DNA of 64,000 nt from Comamonadaceae bacterium (GCA_947452785.1 CANGDZ010000005.1:1-64000); one strand, 5' to 3'. Counted from the stretch's first letter, positions 1-64,000 are shown. Notes: a model not told the origin generated them from the letters alone. Translations and numbers: made by a program.

Positions 1-126
1 CGCGTTCCAGTGCGAACTAAAGCCAAACTACGAGAAGCGGCCAACGAGCATATGACCATGTTGGAGAAAACACCCGAGCGGGTTATTGGCTACTTCCAGG
101 ACCGCCGAGTTCGATATGCTGCTTAA
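1..126 (+). mobile_element. C-terminal fragment of a probable IS630-like transposase (runs off left edge)
   Basis: Frame +1 from base 1 reads RVPVRTKAKLREAANEHMTMLEKTPERVIGYFQDRRVRYAA* (stop 124-126). The ..ERV..YF....RYAA* ending resembles IS630-family DDE transposase C-termini from memory; no search run. Confidence 0.45.
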
Positions 127-652
127 ACTTCACAGGGCCGGAGCAATAGGACTCACCCCGCGATTCAATGACCTGGGTGAAGTGTCCGAAACCGTGCTGC
201 CTCTGATCACTGCGGGCCAAGTCGCCACCTTGCTGGTCAGTGCACGAACCAGCAAAGAGTTTGGACTTGCCTCCAATGGTGCCAGCGTCTCCGAAGGTCC
301 GCGAGCGCTGGATGTGGCGCCGGGTACGCTGGATGGGACGGATATTTTGCGAGAACTTGGAACAGGCTTGTACCTGTCCAATCTGCACTATTTAAACTGG
401 AGCGACCCCGTGTCCGCCCGAGTGACCGGTATGACACGCTACGCTTGCTTTTGGGTAGAAAACGGCGAAATCGTGGGCCCCATTAAAGACATGCGGTGGG
501 ACGAAAGTCTGTATGAAGCATTGGGTAGCAAGCTCATTGCCTTAACCCAGCACACATCCATTGTTCCTGCGGTGGACACCTATTTTCAGCGCGCGTTGGG
601 TGGCTCCCGTACACCCGGTGCCTTGATCGACAATTTCACCTTTACGCTTTAG
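86..652 (+). pseudogene. 5'-truncated TldE/PmbA-like metalloprotease, C-terminal part only
   Basis: LLVSARTSKEFGLASNGA..ALDVAPG..LGTGLYLSNLHYLNWSD...GMTRYACFWVENGEIVGPI matches the TldD/PmbA family C-terminus. The frame is closed by TGA at 53-55, so only about 185 aa of a family usually over 400 aa is present. Confidence 0.6.
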
Positions 653-691
653 GGACTGAGTTGAGGGTCTGAAATCTCTCTGGCGTTGGGC

Positions 692-1876
692 TTATTTGCT
701 CAGCATGCGCATGGCGTCTTCCAGCCCCTTCAGGGTCAGCGGGAACATCCGCTGGCTCATCAGTTGTTGGATGATGGCGATGCTTTGGCGGTATTGCCAC
801 ACGCCTTGAGGTTCGGGGTTGATCCAGGCGAATTTAGGGAAGGTGTGCGTCAAGCGCTGCAGCCACTCGGCGCCGGCTTCTTCGTTGTTGTATTCCACGC
901 TGCCGCCGGTTTGCAAAATCTCATACGGGCTCATGGTGGCGTCGCCAATGAAGAGCAGTTTGTAGTCTTTGTTGTATTTGCGCAGGATGTCCCAGGTGGC
1001 AAATTTTTCGGCGTAACGGCGTTTGTTGTTCTTCCACATGAAGTCGTACACGCAGTTGTGAAAGTAATAGAACTCCAGGTGCTTGAACTCGGTCTTGGCC
1101 GCAGAAAAGAGTTCTTCTACCCGTGCGATGTGATCGTCCATGGTGCCGCCCACGTCCATCAGCAGCAGCACTTTCACATTGTTGTGTCGCTCGGGCACCA
1201 TTTTGATGTCCAGAAAGCCCGCATTCGCGGCGGTGGCGCGAATGGTGTCGGGCAAGTCCAGTTCTTCGACGGAGCCTTCACGGGCAAATTTACGCAGTCG
1301 GCGCAGCGCCACTTTGATGTTGCGGGTTCCCAGCTCTTGTGTGTCGTCGTAGTCTTTGTAGGCGCGTTGCTCCCACACTTTGACGGCGCTGCGGTTGCCG
1401 CCTTTGCCGCCAATGCGCACGCCTTGCGGGTTGTAGCCGCCGTTGCCAAACGGCGAGGTGCCGCCGGTGCCAATCCATTTGCTGCCACCTTCGTGGCGTT
1501 CTTTTTGTTCTTCCAAACGCTTTTTGAGCGTCTCCATCAACTCGTCCCAGCCCATTTTTTCAATGGCCGCTTTTTGTTCGGGCGTGAGTTCTTTTTCCAG
1601 AATTTTTTGCAACCAATCCAGCGGCACATCTTTGGTGAAGTCGGTCAGCATCTCGACGCCTTTGAAATAGGCGCCAAAGGCTTTGTCAAACTTGTCAAAG
1701 TGCTTCTCGTCTTTCACCATCACCGTGCGGCTCAGGTGATAAAAGTCGTCAATGCTGCAGGAGTCGGCGGTCGGGCCGATGACATTGGCTTGCAGCGCTT
1801 CGAGCAATGTCAAGTACTCGCGTACCGAGACAGGCACTTTGGCTGCGCGCAGGGTGTAAAAAAAATCGATCAGCAT
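692..1876 (-). CDS. vWA domain (CoxE-like) protein
   Basis: 394 aa; VLLLMDVGGTMDDHIARVEELFSAAKTEFKHLEFYYFHNCVYD is typical of CoxE-like vWA proteins that pair with MoxR ATPases. Confidence 0.8.
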   Translation of the reverse strand: MLIDFFYTLRAAKVPVSVREYLTLLEALQANVIGPTADSCSIDDFYHLSRTVMVKDEKHFDKFDKAFGAYFKGVEMLTDFTKDVPLDWLQKILEKELTPEQKAAIEKMGWDELMETLKKRLEEQKERHEGGSKWIGTGGTSPFGNGGYNPQGVRIGGKGGNRSAVKVWEQRAYKDYDDTQELGTRNIKVALRRLRKFAREGSVEELDLPDTIRATAANAGFLDIKMVPERHNNVKVLLLMDVGGTMDDHIARVEELFSAAKTEFKHLEFYYFHNCVYDFMWKNNKRRYAEKFATWDILRKYNKDYKLLFIGDATMSPYEILQTGGSVEYNNEEAGAEWLQRLTHTFPKFAWINPEPQGVWQYRQSIAIIQQLMSQRMFPLTLKGLEDAMRMLSK

Positions 1877-1888
1877 GGGGTGGGCTTC

Positions 1889-2503
1889 TTAAGAAGTTCG
1901 GGGGTGCTGGAGCTGGTAATCCAAATGCGTTTTCACACTGGGCCATTCACTGGCCAAAATGCTGTACACACAGGTGTCGCGCAAGGCGCCTTGCGCCAAG
2001 GGGTGATTGTTGATCTGGTGGTTGCGCAAGATGCCGTCCAGCTTGGCGCCTAGGCGCTCAATGGCACGCCGACTGGCGTGATTGAAAAAGTGAGTGCGAA
2101 ACTCCACCGCGATGCAGTTCAGGGATTCAAAGGCATGGCCCAGCAACAAGCGTTTGGCTTCTGTGTTGAGCGCGCCGCGTTGCACGCTGCGGCGGTACCA
2201 GGTCGAGCCGATTTCGACGCGGCGGTTGACCGCATCGATGTTCATATAGGTGGTCATGCCCACAGCGCGGCCAGTAGCCGGGTCGACGACGGCAAAAGGC
2301 ATCATGCTGCCTTGGGTTTGCAAGTTCAAGCGGCGCGTGATTTCTGCCGCCATGCCTTCGGCGTTGGGGATGGCGGTGTACCAAAGGTTCCACAACTCGC
2401 CGTCCCGCACTGCGTCTACCAAGTCGTCATGGTGGGTGGCATGGAGGGGCTCCAAGTGGACATGGCTGCCATGCAGGGACACAGCGGGGGCAAAAACAGT
2501 CAT
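1889..2503 (-). CDS. GNAT family N-acetyltransferase (RimJ/RimL type)
   Basis: LEPLHATHHDDL...VGMTTYMNIDAVNRRVEIGSTWYRRSVQRGALNTEAKRLLLGHAFESL. Confidence 0.85.
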   Translation of the reverse strand: MTVFAPAVSLHGSHVHLEPLHATHHDDLVDAVRDGELWNLWYTAIPNAEGMAAEITRRLNLQTQGSMMPFAVVDPATGRAVGMTTYMNIDAVNRRVEIGSTWYRRSVQRGALNTEAKRLLLGHAFESLNCIAVEFRTHFFNHASRRAIERLGAKLDGILRNHQINNHPLAQGALRDTCVYSILASEWPSVKTHLDYQLQHPRTS

Positions 2504-2524
2504 GGGGTAACTCGCTATTTCAGT

Positions 2525-2743
2525 TTAGCGTTTGGGTGGCTGCTTGGCGCGCATTGCCTTGGCCAGTTGCAAACCGATGCCACCCCCCAAGCTGACAAGC
2601 AAAATCGCCACGATCGTGCCAGGACCGTAGCCTGCGGCAAAAATATCCAAGCCCAGCCAACGACCCAGCCAAAAACCGATCAAGCTGCCGCCTAAAAAAC
2701 CAATGGCGTCAGCGAATCCTTCTGAAATCAGGGGCTTGAACAT
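2525..2743 (-). CDS. small membrane protein, unknown function
   Basis: 72 aa with two Gly-rich hydrophobic stretches; lies between moxR-like and GNAT genes on the same strand. Confidence 0.6.
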   Translation of the reverse strand: MFKPLISEGFADAIGFLGGSLIGFWLGRWLGLDIFAAGYGPGTIVAILLVSLGGGIGLQLAKAMRAKQPPKR

Positions 2744-2760
2744 GCGGGTGTCTCGCGGTT

Positions 2761-3618
2761 TCAGCGATTGCGCTGGTTCATGAAAACCAACTTTTCAAAC
2801 AGCGTCACGTCCTGCTCGTTCTTGAGCAGGGCGCCCACCAACGGCGGCACGCTGACTTTTTGGTCGGCGCTTTGCAGGGCTTCGAGTGGAATGTCTTCGG
2901 CGACCAGTAACTTCAGCCAATCGAGCAATTCGCTGGTCGAAGGCTTCTTTTTCAGACCCGGCAGGTTGCGCACGTCATAAAAGGTCTTGAGTGCCACGGC
3001 CAACAACTCTTGTTTCAGGTGCGGAAAGTGCACGGCCACGATTTGTCGCATCGTGTCCGCTTCTGGGAATTTGATGTAGTGAAAGAAGCAACGGCGCAGG
3101 AAAGCGTCAGGCAATTCTTTCTCATTGTTGGAGGTGATGAACACCACCGGGCGCGTTTTGGCCTTGATCAGTTGGCGGGTTTCGTAGCAATAAAACTCCA
3201 TGCGGTCGATCTCGCGCAGCAAATCGTTCGGAAATTCGATATCCGCTTTGTCGATCTCATCGATCAAGATGGCCACCGGCTCTTCGGCGGTAAAGGCCTG
3301 CCACAGCACACCTTTGATGATGTAGTTTTCAATGTCCTTGACCTTGGCGTCGCCCAATTGGCTGTCGCGCAGACGGCTTACAGCGTCGTATTCGTAAAGG
3401 CCTTGCTGGGCTTTGGTGGTCGATTTGATGTGCCACTGGATGAGTTTCAGGCCCAATGCCCCCGCCACTTCCTCGGCCAGCATGGTTTTGCCGGTGCCGG
3501 GCTCTCCTTTGACCAACAAAGGTCTTGTGAGCGTGATGGCTGCGTTCACCGCCAGGGTCAGGTCTTGGGTCGAGACGTAGTTGTCAGTGCCTTGAAATTT
3601 CATAATGAGGGGGTTCAA
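2761..3618 (-). CDS. MoxR-family AAA+ ATPase
   Basis: Walker A GEPGTGKTML, Walker B ILIDEIDKAD, sensor TSNNEKELPDAFLRRCFFHYI. Confidence 0.9.
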   Translation of the reverse strand: MNPLIMKFQGTDNYVSTQDLTLAVNAAITLTRPLLVKGEPGTGKTMLAEEVAGALGLKLIQWHIKSTTKAQQGLYEYDAVSRLRDSQLGDAKVKDIENYIIKGVLWQAFTAEEPVAILIDEIDKADIEFPNDLLREIDRMEFYCYETRQLIKAKTRPVVFITSNNEKELPDAFLRRCFFHYIKFPEADTMRQIVAVHFPHLKQELLAVALKTFYDVRNLPGLKKKPSTSELLDWLKLLVAEDIPLEALQSADQKVSVPPLVGALLKNEQDVTLFEKLVFMNQRNR

Positions 3619-3675
3619 AGAGGTTCAAAAAGGAGGTTGTCAGGATAAACCGAATTCGGCCGATATAATCCGCAA

Positions 3676-3689
3676 TTGATTTTTCTCAA
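3676..3689. promoter_or_regulatory. FNR/ANR-like box (TTGAT-TTTT-CTCAA)
   Basis: 9/10 match to TTGATN4ATCAA, just downstream of TATAAT (3664-3669) and upstream of the dihaem cytochrome ATG. Confidence 0.4.
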
Positions 3690-3713
3690 TCTACACGTGA
3701 TTGTGTTCTCAAA

Positions 3714-4373
3714 ATGAACAAGCTGTTGACCTCTCTGTTTGCCTTGGCTGTCGCTTCTGTGACGGCCGTTTCCGTTCAAGCCCAAGAACTTAAGGGCGAT
3801 GCCAAAGCCGCCGAGCAAAAAATTGCCATGTGCATTGGCTGCCATGGCATCAAAGGGTATCAGGCCAGTTTCCCAGAGGTCTATCGCGTGCCGATGATTT
3901 CTGGGCAAAACGCCAAATACATCGACTCGGCCTTGCACGCCTACCAAAAAGGGGACCGCAAGCACCCCACCATGCGCGGTATTGCGGCCAGTTTGTCAGA
4001 TCAAGACATGGCTGACATCGCAGCTTACTACTCGCAGCACGGTAAAACCGACGCTCCAGCCCCTGTGGCCGCAGCGCCCGATGCCAAAGTGGCCGAGTTG
4101 CTTAAAAAAGGCGCTTGCGTGTCTTGCCACGGCGACAACTTCTCCAAGCCGATCGATCCGAGCTACCCCAAGATCGCCGGTCAGCACAAAGATTTCTTGT
4201 TTGTGGCGCTCAAGTCCTATAAGACTGAAAACCTTGCGACCTGGGGTCGTAGCAACGGCGTGATGGGCGGCATTGCAAAACAATTCTCTAACAACGAACT
4301 GAAAGCCTTGGCCGGCTATGTGGGCTCGCTGGATGGCGAGTTGAAGACCGTACCGCAGTCGAAGTTCCGCTGA
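3714..4373 (+). CDS. dihaem cytochrome c (c4-like)
   Basis: Signal peptide plus two CxxCH motifs (CIGCH, CVSCH). Confidence 0.88.
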   Translation: MNKLLTSLFALAVASVTAVSVQAQELKGDAKAAEQKIAMCIGCHGIKGYQASFPEVYRVPMISGQNAKYIDSALHAYQKGDRKHPTMRGIAASLSDQDMADIAAYYSQHGKTDAPAPVAAAPDAKVAELLKKGACVSCHGDNFSKPIDPSYPKIAGQHKDFLFVALKSYKTENLATWGRSNGVMGGIAKQFSNNELKALAGYVGSLDGELKTVPQSKFR

Positions 4374-4390
4374 TTCGCTGAACTGTCTCA

Positions 4391-4423
4391 ACACAAAAGC
4401 CCGCTAGAAGCGGGCTTTTGTGT
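4391..4423. terminator. bidirectional Rho-independent terminator
   Basis: ACACAAAAGCCCGC-TAGAA-GCGGGCTTTTGTGT between convergent genes. Confidence 0.85.
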
Positions 4424-4449
4424 TTCTGGTCCCCTCGGGTCTGCGTGCT

Positions 4450-4887
4450 TCAGTCTTTGGTGGCGTGGCGTTGCACGCAGTCGATGTAGGCCTCGCCATC
4501 GGGCATGCGGCCCGCTTTTTGGCTTTCATAAATCATGCGGCCAAGGCACTCCATGGCCTGGTGATGTGCATCGTGCAAGGAGTTGAGCTTGTGGGTAAGC
4601 AACTCTACGGCCTGGCGAATGCCACGAGGCTGGTCAATGCTGCACTGCTCGCTGATGGACAGATGCATAGAGAGGTGCAGAAATGGATTTTCCAGGTTGG
4701 CATCCACCTTCAACATACTGGCCAGTGCAGCGTCCACATCGGCCAGTTCTGCGTGGTATTCGGGGTGCTCGTCAATCCATTGACTGACCATCATTTCCAT
4801 GGGCTCCAAAGGGGCTGGGGTTTGGGCCTTGGCGTAAACGCCACAAAAAAAGCGCCGCACATCGGCTTGGGAGGGTTGGATCAGCAT
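4450..4887 (-). CDS. DUF1841 family protein
   Basis: HPEYH...NPFLHLSMHLSISEQ...RGIRQAV..L...DAHHQAMECLGRMIYESQKAGRMPD; start placed at MLIQPSQADVRRFF. Confidence 0.75.
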   Translation of the reverse strand: MLIQPSQADVRRFFCGVYAKAQTPAPLEPMEMMVSQWIDEHPEYHAELADVDAALASMLKVDANLENPFLHLSMHLSISEQCSIDQPRGIRQAVELLTHKLNSLHDAHHQAMECLGRMIYESQKAGRMPDGEAYIDCVQRHATKD

Positions 4888-5036
4888 GGCCGCCATTGTC
4901 GCTTTTTTTGGACCGTGGGTTGGGGCATACACGCTGCAGAGCAATAGCGTGACAGCAGAGCACTGAACCCAGAGCGTCAGAAACGGGGTACGACAGGACC
5001 TATACTTCTGGCAACTTTTGACCTGAGACGAGAACC

Positions 5037-6239
5037 ATGAATCAAGCCTTTATTTGCGATGCCATCCGTACCCCTTTCGGCCGTTACGGCGGCGCTTTGT
5101 CCAGCGTGCGTGCTGATGACCTGGGCGCGATCCCGCTCAGAGCCTTGATGGCCCGTAACCCCAACGTGGACTGGTCTGATGTCACCGACTTGCTCTACGG
5201 CTGCGTCAACCAAGCGGGTGAGGACAACCGCAATGTGGCCCACATGAGCAGTTTGCTGGCAGGTTTGCCTATGGAGTTGCCCGGCGCGACCATCAACCGT
5301 CTGTGCGGCTCGGGCATGGACGCCATCGGCACGGCAGCGCGCGCCATCAAGGCCGGTGAAGCCAATTTGATGATTGCCGGCGGCGTGGAAAGCATGAGCC
5401 GCGCGCCCTTTGTCATGCCCAAGGCTGAGAGCGCCTTCAGCCGCAACAACACGGTGTATGACACCACCATTGGCTGGCGATTCATCAACAAATTGATGAA
5501 AGAAAAATACGGCGTGGACTCGATGCCCGAGACGGCCGAGAACGTGGCCACAGACTACAAAATTGAACGCGAAGCGCAAGACCGCATGGCCTACAACAGC
5601 CAGCTGCGCGCCGTCGCCGCCATCAAGGCCGGGCATCTGGCGCGTGAAATCACGGCCGTGACGATCCCGCAGAAAAAGGGCGATGCCATTGTGGTGGACA
5701 CTGACGAACACCCGCGTGAAACCAGCCTCGAATCGCTGGCCAAACTCAAAGGCGTGGTGCGCCCTGATGGCACCGTGACCGCTGGCAACGCCAGCGGCGT
5801 GAACGATGGCGCTTGCGCCGTGCTGCTGGCCGACGAAGCCACCGCCGCCAAAAATGGCTTGACGCCCAAAGCCCGCGTGGTGGGCATGGCCACGGCCGGT
5901 GTGGCGCCGCGCATCATGGGCATTGGCCCCGCTCCAGCCACGCTCAAAGTGCTGGCACAAACGGGCTTGACGATTGACCACATGGACGTGATCGAGCTGA
6001 ACGAAGCCTTTGCCGCGCAAGGCCTGGCGGTGCTGCGCTTGCTGGGTTTGCAAGACGACGATGCCCGCGTGAACGCTTGGGGCGGCGCGATTGCCTTGGG
6101 TCACCCCTTGGGTGCATCGGGTGCGCGCTTGGTCACCACCGCCATCAACCGCTTGCACCACACTGGCGGCCGTTACGCGCTGTGCACCATGTGCATTGGC
6201 GTGGGCCAAGGTATTGCGCTGATCATCGAACGCGTTTAA
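5037..6239 (+). CDS. pcaF: 3-oxoadipyl-CoA thiolase / acetyl-CoA acetyltransferase
   Basis: NRLCGSGMDAIG, NEAFAAQGLAVLR, GGAIALGHPLGASGAR, CIGVGQG; overall length and N-terminus fit PcaF. Confidence 0.85.
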   Translation: MNQAFICDAIRTPFGRYGGALSSVRADDLGAIPLRALMARNPNVDWSDVTDLLYGCVNQAGEDNRNVAHMSSLLAGLPMELPGATINRLCGSGMDAIGTAARAIKAGEANLMIAGGVESMSRAPFVMPKAESAFSRNNTVYDTTIGWRFINKLMKEKYGVDSMPETAENVATDYKIEREAQDRMAYNSQLRAVAAIKAGHLAREITAVTIPQKKGDAIVVDTDEHPRETSLESLAKLKGVVRPDGTVTAGNASGVNDGACAVLLADEATAAKNGLTPKARVVGMATAGVAPRIMGIGPAPATLKVLAQTGLTIDHMDVIELNEAFAAQGLAVLRLLGLQDDDARVNAWGGAIALGHPLGASGARLVTTAINRLHHTGGRYALCTMCIGVGQGIALIIERV

Positions 6240-6276
6240 GACTTAGGCTAATCCACCACCTCACCGGAGAATTCAG

Positions 6277-7254
6277 ATGCGTGCAGCTTGGTACAGTCAC
6301 AACGGAGAAGCCAAAGACGTGATCGTTGTGGGCGAAATGCCCATGCCTGAGCCCGGTCCAGGCGAGGTGCGGGTGCGCCTGCACACCTCGGGCGTGAACC
6401 CGTCGGACGTGAAATCGCGCCGCGCCCGTCCCTTGAGTGATCCACGCATCGTGCCGCACAGTGATGGCGCGGGCGTGATCGATGCAGTAGGCACCGGTGT
6501 GGATGAGGGCCGCTTAGGCGCACGGGTCTGGATCTGGAACGGCCAATGGGCACGCCCTTTGGGCACAGCCAGCGAATGGATGGTCTTGCCTTCGGACCAA
6601 GCTGTGGTCTTGCCCAGCAACACCGACTTTGCCGCCGGCGCTTGCCTGGGAATTCCGGCTTTGACGGCAATTCAGGCGGTGCATTTGGCGGGTGACCTGA
6701 AAGACAAAACGGTGTTGGTCACGGGCGCGTCCTCGGCGGTGGGCCACTACATCACCCAGCTGGTCACCTTGGCGGGTGGCCTGGTGATTGGCACTGTGGG
6801 CTCGCCCGCCAAAGCCGAACACGCGAAGGCGGCTGGAATGGAAGATGCGATTTTTTACAAGACTGAGCCGGTGGCCGAACGCGTCAAAGCACTCACCGGC
6901 GGCAAAGGCGTGTCCGTCATCATCGACATGGATTTCGCCAGCACCGCGCAGTTGGTGACTGCCGGCGCGCTGGCGCCGCATGGCACGGTGGTGTGTTACG
7001 GCTCCAACGCACCCGAAGTTGCGGTGAATTTCCGGGCCTTGCTGTTCGGCTCGATCACACTCAAATTCTTCTTGGTTTACGACTTGACGCCCGCTGAGCG
7101 CGCGTTCGGCCTCCAGCGCTTGACCGCCTTGCTGCAGGCGGGACAGCTGCAGCACAGCATCGGCCCGCGCTTCAGTCTGGCGCAGCTGGTGCAGGCCCAT
7201 GAGGCCGTGGAGGCCGGCCAGGCCTTGGGCAATGTGGTGGTGGATTTGCTTTAA
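6277..7254 (+). CDS. NADPH:quinone reductase-like zinc-type alcohol dehydrogenase family protein
   Basis: GEVRVRLHTSGVNPSDVKSR; VLVTGASSAVGHYITQLVTLAGG Rossmann motif. Confidence 0.85.
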   Translation: MRAAWYSHNGEAKDVIVVGEMPMPEPGPGEVRVRLHTSGVNPSDVKSRRARPLSDPRIVPHSDGAGVIDAVGTGVDEGRLGARVWIWNGQWARPLGTASEWMVLPSDQAVVLPSNTDFAAGACLGIPALTAIQAVHLAGDLKDKTVLVTGASSAVGHYITQLVTLAGGLVIGTVGSPAKAEHAKAAGMEDAIFYKTEPVAERVKALTGGKGVSVIIDMDFASTAQLVTAGALAPHGTVVCYGSNAPEVAVNFRALLFGSITLKFFLVYDLTPAERAFGLQRLTALLQAGQLQHSIGPRFSLAQLVQAHEAVEAGQALGNVVVDLL

Positions 7255-7271
7255 GCCCGCCTAGGAAAAAG

Positions 7272-7952
7272 ATGTATTACGAACCCGGCGTAACCCCGCA
7301 CGGCTTGCCGCACGACCCTTTCAAGTCCTGCGTCATTCCCCGGCCAATTGGTTGGATTTCCACGGTGGACCGCGAAGGGCGGCACAACTTGGCGCCTTAC
7401 AGCCAGTTTCAAAACGTGACCTTCAACCCACCTATCGTCATGTTCTCGGCCAACCAGAACACCCGTGGCGACCGCAAAGACTCGGTGCGCAATGCTGAAG
7501 ACACCGGTGAGTTTGTTTGGAACATGGCGACCTACGATTTGCGCGAAGCCGTGAACAAGTCGGCCGAAGAACTGCCGCATGGGGCCGATGAATTTGAGCA
7601 CGCGGGCTTAAAAAAAATGGCGTCGCGCTTGGTCAAACCGGCCCGGGTGGTGGGCTCACCGGTGCATTTTGAATGCGTCTACCTCAACACCCTGCGGTTT
7701 CCGGGTGTGCCACCCTTGGGCACGGCTGATGTGGTGTTTGGCCGCGTGGTGGCGGTGCACATTGACGACGAAGTGCTGACGTGCGAGGGCCTGATCGATG
7801 TGCTGAAAATCAAACCCTTGGCGCGTATGGGCTACTACGATTACACCTATGTGGACAACCAGTTCCAGATGGTGATTGGTGGCGACAACAGCGCCTTGTT
7901 GGCCGGCCTGGAAGGCTCGCCGGACAAAGCCCGGCGCGCCACATCCACCTGA
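7272..7952 (+). CDS. flavin reductase-like (FMN-binding) protein
   Basis: RPIGWISTVDREGRHNLAPYSQFQNVTFNPPIVMFSAN. Confidence 0.85.
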   Translation: MYYEPGVTPHGLPHDPFKSCVIPRPIGWISTVDREGRHNLAPYSQFQNVTFNPPIVMFSANQNTRGDRKDSVRNAEDTGEFVWNMATYDLREAVNKSAEELPHGADEFEHAGLKKMASRLVKPARVVGSPVHFECVYLNTLRFPGVPPLGTADVVFGRVVAVHIDDEVLTCEGLIDVLKIKPLARMGYYDYTYVDNQFQMVIGGDNSALLAGLEGSPDKARRATST

Positions 7953-7976
7953 AACTCCATCTTCAGGCGCATTGCC

Positions 7977-9560
7977 TCAATGCGCACCGCCCGCGTCTGC
8001 CGCGGCTGAAGTAGCGCCCAATTGCGCCGGCCGTTTGGTGAGCCAGATCACACTGATCAGCCCGATGAAAATAAAGGCCGAAGCCAAAAAAATATCATCG
8101 GCGGCGCGCGTGAAAGCTTGTTGATCGATCAGTCGGTTGATTTGCGACAATGCTTGCGCGGTGCTCAGGCCGCTGTTTTGGAGCGACTCCACAGTGATGC
8201 CAAAAACGCCTTGGCCTTGCACCAGGGTTTCGGTCATGTGAGCATGGTGCATGGCGGCCCTACTTTCCCACACGGTGGTGGCGATCGAGGTGCCCATGGC
8301 GCCTGCGGTGATGCGGGTAAAGTTGCTAAGGCCTGCTGCCGACGGAATCCGTTCGGGCGGGATGCCTGCCAAGGTGAGCGTTGTCAAAGGGATGAAGAAC
8401 ATGGCCATTGCAGCGCCTTGCATCAGCGTCGGGATCAGGATGTGGGCCAGATCGGTTTGCACCGTGAATTGTGAGCGCATCCACAGCACCACAGCAAAGC
8501 CCAAAAAGGCAATGGTGGCGATGCGGCGCGGGTCCCAGACAGTGACTTTTTTTCCAATCAAAGGCGTGAGCAAAATGGCCAAGATGCCCACGGGTGCCAA
8601 TGCCAGTCCGGCATTGGTCGCGGTGTAACCCATCCATTGCTGCAGCCACAAGGGCAGCAGCACCACATTGCCAAAGAACAAGGCATAGGCCACTGAAAGC
8701 GACAACGCACCGAAGGTGAAGTTGCGCCCCTTGAACAAGCGCAGGTCTACCACGGGGTGTTCATCGGTCAACTCCCAGACTATAAACACCGCAAACGCCA
8801 CCACGGCGACGATGGCCAAACCGATGATGGTGTTGGAAGCAAACCAATCGAGCTCTTTGCCCTTGTCGAGCATGAGTTGTAAGGCGCCAACCCAGATCAC
8901 CAGCAGGCTCAGGCCGATCGAGTCGATGGGTAGCTTGCGCGTCGGCGTTTCGCGTCGGCGGTAAATGCCCCAGGTCAGCCCCGCGGCAAACAAGCCCACC
9001 GGCACGTTGATGTAAAAAATCCAGGGCCAAGAAATGTTGTCGGTGATCCAGCCGCCCAGAAGCGGCCCGGCCACTGGCGCCACCAGCGTGGTCACGCCCC
9101 ACAGCGCCAAGGCCGTGCCCGCTTTGGCGCGCGGGTAGCTGCTCAGCAGCAGGGTTTGCGACAGCGGAATCATGGGGCCCGCCACCAGGCCTTGCAGCAC
9201 GCGAAAGAACACCAGCATTTCCAGCGAGTGGGCCAGGCCACATAGCCAACTGGCCAGTACAAACAGCAGCACGCTCATGGTGAACAAGCGCACCGCGCCA
9301 AAGCGCTGTGTGAGCCAGCCCGTGAGCGGCACCGAAATCGCATTGGCCACGCCAAAACTGGTGATGACCCAGGTGCCTTGGCCGGGGCTGACGCCCAGGT
9401 CGCCCGAGATGGCGGGAATCGAGACGTTGGCAATCGACGAGTCGAGCACGTTCATGAACGTGGCCAGCGACAAGGACAGCGTGCCCAGCAGCAAGGCCGT
9501 GCCTTGCAAAGGCATCACGGCAGCTGGGGAAGAAGCTTGGGGTTGAGACACTGCGTTCAA
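7977..9560 (-). CDS. DHA2-family MFS drug efflux permease (EmrB-like)
   Basis: 527 aa, 14-TM type; MNVLDSSIANVSIPAISGDLGVSPGQGTWVITSF, RVLQGLVAGPMIPLSQTLLL. Confidence 0.9.
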   Translation of the reverse strand: MNAVSQPQASSPAAVMPLQGTALLLGTLSLSLATFMNVLDSSIANVSIPAISGDLGVSPGQGTWVITSFGVANAISVPLTGWLTQRFGAVRLFTMSVLLFVLASWLCGLAHSLEMLVFFRVLQGLVAGPMIPLSQTLLLSSYPRAKAGTALALWGVTTLVAPVAGPLLGGWITDNISWPWIFYINVPVGLFAAGLTWGIYRRRETPTRKLPIDSIGLSLLVIWVGALQLMLDKGKELDWFASNTIIGLAIVAVVAFAVFIVWELTDEHPVVDLRLFKGRNFTFGALSLSVAYALFFGNVVLLPLWLQQWMGYTATNAGLALAPVGILAILLTPLIGKKVTVWDPRRIATIAFLGFAVVLWMRSQFTVQTDLAHILIPTLMQGAAMAMFFIPLTTLTLAGIPPERIPSAAGLSNFTRITAGAMGTSIATTVWESRAAMHHAHMTETLVQGQGVFGITVESLQNSGLSTAQALSQINRLIDQQAFTRAADDIFLASAFIFIGLISVIWLTKRPAQLGATSAAADAGGAH

Positions 9561-10762
9561 GGCGTCTTGCGACCCAGATTGGCGGCAATGATGCGTTCGA
9601 CGCGCTGGTCTGCGGCGCGTTGCTGGCTTTCAAACACCGTGGTCACAGCCGCAGGGCTGGAGCGAGGTGAATCAGCCAAGGTCTTGCCGCTTTGATCTTG
9701 GGTGTCCACCGACACGTCCATGGACAGGCCCACGCGCAAGGGGTGTTCGGCCAGATCCTTGGCATCGATGGTGATGCGCACAGGCACGCGTTGCACCACC
9801 TTGATCCAGTTGCCGGTGGCGTTTTGCGCCGGCAGCAAGGCAAAGGCTGCGCCCGTGCCAGCACCCAGGCCCACCACTTTGCCGTGATAGACCACTTTGG
9901 TGCCGTACACATCAGCTTCCATTTCAGCGGGCTGGCCCATGCGCAGGCTTTGCAGCTGACTTTCCTTGAAGTTGGCATCCACCCACAATTGGTTCAGTGC
10001 CACCAAAGTCATCAAGGGCGCGCCGGCTTGCACACGTTGGCCCAGTTGCACGCCGCGTTTGGCGATGTGGCCATCGGTGGGGGCCAGCAATTCGACACGC
10101 TGCAGGGCTAGATAAGCTTCACGCACTTTGGCGGCGGCACGTTGCACACTGGGGTGCTGAGCCACGCTGGTGCCTTCGGTCTGGGTTTGGCTGGAGCTGA
10201 GTTGTTCTTTGGCGGCCGTCACGGCCGATTGCGCGGCCACCACGGTACTTTTGGCTGCATTGGCCTGGGCTTGGGCGTGTTGAAATTCTTCTTTTCCAAT
10301 CGCACCACTGGCCACCAACGGTGCACGGCGCTGCGCGTCGTCTAGCGCGCGGGCCAGGTCGGTTTGGCTGCGGCTCAGATCGGCTTCACGCAATTGCACC
10401 TGGGCTTGCAAGGTGCTGTTGTTGGCAAACAGGGTGCGCACTTCGCGCACGGTTTGCGCCAGTTGGGCTTCGGTTTGCTCCAGGGCGATGCTGGCGTCCG
10501 CCGCATCGAGCTTGACCAGAATCTGGCCGGCTTTTACAAAGTCGGTGTCATCGGCCTGAATGGCCACCACCGTGCCGCCGACTTGCGGCGTGATTTGCAC
10601 CACGTTGCCGGCCACATAGGCGTTGTCGGTATTTTGTTGATGTCGGCCTTGCAGCCAGTGCCAGCCGCCCCAAGCCAGGCCGCTCACGCCCAATGCGATG
10701 GCAATCAGGGTCAGGCCGCGGCGGCGGGCGGTGGTCGATTCGGAGGGGGTCATGGCAGTCAT
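9557..10762 (-). CDS. HlyD-family membrane fusion protein (EmrA-like)
   Basis: N-terminal TM; GRHQQNTDNAYVAGNVVQITPQVGGTVVAIQADDTDFVKAGQILVKLD; stop/start overlap with the permease. Confidence 0.9.
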   Translation of the reverse strand: MTAMTPSESTTARRRGLTLIAIALGVSGLAWGGWHWLQGRHQQNTDNAYVAGNVVQITPQVGGTVVAIQADDTDFVKAGQILVKLDAADASIALEQTEAQLAQTVREVRTLFANNSTLQAQVQLREADLSRSQTDLARALDDAQRRAPLVASGAIGKEEFQHAQAQANAAKSTVVAAQSAVTAAKEQLSSSQTQTEGTSVAQHPSVQRAAAKVREAYLALQRVELLAPTDGHIAKRGVQLGQRVQAGAPLMTLVALNQLWVDANFKESQLQSLRMGQPAEMEADVYGTKVVYHGKVVGLGAGTGAAFALLPAQNATGNWIKVVQRVPVRITIDAKDLAEHPLRVGLSMDVSVDTQDQSGKTLADSPRSSPAAVTTVFESQQRAADQRVERIIAANLGRKTP

Positions 10763-10802
10763 GGCGTATTTTCTTTTTCGGGTGCAGTGCGTGAGCGGTG
10801 CG

Positions 10803-12251
10803 TTATCTTGAAGTTGGGGTCAGCGTTGAGGTCAGTGCCAAAGCGTCATCACGCCAGCCACCGCCCAGAGCTTTCATCAGGTTGATTTGGTTGTCTATTT
10901 GTCTGGCGCGCAGATCGGCTTGGGCACGGCGTTGGGCCAGAACCGCGGTTTCAGCTGACAGCACGAGCACGGCATTACCCAGTCCTGCCGCAAAGCGTTG
11001 TTGTGCCAAAGCATGGTTTTGCGTTGCGCTGTGCAGCGCGGCGGTTTGGGCTTGCGCTTGACGGCGCAGTGACTGCGCGGATTCGATGGCATCCGTGGTT
11101 TCTTTCACGGCGTCGAGTACGGTGGCGTTGTATTGCGCCACGGCCATGTCGCGTTCGGTGAGTCGGCCGGCGAGCTGCGCTTGCAAACGGCCACCGTCAA
11201 ACAGCGGCAACCGTACGGCCGGGCTGACACCGATTTGACGGCTTCCGGCATCGAGCAGATGGCTCAGGCCCAGGGCGTTGTAGCCAACGAAGGCACTCAA
11301 ATTCACGTTCGGGTAGAACTGGGTTTTAGCTATGGCCACGTCCTGGCTAGCCGCCTCGACGCGCCAACGGCTGGCGACCACATCCGGGCGGCGACCCAGT
11401 AGGTCGGCGCCCAAGGTGGAGGGCAGGGCGTCGAGTTGCAGGTTGAACAACTGGGGTGACAGCGAGGCCAAGGCCTGCGGCGCTTGGCCGCTTAGCACGG
11501 CCAACTGGTGACGGGTTAGCGTGATTTGCTCTTCCAGCGCTTCGAGTTGGACCAAGGCGTCAGACAGGTTGCCATCGGACTGGCTTTGCTCGACCTGGGT
11601 GTCCAGACCTGCAGCAAAACGCTCGGCAATCAGTTGGCGCAGGGCCATGCGTTGCTGCTGCGCGCGCAGCGCGATGTCGCGCTGCGACACTAGGCGAGCC
11701 AGGCCCACATAGGTTTTGCACAGTTGACTGGCCAAACCGGTGGCCGCCACGGCCGCGTCAGCCTGCGCCGCGCGAGTTTGCCCGATGGCCGAAGCCAGCT
11801 CGGCCGCATGTTGGCCCCACAGATCGGGCGACCAAGACACACCCGCTTGCAGCGTGTCGTTGTCCCAGGTGTTGCCGGCAATCGGCTTGGGGTACAGGCC
11901 GTTGGCGCTAAAGCGTTGGCGCGTGAAGTCGGCGCCCAGTGTGGCTTGGGGCAGGCCGTTGGCCCGAGCCATGCCGCTCAAGGCTTGCATGCGGCGCACC
12001 CGCAACTGGGCGGTGAGCAGCGTGGGGTTGTCGGCCAAAGCGGTGGCCACCAAGGCGTTCAGGGGAGCATCACCCAAGGCCTGCCACCAGATGGGGGACA
12101 GCGCGGCGGTGCTCGGCTCTGTGAGTTGCAGCGCGGCGGCGCTGGTGGTTTTCAGGGCTGCGACTTCAGGGCCGGGCGTGCTGCAGGCCATCAGGCTGGC
12201 GGTCAAACTCAGGCTTAAAAAGCGCATCAATGTGGAGGGAAAAGAAGTCAT
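10803..12251 (-). CDS. NodT-type outer membrane efflux lipoprotein
   Basis: Lipobox LMACSTP; ..WWQALGDAPLNALVATALADNPTL..; third gene of the tripartite efflux operon. Confidence 0.9.
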   Translation of the reverse strand: MTSFPSTLMRFLSLSLTASLMACSTPGPEVAALKTTSAAALQLTEPSTAALSPIWWQALGDAPLNALVATALADNPTLLTAQLRVRRMQALSGMARANGLPQATLGADFTRQRFSANGLYPKPIAGNTWDNDTLQAGVSWSPDLWGQHAAELASAIGQTRAAQADAAVAATGLASQLCKTYVGLARLVSQRDIALRAQQQRMALRQLIAERFAAGLDTQVEQSQSDGNLSDALVQLEALEEQITLTRHQLAVLSGQAPQALASLSPQLFNLQLDALPSTLGADLLGRRPDVVASRWRVEAASQDVAIAKTQFYPNVNLSAFVGYNALGLSHLLDAGSRQIGVSPAVRLPLFDGGRLQAQLAGRLTERDMAVAQYNATVLDAVKETTDAIESAQSLRRQAQAQTAALHSATQNHALAQQRFAAGLGNAVLVLSAETAVLAQRRAQADLRARQIDNQINLMKALGGGWRDDALALTSTLTPTSR

Positions 12252-12258
12252 GGCGCGA

Positions 12259-12768
12259 TCAGTTCATGTCAATGGGACGGGGTGTTTTTTTGGGGCGCTG
12301 TTTGAGTGCCTCGCCATTGCTCAGCATGCGCTGCAACAGTTGCAACATAAGAGCCCATTCGGTTTTAGAAAAGCCTTGCAAATGGCCGTTCAGCACATCC
12401 GCCAACACAGTGGGCACATGCTGCGCCACCTCACGGCCCGCATCGGTCAAGCTCAGGTGCACCACGCGGCGGTCTTGCACCGAACGCTCGCGGCGAATCA
12501 ATCCTTTGATTTCCAGACGGGTCAGCGAGCGGGTCAGCGCGGCGGGGTCGATGGTCATGTCGCGCGCCAACTGCGCCGAGGTTTGGCTTTCGTTCCTCAG
12601 CAGTTTGTACAAGGGCAACCACTGCACATAGGTCAGCTTGTAGGGTGCCAGTTGCGCATCGGCCTGCGCCAGGATCGATGAAAGCACCTTGTTCATCAGG
12701 TGACCCACGCTTTGATCCGGTTGGTACTGATCTGGAAGGTAAAACTGAGCAGCTTGAGTTGGGGCCAT
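12259..12768 (-). CDS. MarR-family transcriptional regulator
   Basis: TSAQLARDMTIDPAALTRSLTRLEIKGLIRRERSVQDRRVVHLSLTDAGRE. Confidence 0.9.
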   Translation of the reverse strand: MAPTQAAQFYLPDQYQPDQSVGHLMNKVLSSILAQADAQLAPYKLTYVQWLPLYKLLRNESQTSAQLARDMTIDPAALTRSLTRLEIKGLIRRERSVQDRRVVHLSLTDAGREVAQHVPTVLADVLNGHLQGFSKTEWALMLQLLQRMLSNGEALKQRPKKTPRPIDMN

Positions 12769-12783
12769 TGTGGGGCTATTGTA

Positions 12784-12797
12784 ATTGACTAGTCAAT
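12784..12797. promoter_or_regulatory. putative MarR operator (ATTGACTAGTCAAT)
   Basis: Perfect 14-bp palindrome 16 bp upstream of the marR-like start, followed by an imperfect ATTGACTggaCAATg half-repeat. Confidence 0.65.
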
Positions 12798-12892
12798 GAT
12801 TGACTGGACAATGAAAATCATCTGAAGACACAAAAATGGGCTTGTCGCAGGCTCGACACAGCTTGTGGGTTACGGGCGATAGAGTGGCCCTT

Positions 12893-13348
12893 ATGAAAAC
12901 CTTTGAAACCCTCCAAGATTTGGCTGCATGTGCGGGCCAGCCCGTCACGGTCACGCCATGGCTGCAAATCACGCAAGAGCAAGTCAACCAGTTCGCCGAG
13001 GCCACAGGCGACCACCAGTGGATTCACATTGATGTGGAGCGCGCCAAGGCGGGGCCTTTTGGTGGGCCGATTGCACATGGCTTTTTGACCTTGTCCTTGA
13101 TTCCGAAGTTTTTCCAGTCTGGCATCCACGTCACCCAAACCCGCATGGGCGTGAACTACGGCTTGAACAAAGTGCGTTTCACCTCCCCGGTGCCGGTGGG
13201 GAGCCGTTTGCGCGCGCACCTCAAGTTGCTGTCCGCCACGCCCATTGACAACCAGGGCTTGCAATGCGCCTGGGAAGTGACGATTGAGCGCGAAGGCACC
13301 GACAAGCCGGTGTGCATTGCCGAGTCCCTGTCGCGTTCTTACCCTTGA
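12893..13348 (+). CDS. MaoC-family dehydratase
   Basis: FAEATGDHQWIHIDVERAKAGPFGGPIAHGFLTLSLIP hydratase-2 motif. Confidence 0.9.
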   Translation: MKTFETLQDLAACAGQPVTVTPWLQITQEQVNQFAEATGDHQWIHIDVERAKAGPFGGPIAHGFLTLSLIPKFFQSGIHVTQTRMGVNYGLNKVRFTSPVPVGSRLRAHLKLLSATPIDNQGLQCAWEVTIEREGTDKPVCIAESLSRSYP

Positions 13349-13375
13349 TGTTTTGAAAAGCCAGGCCACCTCGTT

Positions 13376-13837
13376 TCAAACGAAATGGTTTTGCCGCCAG
13401 GCCTCAAATACCGTCACCGCCACGGCGTTGGACAGGTTCAGGCTGCGCTGGCCTTCGCGCATCGGCAATTTGAGTCGACACTCGGACGCCAAACTTTCCC
13501 GCAGCTCGGGCGCTAAGCCCCGAGTTTCGGCGCCGAACACAAACCAGTCGCCCGGCTGAAAGGCCACCTCGTGCACCAAGCGTGAGCCGCGTGTGGTCAT
13601 CGCAAACAAGCGCTTCGGATCGGGTTGTTCGTCTTTTAAAAACTGTGCCCAATCGGCGTGACGTTTGAGCTGCGCGTACTCGTGGTAATCGAGCCCGGCG
13701 CGGCGCATGTGTTTGTCGTCCATTGAAAACCCCAGGGGTTCGACCAAATGCAGCATGCAGCCGGTGTTGGCGGCCAAGCGGATGACGTTGCCGGTGTTGG
13801 GTGGGATTTCGGGTTCGACCAAGACAATATGAAACAT
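13376..13837 (-). CDS. trmL: tRNA (cytidine(34)-2'-O)-methyltransferase
   Basis: MFHIVLVEPEIPPNTGNVIRLAANTGCMLHLVEPLGF...FVFGAETRGLAPEL...NLSNAVAVTVFEAWRQ; start moved to 13837. Confidence 0.9.
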   Translation of the reverse strand: MFHIVLVEPEIPPNTGNVIRLAANTGCMLHLVEPLGFSMDDKHMRRAGLDYHEYAQLKRHADWAQFLKDEQPDPKRLFAMTTRGSRLVHEVAFQPGDWFVFGAETRGLAPELRESLASECRLKLPMREGQRSLNLSNAVAVTVFEAWRQNHFV

Positions 13838-13893
13838 AGGCCGTATTGTGCGGGACGCGGTCATCCGAACCTGTAAGGTCTGAGGCCCTCTTT

Positions 13894-14662
13894 TTATGGC
13901 CCGTCGTGCGCACCTTCCTCGGTCCGAGCGAACACGACCGTGGTGATTTGCGACACCCCCGCCGCCGCCAAAGCCAGCGCGGCCATTTGCAAAGATGCCC
14001 CCGTGGTCATCACATCGTCCACCAGCATCACCCGTTGGTCTCACAGCGTCGCAGCTTGCAGGGGATCGACCGCGAAAGCGTCTTGCAAATTACGCAGCCG
14101 CTTCGACCGGGGCAGGGTGCGTTGGGCGGGCGTATCGCGTATGCGCGTCAGCAGGTCGTAGCGCGTTTTAAGAGGTGACAGCTGCCGGGACAACAGCAAC
14201 GATTGGTTCAATCCGCGCTGGGCCAAGCGTTGTGGCGACAAGGGCATGGGCAGCAGCCAATCGGATTGCGCCAGCGCATCGTCCGCACCAGGGGCGCTGA
14301 GCATCAGGCTGGCCAAGCTACTGGCCCTGCCGGGTTGTGACTGGTATTTGAACTGCGCGACCAGGTCCGCCCAAGGCCATTGGTAGCTGACGGCCGTCAA
14401 AGCACTTTGCCAAGGCGGCGCTTTGAGAAGGCAAGCGCCGCAGCGTTCGATTGAATCTGGAATTTGCAAGGCGCAAGAGCGACAGCGGTGCACCGGTTGG
14501 GCAAAGGCGGTAATAACAGAATTCACACACCTGTCGCGCCGGCCAGGCTTTGCAAATGGCGCATTGACTAGGCAGTCAGGACCCCAGCCGGTCCGCGGCC
14601 AAGTCGGGTGGCGGGGATGGCAAAGGTGCGGCAGAAAACCTTGAAAAGCGTCTGGCGAGCAT
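13894..14662 (-). pseudogene. comF: ComF-like phosphoribosyltransferase, decayed
   Basis: Conceptual protein recovered across frames: MLARRFSRF...LGS*LPSQCAICKAWPARQVCEFCYYR/FAQPVHRCRSCALQIP...LRNLQDAFAVDPLQAATL*DQRVMLVDDVMTTGASLQMAALALAAAGVSQITTVVFARTEEGAHDGP*. In-frame TGA at 14578-14576, 1-nt frameshift near 14505-14510, TGA at 14043-14041. Confidence 0.85.
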
Positions 14663-14745
14663 GAACTCAATATACTGCCAACTCTTTTCCATTCACAGTT
14701 CTCCTTTTTTACAGACCCGCTTTGTCAACACCTCGTCCCCCCACC

Positions 14746-15636
14746 ATGGACTCCACGGCTGCGCTGCGCTGGGCCCGTCGCGCTTTGCCCGCTGCCAAAG
14801 GGGGCGACCCATCGCCCTGGTTGCACGAAGAAGTGGCGATGCGCATGCAGGATCGGCTTGAATTCATCAAGTTACAGCCGACACACTGGGCGGCTTGGGA
14901 GCCCTTGCGCAGTGGTTTGGCTGCTTTGCGCCAAGTGGCGGCTCGTTATAAGCAAGCCAACTGGTATGCCGTGGTGGCGCAGCCACAGGAATTGCAAGCT
15001 GCAGAAGTGGCGTTGCAAACGCCATGGTGGCGACTGTCACGTTGGACGCGTCCCGTGGTTTTTGCGGCCAGCGCGCCGGCTTTGCCGGTGCAAATGGTCT
15101 GGGCGAATATGTTGCTGCACCAATCGGCCGATCCGCAAGCCTTGATCGCCCAATGGCATCGGGCTTTGGCGGTGGACGGATTTGTCATGTTTTCTTGCCT
15201 CGGCCCCGACACCCTGCGTGAGTTGCGTGCTGCTTTTGCTGAGCAGGGTTGGCCGCCGCCTGCGCATGAGTTCACCGACATGCATGACTGGGGAGACATG
15301 CTGGTGGAGGCGGGGTTTGCCGAGCCGGTAATGGACATGGAGCGCATTACCCTGACCTATGCATCGCCCGAGCGCATGCTGGCCGAGTTGCGGGATTTGG
15401 GGCGCAACTTCCATGTGCAGCGGTTTTCGGGCTTGCGCGGCAGGCGCTGGCTGAGCCAGTTGCAGGCCGTATTGCAAACGCTGGCGCGGCCCGAAGAGGA
15501 CGGCCGCTTGGTGCTGACCTTTGAAGTGGTGTACGGTCACGCCCTCAAGCCCCAAGCCCGCGCTAAAGTGCAAGCCGTCAGTGCCATTGACTTGCACGAT
15601 ATGCGTGCGATGCTGCGAAAGAATCCAAAGATTTAG
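14746..15636 (+). CDS. BioC-like SAM-dependent methyltransferase
   Basis: MLLHQSADPQALIAQWHRALAVDGFVMFSCLGPDTLRELRAAF...DMHDWGDMLVEAGFAEPVMDME. Confidence 0.75.
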   Translation: MDSTAALRWARRALPAAKGGDPSPWLHEEVAMRMQDRLEFIKLQPTHWAAWEPLRSGLAALRQVAARYKQANWYAVVAQPQELQAAEVALQTPWWRLSRWTRPVVFAASAPALPVQMVWANMLLHQSADPQALIAQWHRALAVDGFVMFSCLGPDTLRELRAAFAEQGWPPPAHEFTDMHDWGDMLVEAGFAEPVMDMERITLTYASPERMLAELRDLGRNFHVQRFSGLRGRRWLSQLQAVLQTLARPEEDGRLVLTFEVVYGHALKPQARAKVQAVSAIDLHDMRAMLRKNPKI

Positions 15637-15644
15637 CGTTTCGT

Positions 15645-15658
15645 TTGAGTTTGATCAA
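15645..15658. promoter_or_regulatory. FNR/ANR-like box (TTGAG-TTTG-ATCAA)
   Basis: 9/10 match to TTGATN4ATCAA, upstream of a TAAAAT (15678-15683) and the DUF2244/cox genes. Confidence 0.45.
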
Positions 15659-15744
15659 ATCCCCTTTATAAGTCGGGTAAAATCTGCCCCGTTAAAGCCC
15701 AAACTGGTCTTGAATCAAGCAACTTGTCGATCAAAAGATGACGT

Positions 15745-16221
15745 ATGTCAAATCGGGTGTACACATTTGCGCAGGTCTCAGGTCAATCCATTGATTGGAG
15801 ACTGCGAAAAAACTGCTCATTGGCGCCGGCACAGCTGGGATGGATTTACCTGTCCCTGTGCTGTGTATCGCTGCTGATCGGCACGTTTTTTTGGTTGCAG
15901 GGCGCCACTTTGGTGCTCGGCTTTGCTTGGTTGGAGGTCATGGTGGTGGGGTTGGCATTTTTCATTTATGCCCGCCACGCCACCGATGGGGAATGGATTT
16001 CGATTGAAGGTACTCGCGTGGTCGTGGAGTGTGAAACTGCCGGCAAACGCGAGCGGGCCGAGTTCGACAGGCAATGGGTTCGGGTAGAGCCACTTGCCGA
16101 TGATCGGAGTTTGATCGAGGTGTCGGGTAGAGGCAAGTCAGTTGAAGTGGGGCGTTTTGTACGCCCTGAACAGCGATTGATGTTGGCCCAAGAAATTCGT
16201 CGGGCATTGCGCCAAGCGTGA
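15745..16221 (+). CDS. DUF2244 family integral membrane protein
   Basis: NCSLAPAQLGWIYLSLCCVSLLIGTFFWLQGATLVLGFAWLEVMVVGLAFFIYARHATDGE; located before coxB. Confidence 0.85.
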   Translation: MSNRVYTFAQVSGQSIDWRLRKNCSLAPAQLGWIYLSLCCVSLLIGTFFWLQGATLVLGFAWLEVMVVGLAFFIYARHATDGEWISIEGTRVVVECETAGKRERAEFDRQWVRVEPLADDRSLIEVSGRGKSVEVGRFVRPEQRLMLAQEIRRALRQA

Positions 16222-16301
16222 TGCCCACGTTGTGACACCGCGCAAGCGGTGATGCGACAAAGGTAGTAGGTTCTACAGAGACTTGGAAGTTAGTGACGAC
16301 T

Positions 16302-17474
16302 ATGAAGAGCATTTCCAATAAATTGGCTTCGCTTCTTTGCCATGCTGGCATATGGACGGGCGCTTTGATGGCCACCTCCGCGCATGCGGTGAACGATTTG
16401 CCTGGTGGCCCCGCTGTCAATCAGCTTAATTTGCATCCGGCAGTGACCAAAATCGCTGAAGAGCAGCATTGGTTGCATGGTTTCATGATGATCATCTGCG
16501 TGGTGATCTTCATTGCCGTGTTTGCGGTGATGTTTTATTCCATCTGGAAGCACCGCAAATCAGTGGGTCACAAACCTGCGACTTTCCATGAATCTGTCAC
16601 TGTTGAAATTCTGTGGACCTTGGCCCCTTTCATCATCGTGATCTTGATGGCTTTGCCGGCAACTAAAGTTTTGGTGGCTTCAAAAGACACCACGAACGCC
16701 GATCTGACGGTTAAAGTCACCGGTTACCAGTGGAAATGGGGCTACGACTACATCAAAGGTGAGGGTGAGGGCTTGGCTTACATCTCCACCTTGGATTCAT
16801 CGCAACGTGCCATGTCCAATGCCGGCAAGCCTGAAGGCGACGATTACCTTTTGCGCGTGGACAACCCCTTGGTGGTGCCCGTGGGCAAGAAAATCCGCGT
16901 GATTACGACCGCCAATGATGTGATTCACTCTTTTGCGGTGAACTCCCTGGGTATCAAGCAAGATGCGATTCCTGGTTTTGTGCGTGACACTTGGTTCCGT
17001 GCCGAAAAAGTCGGCACCTACTACGGCCAATGCCAAGAACTGTGCGGTAAAGAACACGCCTACATGCCTATCCAGGTGAAAGTGCTGTCTGGCGAAGACT
17101 ACGCAGCCTGGGTGAACGTGGAGAAGAAAAAACAAGCCGCCAAAGCGGACGATCCAAGCAAAGTCTGGACTTTGGAAGATCTGACCAAGCGTGGCGAAAA
17201 AGTCTATGCCGCCAATTGCGCCGCATGCCACCAAGCCAACGGCAAGGGCGCAGGCCCGATCAAGCCGCTGGATGGCGCAGCCGTGGTGCTGGATGCTGAC
17301 AAGCTGAAGCAAGTGGCTGTATTGCTGAATGGTCAAAACAACGGTGCCATGCCTTCTTGGAAAGCTCTATCGGACACCGAGATCGCAGCTGTGATCACCT
17401 TCACCAAGAACAACTGGTCTAACAAGACCGGGCAGTTCGTGCAACCGGCCGAAGTGCTGGCCGCCCGTAAATAA
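16302..17474 (+). CDS. coxB: cytochrome c oxidase subunit II with fused cytochrome c domain (caa3 type)
   Basis: CuA motif CQELCGKEHAYM, plus C-terminal CAACH haem c motif. Confidence 0.93.
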   Translation: MKSISNKLASLLCHAGIWTGALMATSAHAVNDLPGGPAVNQLNLHPAVTKIAEEQHWLHGFMMIICVVIFIAVFAVMFYSIWKHRKSVGHKPATFHESVTVEILWTLAPFIIVILMALPATKVLVASKDTTNADLTVKVTGYQWKWGYDYIKGEGEGLAYISTLDSSQRAMSNAGKPEGDDYLLRVDNPLVVPVGKKIRVITTANDVIHSFAVNSLGIKQDAIPGFVRDTWFRAEKVGTYYGQCQELCGKEHAYMPIQVKVLSGEDYAAWVNVEKKKQAAKADDPSKVWTLEDLTKRGEKVYAANCAACHQANGKGAGPIKPLDGAAVVLDADKLKQVAVLLNGQNNGAMPSWKALSDTEIAAVITFTKNNWSNKTGQFVQPAEVLAARK

Positions 17475-17501
17475 GTCATTACCGCATTAAAGGAAATCAA
17501 G

Positions 17502-19133
17502 ATGAGTGCCGTTCTCGACCATCACGATCATGCCCACGACGATCACAGCCACGCTCCGAGCGGCTGGCGCCGTTGGGTCTATGCGACCAACCACAAAGAC
17601 ATCGGTACTTTGTACTTGTTGTTCAGTTTCACCATGCTGATGATCGGCGGCATCTTGGCGCTGTTGATTCGCGCTGAGCTGTTCCAGCCCGGCCTGCAAC
17701 TGGTCAACCCGGAAATGTTCAACCAGTTCACCACCATGCACGGTTTGATCATGGTGTTTGGCGCGATCATGCCCGCCTTTGTGGGGTTTGCGAACTGGAT
17801 GATTCCATTGCAAATTGGCGCGGCCGACATGGCGTTTGCCCGCATGAACAACTTCAGCTTCTGGCTGATGATTCCTGCTGGTTTGATGCTGGCGGGTTCC
17901 TTCTTCATGCCCGGTGGCGCCCCCGCTGCTGGCTGGACCTTGTACGCACCTTTGACCCTGCAAATGGGCCCTTCGATGGACGCAGGTATTTTTGCCATGC
18001 ACATCCTGGGTGCTTCGTCCATCATGGGTTCGATCAACATCATCGTCACCATCTTGAACATGCGCGCGCCTGGCATGACCTTGATGAAGATGCCCATGTT
18101 CGCTTGGACATGGTTGATCACCGCTTATTTGCTGATTGCTGTGATGCCCGTGTTGGCTGGCGCGATCACCATGACGCTGACTGACCGCCACTTTGGCACC
18201 AGTTTCTTCAACCCCGCTGGCGGCGGTGACCCGGTCATGTACCAGCACATTTTCTGGTTCTTCGGTCACCCTGAGGTCTACATCATGATCTTGCCGGCTT
18301 TCGGCATCATCAGCCAGATCGTGCCGGCTTTTGCCCGCAAGCGTCTGTTCGGCTACGCCTCTATGGTGTATGCGACTTCATCGATTGCTATTTTGTCGTT
18401 CATCGTGTGGGCGCACCACATGTTCACGACCGGTATGCCGGTGACAGGTCAGCTGTTCTTCATGTATGCCACGATGCTGATCGCTGTGCCTACGGCTGTG
18501 AAGATTTTCAACTGGATCGCCACCATGTGGCGCGGTTCCATGACCTTTGAAACCCCGATGCTGTTTGCTGTCGGTTTCATCTTTGTGTTCACCATGGGCG
18601 GCTTCACCGGTCTGATCTTGGCCATGGCGCCGATTGACATCCAGTTGCAAGACACGTACTACGTGGTGGCTCACTTTCACTACGTGTTGGTGGCCGGTTC
18701 CTTGTTTGCTTTGTTTGCAGGCTTTTACTACTGGGCTCCCAAGTGGACCGGTGTGATGTACCACGAAGGCCGCGGCAAGATCCACTTCTGGTGGTCGTTG
18801 ATTTCTTTCAACGTGACCTTCTTCCCGATGCACTTTTTGGGTCTGGCCGGCATGCCCCGTCGCTATGCCGACTACCCCATGCAGTTCGCTGACTTCAACG
18901 CGCTGGCTTCAGTCGGTGGCTTCTTCTTTGGCTTTGCCCAGGTGTACTTCTTCTTGTTCGTGGTCGTGCCTTGCATGCGCGGTCAAGGTGTCAAAGCACC
19001 TCAGCGTCCATGGAACGATCCTGATGGCGCCGGTGCAGAAGGCTTGGAGTGGGAAGTTCCCTCGCCAGCGCCCTTCCACACCTTTGAGAACCCACCCAAG
19101 TTGGACATCACCGCCACCCGTGTGATCGGCTAA
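17502..19133 (+). CDS. coxA: cytochrome c oxidase subunit I
   Basis: [55 protein letters not shown]. Confidence 0.97.
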
Positions 19134-19146
19134 TTCAAAGAAAACC

Positions 19147-19257
19147 ATGACACCCGAACAAAAGAAAAGTAATTTGCGTATGGCCTTGACCTTGGCCTCT
19201 GTCGCTGCGATGTTTTTCATCGGGTTCATGGCCAAGATGATTCTGTTGGGCCATTGA
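19147..19257 (+). CDS. cytochrome oxidase small assembly-type protein (36 aa, single TM)
   Basis: MTPEQKKSNLRMALTLASVAAMFFIGFMAKMILLGH*; fits the coxA-ctaG gap. Absent from the supplied ORF track, whose shortest entries are 60 aa. Confidence 0.75.
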   Translation: MTPEQKKSNLRMALTLASVAAMFFIGFMAKMILLGH

Positions 19258-19270
19258 GCCTTCGTCTGCC

Positions 19271-19882
19271 ATGAATCTGCGCAACGAAAATTCCAAAATG
19301 ATGGGCAAGTTGGCTGTGATTACAGTCAGCATGTTCGCTTTTGGCTATGCGCTGATTCCTTTGTACAAACACATTTGCGAAATCACCGGGATCAACATCC
19401 TGTCGCTGGTTGAACGCCAGGTGCCTGGCAATGGCGTGGCCGGGTCGGATGCCCGTGCAGTCAATAGCCAGGTGGACAAGACCCGATCGATTACGGTGGA
19501 GTTTGATGCGAACTCCCGTGGGCCTTGGGACTTCAAGCCCGAGACGCGTTCTGTGGTGGTCCATCCGGGCGAATTGACCACGGTGATGTACGAGTTCCAA
19601 AATGTGCAAAACAAGCGCATGGCAGCGCAGGCTATTCCCAGTTATGCGCCGCACCAAGCAGCGGCGTATTTCAACAAGCTTGAATGTTTTTGCTTCAATC
19701 AATACACCTTGGAGCCCGGCGAGAAAAAACGCTGGCCCGTGGCTTTTGTGATTGATCCCAAATTGTCCAAAGACGTGACCACGATCACCTTGTCGTACAC
19801 GTTTTTTGAAGTGGGAGGCAAGACACCTCCTGCACCCGTGGCCACGCAGGACACGGTGCCCTTGCTGAAAGCGGGCACTTGA
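19271..19882 (+). CDS. ctaG: cytochrome c oxidase assembly protein CtaG/Cox11
   Basis: GYALIPLYKHICEITGIN...; KLECFCFNQYTLEPGEKKRWPVAFVIDPKL Cu-binding motif. Confidence 0.95.
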   Translation: MNLRNENSKMMGKLAVITVSMFAFGYALIPLYKHICEITGINILSLVERQVPGNGVAGSDARAVNSQVDKTRSITVEFDANSRGPWDFKPETRSVVVHPGELTTVMYEFQNVQNKRMAAQAIPSYAPHQAAAYFNKLECFCFNQYTLEPGEKKRWPVAFVIDPKLSKDVTTITLSYTFFEVGGKTPPAPVATQDTVPLLKAGT

Positions 19883-19884
19883 CC

Positions 19885-20106
19885 ATGCCCAATAAGCAAC
19901 AACCTAAAGCGACGTTTCTGCGTACGCTGCAAGCGGTCATGTGGTCGTTTGCGGGTATGCGCAAGGGCAGTGCCTCGCAAGAAGATATGGCGCGTTTGAA
20001 CCCCTTTCACATCATTGCTGTGGCCATTGGCCTGGTGGTGGTGATGGTGGTGGGTTTGATCGCCTTGGTGAACTGGGTGGTGGCACAACCATCGACCCTT
20101 TTATAA
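19885..20106 (+). CDS. DUF2970 family membrane protein
   Basis: FLRTLQAVMWSFAGMRKGSASQEDMARLNPFHIIAVAIGLVVVMVVGLIALVNWVV. Confidence 0.8.
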   Translation: MPNKQQPKATFLRTLQAVMWSFAGMRKGSASQEDMARLNPFHIIAVAIGLVVVMVVGLIALVNWVVAQPSTLL

Positions 20107-20144
20107 ACCGATCAAGATTTTAAGATTTGAGAGCAGGAGTACAC

Positions 20145-21026
20145 ATGAGTTCCACCGCACACGGCACCACGCCTTACTATTTCGTTCCCCACCCCTCACG
20201 GCACCCCGTGATGGCGGCCATCGGATTGTTCTTTGTGATCCTTGGCGCAGGCCAGTGGGTGAACGGTGCGGACTGGGGCAAATACTCTTTGTTCTTTGGC
20301 CTGATCTGGTGGTTGACCGTGTTGTACCAGTGGTTCAGTGAAGCGATTGGCGAAAGTGAAAGCGGCCAGTACGGTCGCAAAATCGATTTGTCTTTCCGCT
20401 GGAGCATGACCTGGTTCATCTTCTCCGAAGTCATGTTTTTCGGTGCATTTTTCACTGCTTTGTGGTGGGCTCGCACCCACTCCCTGCCTGCCTTGGGCAG
20501 CTTGGAAAACGCCTTGATTTGGCCTGACTTCAAAGCCGTGTGGCCTACGTTGGCCGCAGGTGCGACTGCTTCTCCGGCCGGCATTGTCGAGCCCTTCCAG
20601 ACCATGTCACCCTTTTGGTTGCCGACCATCAACACCGGTTTGCTGTTGACTTCGGGCGTGACCCTGACCGTGGCGCACCATGCTTTGCAGCATGGCGACC
20701 GTTCTAAAACCATCAAGTTCATGTGGCTGACCGTGCTCTTGGGAGTGACCTTCTTGTTTGTGCAAGGTTACGAATACGCCCACGCCTGGTCTGAAATGAA
20801 TTTGAAACTCAGCTCCGGCGTGTATGGCTCGACCTTCTACATGCTCACTGGTTTTCACGGCTTTCACGTGTTTGTGGGTATGTTGATGCTGTTGTTCATT
20901 ACTTTGCGTTTGCAAAAAGGCCACTTCACTGCGGACCGCCACTTTGGTTTTGAAGGTGCAGCTTGGTACTGGCACTTTGTGGACGTGGTTTGGTTGGGCT
21001 TGTACATCCTGGTTTACTGGATGTAA
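20145..21026 (+). CDS. coxC: cytochrome c oxidase subunit III
   Basis: YYFVPHPSRHPVMAAIGLFFVILGAGQW; TGFHGFHVFVGMLML; WHFVDVVWLGLYILVYWM. Confidence 0.96.
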   Translation: MSSTAHGTTPYYFVPHPSRHPVMAAIGLFFVILGAGQWVNGADWGKYSLFFGLIWWLTVLYQWFSEAIGESESGQYGRKIDLSFRWSMTWFIFSEVMFFGAFFTALWWARTHSLPALGSLENALIWPDFKAVWPTLAAGATASPAGIVEPFQTMSPFWLPTINTGLLLTSGVTLTVAHHALQHGDRSKTIKFMWLTVLLGVTFLFVQGYEYAHAWSEMNLKLSSGVYGSTFYMLTGFHGFHVFVGMLMLLFITLRLQKGHFTADRHFGFEGAAWYWHFVDVVWLGLYILVYWM

Positions 21027-21044
21027 ATCGGCTGTGATGCATGG

Positions 21045-21070
21045 AAAAAGCGCCGAAGGGCGCTTTTTTT
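21045..21070 (+). terminator. Rho-independent terminator after coxC
   Basis: AAAAAGCGCC-GAAG-GGCGCTTTTTTT. Confidence 0.8.
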
Positions 21071-21112
21071 GTGGAAGTAGGGATTGCAGAGGACCTGGGC
21101 AAGAGAGGGTCT

Positions 21113-21340
21113 TCAGGCCCCAGCTGGAATTCCCGAAGGTTGGATGTAACCCAGCTTCCAAGCCAGCAAAATACAGATAAAGAGCACAATGGAAAAGCCA
21201 ACGCGAAACGCCAAGGCTTTGGCCATGCCGCCCGAAGGATGTTTGCCCGAAGATTGGCCGTCACCCTTCATCATGTAAAACAACGCAGCGCCCAGGCTGC
21301 CCAAAATGGCCAAAAATGCGATTGCAACAAGGTATGTCAT
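21113..21340 (-). CDS. twin transmembrane protein (DUF2909-like)
   Basis: MTYLVAIAFLAILGSLGAALFYMMKGDGQSS...KALAFRVGFSIVLFICILLAWKLGYIQPSGI. Confidence 0.75.
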   Translation of the reverse strand: MTYLVAIAFLAILGSLGAALFYMMKGDGQSSGKHPSGGMAKALAFRVGFSIVLFICILLAWKLGYIQPSGIPAGA

Positions 21341-21355
21341 GACGAGGATTATCGG

Positions 21356-22123
21356 ATGAGTTGGTGGCAATTGCCAAACACCCGCCACGCACAAAGCAAG
21401 CCCCTGCGATTTGTGGGGATCTTGCTGGCCGCCTTGTTGTCTGTGGCCCTCACCAGTTCGCTGGGTTTTTGGCAGTTGCGTCGTGCGGCCACGAAAGAGG
21501 CTTGGCAAGCGCAAATGGCGCAACGCGCCGAAATGGCGGTGGTCGATGGCGCGAGCTTGGGGCAAGCAGATGACAGCCCAGATAACCGCGCGGGACTGAT
21601 TCACCGCACCGTTCGTTTACAAGGACAGTGGCTAGCGGACCAGACCGTGTTTTTGGACAACCGGCAAATGAACGCGCGTGTGGGTTTTTACGTGCTCACG
21701 CCGCTGCGCTTGACGGCGTCGAAAGCCGTGATTTTGGTGCAACGCGGATGGGTGCCCAGGCATTTCACCGAGCGCAGCCATTTGCCCGACGTGCCCACGC
21801 CGACAGGAGAGGTGACCATCATCGGGCGCATTGCCCTTGCCCCGTCCAAGCTCTATGAGTTGGGCGATTCGGGGGATGGCCCGATACGGCAAAATCTCGA
21901 CTTGGCTGCTTTGCGCGCTAAGACAGGATGGCCTTTGCTGGAGGTGACGGTGGTGCAAACGGGTGCGCCGTCAGAAGGTCTGTTACGCGAATGGCCGCAA
22001 CCGGCCACGGGTGTTGAAAAACACTATGGCTATGCTTTTCAATGGTTTGGGCTCAGTGCCTTGATCACCTTGCTTTATGTCTGGTTCCAAATTGTCCGAC
22101 GAAATACAACTCCCAAACCCTAG
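21356..22123 (+). CDS. SURF1 family cytochrome oxidase biogenesis protein
   Basis: LGFWQLRRAATKEAW; DNRQMNARVGFYVLTPL; VQRGWVPR; KHYGYAFQWFGLSALITLLYVWFQIVR. Confidence 0.92.
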   Translation: MSWWQLPNTRHAQSKPLRFVGILLAALLSVALTSSLGFWQLRRAATKEAWQAQMAQRAEMAVVDGASLGQADDSPDNRAGLIHRTVRLQGQWLADQTVFLDNRQMNARVGFYVLTPLRLTASKAVILVQRGWVPRHFTERSHLPDVPTPTGEVTIIGRIALAPSKLYELGDSGDGPIRQNLDLAALRAKTGWPLLEVTVVQTGAPSEGLLREWPQPATGVEKHYGYAFQWFGLSALITLLYVWFQIVRRNTTPKP

Positions 22124-22805
22124 CGCGAAGTCTTCACACGATGCGCCCTTGGGCTTTACGGTGCACAGCATGCCCGCTCCGAACGATGCGCTGCAGGCAG
22201 ATGCTGCCCGCACCCGCATGGGCCGATGGAAAATGCTGTTTGTCCTGCTGATCTGCGCGTCACCCGTGGTGGCCTCGTATTGGACTTACTACGTGATCCG
22301 GCCCGAAGGGCGGCGCAACTATGGCGAACTGATTGAGCCGCAACGTCCCTTGCCTGCGGTGGCCACCTTGTCTTTGTCTGGCGAGGCATCGCCTTTGACC
22401 GCACTCAAAGGCCAATGGCTGTTGCTCAGTGTCGGCACTGGGGCTTGTGATTCGACTTGCCAGCAGCGCTTGTACTTTCAGCGCCAATTGCGTGAGACCT
22501 TGGGTAAAGACAAAGACCGTCTGGACCGCGTGTGGTTGATTCAAGACGATGCGGCCGTTGCGCCCACGCTCATGCCTGCCTTGGCCCAAGCCACGGTCTT
22601 GAAAGTCAAGGCGCAGGACCTGCAAGCCTGGTTGCCACCCGCCCCAGGCCAGAGTCTGGACGCCCATTTGTACTTGGTCGATCCTTTGGGCAATTTGATG
22701 ATGCGATTTCCTGCGCACATGGATGCGGCAGGCGCGGGCAAGGCCAAACGCGATTTGGAGCGGGTACTGCGGGCTTCCGCGTTTTGGGATACCCCTGGGC
22801 GCTAA
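22077..22805 (+). CDS. membrane-anchored Sco-like protein in the oxidase assembly cluster
   Basis: One TM (MLFVLLICASPVVASYWTYYVI), then a thioredoxin-fold-like region with GTGACDSTCQQR (CxxxC). Start uncertain: MPAPNDAL at 22170 is an alternative. Confidence 0.65.
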   Translation: MSGSKLSDEIQLPNPSAKSSHDAPLGFTVHSMPAPNDALQADAARTRMGRWKMLFVLLICASPVVASYWTYYVIRPEGRRNYGELIEPQRPLPAVATLSLSGEASPLTALKGQWLLLSVGTGACDSTCQQRLYFQRQLRETLGKDKDRLDRVWLIQDDAAVAPTLMPALAQATVLKVKAQDLQAWLPPAPGQSLDAHLYLVDPLGNLMMRFPAHMDAAGAGKAKRDLERVLRASAFWDTPGR

Positions 22806-22809
22806 TGCC

Positions 22810-23967
22810 ATGAATGCTGTCGAGCTCTACAACTGGACACCGGCCTTGCACGTCATGGCCATGGGTTTGCTACTCGCTTTGGGGCCTTTGTGCTGGGTCT
22901 GGTTGCGCCATCGGCAAAGTGACCAGGCTGACCGCAAGCGAGCGCTGGTGGTCCTGACTTTGTTTTTGACTTTCGATTTGGTGCTGTTTGGTGCCTTCAC
23001 CCGTTTGACGGATTCGGGCTTGGGTTGTCCCGATTGGCCGGGCTGTTATGGCAGTGTCACGCCAATTGGCGCGGTGGCTCACATTGAAGCCGCGCAAACC
23101 GCCATGCCCACCGGGCCCGTGACCCACAGCAAAGCCTGGGTTGAAATGGTTCACCGCTATCTCGCCACGGGGGTGGGGGTGCTGATTCTGACCTTGGCCA
23201 TTTCCAGCTGGACCAGCGCCTTCAAGGGCCAGCAGGATGTCAAGCCGACTTGGCCCACATTCACGTTGCTGTGGGTGTGTCTGCAAGGCGCATTTGGGGC
23301 CTGGACCGTGACCATGAAGTTACACCCTGCCATCGTCACCATGCATTTGCTCGGAGGGTTGGGCTTGTTGGCCCTGCTGTGCACACAAGCGGTTCGTTCG
23401 CGCAGGCAGTTGCGTGCACCCCTGTCACCCGCTTTGCGTGCAGCGCTGCTGTGCGTCACGGTGTTGGTCTGGCTGCAAATCACCTTGGGCGGGTGGGTCA
23501 GCACCAACTATGCGGTCTTGGCCTGCCAAGACTTTCCGTTGTGCAACGCCCAATGGTGGCCCGTTTGGGATGGCCTGGGTTTTGAGCTCTGGCGCGAATT
23601 GGGTCTCACGGCCTCGGGTGAGATCCTGCCTTTTTCTGCCTTGGTGTCCATCCATGTGGTGCACCGGTTCATGGCGCTGGCGGTCGCACTCGCCTTGCTT
23701 GGCTTGGCTTGGCGCTTGAAAGCAGCCCAGGTTTTGGTGCGCCAAGCGCAGTGCTTGCAAGCCTTGGTGGTGTTGCAACTGCTGACCGGACTGTCCAATG
23801 TGGTGCTGGGCTGGCCGCTGCTGGCGGCGGTGTTGCACACCGGCGGCGCTGCCGGCTTGGTGGTGGTGCTCACTTGGGCGCTCACCGCCAGTCAACGATT
23901 TTCTGACTCTTTTCATGCGCGTGCCACATCGTTTGTGGGCGGCATCGACACAAGGCCTCTGGCATGA
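22810..23967 (+). CDS. ctaA: heme A synthase (COX15/CtaA)
   Basis: [67 protein letters not shown]. Confidence 0.94.
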
Positions 23968-24857
23968 CTGAACTCCATACCCCTGCGGCGTCGACCTGGC
24001 GCCAGTTCTATGCGCTGACCAAACCCCGAGTGGTGCAGTTGATCGTTTTTTGCGCTTTGATTGGCATGGTCTTGGCTGTGCCCGGCGTGCCCAATGCAGA
24101 GCAAGTGCGCTTGGGCTTGATCGCTTGTGCGGGCATCTGGTTGGTGGCCGGAGCGGCGGCGGCTTTCAATTGTTTGGTGGAAAAAACCATTGATGCCAAG
24201 ATGAAGCGCACGGCGTGGCGCCCGACGGCCAGAGGCGAGTTGTCTGATCGCCAAGCCCTGATTTTTTCGGCGATGTTGTGCACGGCAGGTTCGGTCATTT
24301 TGTATGCCGCCGTGAACCCGTTAACGATGTGGCTGACCTTTGCCACTTTCGTAGGCTATGCCGTGATCTACACCGTGATCTTGAAGCCTTTGACACCGCA
24401 AAACATTGTCATCGGTGGCGCTTCGGGGGCCATGCCCCCAGTGCTCGGTTGGGCGGCGATGACCGGTGATGTGGGGCCGGAAGCCTTGATCCTTTTTTTG
24501 ATCATTTTCTTGTGGACGCCGCCGCACTTTTGGGCCTTGGCTTTGTACCGCGTGGAGGACTACAGGAAGTCGGGCTTGCCCATGCTGCCGGTCACCCATG
24601 GCAATGAATTCACTCGCTTGCAAGTGCTGCTGTATACCTTTGTGCTGATGGCCGCTTGTCTCATGCCCTTCATCTACGGCATGAGCTCATGGCTGTACCT
24701 GTCGGTGGCGGTGGTGTTGAGTTTGGGTTTTATTGGCTACGCTTGGGCGCTGTGGCGCAACTATTCCGATGCGCTGGCGCGCAAGACTTTTCGCTTTTCG
24801 CTGATTCACCTCAGCGCGTTGTTTGCCGCTTTGTTGGTGGACCACTATCTTTTCTAA
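23964..24857 (+). CDS. ctaB: protoheme IX farnesyltransferase
   Basis: [77 protein letters not shown]. Confidence 0.95.
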
Positions 24858-24864
24858 TTTCACC

Positions 24865-25491
24865 ATGACCGCTTTACTTCACCGCACCGTCTCCAAACGC
24901 CAAGCCTTGAGCGCCTTGGTTGCGGGTTTGTGGCTCGGCAGCACGGTGCTCAGCGCCTGCAGCCCCAATCAGCCTAGTTTCAAAGGGGTGGACATCACTG
25001 GCGCAGATTACGCCAAGGGCTTTAGCTTGCTGGACCACAACGGGCAAGTCCGTTCCCTGGCCGATTTTGCAGGCAAAGTCGTGATCGTGTTTTTTGGCTA
25101 CACCCAATGCCCCGATGTGTGCCCCACCTCGATGCAAGAGTTGGCCGAAGTCAAACGTCTGTTGGGATCTGATGGAGACAAATTGCAAGGGGTGTTCATC
25201 ACCTTAGACCCCGAGCGAGACACACCTGAAATGCTCAAAGCCTATATGGCCAATTTTGACCCCAGTTTCTTAGCCTTGCATCCCACGCCCGAGCAGTTAG
25301 CCGCCGTCACCAAAGACTTCAAAATTTATTTCAAAAAAGTGGATGGCAAAACCACCACGAGCTACACCTTGGACCATTCGGCCGGAAGTTACACCTTTGA
25401 TACGCGCGGGCGGGTGCGTTTGTACAACCGCTATGGCAGTGGTGCAGCGGCGTTAGCGGCGGACGTCGCGGTCTTGCTTCAATCCAAATAA
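24865..25491 (+). CDS. SCO1/SenC family copper chaperone
   Basis: VIVFFGYTQCPDVCPTSMQEL; TLDPERDTPEMLKAYMANFDPSFLAL; LDHSAGSYTFD. Confidence 0.93.
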   Translation: MTALLHRTVSKRQALSALVAGLWLGSTVLSACSPNQPSFKGVDITGADYAKGFSLLDHNGQVRSLADFAGKVVIVFFGYTQCPDVCPTSMQELAEVKRLLGSDGDKLQGVFITLDPERDTPEMLKAYMANFDPSFLALHPTPEQLAAVTKDFKIYFKKVDGKTTTSYTLDHSAGSYTFDTRGRVRLYNRYGSGAAALAADVAVLLQSK

Positions 25492-25501
25492 ATACAGCGC
25501 G

Positions 25502-25531
25502 AAAAAAAATGCCGCAGAAGCGGCATTTTTT
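25502..25531. terminator. bidirectional terminator between SCO and livK-like genes
   Basis: AAAAAAAATGCCGC-AGAA-GCGGCATTTTTT. Confidence 0.85.
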
Positions 25532-25546
25532 GTGAGTGGGATGTGA

Positions 25547-26758
25547 TTACTTCACAGACACAGGCTTGCCAAAATCAACCCAATTTTTGCCATCAAACTT
25601 GACCAGTTGCATGGTCTGAAACAAAGCAAAATCAGAGGGAGAGGTGTTGGCCAAAACGCCGGGCAAGACCATGGGCAACTGGAAGTCTTTGATGTTGGCG
25701 GCTTGTTTCATGATGTTCTCGCGGGTCAGGTTGTCACCGGCTTGCTTGAGAACCTGGACCATCATCTGGGCGACAGCGTAGCCGTAGGTAGCGTTGCCAT
25801 CATCTGGACTGACTTCAGGCGCGTATTTTTTGATCAGCGCTTTGAAGTCTTTCATGGTCGGGTCATTGTCCCAACGGACATCAGACCCTTCTTTCACATA
25901 CAGCATAGAGATCACGCCGACGGCTTTATCCAAGCCAGCAGGTTTCAAAACGCTGCCCACCGACGCGGAGACCTGATTCAGGTAGTGCGTCGGTTTCCAA
26001 CCCACCTCGTCCACTTTGCGAATGGCTTGAGCTGCGAATTTGGGTGTGGTGATGTTGAAGAAGGTGTCGGCCCCCGAACCTTTCAGCGTCACGATTTGCG
26101 AATCGATGGTGGGGTCGGTCACTTCATAAGACGCTTGCGACACGATCATGCTCGCAGCTTTGGCGCCCAGGCCTTCCTTGAAGCCATTGAAATAGTCTTT
26201 GCCGTAATCGTCGTTTTGCACCAGCACCGCAATTTTGGCGTTGGGCTTAGTGGCAATAATGTGTTGACCATACAGTTTGCCTTCCGAGTGGTAGTTGGGG
26301 TTAAAGCCAATGGTCCAAGGAAAGTTCTGCGGGTCGTTCCATTTCGATGCGCCTGTCGCCAGGAACATGTGCGGCACTTTCTTGGCGTTCATGTATTTGT
26401 GAATCGCCGTGTTGGACGGGGTGCCCAAAGTGCCCATCATCAACAAGACCTCATCTTGCTCCACCAAGCGACGCACCATTTCCACCGTTTTGGGTGGGCT
26501 GTAGCCATCGTCCAAGCTGATGAAGTTGATCTTGCGGCCATTCACGCCGCCTTGCTCATTCAATTGCTTGAAATACGCCGCTTGCACCTTGCCAATCGTG
26601 CCGTAGGCCGAAGCCGGACCGCTGTAGGGCATGGTTTGGCCAATTTTGATTTCCGTGTCACTGGCACCGGTATCGTATTTTTTTTGGGCCGAGGCCGGCA
26701 TGGCGAAGCCAATGAGGGACAGGCACAAAGCACTCAGGGCAAATTGTCTCTTTTTCAT
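25547..26758 (-). CDS. Liv-type ABC transporter substrate-binding protein
   Basis: Signal peptide; KYDTGASDTEIKIGQTMPYSGPASAYGTIGKVQAAYFKQLNEQGGVNGRKINFISLDDGYSPPKTVEMVRRLVEQDEV. Confidence 0.9.
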   Translation of the reverse strand: MKKRQFALSALCLSLIGFAMPASAQKKYDTGASDTEIKIGQTMPYSGPASAYGTIGKVQAAYFKQLNEQGGVNGRKINFISLDDGYSPPKTVEMVRRLVEQDEVLLMMGTLGTPSNTAIHKYMNAKKVPHMFLATGASKWNDPQNFPWTIGFNPNYHSEGKLYGQHIIATKPNAKIAVLVQNDDYGKDYFNGFKEGLGAKAASMIVSQASYEVTDPTIDSQIVTLKGSGADTFFNITTPKFAAQAIRKVDEVGWKPTHYLNQVSASVGSVLKPAGLDKAVGVISMLYVKEGSDVRWDNDPTMKDFKALIKKYAPEVSPDDGNATYGYAVAQMMVQVLKQAGDNLTRENIMKQAANIKDFQLPMVLPGVLANTSPSDFALFQTMQLVKFDGKNWVDFGKPVSVK

Positions 26759-26796
26759 GGTGGTCCTTGGTTGATATCAAAAAGCGAAAGAGGAAA

Positions 26797-27792
26797 TCAG
26801 GGGTTGGTGGGTCGAAGCTTTTGGCCCAACAGGCGCAGCGCGCCGGCAATGCCGGTGGGCATGGTGTACATGAACAAAATCAGCATCACGCCGTAAATAG
26901 CCCAAGGCGCAGCTTTGGAAATTTGGTCGGCAATATTCGGTACAAATTGAATAAAGATGGCGCCGTACAGTGCACCTGGCAGAGAGGTGACACCGCCAAT
27001 CACCATGCCCACCATCAGGGTGATGGACAGGAAAACGGTGAAGCTGTCGGGCGCCACAAAGGCCACCAAAATCGCACTCAAAGCGCCTGCTACGCCGGTG
27101 AACATGGCGCTCACGCCAAAGGCTAGGCTTTTGTACAGCGGTGTGTTGATGCCCATGGAGGCGGCGGCAATAGGTTGGTCACGAATCGCGATCAGCGCAC
27201 GCCCCACGCGGCCGCGGATCAAATTCCAGCCAATCACGAACATGATGACGGTGATGGTCAGCGTGAAGAAATACAACCATCGGTCGGAATTCAGCTTCAA
27301 GCCAAACAAGGAGTCAAAAGGCGAATCGGGCTTCATGATCACAATGCCCTGCACGCCGCCAGTCAGAAACTCCAGGTGTTTGAATTTGAGCAATTGCGGC
27401 AAAGCCACCGCCAGCGCAAACGTGGCCAAGGCCAGGTAATGCCCTTCTAGTCGCAAAGCCGGCAAACCAAAAAGAAAACCGACGACCAGACACACCGCCG
27501 CAGCGATCGGGATCGTCATCCAGTAAGGCATGTCGAACTTGTCCATCAGCACCGCTGTGGTGTAGGCCCCGATGGCCAGAAAGGCCCCATGCCCTAGCGA
27601 AATCTGACCGCTGTAGCCAATCAAGATATTCAGACCCACCAAGGCAATGGCGTAGCACAGCACCAGCGAGGCTTGAAAGACGTGGTAATTTGTGATGAAG
27701 AAAGGCAGAGCGCAAGCTGCAGCCAGACCCAGGACCAAGCGGATCCAAGGCAAACCTGGTGAGGTAGGGGGCAGAGATGGAGTGGTAGACAT
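26797..27792 (-). CDS. Liv-type ABC transporter permease (LivM-like)
   Basis: GLNILIGYSGQISLGHGAFLAIGAYTTAVL; IRDQPIAAASMGINTPLYKSLAFG. Confidence 0.92.
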   Translation of the reverse strand: MSTTPSLPPTSPGLPWIRLVLGLAAACALPFFITNYHVFQASLVLCYAIALVGLNILIGYSGQISLGHGAFLAIGAYTTAVLMDKFDMPYWMTIPIAAAVCLVVGFLFGLPALRLEGHYLALATFALAVALPQLLKFKHLEFLTGGVQGIVIMKPDSPFDSLFGLKLNSDRWLYFFTLTITVIMFVIGWNLIRGRVGRALIAIRDQPIAAASMGINTPLYKSLAFGVSAMFTGVAGALSAILVAFVAPDSFTVFLSITLMVGMVIGGVTSLPGALYGAIFIQFVPNIADQISKAAPWAIYGVMLILFMYTMPTGIAGALRLLGQKLRPTNP

Positions 27793-27797
27793 ATAGC

Positions 27798-28670
27798 TCA
27801 GACCCTGGAAACAATCACTTTGCCAAACAAACCGGCTGGTTTGATGGTCAGTACGGCAACGATCAACACCAACGCGACCGACAGTTTGAGTTCTGTGCCG
27901 ATGACATAAGCGCCCAAAATATTTTCGAGAATGCCGACGATGAAGCCGCCTAAGACGGCGCCTCCGGGGCTGTCAATGCCCCCCACCAAAGCCGCGGCAA
28001 AGGCGTACAGCAAGATGCCAGACATCATGTTGGGCTCCAAAAACACCACGGGGGCAATCATCATGCCGGCGACCGATCCAATGGCTGCAGCCAGCCCCCA
28101 TCCTAGGGCCAGCATCCAGCCCACACGAATGCCCACCAGGCGGCTGGACTCTGGGTTTTGCGCCGCCGCCCGCATGGCCAAGCCCAGGGGGGTGAATTTG
28201 AAAAATCCATACAGCAGCAGCAGCACCACCAAGGTCACGCCGATGGAGCCCAACTCATGTGACGAGATGAAATGCAGACCGAAGGGCGGCTCAGCGGGAA
28301 AGGGTGATGGAAAGGATTTGATGGTGTAGGTGAAGACCCAACCGGCAATGCTGTTGAGAATCACCAGCAGACCAATGAAGACCACCACCACGTTCAACAC
28401 GGGGGCTTTTTCCACGGGCTGAATGATGATGCGTTGAATCAACACCCCCAGCGTGAAGGCCAGGAAAATCGTGCAGACAAACGCCAGCCAATAAGACACG
28501 CCGGCATTGATCAGAGTCCAGGCCATGTAGGTGGCGAACATGGCGATTTCGCCTTGGGCGAAATTGATGTGGTGGGTGGACTGGTAAATCATGACCAGGG
28601 CCAGCGCGAGGCTGGCATACACTCCCCCTGTGGCTATACCGGCAACAACTTGGTGAATAAATGTTTCCAT
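27798..28670 (-). CDS. Liv-type ABC transporter permease (LivH-like)
   Basis: GVYASLALALVMIYQSTHHINFAQGEIAMFATY; RAAAQNPESSRLVGIRV; GGIDSPGGAVLGGFIVGILEN. Confidence 0.92.
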   Translation of the reverse strand: METFIHQVVAGIATGGVYASLALALVMIYQSTHHINFAQGEIAMFATYMAWTLINAGVSYWLAFVCTIFLAFTLGVLIQRIIIQPVEKAPVLNVVVVFIGLLVILNSIAGWVFTYTIKSFPSPFPAEPPFGLHFISSHELGSIGVTLVVLLLLYGFFKFTPLGLAMRAAAQNPESSRLVGIRVGWMLALGWGLAAAIGSVAGMMIAPVVFLEPNMMSGILLYAFAAALVGGIDSPGGAVLGGFIVGILENILGAYVIGTELKLSVALVLIVAVLTIKPAGLFGKVIVSRV

Positions 28671-28682
28671 GGTGTGGGGCTC

Positions 28683-29399
28683 TCAATGACCGAGGTAGGA
28701 GCGACGAACAGCTTCGTCTTGCTTGAGATCTTGCGAAAGACCTGACAACACCAACTTGCCCGTTTCCAGCAGGTAGGCGTGGCGGGCCAAATCCAAGGCC
28801 ATGGCGGCGTTTTGTTCCACCAGCAAGATCGTCACCTTGTCCAGTGCGTTGATGGTGCGCATGATGTCGAAGATCTCTTTCACGATCAGCGGCGCCAAGC
28901 CAAAGGAGGGCTCGTCCAACAGCAGCAAACGCGGACGCAGCATCAGGGCGCGGGCAATCGCCAGCATCTGTTGTTCGCCGCCAGACAAGGTCCCTGCCTG
29001 TTGATGCCGTCGCTCCTTGAGACGCGGAAAGTAGGTGTACATTTTTTCCTGGTCCAGGGCGGCTTCTTTTCTATCCTTTCGGGTGTAGCAGCCCAACTGC
29101 AGGTTTTCTTCAGTGGACAGGCTACCGAAAGTGCCGCGGCCATCGGGCACATGGGCCACGCCCAAACGCACAATGTCCTCGGTCGCCAACGATTCAATGG
29201 CCTTGCCATCAAACAGGATTTGCCCGCGCACTTTGATCATCTTGCTCAAGGCGCGCAGGGTGGTGGTTTTGCCAGCGCCGTTGGCGCCCAGCAGCGTGGT
29301 GATGCTGCCTTCTTCGATTTGCATCGACAGGCCGTGCAGCACCTCGGTGGCTCCATAACCTGCGTGCAGGTCTTTCACTTCCAACAAAATGCGGTTCAT
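28683..29399 (-). CDS. Liv-type ABC transporter ATPase (LivF-like)
   Basis: Walker A LLGANGAGKTTT, LSGGEQQMLAIARALMLRPRLLLLDEPSFGLAP. Confidence 0.93.
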   Translation of the reverse strand: MNRILLEVKDLHAGYGATEVLHGLSMQIEEGSITTLLGANGAGKTTTLRALSKMIKVRGQILFDGKAIESLATEDIVRLGVAHVPDGRGTFGSLSTEENLQLGCYTRKDRKEAALDQEKMYTYFPRLKERRHQQAGTLSGGEQQMLAIARALMLRPRLLLLDEPSFGLAPLIVKEIFDIMRTINALDKVTILLVEQNAAMALDLARHAYLLETGKLVLSGLSQDLKQDEAVRRSYLGH

Positions 29400-30208
29400 G
29401 CGGCTGTCCCCAGATAGGCTTGAATCACTTCGGGGTGCTGGCGTACGTTGAAGGGCGTGTCATCGGCAATCTTTCTGCCAAAGTTCAGCGCCACCACTTT
29501 GTCCGATACGCGCATCACCAAACTCATGTGGTGCTCTACCAGCAACACGGTGATGTTGAATTCATCGCGAATGTGTTGAATCAGGTCGCCCAAGGCGTTG
29601 ACTTCTTCGTGGTTCAAGCCCGCCGCGGGTTCGTCCAGCAGCAGCAACTGCGGTTGGCTGGCCAGGGCACGGCCCAGTTCGACCCGCTTTTGCGTGCCGA
29701 AGGGCAGGTCTGAAACCTTGCGGTGCGCCACTTCGTCTAAGCCCAAGAATGTGACCAAGCGCATGGCATCGTCTTGAATTTTGGCTTCTTCGGCCGCCAC
29801 GCCCGGCAGACGCAGGGCATGCGCAAAAAAACCTTGCTGAGCTCGGCAGTGGGCACCGACTTTGATGTTGTCCAATACCGACATGGTTTTGTACAAAGCC
29901 AAGTTCTGGAAGGTGCGCCCAATGCCGATCTCTGCAGTTTTGTGCCGTGTCATCGGATCGAGCAGTTGGCCATCAAAATGAATATGACCTTCGCTGTAAT
30001 CGTACAGGCGCGACAGACAATTGAACAAGGTGGTTTTGCCGGCGCCGTTGGGGCCAATCAGTCCGGCGATTTGGCCTCGATGCACATCGAAGGACACGCC
30101 ATCCAAAGCCACAATGCCACGGAATCTCACCGTCACTTCTTGGACCGAGAGCAACACGTCCTGTGCTGTGGGTGCGCGTTGAGCGGTGCTCGTTTCTTGA
30201 ACGTTCAT
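29396..30208 (-). CDS. Liv-type ABC transporter ATPase (LivG-like)
   Basis: Walker A LIGPNGAGKTTLFNCLSRLY; LLLLDEPAAGLNHEEV; ILLVEHHMSLVM. Confidence 0.93.
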   Translation of the reverse strand: MNVQETSTAQRAPTAQDVLLSVQEVTVRFRGIVALDGVSFDVHRGQIAGLIGPNGAGKTTLFNCLSRLYDYSEGHIHFDGQLLDPMTRHKTAEIGIGRTFQNLALYKTMSVLDNIKVGAHCRAQQGFFAHALRLPGVAAEEAKIQDDAMRLVTFLGLDEVAHRKVSDLPFGTQKRVELGRALASQPQLLLLDEPAAGLNHEEVNALGDLIQHIRDEFNITVLLVEHHMSLVMRVSDKVVALNFGRKIADDTPFNVRQHPEVIQAYLGTAA

Positions 30209-30302
30209 TCAACCCCTTCGGTTTTGATACTGAAAATCGTAAAGATAGAGTGCATCCTCCCAGATGAATCGAGCCTGGGTATCGGTGCTTTCCCTCGGGT
30301 AG

Positions 30303-31952
30303 TCACTTTGGAAACATCTCACGCAGTTTGAGTTTGTAGAACTTGCCGGTGGAGGTGCGGGGCACTGCGGCAATCCATTCGTAACGGTCAGGCACTTGCC
30401 ATTTGGCAAAGCCCATCTTCATCAAATGCGCTGCCAATTCGGCCGTTGCTGGGGCATGACCCGGTTTGGCGACCACGCAAGCGAGTGGGCGTTCGCTCCA
30501 TTTTTCGTCAGGCACGGCGATCACCGCGGCCTCGGCAATACCCGGGTGTGCCATCAGGGCATTTTCCAAATCGACCGAGCTGATCCACTCGCCGCCCGAC
30601 TTAATCAGGTCTTTGGTGCGGTCAGTGATGCGCACAAACCCCATGCTGTCCACGCTGGCCACATCGCCCGTGCGCAACCAGCCGTCAGCGGAAAACTTGT
30701 CTTCTTGCACCGGCACATGATGGTAGCTGCCGGTGATGAAGGGCCCGCGCACTTGCAATTCGCCCACTTGCTGGCCGTCCCAGTCGGCGTCTTGGCCTTG
30801 GTCATTGCGGATGCGCAAATCGACCAATGGCACCGGAATGCCCGCCATCGCAGCACGGCGGTAGCGCTCGTCCATGGGCGCATCGCGCAGTTCCGCCTTG
30901 GGGTAAGAGATGGTGCAGACGGGTGAGGTTTCGGTCATGCCCCAGCCTTGCAAAATCCAGATGCCATGTTTGTCAAAAGCACGGATCAAAGCCTCGGGCA
31001 CGGCTGCACCGCCGACCAGGCTGCGCATGCCAGCGGGCAATTTCCAGCGGCCGGGCTGCGAGGTCAAAGCGGCCTCGTAGGCTTGGATCAAACTCATCCA
31101 AATGGTGGGGACACCCAGCGACAAGGTCGGCGGCTCCAGTTGCATCAGATCCAAAATATCTTCGGGATGAAGGTGCGGGCCGGGAAAGACCAGCTTCACG
31201 CCCATCATCACCGCGCCATAAGGAATGCCCCAGCTGTTGGCATGGAACATGGGGGTCACAGGCATCACCACGTCGGTGCCGCGCAGGGACCAGAAATCAC
31301 CCAATGACGCCACTAAGGTATGGAGTACCGTGGAACGATGCGAGTACACCACGCCCTTAGGGCGCCCGGTGGTGCCCGAGGTGTAGCACATGGACACGGG
31401 GTCGTCTTCAGCATGCGGTGCGTAGTCAAAACCGCTGGCATCCGTGTGGGCCAGCAACTGCTCGTAATTGAGATACTCGCTGGGTACAGCGGCGCCCGAA
31501 AAGGGAAACACGATGACTTTTTCAAAAGCATAAAGGTGCTCAAACTGGCGGTACAGGGGCAGCAAAATATCGTCGATGATCAAAATTTTGTCTTGTGCAT
31601 CGTTGGCGATCCATGCGATCTCTTCGGCAGACAGACGTAAATTCAGGGTGTGCATCACTGCGCCCGCGGCAGGGATGCCAAAGTAGCATTCCAGGTGCGC
31701 ATGGTGGTTCCAGCACAGGGTCGCGATGCGATCGCCTTTGCGCACGCCCAAGTCCTGCAGGCCTTGGGCCAGGCGGCGTGTGCGCGCATAAAACTGGCCG
31801 TAGCTGTGCTTGACCAAGGATTTGTCGGGCAGACGCGAGACAATTTCGTTGCTCGGAAACAAGGTGCCCGCCCGCTCCAAAAAATGGTTCAAGGACAAAG
31901 GCACCTGCATCATGGTGCTGCTCACGTCAGCGCTTGTGGTCATCTCAGTCAA
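30303..31952 (-). CDS. acyl-CoA synthetase / AMP-dependent ligase
   Basis: [73 protein letters not shown]. Confidence 0.93.
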
Positions 31953-32062
31953 TCCCGTTGTGGAGTAGAAACTGAGTGATCATGTCGATGCAATGGGCGC
32001 CAGAGAATGGGGAAAACCCATGCAGGATGTGACCCTCAGTGCCCCAGGTGACAGGGACTGTC

Positions 32063-32254
32063 TCAGGGTTGATCTAGTTTTTGGCTGCGAATAATGTCGC
32101 CCAAGACCGCCGTGTCTGAAGCGATCTGATTGACCAGGCCTTCTGAGGATGAGCCCACCACTTGCAAGCCTTGGTGAAAGAGCTTGCTGCGCATCTCCGG
32201 CGAAGTGGTGATGTGATCATGAGGGTCTTGTCTTTGCTTCAACTTGTGCCTCAC
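32063..32254 (-). pseudogene. C-terminal fragment of a Bug/TctC-type periplasmic binding protein
   Basis: PEMRSKLFHQGLQVVGSSSEGLVNQIASDTAVLGDIIRSQKLDQP resembles the conserved C-terminus of tripartite tricarboxylate receptors (R.KL..QGLEVVG.S.E.....I..D...W..VI...). The rest of the gene is absent. Confidence 0.5.
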
Positions 32255-32301
32255 GAAGCACCTTAAAGCCAGTGCACAACTGAGCCTGAAAGCGCAACAT
32301 G

Positions 32302-32328
32302 AAAAAAGCCCGGCGAGAGCCGGGCTTG
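32302..32328 (-). terminator. Rho-independent terminator downstream of rpoH
   Basis: Minus strand AAGCCCGGCTCTCGCCGGGCTTTTTT. Confidence 0.8.
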
Positions 32329-32350
32329 AGAAGAAATACAGGCGAGCGAC

Positions 32351-33283
32351 TCAAGCGTACTCGGTCAGCGTTTTCTTCATTTTCTTCATCGCCGCGACTT
32401 CGATCTGGCGAATGCGCTCAGCGCTCACGCCATACACCGCAGCCAAGTCGTGCAGCGTCATGCCGCCCGAGCCGTTGTCGTTGACCTTGAGCCAGCGCTC
32501 TTCCACGATGTGACGGCTGCGGTCGTCCAGCGCGGCCAATGCGGTGGCAATGCCGTCGCTGGACAGCAGATCGCGTTCGTGCGCTTCGATCATGGCTGTG
32601 GGCTCATGGTTCACGTCGGCCAAATAGGCGATCGGCCCATACGCCTGTTCGCCATCGTCAGACGGTGAGGGGTCCAGCAAGACGTCGCCACCTGACATAC
32701 GGGTTTCCATCTCCATGACTTCTTCGCGCTTGACGTTCAAGTCACGCGCCATCACATCGATTTGGTCCACGGTCAACGTGTCGCGGTGGGTGTTCAGTCC
32801 CGCATCGGCTTTGAAGCCTTGTTTCATGGAGCGCAAGTTGAAAAAAAGCTTGCGTTGCGCCTTGGTGGTGGCCACCTTGACCATGCGCCAATTTTTCAGG
32901 ATGTACTCGTGAATCTCCGCTTTGATCCAGTGCAAGGCGTAGCTCACCAAGCGCACGCCTTGATCCGGATCAAAGCGCTTCACGGCTTTCATCAGGCCCA
33001 CATTGCCTTCTTGGATCAGGTCGCCATGCGGCAGGCCATAGCCCAAGTACTGACGTGACACGGACACCACCAAGCGCAGGTGTGACAACACCAATTTACC
33101 GGCGGATTCGAGGTCGTCCTCGTTTTTCAATTTGCGTGCGAAGGCCTGCTCTTGCTCCAGCGTGAGCATGGGCATGCGGTTGACCGCAGAGATGTAGGCG
33201 TCCAAATGGCCCAGCGACGGTACGACCGCCCAGGGATTGCTCAAAGAAACAGCAGATGCGGGGGAACCAGTTTGAATGTTCAT
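32351..33283 (-). CDS. rpoH: RNA polymerase sigma-32 (heat shock)
   Basis: RMPMLTLEQEQAFARKL; QEGNVGLMKAVKRFDPDQGVRLVSYALHWIKAEIHEYILKNWRMVKVATTKAQRKLFFNLR (RpoH box QRKLFFNLR). Confidence 0.97.
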   Translation of the reverse strand: MNIQTGSPASAVSLSNPWAVVPSLGHLDAYISAVNRMPMLTLEQEQAFARKLKNEDDLESAGKLVLSHLRLVVSVSRQYLGYGLPHGDLIQEGNVGLMKAVKRFDPDQGVRLVSYALHWIKAEIHEYILKNWRMVKVATTKAQRKLFFNLRSMKQGFKADAGLNTHRDTLTVDQIDVMARDLNVKREEVMEMETRMSGGDVLLDPSPSDDGEQAYGPIAYLADVNHEPTAMIEAHERDLLSSDGIATALAALDDRSRHIVEERWLKVNDNGSGGMTLHDLAAVYGVSAERIRQIEVAAMKKMKKTLTEYA

Positions 33284-33313
33284 ACCAGAACTCCTTTCAG
33301 AATTAAGGCCATT

Positions 33314-33340
33314 TTAGCACTCATGGAGGGAGAGTGCTAA
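33314..33340. promoter_or_regulatory. CIRCE element (HrcA operator) upstream of rpoH
   Basis: TTAGCACTC-N9(ATGGAGGGA)-GAGTGCTAA, exact CIRCE consensus, 31 bp upstream of the rpoH start. Confidence 0.93.
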
Positions 33341-33452
33341 TGATCAAGATCAACACCCTACAGAATGTGTGACAAGATGCTACGGGCTCAGAAGGACCCC
33401 TTGGCGCCGTCATGGTTTCTACCCATGAGAGGACGATGACAGCAGGGCATTT

Positions 33453-33476
33453 TAACAATACACTTATGTATTGTTA
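33453..33476. promoter_or_regulatory. palindromic operator copy 1 (TAACAATACA-CTTA-TGTATTGTTA)
   Basis: Perfect 10-bp inverted repeat directly upstream of the haloalkane dehalogenase start; shares its core with two other intergenic sites. Confidence 0.75.
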
Positions 33477-33494
33477 TTGTTTGGTACACCCCGC

Positions 33495-34424
33495 ATGAGA
33501 GCCCTCCCACAGATTGACAAAGTCCTGAGAACGCCCGACGCCTGCTTTGAAGGGCTGGCCGATTTCCCCTATCAGCCGCACTACGCCGAACTGGGGGGGC
33601 TGCGCGTGGCCTATATCGATGAGGGGCCGCGCGATGGCCCCCAAGTCTTTCTCCTGCATGGTGAGCCGGCATGGTCATATTTGTACCGCAAGATGATTCC
33701 CGTCTTGATGCAAGCGGGTTACCGGGTGATTGCGCCGGATTTGGTGGGCTTTGGCCGATCCGACAAACCCACCCGGCGCCAGGACTACACCTACGCCAAC
33801 CATGTGGCCTGGATGTCGGCGCTGATCGAGCAGCAGGGCTGGCAAGGGATGACTTTTTTTGGCCAGGACTGGGGCTCTTTGGTCGGGCTGCGTGTGGTGG
33901 CGGGGATGCCGGAGCGGTTTGAGCGCATTGCCTTGGGTAACGCCGGTTTGCCCACGGGTCAAGAGCCACTGCCGCAAGCGTTTTACATCTGGCGCGCTTT
34001 TGCCATGTACAGCCCTTGGTTCCCGATTGGCCGCATTGTCAAAGCCGGTTGCAGCAAGGGTTTGACCGATCACGAAGTGGCCGCCTACAACGCGCCGTTT
34101 CCTGGCCGCGCCTACCGCGTGGGTGCTCGGGTGTTTCCCACCCTGGTGCCCGATGGACCGAACGATCCCGAGGGTCAGGTCAATGCGCGTGCTTGGGAGG
34201 AGGTGTTTAAACAATGGCACAAGCCTTTGTTGACCTTGTTCAGCAACCGCGACCCGATCACCAAAGGCGGCTACAAAATCTGGCAAACCTTGGTGCCCGG
34301 GGCCCAGGGCCAGCCCCATGCGAATATCCGCGGCGCGGGCCATTTTTTGCAAGAAGACAGCGGCGTCGAAGTGGCCCAGGCCTTGGCGCAATTCATCCAC
34401 AACAACCCTGTGACCCGCACCTGA
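33495..34424 (+). CDS. haloalkane dehalogenase (alpha/beta hydrolase)
   Basis: LHGEPAWSYLYRKMIPVL; GFGRSDKP; FGQDWGSLVGLR (nucleophile D); GAGHFLQED (catalytic H). Confidence 0.85.
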   Translation: MRALPQIDKVLRTPDACFEGLADFPYQPHYAELGGLRVAYIDEGPRDGPQVFLLHGEPAWSYLYRKMIPVLMQAGYRVIAPDLVGFGRSDKPTRRQDYTYANHVAWMSALIEQQGWQGMTFFGQDWGSLVGLRVVAGMPERFERIALGNAGLPTGQEPLPQAFYIWRAFAMYSPWFPIGRIVKAGCSKGLTDHEVAAYNAPFPGRAYRVGARVFPTLVPDGPNDPEGQVNARAWEEVFKQWHKPLLTLFSNRDPITKGGYKIWQTLVPGAQGQPHANIRGAGHFLQEDSGVEVAQALAQFIHNNPVTRT

Positions 34425-34436
34425 AGGGACGGCACC

Positions 34437-35519
34437 ATGAAACTCAAACTTCCACGTGGACTTTTTTACACCCTGCTTGTCTTGGCACTGGCTGCTGTGA
34501 CGGCCTGGACCTTTCAGGCCCGCCTGAGCGTCTGGGTGGCGCAAAAAGTGTTGGCGCAGCGCTTGGCCATCAATTTGACGCAAGAGCTGCAAGACGGCTT
34601 GCATGTGGGCTTGTGTGGCGCGGGCTCCCCCTTTCCCGACGATAAACGCACCGGCCCCTGCACCCTGGTGGTGGCGGGCTCCAAATTGTTGGTCTTTGAC
34701 GCCGGCAATGCCGCCACCCGCAACCTGGGCAAGATGGGTGTGAGCCATGGGCAGATCGACGCGATTTTTCTGACCCATTTCCACTCCGATCATTTGGATG
34801 GTTTGGGTGAGTTGCTGCTCCAGCGCTGGATTTCGACGGGTAACGCCAAGCCGGTTCCGGTCTTCGGTCCCCCGGGTGTGCAACGCGTGGTGGCGGGTTT
34901 GCGCGAGGTCTACGCCCAAGACCAGAGTTACCGCGTGGCGCACCACGGCGAGGCTTTCGTGCCTTCATCTGGCTTTGGCGGTGAGGCCCGTCCTTTTGAG
35001 GTGCCCGCACCGCGCGATCTGGTGGTCTATCAAGAAGGTGGGGTGGAGGTGCGAGCCTTTGCCGTGGACCATGCGCCGGTGCATCCGGCCGTGGGTTATC
35101 GCATCAGCTACAAAGGCCGCACGGTGGTGCTCAGTGGTGACACGCGTGCCTCAGACGCGGTGCGCTTGCAAGCCAAAGGTGTGGATCTATTGGTGCACGA
35201 AGCCTTGTCCGAACCGCTGGTTCGCGTGATTGGGGATGCGGCTTTGCAAGCGGGCCGGCCCAATGTGAAGAAACTCATGTCCGACATCGTGGATTACCAC
35301 ACCTCACCCGAGCAGGCCGCGCAGGTGGCCCAAGACGCGCAGGTGGGCTACTTGCTGCTGAGCCACATTGCACCGCCTTTGCCCATACTGGGTATGGAAA
35401 AAGCCTTCTTGGGCGATGCCGGCTCGATTTACAAAGGCCCGATCCGCGTGGGGATCGATGGCGACTTCATCAGCTTGCCTGCAGATAGCAAAGAGATCCG
35501 GGTCAGCAAACGGTTTTGA
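34437..35519 (+). CDS. MBL-fold metallohydrolase (RNase Z/AtsA-like), N-terminal TM
   Basis: DAIFLTHFHSDHLDGLGELL (HxHxDH), YKGRTVVLSGDTRAS, LLLSHIAPP. Confidence 0.85.
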   Translation: MKLKLPRGLFYTLLVLALAAVTAWTFQARLSVWVAQKVLAQRLAINLTQELQDGLHVGLCGAGSPFPDDKRTGPCTLVVAGSKLLVFDAGNAATRNLGKMGVSHGQIDAIFLTHFHSDHLDGLGELLLQRWISTGNAKPVPVFGPPGVQRVVAGLREVYAQDQSYRVAHHGEAFVPSSGFGGEARPFEVPAPRDLVVYQEGGVEVRAFAVDHAPVHPAVGYRISYKGRTVVLSGDTRASDAVRLQAKGVDLLVHEALSEPLVRVIGDAALQAGRPNVKKLMSDIVDYHTSPEQAAQVAQDAQVGYLLLSHIAPPLPILGMEKAFLGDAGSIYKGPIRVGIDGDFISLPADSKEIRVSKRF

Positions 35520-35537
35520 GCAAAGGCGCTTTGCGCA

Positions 35538-36797
35538 TCACGCCACAAAGATGCGTGCCAAGCGACCCATAGACGACCAATACAGGTCGCGCTGCCAGCC
35601 TGCGCTGGGGAACACCACCCCTTGCGTCAGGCCGCCTGAGCGCACACGCGCTTTTTCGTTGCCCGACACGATGTCCAGCACCACCACTTCTTCGCCCCAG
35701 CGGCGGTAATCGTTCAGCACCAATTCGCCGCTGTCGGGGTACACAATCATGTGGCTGGCGCAGCCAAAGCCCTGTTTTTGCCACAACGGCGCTAAGGCCG
35801 TTTGACCGTGTTCATCTTTCAATCGCCATGCGCGCAACACCCGATTTGCGGAGTCGTAAGCGATCACGGTGTTTGTTTTCAGGTCCACCAAGGGCGGGTT
35901 GGTGATGCTGCCATGGGGCAGGCCACTCACCGCCCAGGCTTGGTGATCTTGGGCGTCGCGCAGCGCCACGCGAATCAAGCGATTGGGTGTCGGGTTCAGG
36001 CCCGCGCCGATCATGCGCAAGCGGTAGTTGTGGTGTCCGTTGTCCATGAACCAGGCGTGCTCACCATCGATCACTGCATCCCAGCCGTAGGTCTGCGCTG
36101 TGCCCGCCACGTAGTCGTGCTGCCAGGCATCATCGTGCACCAGGGCCTGCATGTCGTCATGCCAGTGGTAACGAAACACCGAGCGCACGCCCACCACATA
36201 CACCGTGTTGCCCTGGCTGCTGAGCCGGGCAATCGACGGCTCGGGGCAGAGGGTGTCGGCACAGGCTCTTTGCAGATTCGGGGTCAGCACGGTCAGTTGA
36301 GCGGGTGTTTGATCAGAAAGATTTTTGGTCACAAGCAAGCCGTTGTCCAAAATCACAAACGAGTTGTAGGCCTGATCGATGGGCAAGGCGAAATGGGTAC
36401 GTACTTCGCAAGCCCGGCTCAAGCGGTGGGCATGTCGGCCATACACCACAAACAAGTCACCGTTGGCATGGATCGCCATGCCCCCGGGCCACATGGGGCC
36501 GCCGGGCAATCGTGGTGAAGCGCACAGGGTTTTGAGCGACAGCGGATCGATCAGCTCCACGCAAGCGGTGGTGGGCATACCCAGGTGTGCACGCAAGGCC
36601 GAATGGGTCAGCAAATACACCTGCCCCGGATCGCCCAAGACCGTCATGGTCGACAGCAAGGTGTTGCGCGTGGTGCAGGCCAAGCGTTCACCGGCTTGCA
36701 GGTTCAACCCCTTGGCGCCCCAGGGCTGCTGCAAGCGTTGCGGGCCCGCATCTTCCGCAGGCCAAGGACTGCGAAAGTAGCCTGAAGGAAAGGTCAT
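35538..36797 (-). CDS. uncharacterised protein, probably beta-propeller-like
   Basis: About 419 aa from MTFPSGYFRSPWPAED; repeated beta-strand-like blocks; starts just past the sulfatase stop. Confidence 0.65.
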   Translation of the reverse strand: MTFPSGYFRSPWPAEDAGPQRLQQPWGAKGLNLQAGERLACTTRNTLLSTMTVLGDPGQVYLLTHSALRAHLGMPTTACVELIDPLSLKTLCASPRLPGGPMWPGGMAIHANGDLFVVYGRHAHRLSRACEVRTHFALPIDQAYNSFVILDNGLLVTKNLSDQTPAQLTVLTPNLQRACADTLCPEPSIARLSSQGNTVYVVGVRSVFRYHWHDDMQALVHDDAWQHDYVAGTAQTYGWDAVIDGEHAWFMDNGHHNYRLRMIGAGLNPTPNRLIRVALRDAQDHQAWAVSGLPHGSITNPPLVDLKTNTVIAYDSANRVLRAWRLKDEHGQTALAPLWQKQGFGCASHMIVYPDSGELVLNDYRRWGEEVVVLDIVSGNEKARVRSGGLTQGVVFPSAGWQRDLYWSSMGRLARIFVA

Positions 36798-36799
36798 CC

Positions 36800-38629
36800 T
36801 CACCCCTTGCGTTGACGCCGCCGCCAGACTGTCCACGTGCCGATCAACAGCAATAAGAAAGCCGCCATCCACGGGCCGTAGGTGGGCAACCAATAGTTCA
36901 GCGTCATGTTGATGGCCACTTGCATCACCGGGTTGTAGCCGTCGGGCACGGGCAGCACCCCATGGGCGTCGGCCCAGATTTGATAGTCTTTTTGCATGGC
37001 CGCAAATTCAGTGGGCAACTGTTGCTGCAGGTCGCGAGTCTCGCCGGGGTCGGCCACCACGTCGAACAAACGCCACTCACCGTTGCCCAAGGGCGGTAAA
37101 TTTTTCACCAGTTTCAGGGCTCCTTTGAAGAGTGCCGAATTGCCCGACAACTCGTAGCCCAAAATTTCATCGGCACGCCGCAGTGCTTCGTTGCTCCCTT
37201 GCAAAGCCGCGCGCAGGCTGTGCCCCGCCATGGTCTCGACGGGCTGGCCCTTGTAGAGGTCTGCAGGGCGTGCAATGCCCGCCATTTCAAGCAAGGTGGG
37301 GGCGATGTCGGTCACATGGGTCAGACCGGCATAAATGGCTTGGGTGCTTTGCACACCGGCACCGGCAATGAACATCGGCACGCGAATGCCCCCTTCATTG
37401 GCAAAGAACTTGAAGCCGTTCATGGGGCTGTTGGAGGCGCTGGCCCAACTCGGGCCTTGAATGCTGTAGGCCCCAGGACTGCCCAAGCGATCGATGTCTT
37501 GGGTGTATTGGGTCCAGAGCCAAGGCTGCGCCATTTTGTAGTCCGAGCCCTCGGCCCCGTTGTCCGACAGAAAGACAAACACCGTGTGGTCATATTGCCC
37601 CGTGGCTTTGAGGTGTGCGACCAGTCGCCCCACGTGGTGGTCCATGGCTTCGGCCATGGCCGCATAGACCTCCATGCGCCGGGCTTCATAACGCTGGGAT
37701 TGCGGATCTTGCGCGGCCCAATCGAGGGTGGTGGGCAGGGTGGCCATGGAGGTGTTGGCCGGCACCAGACCCAAGGCGGCGGCGCGGTCTCGGCGAGCCT
37801 GGCGCAAGGCGGTCCAGCCTTGGTCGTAGCGGCCTTTGTATTTGGCAATGAACTCGGCGGGCGCTTGCACAGGCACATGGTTGGCTTGAAAACCGACATA
37901 GGCCAGAAAGGGTTTGGCGCTGGCTCGGTCTTGGTCCAGGTAGCCGATCATCCGATCAACAAAGTATTCGGACGAATAAAATTTCTGGGGCATGACGGCG
38001 CTGCGGCCATCCTCGAACCAATACGACTTGTCGTTGTGGGGCAGGTAGCGTTGCGCGGGGTCCCAGTTGTCAGAGCCTGTGTCGCCCTGCACGATGGAGC
38101 GGTCAAATCCGCGCTGCGGCGGCAGGTTGCTGGGCTCGGAGCCGACGTTCCATTTGCCGGTGACGTAGGTGCGATAGCCGTTGTCTTTCAACAAGCTCGA
38201 TACCGTCACCACCCTTTGACTCAGTGAGCCTTGATAGGCGGGGCTGCTCATATGAGCGCGCGGGGTGCTCTCGCGCAAATTGCCGATGCCTGCGCGGTGA
38301 CTTTCCACGCCAGTGAGCAACATGGAGCGGGTGGGGGAACACGACGCAGCCGTGTGGAAGTTAGAAAAGCGCACGCCCCTTTGCGCCAAGGCGTCCAAGT
38401 TGGGTGTGGCGATCTCGCCGCCAAAAGCCCCCAAGTCGCTGAAGCCCCAATCGTCGGCCACCAAAATCACGATGTTGGGTGGTGGGCCTTTCGGGGTACT
38501 CGGTGAACTTGTTGCCGCAGGCGTGCTCAACGTAGCCGCCAAGCTGATGCCAGCGCTCAGGCACAGGGCAACGCATGCGATCAGTGGCTTGTGCCACTGC
38601 GCTGTTGGGGGGGAATTGCGTTCAGTCAT
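36800..38629 (-). CDS. Cys-type sulfatase (arylsulfatase) with Sec signal and C-terminal TM
   Basis: PPNIVILVADDWGFSDLGAFGGEIATPNLDALAQRGVRFSNFHTAASCSPTRSMLLTG (CSPTR); C-terminal WMAAFLLLLIGTWTVWRRRQRKG. Confidence 0.93.
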   Translation of the reverse strand: MTERNSPPTAQWHKPLIACVALCLSAGISLAATLSTPAATSSPSTPKGPPPNIVILVADDWGFSDLGAFGGEIATPNLDALAQRGVRFSNFHTAASCSPTRSMLLTGVESHRAGIGNLRESTPRAHMSSPAYQGSLSQRVVTVSSLLKDNGYRTYVTGKWNVGSEPSNLPPQRGFDRSIVQGDTGSDNWDPAQRYLPHNDKSYWFEDGRSAVMPQKFYSSEYFVDRMIGYLDQDRASAKPFLAYVGFQANHVPVQAPAEFIAKYKGRYDQGWTALRQARRDRAAALGLVPANTSMATLPTTLDWAAQDPQSQRYEARRMEVYAAMAEAMDHHVGRLVAHLKATGQYDHTVFVFLSDNGAEGSDYKMAQPWLWTQYTQDIDRLGSPGAYSIQGPSWASASNSPMNGFKFFANEGGIRVPMFIAGAGVQSTQAIYAGLTHVTDIAPTLLEMAGIARPADLYKGQPVETMAGHSLRAALQGSNEALRRADEILGYELSGNSALFKGALKLVKNLPPLGNGEWRLFDVVADPGETRDLQQQLPTEFAAMQKDYQIWADAHGVLPVPDGYNPVMQVAINMTLNYWLPTYGPWMAAFLLLLIGTWTVWRRRQRKG

Positions 38630-38921
38630 GCGCCACCTCCGTCGCCGAAGCGGCAGCGTGCGCTGCATCGGCCAAAGGCTTCCAATGCAGCAAACCAAAC
38701 AGCAGCGTCAGCAGCACACTGATGGCCAAAGGCCCTGGGTACAAGCGCACATGCTTGAAGACAAAGAGCAACTCCGCCACATGAATGCTCAACAAAATCA
38801 AAGCCGCGCGTGTGGCATCAAAGGGCAAAGCCAAAGCCTCTGGCCACAGGGCGTTGCACAGCCCCAGGCCGAGCAGGGCCAAGCAGCCCAATTTAGAAAT
38901 CCAGATGACAAAGGGGTTCAT
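38622..38921 (-). CDS. DUF1145-like membrane protein
   Basis: HVAELLFVFKHVRLYPGPLAISVLLTLLFGLLHWKPL. Confidence 0.65.
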   Translation of the reverse strand: MNPFVIWISKLGCLALLGLGLCNALWPEALALPFDATRAALILLSIHVAELLFVFKHVRLYPGPLAISVLLTLLFGLLHWKPLADAAHAAASATEVAHD

Positions 38922-38954
38922 GGTGATCGTTTCTTTGGAAAGTGATTGTTTGGT

Positions 38955-40250
38955 TCAGGTGCTGGCGTTCTGGCGCATGGCCAGTTCCACCGCCTCCATG
39001 CGGTCTTGCCCCCAGACCGCAGTGTCGCCCACCTTGAAGCTGGGCACGCCCCACAGGCCTAGGTCCAGCATCTCGACGCGGTTGGCCTCGGCGGTCAAAC
39101 GCCAAGTCTCTTCTTGCAATGCGGCGCAGACCGCAGGCCAGGCCAGGCCGGCACGGCTGGTGATCTGGCGCAGCCCTTTATCGCTGCCGGCGTCCAGACC
39201 TTCGGCCCAGACCCCTTGCATGAACGACAGCACATAGGCCTGGCCTACGCCTTGGGCCTCGGCCAGCGGCATCAGCGACAGGCCGCGTTCGGTGGGTTTG
39301 CCCACGGGGTCGCACACACGGCCAAACGGCACATGCAAACGCCGAGCTTCGCGCGCTGCATCCTGGCTGATGTACATGCGCTTGTTCTTGGGCACCGCCA
39401 GCCCGCGCATGACCATGGGCAGGACATAGCGCAGCCTGACCTGTATGTTCGTGCCCTGCGTCAGGGCAAACAGGCGGTGCGCTGCAATCGCCGAGTAAGG
39501 GCTGCGAAACGAAAAGAAAAAATCCACGCAGGTGCCGGGCGCGGCTTGCGGCCACTGGGTTGCCGCTTCGGGTGCGAACATCCAGCCCGTGGTGCCCGTG
39601 TGGGCAGCGCCCAAAGCCTGTAGACGTTCTTCCAGGTAGTGCAGCCGGTCCAAGCCCCAGTACCACTCGCCAGCGCAGTACAGCATGGCGCCGTTGTAGT
39701 GACCTAAGCGCTGGCGCAAAGCGTTGGACGCGGCGAGGTGCGTTTGCAGTTGCGTGCTGCTGGCCCAGGGCAAAGCTTGTAAAGATGGTGGCATGGCGCC
39801 GGGGTTCCACAGACCGTGCACCAAGGCGGGGCTGTGGGTTTCAAATTGCTGCGACGCGATGAGGTGCACCAACTGGGCGCTGTGCTGCTCAAGTTGGAGC
39901 GGATCGGGTTGCTGGCCTCGGTCCATAAAATCCAAACCATGGCGTTGGGCCAACCAGGCAGCATCTTTGCGGCTGTAGGCGATCAGGCGCTCGCGGTCGG
40001 GTGCAGCGTCGTCAGCCGGTGGGCTGACCAGATGCGCCACGATATCGATGTCGTAACGCTGGCTCAGTTGCAGCAAACATTGCACCATCAGGGCGGAGTA
40101 GGGGTCGTCGGCTTGATGAAAGTAATGCACCTGGTGCCGCTCGCCGTGTTGCTTGCGGCGGCGTTCTGCACTGAGGCGTTGCCCTGCCAATCGTTGCGGC
40201 GAGAGCCACCAGGCGGTGATGGCGGGCATGAGCAGACTTTTCAAGGACAT
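38955..40250 (-). CDS. two-domain DsbA / HCCA-isomerase (GST-kappa-like) protein
   Basis: Two thioredoxin-like N-terminal blocks: VHYFHQADDPYSALMVQC and VDFFFSFRSPYSAIAAH; C-terminal GLWGVPSFKVGDTAVWGQDRM. Confidence 0.75.
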   Translation of the reverse strand: MSLKSLLMPAITAWWLSPQRLAGQRLSAERRRKQHGERHQVHYFHQADDPYSALMVQCLLQLSQRYDIDIVAHLVSPPADDAAPDRERLIAYSRKDAAWLAQRHGLDFMDRGQQPDPLQLEQHSAQLVHLIASQQFETHSPALVHGLWNPGAMPPSLQALPWASSTQLQTHLAASNALRQRLGHYNGAMLYCAGEWYWGLDRLHYLEERLQALGAAHTGTTGWMFAPEAATQWPQAAPGTCVDFFFSFRSPYSAIAAHRLFALTQGTNIQVRLRYVLPMVMRGLAVPKNKRMYISQDAAREARRLHVPFGRVCDPVGKPTERGLSLMPLAEAQGVGQAYVLSFMQGVWAEGLDAGSDKGLRQITSRAGLAWPAVCAALQEETWRLTAEANRVEMLDLGLWGVPSFKVGDTAVWGQDRMEAVELAMRQNAST

Positions 40251-40307
40251 CGCAAATTCGTTGGGCAATCAAGGCGCAAACTGAAAGGCTGGCATCCGCC
40301 AGGTGAG

Positions 40308-40331
40308 GGTCAAAACACAAGTGTATTGTTT
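40308..40331. promoter_or_regulatory. palindromic operator copy 2 (CAAAACACAAGTGTATTGTT)
   Basis: Core ACAAGTGTATTGTT shared with copies 1 and 3; lies between divergent DsbA-like and SDR genes. Confidence 0.6.
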
Positions 40332-40443
40332 GTGCACAATGTAGCATGGTCCCTGACGCCCTCGCTCAGGGTTTTCGCTATTGAGGTGCGGGTCTTTGCG
40401 ATTAGACACACAGGGTCATGGCCAGGCACCAAGGAGAATTTTC

Positions 40444-41235
40444 TTGTCCAAAAAAATCTTGATCACCGGCGCTGGTACCGGCATAGGGCGTGATGCCGCT
40501 TTCGCTTTGGCGGCACGTGGCCACCAGGTCTGGGCCACGACGTTCGACGCTGCGCAAGCCGAGGCTTTACTGAGCGATGTGACGGCGAAGGCTTTGTCGA
40601 TTCAGGTGTTCAAACTCGACATCACCTGCGAAGCCGACCGGGCCTTGGTGGTGCCCTTGGAATTGGATGTGCTGATCAACAACGCGGGCGTGGGCGAATC
40701 CGGGGCGCTGGCCGAAGTGCCCCTGGACCGCGTGCGCCACGCTTTTGAGGTCAATGTCTTTGCCACCTTGGCGCTGACGCAGACGGTGCTGCGCGGTATG
40801 GTGGCGCGCGAGCGGGGCACGGTGCTCTTGGTCAGCTCGATTGCGGGCCGCATTCCCGTGCCATTTTTGATGCCTTACGGCATGACCAAATTTGCCCTGT
40901 CAGCCGCCGGCGCCGGTTTGCGCACCGAAATGGACCGCTTGCACAAAAACATCCACATCGCATTGATTGAGCCGGGTGCGATTCACACCGGCTTCAACCA
41001 GGCCATGACCTCACGCAAATACGACTGGATGAATGAACATTCGTATTTTTGGCCCTTGCGCGAGCGCTTGAAGGCGGAAGAAAAACGCAGCTTTGATTTT
41101 CTGGAAGCACGTGACACCCGATCCATCGTCGCGCAAATCGTCAAAGCGGCTGAAGCCCGCAGACCGCGCTTGCGCTATGTGGCGCCCAGGATTCAAGGAT
41201 GGCTGGTTCGTTTGGCGAGGATTTTTGGCGTGTGA
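40444..41235 (+). CDS. short-chain dehydrogenase/reductase
   Basis: ILITGAGTGIGRDAAFALAARGH; NNAG; SSIAGRIPVPFLMPYGMTKFAL (YxxxK); TTG start likely. Confidence 0.9.
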   Translation: MSKKILITGAGTGIGRDAAFALAARGHQVWATTFDAAQAEALLSDVTAKALSIQVFKLDITCEADRALVVPLELDVLINNAGVGESGALAEVPLDRVRHAFEVNVFATLALTQTVLRGMVARERGTVLLVSSIAGRIPVPFLMPYGMTKFALSAAGAGLRTEMDRLHKNIHIALIEPGAIHTGFNQAMTSRKYDWMNEHSYFWPLRERLKAEEKRSFDFLEARDTRSIVAQIVKAAEARRPRLRYVAPRIQGWLVRLARIFGV

Positions 41236-41282
41236 ACCTGAGAGGTTGAGTGGCGCCAAACAGGCCAAGGCCTGCGCCCGGT

Positions 41283-42308
41283 TCAATCTTTGAACAACAC
41301 CTCGCAGCCCGTGCCGAGCAGCCATTGATCCACGCGCTGGCGTTCGCTGAGCTCCAGGGCTTGGTAGTCACGCCGCAGCCACGTCCAGCACTTGGCTTGG
41401 TAAGAAAATACTTGCTGTGTCCACGCTTGTCCATCCACTGCGGCGGTGAACTCGGCTTGGCCTGCCTGCAAGGCTTGGGCATTGGCTACCAGCAAGGGCG
41501 CATACAGGCGGCCCACCTCGTGCAGCAAAGCCAACAGGGTGGCAGGCAAATCATCGCCTGCAAGCCAATCGGTATCCGTGACCTCGATGCCTGAGAGGTC
41601 TTCGGTCACGGCCACCCAACCGCACACCCGAGGCGCCAGCGCAACGGCCACCGCCATGGGCGTCGGGTCAAACTGCACCAGTTGGGTAAGTTGTCCATAA
41701 AAGCCAAAATCACAAGCGCCGGGCCGAGAGCCCATCATGAAGGGGTGCTCGCGCAAATGGGCCTCCATGGTTTGCAACACACGCTGATAACCGGCTTCAA
41801 TGATCGGTGTGGTCTGGGGGTTGGAGCCCACATAACGCAAGCGCTCGATCTGTCGTGTAGACACCAATTGGGCGTAGTGCTGCAACTGTTCATCGCTGGC
41901 CAAAGGCTGCAGCCAGGTGGCCAAGATGCGAGCCGCTTTATCGATGTCAGTGGCATAGGACCAACGGTAATGGAACATGGCCTTGGTCAGCCATTCATCG
42001 GCAAAGTCTTCCAGCAGTGCATCTATAAAGGCCAAAGCGGGCGAAGGCGGGATCACGCTGCGCCCAGAAAATTCGTTTTCGAAGCGGTGAATCAAGGGGG
42101 TTGAGTCCGTCACCGCCTGCACTTGGCCCTGCGCATCGGGCAGGTAAAACGTGGGCAGCAGGTGGGGCTTGGCGCGGGGCAGGCCGGGCGCTCCGTTGCT
42201 GGACGGAATCAACTGAAAAGGAATGCGGCGGTAACGCAGCAGCGCCGCCATCTTGCGGGTGTAGGGCGAGCCGGGCACGCCGCTCAGGCGCAATGGGTGT
42301 GCAGTCAC
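41283..42308 (-). CDS. glutathione S-transferase family protein
   Basis: LRLSGVPGSPYTRKMAALLRYRRIPFQLIP; DSTPLIHRFENEF; GSRPGACDFGFYGQL. Confidence 0.8.
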   Translation of the reverse strand: MTAHPLRLSGVPGSPYTRKMAALLRYRRIPFQLIPSSNGAPGLPRAKPHLLPTFYLPDAQGQVQAVTDSTPLIHRFENEFSGRSVIPPSPALAFIDALLEDFADEWLTKAMFHYRWSYATDIDKAARILATWLQPLASDEQLQHYAQLVSTRQIERLRYVGSNPQTTPIIEAGYQRVLQTMEAHLREHPFMMGSRPGACDFGFYGQLTQLVQFDPTPMAVAVALAPRVCGWVAVTEDLSGIEVTDTDWLAGDDLPATLLALLHEVGRLYAPLLVANAQALQAGQAEFTAAVDGQAWTQQVFSYQAKCWTWLRRDYQALELSERQRVDQWLLGTGCEVLFKD

Positions 42309-42323
42309 AGTCGAGTCCTTGCT

Positions 42324-42962
42324 TTAACGAGAGGCGGGATGCGATGCCATCAGGGACTGCACCGTCATCAACACCACGGCTTTGGCTTTACCGGGCGACA
42401 GGCCTTGCAAGCTGCGCAAACGCATCCAGGTTTCCAAGCTCACCAGCATGGACAAGCCTTCAAAAAATACGCGGTCCTCGACATACGCCGCGGGCAGCAG
42501 CCAGGCCAGAATGTCTTTCTCAATCTTCACCCGGCGATTGACCTGCTGCAGGATGTACTCGGAGTCATGCATGTGCAATTGCGCCGCAATGTGATACGGC
42601 GCTAAGCGATCAAAAATATCGCAACGCCGCTCAATGCTTTCAACCAAGCGGTCCGACCACAGCGTGGCTTTCAAATGCTTGTTGACCAAGGGCATCATCA
42701 ACTCGTCCAAGCGTTGCGTGATCTCGCGGTACAGCGTTTCCATGTCGTCGAAATGGCGAAACACGGTGCGCAACCCCACTTGGGCGTGTGTGGCGATTTG
42801 CTCGGCCGTGGGTGAGGGATGGCCACGGCCAATCAAATCAATGAAAGCGGTGACAATGACTTGACGCGTTTTAATGCTGCGATGATGGCGACCGTCGATC
42901 GCCACGGCATCCGGCTCAGCGGTTGTCATTTTTGTGAATACTTTAGAAGCTGTTTTTACCAT
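42324..42962 (-). CDS. TetR-family transcriptional regulator
   Basis: IVTAFIDLIGRGHPSPTAEQIATHAQVGLRTVFRHFDDMETLYREI HTH. Confidence 0.85.
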   Translation of the reverse strand: MVKTASKVFTKMTTAEPDAVAIDGRHHRSIKTRQVIVTAFIDLIGRGHPSPTAEQIATHAQVGLRTVFRHFDDMETLYREITQRLDELMMPLVNKHLKATLWSDRLVESIERRCDIFDRLAPYHIAAQLHMHDSEYILQQVNRRVKIEKDILAWLLPAAYVEDRVFFEGLSMLVSLETWMRLRSLQGLSPGKAKAVVLMTVQSLMASHPASR

Positions 42963-43124
42963 GAGCAGATTGTCCTTGATGACGCTGCACGGCGATCGAA
43001 TGCAACGCGGGGTTCAGCACGGCATACTTGGACTGGCTAGTGTTTCTCCCTAGTGTCAAATTATGAAAAACAAATGACACTGAGTATGTCAGTAAATCAT
43101 AACTCTATACCCCCGAGGATTCCT

Positions 43125-44312
43125 ATGAAAAAAATGCACGCATTCAAGTTGGCTGGAACAGCCATGTTCATCCTGACTGCGGCCTCATCGGCTTTGGCAG
43201 CCGATGGTTTTAAATTGCGCTTTCCTATTTCAGGCACCTTGGGTGGCGAGATCGTGGCGGCTTTGCCGAGCGAAGGCTGGGTCGGGTCTGTGGCTTATAC
43301 CGACATCAACATCGACAAGATCGGCGGGTCTGATGGCAACGCGCTGTCGTTGCAAAAACAAGCTGCTTTTGGGCCTTTGACATCGGCGCAATTGGCGGCC
43401 GTGCCCGCCGTGGCTATTCCTGGTGTCGGATCTTTTACGGCGGCCCAAATGCAAGCTGCATTGAATGGCAGAACTGCCTCGGCCGTGGGAACCGTTGCTG
43501 TGGATTACCACCAGCAAATCAAGCAAGCTAATTTGACGTTTGCCCGCATCCTGGACAAGGATGTCAAAGGCGGGAAATTGGCCATTGCGATCAACATTCC
43601 TTATGCCTTGTCCTTGAAGTCGGATGCCTTGTTTACAGGGGCTACACCGACCCTGAGTACGTTGAGCCCTTCTGCAGGTCCTCTGGCTGCAGTGGCTCAA
43701 CAGGTGGCTCAATCCAGCTTCAGCACAGGCTATCAGGCTGCCGTGGCCAGCCAGTGGCAAGCTGCTAACGTCAATACTTCTGGTCTGGGCGATATCGAGA
43801 CCAGCTTGTTATGGGAAAAAACGGTTGACCAACTCAAGATCGTCGCCGGGGCTACGCTGGCTTTGCCCACAGGCAATTACAGTTACGTTGAAGGCCGATT
43901 GGCACCCAACGTCGGATACGGAAAATATTACACCTTCCGTCCGGGTGTGGGCGTGGCTTACACCGCTTCTGAAAATGTGACTTTGGGTGCACGCGGCAGC
44001 TTGGGTTTCAACACCAAGAACACTGAGAACAATGTACGCAGCGGTGATTTCTATGTGATCGATTTGGCGGCGGCCTTTAAAACACCGGTCGGTGTTTTCG
44101 GCCCGCACATGACCGTGATGCGCCAATACACGGATGACACAGGGGGTCAGTTGGGTGCGAACCGCGTTTCATTGACCGGTGCGGGTGTGTTTGCTGCCTT
44201 TCCAATCGCAGCCATTGGCGCAGGCTTGAACCTCTCCTACATGAAGACCATTGACGCACGCAATTCCCTGGCGGGTAGCTTTGTGCAGGCACGTATCTCC
44301 AAAGTTTTCTAA
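43125..44312 (+). CDS. Phenol_MetA_deg/SphA-like outer-membrane family protein
   Basis: Signal peptide; KTVDQLKIVAGATLALPTGNYSYVEGRLAPNVGYGKYYTFRPGVGVAYTASENVTLGARGSLGFNTKN..., C-terminal F. Confidence 0.7.
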   Translation: MKKMHAFKLAGTAMFILTAASSALAADGFKLRFPISGTLGGEIVAALPSEGWVGSVAYTDINIDKIGGSDGNALSLQKQAAFGPLTSAQLAAVPAVAIPGVGSFTAAQMQAALNGRTASAVGTVAVDYHQQIKQANLTFARILDKDVKGGKLAIAINIPYALSLKSDALFTGATPTLSTLSPSAGPLAAVAQQVAQSSFSTGYQAAVASQWQAANVNTSGLGDIETSLLWEKTVDQLKIVAGATLALPTGNYSYVEGRLAPNVGYGKYYTFRPGVGVAYTASENVTLGARGSLGFNTKNTENNVRSGDFYVIDLAAAFKTPVGVFGPHMTVMRQYTDDTGGQLGANRVSLTGAGVFAAFPIAAIGAGLNLSYMKTIDARNSLAGSFVQARISKVF

Positions 44313-44326
44313 GCACCGTCCATCCC

Positions 44327-44366
44327 ATCCCAAGCCGCGCCTCACCCGCGCGCTTGGGATTTTTTT
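44327..44366. terminator. terminator between convergent porin-like and sulfatase genes
   Basis: ATCCCAAGC....GCTTGGGATTTTTTT. Confidence 0.7.
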
Positions 44367-46042
44367 CAGTTGGCGTAGTAGATGTAGGAATCCCCCGGTT
44401 TGGGGGCCTGCTTAAGTGTTTTGTCCAAACTGATGGCGGCTTCCGCCAGCGAAGGCCACATCGGTTTGATTTGCTGGGCGTTGATGTCCGACAGCCTTTT
44501 CTTCATGTCCGCCAATCGCTCAGGTTCTTGGCTGGCCAGGTTGTTGCGCTCTCCCGGATCAGCGGCCAGGTTGTACAGCACATCTTGCTTGGGGCGTTCC
44601 ATGACTTGCAGTTTCCAGTCCCCCTTGCGCAGGGCCAGGTAAGTGTCCGTGCGGAAAAAGAGTTGCTCATGGGGCGCTTGGGCATTCAAACCCTTGGCAA
44701 AGGGCAACAGGTTCACGCCGTCCAAGACTTTACCTTGGGGTGGTGCCGCTTGAGCTGCGGCCAAGGCGGTCGTGAAAACGTCCAAGTGGCTGATGGGTTG
44801 CTTAAATTGTGTCCCCGAAGGCAAGCCCTTGGGCCACTTCATGAAGAAAGGCACGCGGATGCCGCCTTCGTAGAAAGTGGCTTTCCAGCCGCGGTAAGGT
44901 TTGTTCAGATCGGGCACACCGATGTAATGCGCGCCACCGTTGTCACTGGTGAAGATGATCATGGTGTTGTCATCCAAGCCTTGGGCTTTGAGGTGCTGCA
45001 ACACGCGACCGATATTGCGGTCCAGTGAGCGGATCATGGCGGCATAGACGCGGGTGGCATGGTCAGAGATATGCGGCAAGGCGTCGTAGTCCTCGCGCGT
45101 TGCCTGCAGCGGTGAGTGCGGCGCGTTGTAGGCCAGGTACATGAAGAAAGGGTTTTGTTTGTTGGCGTCAATGGCTTTGATCGCCTCGTCGGTCAAGTAA
45201 TCCGTCATGTAGCGCGGCGGCTGAAAGGGCTCACCAGCATTGAATCGAATGCCCCAGGGGTGTGCGGCCCACAAGAATTTGTCAATGGCGTCAAACTCTT
45301 GCTTGGAGTTGACCACTTGGGGCGAATTTTCGGGCAAAAACATGGAAGCGCCATGCATCAGGGAAAGCGACTCGTCAAAGCCATGGGCGTAGGGCCGAAA
45401 CTGCGGGCTATCACCCAAATGCCATTTGCCAAGTTGCAAGGTTCGGTAGCCCGAATTTTTCAGTGCGCGGGCCAGCGTCACTTCTTGTACCGGCAAACCC
45501 ATGTCTTCGTAAGGGATCAAATCGGCTTCACGTTCGGCGTGGTAGATGGGTTTTTCCATCTCATTGGGGCTGCCGTTGGAGGCCAGCACTTTCATGAATT
45601 GTTTGGGTGTGGGCGTGAATTCGAAACCGAATCGGGTCGGGTAGCGGCCGGTCATCATGGCCGCGCGGGACGGTGCGCAAGTCGCGTTGCCTGAATAGCC
45701 CGCTAGAAAATCCACACCGTTTTTCGCCAAGGAGTCAATGTTCGGCGTTGGCACCGTGCCCTGGGCCACGCCGCCGCCATGGGCCGTGATGTCGTTAAAG
45801 CCCAAATCATCGGCCACGATCAAAATGATATTGGGTCTTTTCTCGACCGTGCCCGTCACGGGCGGGCTGGGTGGCTTGGCCCAGCGTACTTCTTGAGTGG
45901 GGCCGTAATCTTGGCGAATGGCATATTTCACCATCATCAGCATGACGCCCATGCGGCCACCGATGGACCAATAGCCGACACCCAGCAGCATCAACAAAGT
46001 CAGCAAGCCAAGGAGCCAGCGGCGAAGGGGAGAAGACAACAT
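44366..46042 (-). CDS. Cys-type sulfatase, N-terminal membrane anchor
   Basis: RPNIILIVADDLGFNDITAHGGG...GYSGNATCAPSRAAMMTGRYPTRFG (CAPSR); GKWHLGDSPQFRPYAHGFDES. Confidence 0.93.
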   Translation of the reverse strand: MLSSPLRRWLLGLLTLLMLLGVGYWSIGGRMGVMLMMVKYAIRQDYGPTQEVRWAKPPSPPVTGTVEKRPNIILIVADDLGFNDITAHGGGVAQGTVPTPNIDSLAKNGVDFLAGYSGNATCAPSRAAMMTGRYPTRFGFEFTPTPKQFMKVLASNGSPNEMEKPIYHAEREADLIPYEDMGLPVQEVTLARALKNSGYRTLQLGKWHLGDSPQFRPYAHGFDESLSLMHGASMFLPENSPQVVNSKQEFDAIDKFLWAAHPWGIRFNAGEPFQPPRYMTDYLTDEAIKAIDANKQNPFFMYLAYNAPHSPLQATREDYDALPHISDHATRVYAAMIRSLDRNIGRVLQHLKAQGLDDNTMIIFTSDNGGAHYIGVPDLNKPYRGWKATFYEGGIRVPFFMKWPKGLPSGTQFKQPISHLDVFTTALAAAQAAPPQGKVLDGVNLLPFAKGLNAQAPHEQLFFRTDTYLALRKGDWKLQVMERPKQDVLYNLAADPGERNNLASQEPERLADMKKRLSDINAQQIKPMWPSLAEAAISLDKTLKQAPKPGDSYIYYAN

Positions 46043-46178
46043 GAACAACTTTCTTGTGCGTAAGGGCCGTGCGCTGCACGGCGCGCCAAAGCGCATCTTG
46101 GCCCTAAACTGCGGCCAACACCATCCGGTCTTTCACCCTTGCCGAGTCTTTTTTAATGTGGCATAGTGAGTGCCAATA

Positions 46179-46202
46179 GATGTGTAAATACGGTTATACA
46201 TC
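46179..46202. promoter_or_regulatory. inverted repeat GATGTGTAA-N6-TTATACATC, candidate TetR operator
   Basis: 8/9 arm match; lies in the divergent promoter region between sulfatase 2 and the TetR gene. Confidence 0.5.
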
Positions 46203-46298
46203 AAGGCGTGCAACCCATTTTTGTGCGCTTGTTCGCTTGAATCTGAGCATTCAGGTTGCCAGGGGCTTTTCTGATAACCTTGGTCACGTTGACTTTTC

Positions 46299-46970
46299 TT
46301 GCACTTTATAAGTGATCTGACCGTGGCCCCAACCCCTAAATCTGCTGTTCCAGCCACCGCCGTGGCCAAGGAGGGGCCTCGCCTCAAGCGCGAGGATTGG
46401 CTTCAAGCCGCTTTCAATGCGGTGGTCGACGGTGGGGTGGACAAGCTCAAAATTCTGACGCTGGCCGAAACTTTGGGTGTCACCCGGGGCAGCTTTTACT
46501 GGCATTTTGCCGACCATGCTGAATTGCTGCAGGCCACCTTGCAGGGCTGGAAAGACCAGGAAATCCAACGCCTATTGCGCATCGAAGCCCAGCAAACCCA
46601 AGATCCTTTGGCCGATATGCACATGCTGCTGGAAGAAGCCTTGGCCCACAGCGGTGACGAGCTGGAGAACATGCGTTTTGAACTTGCCGTCAGAGGCTTG
46701 GGCCGGCGTGAGGCGTCAGTGGCGGCCCTGCTGATCGAGGTCGATCAAGCGCGTACCCAACTGTTTGTGAAGCATTTCAGTCGCTTGTTTCACGACCCCC
46801 AAAAAGCCGCCGATTTGGCTGCCTTGTTTTACTTGACGATCGTCGGTTGTTTCCAGGCCTTGAGTCGACCGGGCAACCCTGCGCGGTCCAAAGACTATTT
46901 CAAGTCCATCATCGCCACTTTTTTGATCCAGGCCCAATTGCCCCAGCCCGGCGCGGGTACGACGTCCTAA
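46299..46970 (+). CDS. TetR-family transcriptional regulator
   Basis: WLQAAFNAVVDGGVDKLKILTLAETLGVTRGSFYWHFADHAELLQATL; GTG at 46323 is an alternative start. Confidence 0.88.
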   Translation: MHFISDLTVAPTPKSAVPATAVAKEGPRLKREDWLQAAFNAVVDGGVDKLKILTLAETLGVTRGSFYWHFADHAELLQATLQGWKDQEIQRLLRIEAQQTQDPLADMHMLLEEALAHSGDELENMRFELAVRGLGRREASVAALLIEVDQARTQLFVKHFSRLFHDPQKAADLAALFYLTIVGCFQALSRPGNPARSKDYFKSIIATFLIQAQLPQPGAGTTS

Positions 46971-46974
46971 GCCG

Positions 46975-48375
46975 TCAAGGCTGGCGCTCCACCGCGGGCA
47001 GGTGCCAGTGCCCTTGCAGCGCCGTGTCCTGGGGCCAGTACAGCCGGGCATTGAGCAGAAACGGCGCGTTTTCATTCACCGGCAACCAGTTGGCCAACAT
47101 GGGCCCTTCGGGAGCTTGTGCCTGAATCCACAAATCCAAAGAGCCGTCAGCATTGGCCACCAAGGGATGCAAGCTGCCCACGGCATGGCGGTGAGAAGGG
47201 TGATCGATCAAAAAATCGTCTAAACCGTAGGCGGTGAGGGACCAAAAGGCTTTGACCGGCGGCCACTGGCCGGCAGGGAAGTGGATGCGATACCGATGGC
47301 GACCCTGCAGTGCGGCGCCGCTGCTGTCAACCTGGGTACTGGGGTACATGGCGTCTTCAGGCCAATTGGCACCCAGGCCAACCATGGCCACCGCGGTGCG
47401 GATGTTGTAGTCCGTGCCGTATTGACCCAAATTGCGTGGCGGTGTGGACCAGCCATTCACCAGATCGCGCGGCTGCTTGAGCGCTTGCGCGATCTTGAAG
47501 TCGGCTATCCAACGACCCAGGCTGACTGCAGCTTGGTCAAACCAATCCCAAGTGACGGGCTGGCCGATCTGCACGCCTATCTGAGCCAATGAATGCAACA
47601 CGGGTGCGTCGGCCACAAAGGGTGGGTTGGCGACCATTAAATGCGTCAGGCGGTTGAAAAAATCGACGGTACCCATGTGCTGCATTTGCTGCAGAGGCGG
47701 GGTCAGTGGCGCCGTGGATTTTTGCCAATGGGACTCAGGACTGGGGGGCAAGGTTTGGCCATCCTTCCAGGAGGTCAATTGCAGACCGTCTTGCAAGCGA
47801 TGCACCAAGGGGAAATCGGCCTCGCCCTGGGTTTGGGTGCGACCGATCAACCAGGCCATGGCGGTCGGCGAGCGCAGCAAGGTCATGCCCTCAGGGACTG
47901 GCCCTTGCCATTGGGGATCGACTATGAAATAGCGGCCGCCCGCTGTGCCTTGTGTGCGTGTGCCCGGGGATGCAAACACATGGGTCCAAGCATCCAACAA
48001 GGGCATCACCTCATAGCGCAAGGCGTTGGCGGGCATGTTGAAAACCAAGGGGCCTTGCGACAAGTCCAAAAAAGCGGTGCTGTACAAAGTGTCCAGGTTG
48101 GGCCGCACCACGGTTTTGAATTGGGCATCGGGGAACTGCCGGACTCGGTGCAGCACATTCACCGGCGCCATGCCCAAGGCGGCATTTTCTCGGGTGATGT
48201 CCATGATCACCAGGGGATAGCCAAACACATAGCCCTGCGCACCAATGCGGATGTATTCGGCTTTCCACCAGGTCAGACCCGCCAACAGCAGCACCGGCAT
48301 GAGCAGCCCGACCCAGCCACGGTGCAGCCTTCGATAAAAGCGAGCAGGGAATTTGACAGGGTCAGTCGCGGTCAT
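46975..48375 (-). CDS. DUF1254/DUF1214 domain protein, N-terminal TM
   Basis: AQGYVFGYPLVIMDITR...RPNLDTLYSTAFLDLSQGPLVFNMP; C-terminal ..AFWSLTAYGLDDFLIDHPSHRHAVGS... Confidence 0.88.
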   Translation of the reverse strand: MTATDPVKFPARFYRRLHRGWVGLLMPVLLLAGLTWWKAEYIRIGAQGYVFGYPLVIMDITRENAALGMAPVNVLHRVRQFPDAQFKTVVRPNLDTLYSTAFLDLSQGPLVFNMPANALRYEVMPLLDAWTHVFASPGTRTQGTAGGRYFIVDPQWQGPVPEGMTLLRSPTAMAWLIGRTQTQGEADFPLVHRLQDGLQLTSWKDGQTLPPSPESHWQKSTAPLTPPLQQMQHMGTVDFFNRLTHLMVANPPFVADAPVLHSLAQIGVQIGQPVTWDWFDQAAVSLGRWIADFKIAQALKQPRDLVNGWSTPPRNLGQYGTDYNIRTAVAMVGLGANWPEDAMYPSTQVDSSGAALQGRHRYRIHFPAGQWPPVKAFWSLTAYGLDDFLIDHPSHRHAVGSLHPLVANADGSLDLWIQAQAPEGPMLANWLPVNENAPFLLNARLYWPQDTALQGHWHLPAVERQP

Positions 48376-48384
48376 CTCAAATCT

Positions 48385-49431
48385 TCAAGGACCCGGCGCC
48401 AGCAGCACGGTGCGAAAGCCCAAATGACTGGTGCCCAGGTCTTCCTCTTGCGGTTGGCGTGAGCCCGAGCGGTAGCGCATGCAGTAGTCAGGTGAGCATA
48501 AAAAAGAGCCCCCTTTGATGACGCGCTGCCGGGCGCTCGCGTTGCGAATCAGGGTTGAGTCGGGGCTGTTCTCTGCCTTGGGGCTTGCCACGGCACTGTG
48601 ATCTGGGGTGTACAGGTCGCGAGTCATCTCCCAGACATTGCCCATCATGTCGTACAAGCCCCAGGCATTTGGGGTGTAGCAGCCCACCGGGGCTAGGCCG
48701 ACAAAGCCATCATCAGCGGAGTTGAGCACTGGAAACACCCCTTGCCAGGTGTTGGCACCATGCGGTTGGTCGTGGTCTTTGGCGGCTTTGACCTCGCCGG
48801 CGCGCGCGGCCCATTCCCACTGGCTTTCGGTGGGCAGGCTGCGCCCTTTCCAGGTGGCATAGGCCAATGCGTCTTCGTAGGTCACGGTGACCACGGGGAA
48901 GTGACCGCGCCCCTGGATGTCGGTGCTGGGCCCGCCAGGGTGGCGCCACTGAGCGCCGGCCACATACTGCCACCATTGCTGTAAGTCGTTGCGGTTGTGC
49001 AGCTTAGTGGGCATGGCAAACACCACGGCGCCGGGTGCGCGCAACTCAGGGGCTAAATTGGGTTGTTGTTGGGCATCCCAAGCCCGCTCGGCCACAGTCA
49101 CATAGCCCGTGGCCTGAACGAAGGCGGCAAACTCATCATTGCGCACTTCGGTGCGGTCCATCCAAAAGCCGTCCACGCGGGTGGGGCGAATGGGGCCTTC
49201 TTCGGGGTACTTTGTGTCACCCATGTCAAATTGGCCCGCAGGCACCCACACCATGCCGGGGTAGCGCGCGCTGGGGTCGATCGCAGGGATTGAACATGCA
49301 GGCACCGCGGCAGCCGTGCCGGTGCTTGGCTTCGTGGGGTGTGTTGCACGCCAACCCCAATTACTGAAAGCAACAAGTGCCAGCAGTGCAATCAGCCAAA
49401 GAATACGAGCACGAGGCCTGGTCATGGGCAA
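48385..49431 (-). CDS. formylglycine-generating enzyme (SUMF1/FGE) family, N-terminal TM
   Basis: MVWVPAGQFDMGDTKYPEEGPIRPTRVDGFWMDRTEVRNDEFAAFVQATGY; C-terminal KGGSFLCSPDYCMRYRSGSRQPQEEDLGTSHLGFRTV has the Cys-x4-Cys pair of aerobic FGE; N-terminal ILWLIALLALVAFSNWGW. Confidence 0.9.
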   Translation of the reverse strand: MPMTRPRARILWLIALLALVAFSNWGWRATHPTKPSTGTAAAVPACSIPAIDPSARYPGMVWVPAGQFDMGDTKYPEEGPIRPTRVDGFWMDRTEVRNDEFAAFVQATGYVTVAERAWDAQQQPNLAPELRAPGAVVFAMPTKLHNRNDLQQWWQYVAGAQWRHPGGPSTDIQGRGHFPVVTVTYEDALAYATWKGRSLPTESQWEWAARAGEVKAAKDHDQPHGANTWQGVFPVLNSADDGFVGLAPVGCYTPNAWGLYDMMGNVWEMTRDLYTPDHSAVASPKAENSPDSTLIRNASARQRVIKGGSFLCSPDYCMRYRSGSRQPQEEDLGTSHLGFRTVLLAPGP

Positions 49432-49483
49432 CAGAGTTCAAACAAAAGAGACGGCCATCTTAAGTGCTGGCTGGCCCCGGACA

Positions 49484-50104
49484 TCAAGCGAAGAACTGTG
49501 TCGTTCCCCAAGCCAACAACGCGCAAACGACGGCCATGTCAAATCGTGCACTGAACCCGCTGACCAAGGGACGAACGGGAAACACCTGGGTCAGCTCAAT
49601 GGCCGCCCATTTGTGCACAGAGATGCCTTGTCCTTCAATGTCGATGGCGAAGTTTAAAAAATCTCTGCGACTGCGGTAACGCACCATGGCCACATAATTC
49701 CATTCCGGTGCGTTGGCATCATTGACAAATTGCCCTGTTTTGCGCGCGATGAAGATCGGCAGACTGGCCCGTTTGAGCAGGGGCCAAATGATGGCCTTGC
49801 CATAACGCTGGTCTGCCTCACGCGGGTCTGGGCCAAAGCCCGAGTTTTCAGGGTACAGCGCCTGCTTGCGGTAAAGCACCGCATTGGACATGATGAATTC
49901 GCGGCCATCGTCTTGTGCCAAGAATTGCTCGACTTCATGCAAGTGAGCCAAGCTGAGCGGCCCAGACATCACGGAGCGAAGTTGTTGAATGCCTTGTGCC
50001 GTTTCTTGCGAGGTCAAGGGTTTGCCGCGACCGCCCCACCACAACAGAAATAACAAGTAGATCGCAGCCCAGGCTGTGAGGATGATTTGGTTTGTGCTGC
50101 TCAT
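49484..50104 (-). CDS. uncharacterised membrane-anchored protein
   Basis: MSSTNQIILTAWAAIYLLFLLWWGGRGK...RKTGQFVNDANAPEWNYVAMVRYRSRRDFLNFAIDIEGQGISVHKWAAIELTQVFPV. Confidence 0.7.
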   Translation of the reverse strand: MSSTNQIILTAWAAIYLLFLLWWGGRGKPLTSQETAQGIQQLRSVMSGPLSLAHLHEVEQFLAQDDGREFIMSNAVLYRKQALYPENSGFGPDPREADQRYGKAIIWPLLKRASLPIFIARKTGQFVNDANAPEWNYVAMVRYRSRRDFLNFAIDIEGQGISVHKWAAIELTQVFPVRPLVSGFSARFDMAVVCALLAWGTTQFFA

Positions 50105-50109
50105 CAGGT

Positions 50110-50934
50110 TCAGGCGGGTTGGCCGACCACGGTAAATTGGGCCGTGTTGTCGTGGAGCCAGGCTTGCGACAGGCTGGCCTCGTGTTGGGAGGGGTGAAAA
50201 TCTTCGCGTAAATAATCGCGCCACAGCGCTGTATTACTGCGTAACAAGCCGTCTTTGGCGAACAACAGGCGCGCAGCACTGCGCCAGGTTTGCAGGTGAA
50301 ACAGGCTGCCGTCGTGCCACAGGTTGCGCACGGTTTGACGCAGGATGTCGGATAAGAAGATGACCGTGACGAAGCGGAACACTTTCAAGCGCCGCTCGTG
50401 GTCGCCGCCCAAGGCTTGGTACAGGTCAAAGGCGGTGCAGCGGTGCTCAGCCTCTTCGGCGCTGTGCCATAGCCACAGGGTTTGCAAGCGGGGTTCAGCG
50501 CCTGCCAGGGCCTCAGGGTGGTGCAGCATCCAGTCGGCAAACACGGCGGTGAAGTGCTCGGTGGCCGCTGTCACAGCCAGGTGCATGCGCACATTGAGGT
50601 GTGCTTGCTTTTGAATGCGCTCGATAGCGCGTGCGGCAAAGCGGTTGTCAAACCCCATGTTGCTCAGGTGTTTGTTGAACAGTTCGTGGATGCGGCGGTG
50701 CGTGGCCTCTTGGCCAATAAAGCCTTTGACCTCGGCGGCCATTTGCGCTTGTTGCTCTGCAGGCAATTTTTTCAGCCCTTCGCGCACCGAGTCGATGAAA
50801 AACTGCTCACCCACCGGAAAGCTCATGGACAAGGCGCTGAAAAATGCCGAGCGAAAAGCATCACCGCCATTCCAGCGGGCGGCAAAAGGGGTTTCCAAAT
50901 CAATCAACAAGCGTCTGACTACGAGATCGGTCAT
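50110..50934 (-). CDS. metal-dependent hydrolase (PF10118-like)
   Basis: FPVGEQFFIDSVRE...FIGQEATHRRIHELFNKH...LWHSAEEAEHRCTAFDLYQAL. Confidence 0.8.
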   Translation of the reverse strand: MTDLVVRRLLIDLETPFAARWNGGDAFRSAFFSALSMSFPVGEQFFIDSVREGLKKLPAEQQAQMAAEVKGFIGQEATHRRIHELFNKHLSNMGFDNRFAARAIERIQKQAHLNVRMHLAVTAATEHFTAVFADWMLHHPEALAGAEPRLQTLWLWHSAEEAEHRCTAFDLYQALGGDHERRLKVFRFVTVIFLSDILRQTVRNLWHDGSLFHLQTWRSAARLLFAKDGLLRSNTALWRDYLREDFHPSQHEASLSQAWLHDNTAQFTVVGQPA

Positions 50935-50977
50935 GGTCGTTTACAAAAAATAGGGAAGGGAAGAATCAAATGATTCC

Positions 50978-51001
50978 GTTCAATACACAAGTGTACTGTT
51001 G
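50978..51001. promoter_or_regulatory. palindromic operator copy 3 (CAATACACAAGTGTACTGTT)
   Basis: Same core as copies 1 and 2, in the divergent intergenic region between the metal-dependent hydrolase and the esterase. Confidence 0.65.
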
Positions 51002-51063
51002 CTTGCCAAGATTGTCCAGAGGGGTATCCTTTAGGCTTTTCAACTGCAGGGTCAAGTGTCCCC

Positions 51064-51969
51064 ATGAGCATTCAAGCCTTTTTCACTCGTTGGTATTTTC
51101 GCACCCAGTTCAAGCCAAAACCGGGTATCCACATCAGCGTTGAAGAGGCGCGGCAGGGCATGGCGCGCATGAGCCGCTGGCAGATGCCGCTGCCCGAAGG
51201 GGTTCATTTGAAATCGCTGCCCGCCGATGCCGCTGCAGGATTGTGTCCGGCGGAGTGGTTGTCGGTGGACGTGCCGCAGCGCACGGTGCTGTATTTTCAC
51301 GGCGGTGGTTATTTTTCTTGCGGCTTGGACACGCACCGACCGGTGGTGGCGTCTCTCAGCCGCAGGGCCCAGGCCCGGGTGCTGTCGGTAGACTATCGAC
51401 TGGCGCCCGAGCACGCCTGCCCCGCCGCGGTGGACGACGCTTTGGCCTGGTACCGTGAGTTGCTGAGCGACACGCCCGCAGAGCAAATCGTGATGGCCGG
51501 TGACTCGGCCGGGGGTGGCTTGGTACTGGCCTGCTTGCAAGCCGCCTTGCAGCAGGGTTTACCCATGCCTGCCGGCGCGGTGCTTTTTTCACCTTGGGTG
51601 GATCTGGCCGCGACCGGTGAGTCGATTCACACCCAGGCCCATACCGATGTGATGTTCAACCCCGAAAACCTGGCCGATGCAGCCCAGTGGTATTTGGCCG
51701 GACGCAGCCCGAGTGACCCGGTGGCGTCCCCCTTGTTTGGCCATATGGCGGGCCTGCCGCCTTTGCTGATCTTTGCCAGCCGCAGTGAAATTCTGTTGTC
51801 AGATGCTACCCGTTTGCACGACAAGGCCGTGGCGTCGGGCGTGGCATCGCAATTGGTGTTGCAGTCCAACATGCCGCATGTCTGGCCCATCATGGTCATG
51901 CTGCCTGAGGCCAAAGCCAGTTTGCGGCAAGTGGCGGCCTTCATGAGCGAACGGGTGCCGGGCCTGTAA
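51064..51969 (+). CDS. HSL-family alpha/beta hydrolase (esterase/lipase)
   Basis: YFHGGGYFSCGLDTHRP; VMAGDSAGGGLVLA; LPPLLIFASRSEILLSDATRL. Confidence 0.9.
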   Translation: MSIQAFFTRWYFRTQFKPKPGIHISVEEARQGMARMSRWQMPLPEGVHLKSLPADAAAGLCPAEWLSVDVPQRTVLYFHGGGYFSCGLDTHRPVVASLSRRAQARVLSVDYRLAPEHACPAAVDDALAWYRELLSDTPAEQIVMAGDSAGGGLVLACLQAALQQGLPMPAGAVLFSPWVDLAATGESIHTQAHTDVMFNPENLADAAQWYLAGRSPSDPVASPLFGHMAGLPPLLIFASRSEILLSDATRLHDKAVASGVASQLVLQSNMPHVWPIMVMLPEAKASLRQVAAFMSERVPGL

Positions 51970-51978
51970 AAGCCGGGT

Positions 51979-53025
51979 TCAGCTTAGCAAAGCTTGGGCA
52001 AATTCGCGCGCGTTGAAGGTTTCCAGATCGGCGAGTTGCTCACCCACGCCGATGAAATAAACCGGGATCGGCTTTTCGCGCGCAATCGCGCACAACACGC
52101 CGCCTTTGGCCGTGCCGTCCAGCTTGGTCACGATCAAACCGGTGAGGTGCAAAGTCTCGTCAAAGGCTTTGACCTGCATCAGCGCGTTTTGCCCGGTATT
52201 GCCGTCGATCACCAACAGCACTTCGTGCGGCGCGGTGGCATCGGCCTTTTGCACCACGCGTTTGATTTTGCTCAGCTCTTGCATCAAATGGGTCTGTGTC
52301 GGCAAACGACCGGCGGTGTCGACCAGCACCACATCACGCCCCCGCGCTTTGCCGGCGCTCACCGCATCAAAGCTCACTGCGGCCGGATCGCCGCCGGCTT
52401 GGCTGATGATCTCGACCGTGTTGCGATCGGCCCACACGGCCAATTGTTCACGCGCTGCGGCACGAAAGGTGTCGGCTGCCGCCAGCAACACACTGGCGCC
52501 GCTGTCGGCCAGGTGTTTGGTGAGCTTGCCAATCGAGGTGGTTTTGCCAGCGCCATTGACCCCGGCGACCATGATCACGGTGGGTTGATGCTCGCCAATT
52601 GACAAGGTTTTTTGCAAAGGCGTAAGCAAGTCGGTGATGCATTCGATCAACAGACCTTTGACGGCTTGCGGTTCGGTGGTTTTACTGTCTTTGACCCGGC
52701 GCTTGAGGTCTTGCAGCAAATGTTCCGTGGCCTTGACGCCCGTGTCGGCCAGCAACAGGGCGGTTTCCAGCTCTTCATACAGGTGATCATCGATCTGCGT
52801 GCCGGTGAACACCGTGGCGATGCTGGAGCCGGTTTTGCGCAAGCCCGCTTTGAGCTTGTCGAGCCAACCTTGCCTTGGCGCGGGCAGGGCTACCTCGGCC
52901 AAGACGCTGTCGGCTAAGGCTTGGGCTTGCGGGAGCGCTGTGGCTGTTGCTACAGGTGCCGCGACCGGTGCGGGTGAGGCATCGGCGGCGGGTGTGGGAG
53001 ATTTTTTGCGGAAAAAACTGAACAT
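51979..53025 (-). CDS. ftsY: signal recognition particle receptor FtsY
   Basis: MVAGVNGAGKTTSIGKLTKHL; DTFRAAAREQL; VDTAGRLPTQTHLMQEL; TKLDGTAKGG. Confidence 0.96.
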   Translation of the reverse strand: MFSFFRKKSPTPAADASPAPVAAPVATATALPQAQALADSVLAEVALPAPRQGWLDKLKAGLRKTGSSIATVFTGTQIDDHLYEELETALLLADTGVKATEHLLQDLKRRVKDSKTTEPQAVKGLLIECITDLLTPLQKTLSIGEHQPTVIMVAGVNGAGKTTSIGKLTKHLADSGASVLLAAADTFRAAAREQLAVWADRNTVEIISQAGGDPAAVSFDAVSAGKARGRDVVLVDTAGRLPTQTHLMQELSKIKRVVQKADATAPHEVLLVIDGNTGQNALMQVKAFDETLHLTGLIVTKLDGTAKGGVLCAIAREKPIPVYFIGVGEQLADLETFNAREFAQALLS

Positions 53026-53084
53026 GGGCTCGTTTCTGAATTCGCTCCCATTCTATGAAATCGGCGGGCTGCCTTTGGCCAGAC

Positions 53085-53624
53085 TCACATGTGCGCAATC
53101 GGCAGTCGAATATGGTGCATATGCAATGACAAACCCAAGGCGGCCATGTGGTTGCTGTTGCGGCTCAAAATCATTTCCGCCAAAGGCAAAAATTGCTGCT
53201 CTTCTTGCGCAGCATGCTGGATGTAGCGCTCCACAAAGGCGTTCAGATGGGCCGCATCCACGTTGCAGTCTTGCCCCTTGGCCGCTTTTTTCAATTCGGG
53301 CTCTAAACCGTGCCAAAGTTTTTCAAGGCTGCGGTGACCCGCCACCAAGCCGTCGACCAACGCGTCGATATGCAGACGTTCTTCACCTTTCTGGGCGCTG
53401 GCTTGCACCGCAGGAAAGAGGTCCTTCTCCTCCTCTTGGTGGTGTTTGAACATGACGTCCTGAAAAAACGTCAGGGACTGCTGCGCCGTTTTGCGAGCCA
53501 ATGTCACCGGCGCTAATAACGCGGGCAGGTCTGCCAAGCGAAGCAGTTGCGACAAAATGCCCTCATGGCAATGGGAGAAGTTGGTCAGTGGGGCATCGGT
53601 GTCGACGGAGGTCATGGGTGTCAT
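53085..53624 (-). CDS. hemerythrin HHE-domain protein
   Basis: FSHCHEGILSQL; FFQDVMFKHHQEEEKDLFP; HLNAFVERYIQHAAQEEQQFLPLAE. Confidence 0.85.
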   Translation of the reverse strand: MTPMTSVDTDAPLTNFSHCHEGILSQLLRLADLPALLAPVTLARKTAQQSLTFFQDVMFKHHQEEEKDLFPAVQASAQKGEERLHIDALVDGLVAGHRSLEKLWHGLEPELKKAAKGQDCNVDAAHLNAFVERYIQHAAQEEQQFLPLAEMILSRNSNHMAALGLSLHMHHIRLPIAHM

Positions 53625-53690
53625 CCTTGGAAAAATTCATTTCAATGTAGGAGACAGCGGATAGCCTGCCAAGCGGCGCTTCCCACTTCA

Positions 53691-53707
53691 TTGATGTAGA
53701 TCATCAA
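53691..53707. promoter_or_regulatory. FNR/ANR/DNR-like palindrome upstream of the hemerythrin gene
   Basis: TTGATGTAGATCATCAA; reverse strand ATGAT-CTAC-ATCAA is 9/10 to TTGATN4ATCAA, 67 bp upstream of the start. Confidence 0.5.
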
Positions 53708-53862
53708 TTCATACGCGAAGCCGACAGCGCCGTTTCTTCGCCACCGATACATGGCGTTACACCTGGCCCGTGAAGCCTGTCATCAAGCCGATCACACGAC
53801 ACGTTGAAGTTACAAGTTCAACGCAGTGTTGGGCTCACAACTGAAGTCAACGGAGTATTTTC

Positions 53863-54105
53863 ATGAACAAATTGCTTGCCACATTGATCGCTGGATTCTT
53901 TGCTATCGGCGCCTTTGCCCAGACTCCTGCTGCTGCCACACCTGCTGCGCCAGTTGCAGCCAAGACTGAAGCCAAGGCCGAAGTGAAAAAGACCAAAGAA
54001 GAGAAAAAAGCAGAACATAAGGTGCACAAAGCCGAGAAGAAAGCTGAGATGAAAGCCGAAGCCAAGGCCGCGCCTGCCGCTGACAAAGTGCCTGCCGCCA
54101 AATAA
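53863..54105 (+). CDS. secreted Ala/Lys/Glu-rich small protein
   Basis: Signal peptide MNKLLATLIAGFFAIGAFAQ then AK-rich tail (KTEAKAEVKKTKEEKKAEHKVHKAEKKAEMKAEAKAAPA). Confidence 0.75.
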   Translation: MNKLLATLIAGFFAIGAFAQTPAAATPAAPVAAKTEAKAEVKKTKEEKKAEHKVHKAEKKAEMKAEAKAAPAADKVPAAK

Positions 54106-54165
54106 AAGCGCCCAGACAAAAGCGTCCGAACAAAAGCGCAATGGGGTATTCGAGCCCCACCCTTG

Positions 54166-54190
54166 AGGCCAGCATCTGCTGGCCTTTTTT
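54166..54190 (+). terminator. Rho-independent terminator
   Basis: AGGCCAGCATCTGCTGGCCTTTTTT. Confidence 0.7.
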
Positions 54191-54246
54191 CTGTTCCAGC
54201 GGACCTGCGGCGCAAAGGACGGCAGGGCTTGCGTACACTTGGCGCT

Positions 54247-54882
54247 ATGCGACCTCGATCTTCTCAAGCCCAAGCCCCCAAACGCCCTCAGCCCTCCAAG
54301 GGCGCCCCGTCCTCTGTGATCGGTCATCCTGCACACGAAATCCGCATCATTGGCGGCTTGTGGAAACGCAGCAAACTCAAGGTGCTGGACAAGCCGGGCC
54401 TGCGGCCCACCCCCGACCGTGTGCGCGAAACGCTGTTCAATTGGCTGGGTCAAGACTTGACCGGCTGGCAATGTGTGGACGCTTTTGCGGGCACCGGCGT
54501 GCTCGGCTTTGAGGCCGCGTCCCGGGGCGCCCAGCAGGTGTTGATGTGGGAGCAAGACGCTGCCTTGGTGGCGCAATTGACCGACAGCAAAGTGCGCCTC
54601 AAGGCCGCCATGGTGCAGGTGCAACGCGGTGACGCGGTGAACGGCTTGCAACATGCAGCCCCCGGCAGCGTGAACTTGGTGTTTTTAGATCCGCCTTTTG
54701 AAGGCGAATTGTTTGCCCCCGCTTTGCAAGCCGCTGCTCAGGCCGTGGCCCCGGGGGGCTGGGTCTACCTGGAAGCGCCTGTGCGTTGGACCGACGAGCA
54801 ACTCGCACCCTGGTTCTTGAAAGTCCAGCGCCACCTCAAAGCCGGTGCCGTGCATGCGCATTTGCTGCAAAAAATGGTCTGA
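54247..54882 (+). CDS. rsmD: 16S rRNA (guanine(966)-N(2))-methyltransferase
   Basis: IRIIGGLWKRSKLKV...LRPTPDRVRETLFNWLGQDL; CVDAFAGTGVLGFEAASRGA; VFLDPPFEGEL. Confidence 0.94.
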   Translation: MRPRSSQAQAPKRPQPSKGAPSSVIGHPAHEIRIIGGLWKRSKLKVLDKPGLRPTPDRVRETLFNWLGQDLTGWQCVDAFAGTGVLGFEAASRGAQQVLMWEQDAALVAQLTDSKVRLKAAMVQVQRGDAVNGLQHAAPGSVNLVFLDPPFEGELFAPALQAAAQAVAPGGWVYLEAPVRWTDEQLAPWFLKVQRHLKAGAVHAHLLQKMV

Positions 54883-54940
54883 GCTGGACGAATGCACCGT
54901 CCGATAAACTGACGCCACTTTATTCTTGGAGACCCTGCCC

Positions 54941-55444
54941 ATGAGCCGCTCTGTGATCGCTGTTTACTCTGGCACGTTCGACCCCTTGACCTTGGGACAC
55001 GAAGACGTGGTGCGCCGTGCGGCGCAACTTTTTGACCAGGTGGTGATTGCGGTGGCCGTGGCGCACCATAAAAAAACTCTTTTCAGTCTGGACGAACGCC
55101 TGGCCATGGCGCAAGAAGTGGCCGGTAGCCTGCCCAGCGTGAGGGTGCTGCCCTTTACGGGTTTGCTGCGCGACTTTGTGGTGGCCCAAAATGCGCGCGC
55201 TATTGTGCGCGGCATTCGTTCGGTCACCGACTACGACTACGAAACCCAAATGGCCGGCATGAACCGCTATTTGGCCCCGGACGTGGACACGGTCTTTTTA
55301 AACACCAGCGCGCAGTACCAGCACATCAGCAGCACCTTGGTGCGAGAAATCGCCACCCTGGGCGGCGACGTGTCGGGCTTGGTGTCGGCACCGGTGCTCA
55401 AGGCTTTGAAAGACAAGCTCTCAGTGCGCCCGCCCGCAGCCTGA
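54941..55444 (+). CDS. coaD: phosphopantetheine adenylyltransferase
   Basis: AVYSGTFDPLTLGHEDVVRRAAQLFDQVVIAVA; GIRSVTDYDYETQMAGMN; ISSTLVREIATLGGDVSGLV. Confidence 0.96.
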   Translation: MSRSVIAVYSGTFDPLTLGHEDVVRRAAQLFDQVVIAVAVAHHKKTLFSLDERLAMAQEVAGSLPSVRVLPFTGLLRDFVVAQNARAIVRGIRSVTDYDYETQMAGMNRYLAPDVDTVFLNTSAQYQHISSTLVREIATLGGDVSGLVSAPVLKALKDKLSVRPPAA

Positions 55445-55510
55445 AACCCATAGGCGCTGACATGCAATGGGGCGTCAGCCAGCCAGCGTTGGGTATCCAG
55501 CGTCTCCACA

Positions 55511-57082
55511 ATGGCTCCAGAATGTTCTGCGCCAATAGGCCCTATGCCTGATCGTTCCTCATTCCGTTTGGTTCACTTCATCGCCCTGGCGCTGGTGACT
55601 TGCATGGGTTTGACGGTGGCGATCATGTCTGCCTGGACCGTCTGGCAGCTGCAATATGGCTTTGACGAATATTTGCAAGCGCATGACACCGAGCGCTTAG
55701 ACCAGTTCGCACGCCGTCTTGAAGCCTTGGCACAACAATCGGGTGGCGTGTCGGTTGTGTTGCAACAGCCCTGGCCTGTACTGCTGGACGAGCTGGCCGC
55801 AGGAGCTACACAAGACGGGGCGGGCCATCGTTCGCCGCGGGGCGAGCGGGAACGTGCAGAACCGCCACCCCCACCGCCGTTGGATCAGGCGGATCAGGCC
55901 ATGGGGCACCCCCCGCCGCCGCCGCCGCCGCATCCGCCTGGGCCCGATGGTTTCAATCGCCGCCTGTCTTTGCTCGATTCGCAAGGGCAAACGCTGGAAG
56001 GCCCGCCTGTGCGGGCCGATGACCCCTCGATTAGGGCCGCCGTGCGGGTCGATGGGCAGCTGCAAGCCTATTTGAATTTGCGCACCGTCAAAGCCCTGCC
56101 GGACCAAATGGCCCAGCGTTTTCTGCAGCGGCAGTATCTGGGTTTGGCTGGCTTGGCCCTGGTGATGCTGGCTTTGACACTCGGTGTAGCCATTGTCTTG
56201 GCCCGGCGCTGGAGTCGTCCTTTGCAAGCGGCCTCGCATGCCACAGCGCGCATTGCCCAAGGCGATTGGTCGTCGCGCATCGCTGAGCACCACTTGACCG
56301 GTTGGCGCACTGAGGTGGACGACTTGATGCACCACATCAACCAAATGGCCCAAGCGCTGCAAAATCAAGAGCACACCCGCAAACGCTGGCTGGCCGATAT
56401 TTCGCATGAACTGCGAACCCCGTTGTCTGTCTTGCAAGGCGAGGTCGAAGCCTTGCTCGATGGCGTGCGCCCGCTCAAGCTGGCGTCGATCGGCTCCTTG
56501 CGTGAAGAGGTGATGCGTCTGAACGCTTTGGTGAATGATCTGCATTTGCTGTCCATGGCCGATTTGCAAGCTTTGCCCTGTCATTTCGAGTCCGGCGATG
56601 CGGTGGCCTTGTTGCGCAATGTGCACCAACGGTTTGCGCATTCGGCTAAGGCGCAAGGGATTGATTTGAGTTTGGACTTGGCCGATTACACAGCAATGCC
56701 TGTGAGGTGGGACATGCACCGCATGACGCAAGTGCTGAGCAATCTGGTGAGCAATAGTTTGCGCTACACCGATGCCCCAGGACGCGCCATCCTGCGCTTG
56801 CGCCAAGAGGGCGAGGACGTAGTGATCGTAATGCAGGACAGTGCGCCCGGTGTCTCAGAGACTGATTTGCCCCGGCTATTAGATCCCTTGTTCCGAGTCC
56901 AAGCCGATCGGACCAGAGCCCAGGGCGATCGACACAATGGCAGCGGCTTGGGCTTGTCGATAGTGGCCGCCATTGTCAAAGCGCACCAAGGTCAGATCGA
57001 GTTGACGCCTTGTGCTTGGGGTGGACTGAGCGTGCATGTGCGCCTGCCCGCCCAGGCGCCCGAGCCTGAGGTCATCGCATGA
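55511..57082 (+). CDS. sensor histidine kinase (BaeS-like) with poly-Pro insertion
   Basis: HAMP; KRWLADISHELRTPLSVLQGEVEALLDG H-box; GLGLSIVAAIVKAHQG G-box. Confidence 0.92.
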   Translation: MAPECSAPIGPMPDRSSFRLVHFIALALVTCMGLTVAIMSAWTVWQLQYGFDEYLQAHDTERLDQFARRLEALAQQSGGVSVVLQQPWPVLLDELAAGATQDGAGHRSPRGERERAEPPPPPPLDQADQAMGHPPPPPPPHPPGPDGFNRRLSLLDSQGQTLEGPPVRADDPSIRAAVRVDGQLQAYLNLRTVKALPDQMAQRFLQRQYLGLAGLALVMLALTLGVAIVLARRWSRPLQAASHATARIAQGDWSSRIAEHHLTGWRTEVDDLMHHINQMAQALQNQEHTRKRWLADISHELRTPLSVLQGEVEALLDGVRPLKLASIGSLREEVMRLNALVNDLHLLSMADLQALPCHFESGDAVALLRNVHQRFAHSAKAQGIDLSLDLADYTAMPVRWDMHRMTQVLSNLVSNSLRYTDAPGRAILRLRQEGEDVVIVMQDSAPGVSETDLPRLLDPLFRVQADRTRAQGDRHNGSGLGLSIVAAIVKAHQGQIELTPCAWGGLSVHVRLPAQAPEPEVIA

Positions 57083-57777
57083 ACGCACCTTTGCACATTT
57101 TGGTAGTGGAGGACGATCGCAAAATTGCTCAACTGGTGAGTGACTACCTGCACGAGGAAGGCTATACCGTCCAGCAGGCGCAAGATGGTGCGTTGGGATG
57201 GGCGAGTTTTCGCCATCGCCAACCTGATTTATTGATACTCGACCTGATGCTGCCCGGCATGGACGGACTCACGCTGTGCCAAGAGGTGCGGCGCAGCAGT
57301 GATGTGCCCATCATCATGCTGACCGCTCGGGTGGACGAGGTCGACCGGTTGCTGGGTTTGAATACGGGGGCCGATGACTATGTGTGCAAGCCCTTCAGCC
57401 CGCGCGAGTTGATGGCGCGGGTGCGCAATCTGCTGCGCCGCAGCCGAGGGTCATTTCAGCCCGCCAAACCCTGGCGCATTGACGAAGCAGGGTTGCGCAT
57501 CCATTGGCGCGGGCATGAGCTGGACTTGACGCCCGTGGAGTATCGGCTGTTTCAACTTCTGCTGACGCACCCCGGTCGGGTGTTTTCCAGAGCGCATATG
57601 TTGGATGTTATCCACGACGGTCTGCACGATACCAGTGACCGCGTGATCGATAGCCACATCAAAAACCTGCGAAAGAAAATTCTCCAAGCTGCGCCGCTTG
57701 ACGACTGCATCGCTTCCGTCTATGGCATCGGCTATCGCTTTGACATGCCTGACCCTGCGGCTCACACATCTCCTTAG
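57079..57777 (+). CDS. OmpR/BaeR-type response regulator
   Basis: ILVVEDDRKIAQLVSDYL; LILDLMLPGMDGLTLCQEVR; winged-helix C-terminus DRVIDSHIKNLRKKI. Confidence 0.94.
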   Translation: MNAPLHILVVEDDRKIAQLVSDYLHEEGYTVQQAQDGALGWASFRHRQPDLLILDLMLPGMDGLTLCQEVRRSSDVPIIMLTARVDEVDRLLGLNTGADDYVCKPFSPRELMARVRNLLRRSRGSFQPAKPWRIDEAGLRIHWRGHELDLTPVEYRLFQLLLTHPGRVFSRAHMLDVIHDGLHDTSDRVIDSHIKNLRKKILQAAPLDDCIASVYGIGYRFDMPDPAAHTSP

Positions 57778-57834
57778 TTTCTCCATCTTTGCGTTTTATC
57801 GTCAAGCTATTCACATATCCAAAGGGGAATAGTT

Positions 57835-59040
57835 TTGACATTGAATGCTTTGGCCAAAATCCTTGCGACCGCCTCGCTGGTGGGCTGGCTCACTGGCTGC
57901 GGTGGTTCATCCACAGCCAGCACGCAGACCCCGACTGCGGTCACCCCGTTGAGCGTGGCCCAGGCCTTGTTTGCAGAAAAGGCCCTGTCGGCCAGCGGAA
58001 AAATGGCTTGCGCCAGTTGCCACACCGACGACAACGCTCACGCCGATGCCACCGGCACCGTGTTGCCCTTGGGCGGTGCGAGCCTGGACCAGCAAGGCTT
58101 TCGCAGCAGTCCCAGCTTGATGTACTTGGCCAGCAACACCGCTTTTCGTTTTGATGCCAATGGCTTGCCTTTCGGTGGTTTTACTTGGGATGGACGCGCC
58201 AACAGCCGCGCTGAGCAAGCGGCGGGTCCGCTGCTGGACAGCACCGAAATGGCCAATGCCGATGTGGCTGCCGTAGCGCAAAAAGTGCGGGGCCTTTCTT
58301 ATTTCAGTGACTTTGTGAGCCAGTTCAATGTGCCCACTGCGCCGACCGACCAGCAAATTTATGACAAGCTACGAACGGCGCTGCAAACCTATCAAGAACT
58401 GGACACCGACTATTTGTTGTTCAACAGCAAGTTCGACCGGGAGGCCGATGGCACCTACACCTTCACACCCGCAGAGCAGCGAGGCCAAGCCATTTTCAAC
58501 AACGCTAACCAAGGCAATTGCGCCAGTTGCCACACCAGCCGCAATGGACCCAATGGCGAGCGCCCTGTGTTCACTAATTTCAGTTATGCCGCTCTAGGCT
58601 TGCCGCGCAATCCATTGATTCAAAAGAACGCCGATCCGACGTTTTTTGACATGGGCTTGTGTGGCCCGAAGCGCACCGACTTGAGCGCGCGCACCGACTT
58701 GTGCGGCCAGTTCAAAGTGCCCACCTTGCGCAATATCGCGTTGACCGCGCCGTACTTTCACAACGCCAGCGTCAGCACCTTGACTGAGGCTGTGAGCTTT
58801 TACGCCACACGCGATATCGACCCCGGTCGTTGGTACCCCAGCGTTAACGGCGTGGTGCAGAAGTTCAACGACTTGCCCGCGGCCTACCGAAACAACGTGA
58901 TCCGCACAGCCCCGTTTGGTCAGGCAGTAGGTGCTGCCCCCTTGCTCAGCGCCCAGAACGTGGCCGATCTGGTGAGCTTTTTGCAGACCCTGACCGACGA
59001 CCGCAGCGCCGCCCCGGGCAACCCCATGGTCCCACGCTGA
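57835..59040 (+). CDS. dihaem cytochrome c peroxidase / MauG-family lipoprotein
   Basis: Lipobox LTGC; two CxxCH motifs (CASCHTDD, CASCHTSR); FRSSPSLMYLASNTAFRFDANGLPFGGFTWDGRANS; likely TTG start. Confidence 0.9.
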   Translation: MTLNALAKILATASLVGWLTGCGGSSTASTQTPTAVTPLSVAQALFAEKALSASGKMACASCHTDDNAHADATGTVLPLGGASLDQQGFRSSPSLMYLASNTAFRFDANGLPFGGFTWDGRANSRAEQAAGPLLDSTEMANADVAAVAQKVRGLSYFSDFVSQFNVPTAPTDQQIYDKLRTALQTYQELDTDYLLFNSKFDREADGTYTFTPAEQRGQAIFNNANQGNCASCHTSRNGPNGERPVFTNFSYAALGLPRNPLIQKNADPTFFDMGLCGPKRTDLSARTDLCGQFKVPTLRNIALTAPYFHNASVSTLTEAVSFYATRDIDPGRWYPSVNGVVQKFNDLPAAYRNNVIRTAPFGQAVGAAPLLSAQNVADLVSFLQTLTDDRSAAPGNPMVPR

Positions 59041-59045
59041 GCCTT

Positions 59046-60755
59046 TTATTCTTCAGCACCTTCCACCAAAAACCTTACCCGGCGTTGGCCTTGCCACTCG
59101 TCGGCGTCCAGCCTGAAGGCGAGTTTGACGCGGCGAGGCAATTGCGCGGTGCGGCCAAACCAGATGCCGTCCACCGACTGGCCTTGGTGTTTGAGTTTCA
59201 AGGCCAGATGTTTTTCGCCTACCAGGCGCTGTGAGATCACGTCCACTTCTTCGCTGAACATGGGCGGGGCAAAGCCTTGGCCCCAGACTTCTTTGTGCAA
59301 GGTATCGACCAAATCCACGCGCAGGTACTCGGGCGCAAGTGGGCCGTCGGTTTCCAGGCTGCGCGTCAGCGTGGCGACGTCCAGCCATTCGGTGGCCACC
59401 TGGCTCAGTGCTTCTTCAAACACGTCCAGGTGCTCTTCAGCCACGGTGCAACCCGCCGCCATGGCGTGTCCGCCAAAGCGCAGCAGCACGCCGGGGTGGC
59501 GTTTGGCAATCAGGTCGAGTGCATCGCGCAAATGAAAGCCGGGGATCGAGCGGCCTGAGCCTTTGAGTTCGTCTTCTTTGCCCACGGCGCTGCTGGCCGC
59601 AAACACAAAGGTGGGGCGGTGCAATTTGTCTTTGATGCGCGAGGCCACGATGCCGACCACGCCCTCATGAAAATCCGGGTCGAACACGCAAATCGCCGGC
59701 GGCGGCTCTTCGCCTTCGTCAAACAACGACTCGGCAATCTCCATCGCTTGTTCGCGCATATCGCCTTCAATCACGCGGCGCTCTCGGTTGATCCCGTCCA
59801 GCGCCTGCGCCAACTCCGCGGCGCGCGCGTCGTCATCGGTCAGCAGGCATTCAATGCCCAGCGTCATGTCGGACAAGCGGCCTGCCGCGTTGATGCGTGG
59901 CCCCAGCGCGAAGCCAAAATCAAAAGTCGTGGCGCTGGCCGCTTGACGACCGGCGGCGGTGAACAGTGCTTTCAGACCGGCAGGCAGGGCCCCGGCGCGA
60001 ATGCGCTTCAAGCCTTGCGCAACCAATCGGCGGTTGTTCGCGTCGAGCTTGACCACGTCAGCCACCGTGCCCAAGGCCACCAGCGGCAGTAAGGCGTCCA
60101 GCTTGGGTTGCTGCTCGGCCGTGAAAGCGCCGCGCTGGCGCAGTTCTGCGCGCAAAGCCAGCAGCACATAAAACATGACGCCTACACCTGCCATGGACTT
60201 GCTGGCAAAGCTGCAGCCGGGTTGGTTGGGGTTGACTATGACCTCAGCGGTCGGCAGTTCAGCGGCGGGCAGGTGGTGGTCGGTGACCAGTACTTTTAGG
60301 CCCAGCGCTTGAGCTTGGGCCACGCCTTCAACACTGGCAATGCCGTTGTCGACCGTGATTAAAACGTCTGCGCCATTGTCGTGCACGCGTTGGGCAATCG
60401 GGGCGGTCAGGCCATAGCCGTCGACCACCCGATCGGGCACGATGTAGCTCACTTGCTTGGCGCCTAGCAGACGCAATCCACGCACGGCCACAGCACAGGC
60501 GGTCGCGCCATCGCAGTCGTAATCGGCCACGATGCATAGGCGTTGCTGACTGGCAATGGCATCGGCAAGCAAACTGGCTGCGGCTTGGACGCCCAAGAGG
60601 CCCGAGGGCGGCAGCAGCTGCGCCAAGCCGTCGTCCAGGTCGTCTTTGTTCAACACGCCGCGAGCGGCAAACAGTTGAGCCAACAGGGGGTGGACCCCGG
60701 CTTGCTCTAAGGCCCACGCCGCGCGGGGAGGGATGTCTCGGGTCAAAAGATTCAT
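59046..60755 (-). CDS. recJ: single-stranded-DNA-specific exonuclease RecJ
   Basis: CIVADYDCDGATACAVAVRGLR (DHH); VLVTDHHLPAAELPTAEVIVNPNQPGCSF; FRFGGHAMAAGCTV-type DHHA1 region. Confidence 0.95.
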   Translation of the reverse strand: MNLLTRDIPPRAAWALEQAGVHPLLAQLFAARGVLNKDDLDDGLAQLLPPSGLLGVQAAASLLADAIASQQRLCIVADYDCDGATACAVAVRGLRLLGAKQVSYIVPDRVVDGYGLTAPIAQRVHDNGADVLITVDNGIASVEGVAQAQALGLKVLVTDHHLPAAELPTAEVIVNPNQPGCSFASKSMAGVGVMFYVLLALRAELRQRGAFTAEQQPKLDALLPLVALGTVADVVKLDANNRRLVAQGLKRIRAGALPAGLKALFTAAGRQAASATTFDFGFALGPRINAAGRLSDMTLGIECLLTDDDARAAELAQALDGINRERRVIEGDMREQAMEIAESLFDEGEEPPPAICVFDPDFHEGVVGIVASRIKDKLHRPTFVFAASSAVGKEDELKGSGRSIPGFHLRDALDLIAKRHPGVLLRFGGHAMAAGCTVAEEHLDVFEEALSQVATEWLDVATLTRSLETDGPLAPEYLRVDLVDTLHKEVWGQGFAPPMFSEEVDVISQRLVGEKHLALKLKHQGQSVDGIWFGRTAQLPRRVKLAFRLDADEWQGQRRVRFLVEGAEE

Positions 60756-61735
60756 AGGGCTTGCAGGGAGGTGTGGATGGTCAAGGGTTGAAACAGGCGT
60801 TGGGCGCGTTGCCAAAGTTGTTGCAGGTTGGATTGCGCCGTGGCTTGATAAGTGTGCGCAGCGTGTTCGCTGCACAAGGTCAAAGTGACGGGTCGCGAGC
60901 CCATGCTATGGCGCAGATCAGCACACAGCGTGGCATCGATCTCGCGCCAGGCCTGAACCCAGGCCTGGGCGTCTTCGCGCAGAGCCGGTTCACACAGGGC
61001 TTGCGCCATGTGGGGGGCGGGGGGCGATTCAGACATTGAGGGCTTGTGGGTCAAAACCCCCGCGCCATGCACCCAAAACGAATTCACCGTCAATTGCCGC
61101 TGGGCGCTGCGTGCGTCGTTGACGGGGTGGTTGTACAGCAGCATTTGCATTTCGCTTTGCAAGCGGCGCAGCGCTTTGGCTGAGTCGCTTTTGGGCAGCC
61201 AGGGGTTGACGTTCATGCCGATCACCCGGTCCAAGCTGGCGCAGGCCAGGCCGCGCAGCATCTCACCTTGCACATGCCATTGGGTAGGGGAGACATAACG
61301 CACGGTCAAACCGTCTTCGATGAAAAAGGGTTGCATGGCGGCCAATAAGGCTTGCGACTCGGATTCGTTCAGTTGCAAGCTGGCGGGGTTGAGCATGACC
61401 ACCTGGCCGATGCCAATTTGCCAATGACAGGGGCTGAAATAGGCTTGGGGCTGTTCGTTCGTGTCTGGGTTGGCCAGTGCAGCCCAAGGCCAAGCGCCCT
61501 CGGTGCCAGGCAGTTGCAACGCTTGGGCCCAGGCCCGCTCATGGGGCATGCTCAGACCAGGCTCGTCCAGATCATCCTCGTCTGTCTGCACCCGTGTGAA
61601 GGCCTGCAACAAGGCTTGCAAATGCGGTAATTCGAGTTGCGCTAAGGCGCCCTGAAGGGCTGGCGAGCGGCTAGCGGCGTAGGGAATGATCAGGTGATCG
61701 GCGGCGGCCACACCGGCAGGAAGAAAAACGGTCAT
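60752..61735 (-). CDS. phosphoglycerate mutase-like / uncharacterised protein encoded with recJ
   Basis: 327 aa; start upstream of and stop overlapping recJ; ..SPCHWQIGIGQVVMLNPASLQL...WLPKSDSAKALRRLQSEMQMLLYNHPVND.RSAQRQLTVNSFWVHGAG. Confidence 0.6.
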   Translation of the reverse strand: MTVFLPAGVAAADHLIIPYAASRSPALQGALAQLELPHLQALLQAFTRVQTDEDDLDEPGLSMPHERAWAQALQLPGTEGAWPWAALANPDTNEQPQAYFSPCHWQIGIGQVVMLNPASLQLNESESQALLAAMQPFFIEDGLTVRYVSPTQWHVQGEMLRGLACASLDRVIGMNVNPWLPKSDSAKALRRLQSEMQMLLYNHPVNDARSAQRQLTVNSFWVHGAGVLTHKPSMSESPPAPHMAQALCEPALREDAQAWVQAWREIDATLCADLRHSMGSRPVTLTLCSEHAAHTYQATAQSNLQQLWQRAQRLFQPLTIHTSLQAL

Positions 61736-61787
61736 GGGGCTATTGTCCGGGATGCCACAATCCCCTCTGTGGAAATGGATTGAAACG

Positions 61788-63044
61788 ATGCAAATTCCTT
61801 ATGAATTGATTTTAGGTTGGCGCTACACCCGCGCCGGCCGAGCCACCCGGCGCAATGGGTTTATCTCGTTTATCTCGGGCGTGTCCATGCTGGGCATTGC
61901 CTTGGGCGTGGCGGCCTTGATCATTGTCTTGTCGGTGATGAACGGCTTTCAAAAAGAAGTGCGCGATCGCATGCTCGGCGTGGTCTCGCACATTGAGGTG
62001 TTTTCGGCCGATGGCGGTGCCTTGCCCGACTTGGCCGGCACTTTGCAAAAAGTCAAAGCCCACAGCAGCGTCGTGGCGGCAGCACCTTTTATTTCGGCCC
62101 AGGCCTTGCTGGCCCGGGGCGAGGACATGAAGGGCGTGATGGTGCGCGGCATTGACCCGGCGCTGGAGCCTGGTGTGACCGACTTGTCGCCCGGCGTGCA
62201 AACCCAGGCTTTGGCGCAGTTGCTGCCCGGGCAATTTGGTGTGGTGCTTGGGGTGGACCTGGCGCGCATGCTGGGTGTGCGCGTGGGCGACCCGGTGACC
62301 CTGGTCTCGCCCAGCGGTCAAATCACACCGGCCGGGGTGGTGCCGCGTTTGAAGCAAATGACCGTGGTTGGCACCTTCAGTTCGGGCCATTACGAATACG
62401 ACTCGGCCCTGGCTTTGATTCATGTGGACGATGCCAGCCGCATCTTCCGGCTCGAAGGGCCGAGTGGCATTCGCCTGAAGCTGCGCGATCTGCACCAAGC
62501 CCGGCAAGTGGCTTATGAATTGGCGGCGGTGCTGCCGCCGGAGATGCTGGTGCGCGACTGGACCCAGCAAAACCGCACCTGGTTTGCGGCGGTGCAGGTG
62601 GAAAAACGCATGATGTTCATCATCCTGACCTTGATCGTGGCGGTGGCCGCGTTCAACCTGGTCAGCACCTTGGTGATGACTGTGACCGATAAGCGCGCCG
62701 ACATCGCCATCTTGCGCACCCTGGGCGCCAGCCCGGCCAGCATCATGGGCGTGTTTGTGGTGCAGGGCGCCATGGTGGGCGTGATCGGCACTTTGACGGG
62801 ACTCGGTTTGGGCTTGCTGGTTGCCTTCAACATCGACGTGATCGTGCCTGCGCTGGAGGCTTTGTTCCATGCCAGCTTTTTGCCCAAAGACATCTACCTG
62901 ATCAGCCGCATGCCCAGCGAGCCGCAAAGCTCGGACATCGTGCCGATCGCACTCATCTCTTTGGTGTTGGCCTTTGTCGCCACCTTGTATCCGAGCTGGC
63001 GCGCCAGCCAAGTCAATCCTGCGGAGGCGCTGCGCTATGAATGA
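61788..63044 (+). CDS. lolC: lipoprotein-releasing ABC transporter permease (LolC/E)
   Basis: [60 protein letters not shown]. Confidence 0.94.
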
Positions 63045-63762
63045 TCTGATTCTGCAAGCCCAAGGCCTGACCCAGCGCTTTACCGAAGGTCGGTTGGATG
63101 TGACGGTGCTGCAAGGTGTTGACCTGCAGGTGCGCGCGGGCGAAACCCTGGCCATCGTGGGCGCGTCGGGCTCGGGCAAAAGCACCTTGCTGCATTTGCT
63201 CGGTGGTTTGGAAAAACCCACACAAGGCACAGTGCACTTGAGAGGCCAGGCCCTGGCGCAACTTAGCGCCGCCGAGCAAGGCCAGTGGCGCAACCGCTAC
63301 CTGGGCTTTGTGTACCAGTTCCATCATTTGTTGCCCGAGTTCAGTGCGCTGGACAACGTGGCCATGCCCTTGTGGATTCGTCGCATGCCACGCGCTGAAG
63401 CTTCCGCTGCAGCCGAGATTTGGCTGACCAAGGTGGGTTTGCAAGACCGTTTGCAGCACCGCCCCGCAGAGCTGTCGGGCGGCGAGCGCCAACGTGTGGC
63501 CATTGCCCGTGCCTTGGTGACTCAGCCCGCATGTGTGCTGGCGGACGAGCCCACCGGTAACTTGGACCGCAGCACGGCCGAAGGCGTGTTCGATCTGATG
63601 CTGCAGCTCGCCCACGATGTGGGCACCGCCTTTGTGGTGGTCACGCACGACACGCAGTTGGCCGCACGCTGCAGCCGCCAAGTCAAATTGGTGCAGGGTC
63701 GCCTGGTGCCAAATGTGTTGCCCGATGCAACGCCAAAAGTGTTGCTCAACTCGCTGGGCTGA
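63037..63762 (+). CDS. lolD: lipoprotein-releasing ABC transporter ATPase
   Basis: [76 protein letters not shown]. Confidence 0.95.
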
Positions 63763-63792
63763 ACTTTCAACGCCATCCATCTCAACACCGCC

Positions 63793-64000
63793 ATGTGGAT
63801 CGACACCCACTGCCACCTGGACGCCGCTGAATTTGATGCCGACCGCGATGCGGTGCGCCAACGGGCCCGCGATGCGGGGGTTGCCCTTTGCGTGATCCCG
63901 GCAGTAGAGCGCGGCAACTGGGCCAAGGTGCGCGAGGTGGCGCACCGCTATTGCGATGTGTACGCCCTGGGCATTCACCCCCTCTATGTGCCCCAGGCAC
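63793..64000 (+). CDS. TatD-family metal-dependent hydrolase (partial, runs off right edge)
   Basis: MWIDTHCHLDAAEFDADRDAVRQRARDAGV...YALGIHPLYVPQA. Confidence 0.88.
   Translation, partial: MWIDTHCHLDAAEFDADRDAVRQRARDAGVALCVIPAVERGNWAKVREVAHRYCDVYALGIHPLYVPQA

Follow-up and report, generated by a model that had tools for sequence, protein, structure and literature searches.

Three similar palindromes in intergenic regions of a sulfatase and dehalogenase gene island raise the question of whether they serve a single regulon and, if so, which protein reads them. The original prediction, made on the 64,000-nucleotide stretch of Comamonadaceae DNA analyzed here (the window), proposed one regulator, perhaps a local TetR protein, for all three. 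Based on comparative sequence data, we consider it very probable that the palindromes are operators of a local repressor encoded in the island, here named TetR2, and that the island's units are co-regulated.

All three predicted operators, to which no strand is assigned, lie within the 18.7-kb island that extends from rpoH to ftsY in this genome. Site 1 (33453–33476) is located between rpoH and a haloalkane dehalogenase gene, site 2 (40309–40330) between a divergent DsbA-like operon and a short-chain dehydrogenase (SDR) gene, and site 3 (50979–51000) between a divergent metal-hydrolase operon and an esterase gene. Direct inspection found the three sequences where they had been placed, including the perfect 10-bp arms at 33453–33476, which enclose a 4-nt center. 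Moreover, each copy is intergenic and directly 5' of likely gene starts, in agreement with the promoter-region location claimed for them. Compared with its own reverse complement, 33454–33475 matches at 18 of 22 positions, and the 22-mers at 40309–40330 and 50979–51000 at 14 of 22 each.

The first reading of this DNA had noted no further intergenic copy, and indeed CAATACACTTRTGTATTG with up to three mismatches finds no place in the window other than the three sites, giving six strand-wise matches against a mean of 0.05 and a maximum of 1 in shuffled sequences. In the whole 3.5-Mb genome, the symmetric pattern CAATACACTTGTGTATTG with at most one mismatch occurs in three places, exactly the three sites, and the remaining matches carry three mismatches each; the best of these (C3:89687) was rejected as a fourth chromosomal site because it lies inside the rluC reading frame. 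When one mismatch is allowed, the looser pattern CMRTACANNNNTGTAYKG yields two further places genome-wide, no more than its reversed control. These genome scans used pattern matching, and the weight matrix described below was run over the window and the island loci. Judged by the pattern scans, the motif is not common in this genome, a point on which the regulon claim depended. Three distant 20-mers that agree loosely, at 17 of 20 positions, are no rarity in this window, and the sites are therefore special by their symmetry, intergenic position and conservation rather than by loose likeness alone.

That sulfatase, maturase and dehalogenase genes belong to one regulon, as had been suggested, is supported by the rarity of the motif genome-wide and its conservation 5' of orthologs. 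Downstream of site 1 lies the HLD-I type haloalkane dehalogenase gene (33495–34424, + strand). Its listed TTG start (33471) falls inside the palindrome, so that the start should be the ATG at 33495. The protein scores 417 bits with NF002043 of NCBIfam (cut-off 265), and its nucleophile Asp with the adjacent Trp, second Trp, acid Asp and catalytic His align with those of its closest solved structure, 6f9o; we take these residues to have their generally accepted catalytic role, enzyme activity being predicted. An RNase Z-like MBL-fold hydrolase with a likely N-terminal membrane anchor follows (34437–35519, +).

Under site 2, the gene for the DsbA-like protein (PF01323; 38955–40250, −) is the first of an operon with those for sulfatase 1 (36800–38698, −), a type I enzyme with the motif CSPTR whose closest solved structure is the arylsulfatase 1hdh, and a predicted propeller protein of no Pfam family (35538–36893, −), which stays beside sulfatase 1 in relatives. 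The divergent SDR gene (40444–41235, +) starts from AAGGAG-TTG. Under site 3, the operon begins with a predicted metal-dependent hydrolase (PF10118; 50110–50934, −), whose orthologs in other genera also have the motif 5' of them, and continues with a protein of no Pfam family (49484–50224, −), in a gene order kept in relatives, the sulfatase maturase known as formylglycine-generating enzyme (FGE; 48385–49431, −; PF03781, 228.8 bits) and, as the last gene, a DUF1254/DUF1214 protein (46975–48375, −). An alpha/beta hydrolase esterase (PF07859; 51064–51969, +) is divergent from it. Sulfatase 2 (44366–46096, −; CAPSR) belongs to the same island, and in this genome we found no operator 5' of it or of the PF13557, GST-like, TetR1 and TetR2 genes. 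The PF00884 sulfatase domain (210.5 and 195.2 bits), the C-x-P-x-R signature in its forms CSPTR and CAPSR and the neighboring maturase are the features by which type I (formylglycine) sulfatases are recognized.

Motif and protein searches were run on one set of 200 relatives, and 91 genomes of the window's genus were compared. Nine genus genomes without TetR2 were examined for ftsY and rpoH; in eight of them the two genes are neighbors with a gap of about 140–175 bp, and G014, the ninth, has a gap of 1.2 kb between them. The island occurs in two forms with the same core genes. In the window's form, found in eight genomes, operators stand at divergent units and none at the TetR2 promoter. In the other form, seen in three TetR2-positive genomes (G006, G001 and G081) with ftsY and rpoH 20–25 kb apart and a different gene order, an operator separates TetR2 from an operon that comprises the PF13557, DsbA-like, sulfatase 1, propeller, SDR, MBL and dehalogenase genes. 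Additional sites are found there in the vicinity of the sulfatase 2 and metal-hydrolase genes, so that the idea of a single operator in these compact-form relatives proved wrong. Since operators are found at catabolic genes in both forms, the operator has followed these genes through rearrangement.

The position of the sites relative to predicted promoters suggests how they may work. The candidate dehalogenase/MBL promoter (ATGACA-17-TACACT; 33436–33464, +), a consensus match only, has its −10 inside operator 1, and in the alignment of site 1 promoters GACA is found at matching spacing in most relatives. For the DsbA-like/sulfatase operon, a candidate extended −10 (TGCTACATT; 40338–40346, −) has operator 2 just downstream. 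Such an element precedes the operator in 12 of 23 DsbA, 19 of 23 sulfatase-1 and 15 of 31 PF13557 promoters, where shuffling expects 0.2–0.8, at a distance of 4–14 bp. Toward the metal-hydrolase operon, a candidate promoter (TGGACA-17-TACACT; 50990–51018, −), again a consensus match, has its −10 inside operator 3, and its −35, read as TTGTCCA or TGTCCA, is kept in all eight aligned relatives. At the TetR2 promoters of genus relatives with the other island form, TTGACA abuts the operator. As consensus matches, the promoter assignments number 10 against 5.4 expected by chance.

Operators that overlap −10, start or −35 positions are the usual geometry of steric repressors, and the predicted −10 and start-site positions covered here fit steric repression. 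TetR-family proteins are dimers with a C-terminal ligand pocket, and ligand binding releases them from DNA. From promoter geometry and this general knowledge we infer both repression and ligand release. A TetR2 dimer on CARTACACNNGTGTAYTG would cover the −10/start region of promoters in the three intergenic regions and hold the dehalogenase/MBL, DsbA-like/sulfatase/propeller, SDR, metal-hydrolase/FGE/DUF1254 and esterase genes off, until a sulfated, probably lipid-like compound or a breakdown product of it frees the protein and all units come on together. Sites 2 and 3 stand between divergent genes, at distances of 114 bp from the SDR start and 63 bp from the esterase start, and TetR-family activators are known in general, which might suggest that bound TetR2 mainly activates or has mixed effects across the divergent regions; the overlap with candidate promoter positions is, however, the usual layout of a repressor, and we regard such activation as improbable.

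As to which protein would do this, the claim of one regulator, perhaps a local TetR, can be narrowed to TetR2 (46299–46970, +), whose co-occurrence with the motif and position relative to it point to it as the putative repressor of all three sites. It has an N-terminal TetR_N domain (PF00440; 33.2 bits, Pfam cut-off 24); its true start is possibly the GTG at 46323. Of the 91 genus genomes, 34 have a TetR2 ortholog, and the strict motif was found in 31 of these 34 but in only 1 of the remaining 57 (31/1/3/56; Fisher p 9e-20, a value inflated by genome relatedness). All four discordant genomes are explained: G020 and G059 have a slightly looser site beside TetR2, G021 has such a site beside a TetR2 fragment, and G016, the sole genome with the motif and no TetR2, is 84% complete, and its motif lies where a contig ends, next to the esterase gene and ftsY. 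The motif lies 92–147 bp upstream of the TetR2 match in 21 same-genus genomes, and a looser site is found at equal distance in G020, G032, G059 and G077, what makes 25 genus relatives overall at about 90–150 bp. The helix-turn-helix residues VTRGSFYWHF are invariant in 15 TetR2 proteins from both island forms.

The palindromic operator is thus linked to TetR2, adjoining it in relatives and, in this genome, standing at other places of the island. At TetR2's own promoter we found no operator here (best score −7.8 bits) or in seven near relatives, and relatives with the other island form do have one; such autoregulation is common among TetR-family genes, but not obligatory. A palindrome near TetR2 (46179–46202) was rejected as a variant operator, having a negative matrix score and being absent from near relatives. 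Because TetR2 is itself linked to the island genes, co-occurrence alone leaves room for an unseen island-encoded factor.

The other local TetR protein, TetR1 (42324–42962, −), is encoded inside the island, nearer site 2, and is also found in eight motif-bearing genus genomes. Nevertheless, in the four genus genomes with TetR1 homologs and no TetR2 the motif is absent, 23 genus genomes have TetR2 and the motif without TetR1, and outside the window's clade just 2 of 73 TetR2 loci have a TetR1 match, the motif being present in most of the 73. The TetR1 promoter, in addition, has its own, different conserved element. Binding of TetR1 to the three sites is therefore very improbable, and its distribution among relatives argues for ruling it out.

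Returning to TetR2, the operator is conserved 5' of orthologous genes, the lack of which would have spoken against the regulon. Among aligned relatives, site 1 is kept in 5/5 sequences, site 2 in 6/6 and site 3 in 8/8, and operators precede orthologous genes in Rhodoferax, Polaromonas, Roseateles and Undibacterium, among others. TetR2 relatives were taken from Rhodoferax, Polaromonas, Hydrogenophaga, Roseateles/Paucibacter, Undibacterium, Ramlibacter and Pelomonas, and from lake and groundwater genomes. Two culturable strains, Roseateles toxinivorans DSM 16998 and Undibacterium pigrum DSM 19792, have the locus. Beyond the window's genus, 72 TetR2 promoters were scanned at a fixed cut, and 54 have a site, compared with 0 of 1440 promoters after shuffling. 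A weight matrix built solely from the sites at those 54 promoters ranks the three sites first to third in the window (27.4, 27.4 and 24.7 bits; next 8.3); since the best site was picked per promoter, scores at training loci are favored, and those in the window are not. In 1.53 Mb of island loci there are 164 matches of at least 13 bits, nearly all 5' of island genes: TetR2 with PF13557, sulfatase-1 or DsbA genes, metal hydrolase, acyl-CoA ligase, esterase and SDR. Two matches are inside a recognized cluster gene, and four are without a recognized cluster gene nearby. Off the island, matches in G043 and G077 (L079 and L022) lie 5' of an unrelated lipoprotein gene.

A reading of the palindromes as debris of repeats or as chance likenesses without any regulator, which the frequency of loosely similar 20-mers in the window might suggest, appears in practice already refuted by these comparative data, as the only three copies genome-wide all stand at promoters of one island, their core columns are nearly invariant while the flanks have diverged (5–8 relatives aligned per site), and a matrix made independently from other genera recovers them.

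The contents of the island may indicate what TetR2 senses. Outside the genus, the sulfatase-1 gene almost always accompanies TetR2, and the dehalogenase gene is present in 14 of the 34 loci with enough flanking sequence, so that the core function is desulfation, to which dehalogenation is frequently added. Relatives have additional genes for an FMO-like monooxygenase, an aldehyde dehydrogenase, an acyl-CoA ligase and a fatty-acid hydroxylase, which together point to an aliphatic sulfate ester. Freshwater golden algae make chlorinated sulfate lipids, the chlorosulfolipids, which would fit as substrate because sulfate, chlorine and a long chain occur together in them. Their first description was from Ochromonas danica, a freshwater chrysophyte (PMC13413282), and our literature searches returned nothing relevant on their degradation by bacteria. 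A regulated chlorosulfolipid pathway, in which the sulfatases would desulfate the lipid in the periplasm, the dehalogenase take the chlorine and TetR2 sense an intermediate, is nonetheless unlikely. The SDR and esterase, with the monooxygenase and acyl-CoA ligase of relatives, would then feed the chain to beta-oxidation. If true, this pathway would supply the natural substrate of a haloalkane dehalogenase. Other guesses are alkyl sulfates and the sulfates of sterols or bile alcohols.

Our data assign an operator, a set of target genes and a putative regulator to a conserved sulfatase/dehalogenase island across freshwater Burkholderiales, and make an unannotated TetR gene a testable biosensor for a sulfated lake compound. 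As the dehalogenase is in the regulon in many genomes, the TetR2 inducer would be a practical route to the natural role of these enzymes. In the open-access literature we found no paper that deals with the TetR2 regulator, its motif or the island, subscription papers and regulon databases being outside the search. The control logic is ordinary, as in many TetR local repressors, and the switch, the protein and the sensed molecule are undescribed in the literature found.

FadP and PsrA are beta-proteobacterial TetR regulons rebuilt by comparative genomics, with FadP reported for Comamonadaceae (PMC5343134). Like that of TetR2, they are conserved-palindrome regulons of the same bacterial groups, but their targets, as given there, are general fatty-acid degradation genes, and the table entries compared list no sulfatases under TetR regulators. 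The SLF module of Psychrobacter, which degrades alkyl sulfates with lauryl aldehyde as inducer, resembles the TetR2 island in being a compact sulfatase, dehydrogenase and acyl-CoA synthetase operon with a local repressor, although this regulator is of the AraC/XylS type, not TetR, and slfCHSL has no haloalkane dehalogenase or FGE (PMC10779009). By profile, the nearest solved chains to TetR2 are TtgR, AcrR, MtrR and NalD, the similarity being largely confined to the DNA-binding part. TetR2 shares with TtgR/AcrR-type local repressors the N-terminal TetR_N helix-turn-helix, a palindrome over the promoter and a gene encoded with its targets; its orthologs in relatives also share the operator at the regulator's own promoter, which in this genome, unlike in the TtgR/AcrR type, is absent. 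The targets of those repressors are efflux pumps, whereas those predicted for TetR2 are sulfatase and dehalogenase operons.

The rpoH-ftsY junction, at 33283-51979 in the window, is a place where the sulfatase/dehalogenase island has been gained. Most of the genomes of the genus that have no TetR2 carry this junction without the island; in other genomes of the genus it is occupied by either of two island versions, which differ in arrangement.

In the leader of the SDR gene, approximately 40 bp beyond operator 2, we found the element AGGGTTTTCGCTA (40368-40380, + strand), which occurs without mismatch only once in the whole genome scanned. In the eight aligned relatives that have the other island form, a nearly identical counterpart is found in the TetR2 leader, about 50 bp beyond the operator. 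Upstream of the window's TetR2 gene there is an imperfect palindrome, GATGTGTAAATACGGTTATACATC (46179-46202), which was not retained in the near relatives checked.

Between the divergent TetR1 and PF13557 genes, a conserved element, CTAGTGTTTCTCCCTAGTGTCA with TGACACT close by (43038-43090), is a candidate TetR1 operator. It is largely retained across six relatives and was not found beside most of the distant TetR1 homologs searched.

Near-consensus copies of the operator motif were also seen outside the island in two genomes, G043 and G077 (locus L079, 7905-7922, and locus L022). Both lie upstream of one and the same unrelated lipoprotein gene, representing either chance matches or an additional target.

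The window's TetR2 matches some Rhodoferax and Comamonadaceae copies at 58-61%, but most copies of the other island form from its own genus at only 42-49%. Because it is nearer to the former, this sequence comparison points to a replacement through transfer.
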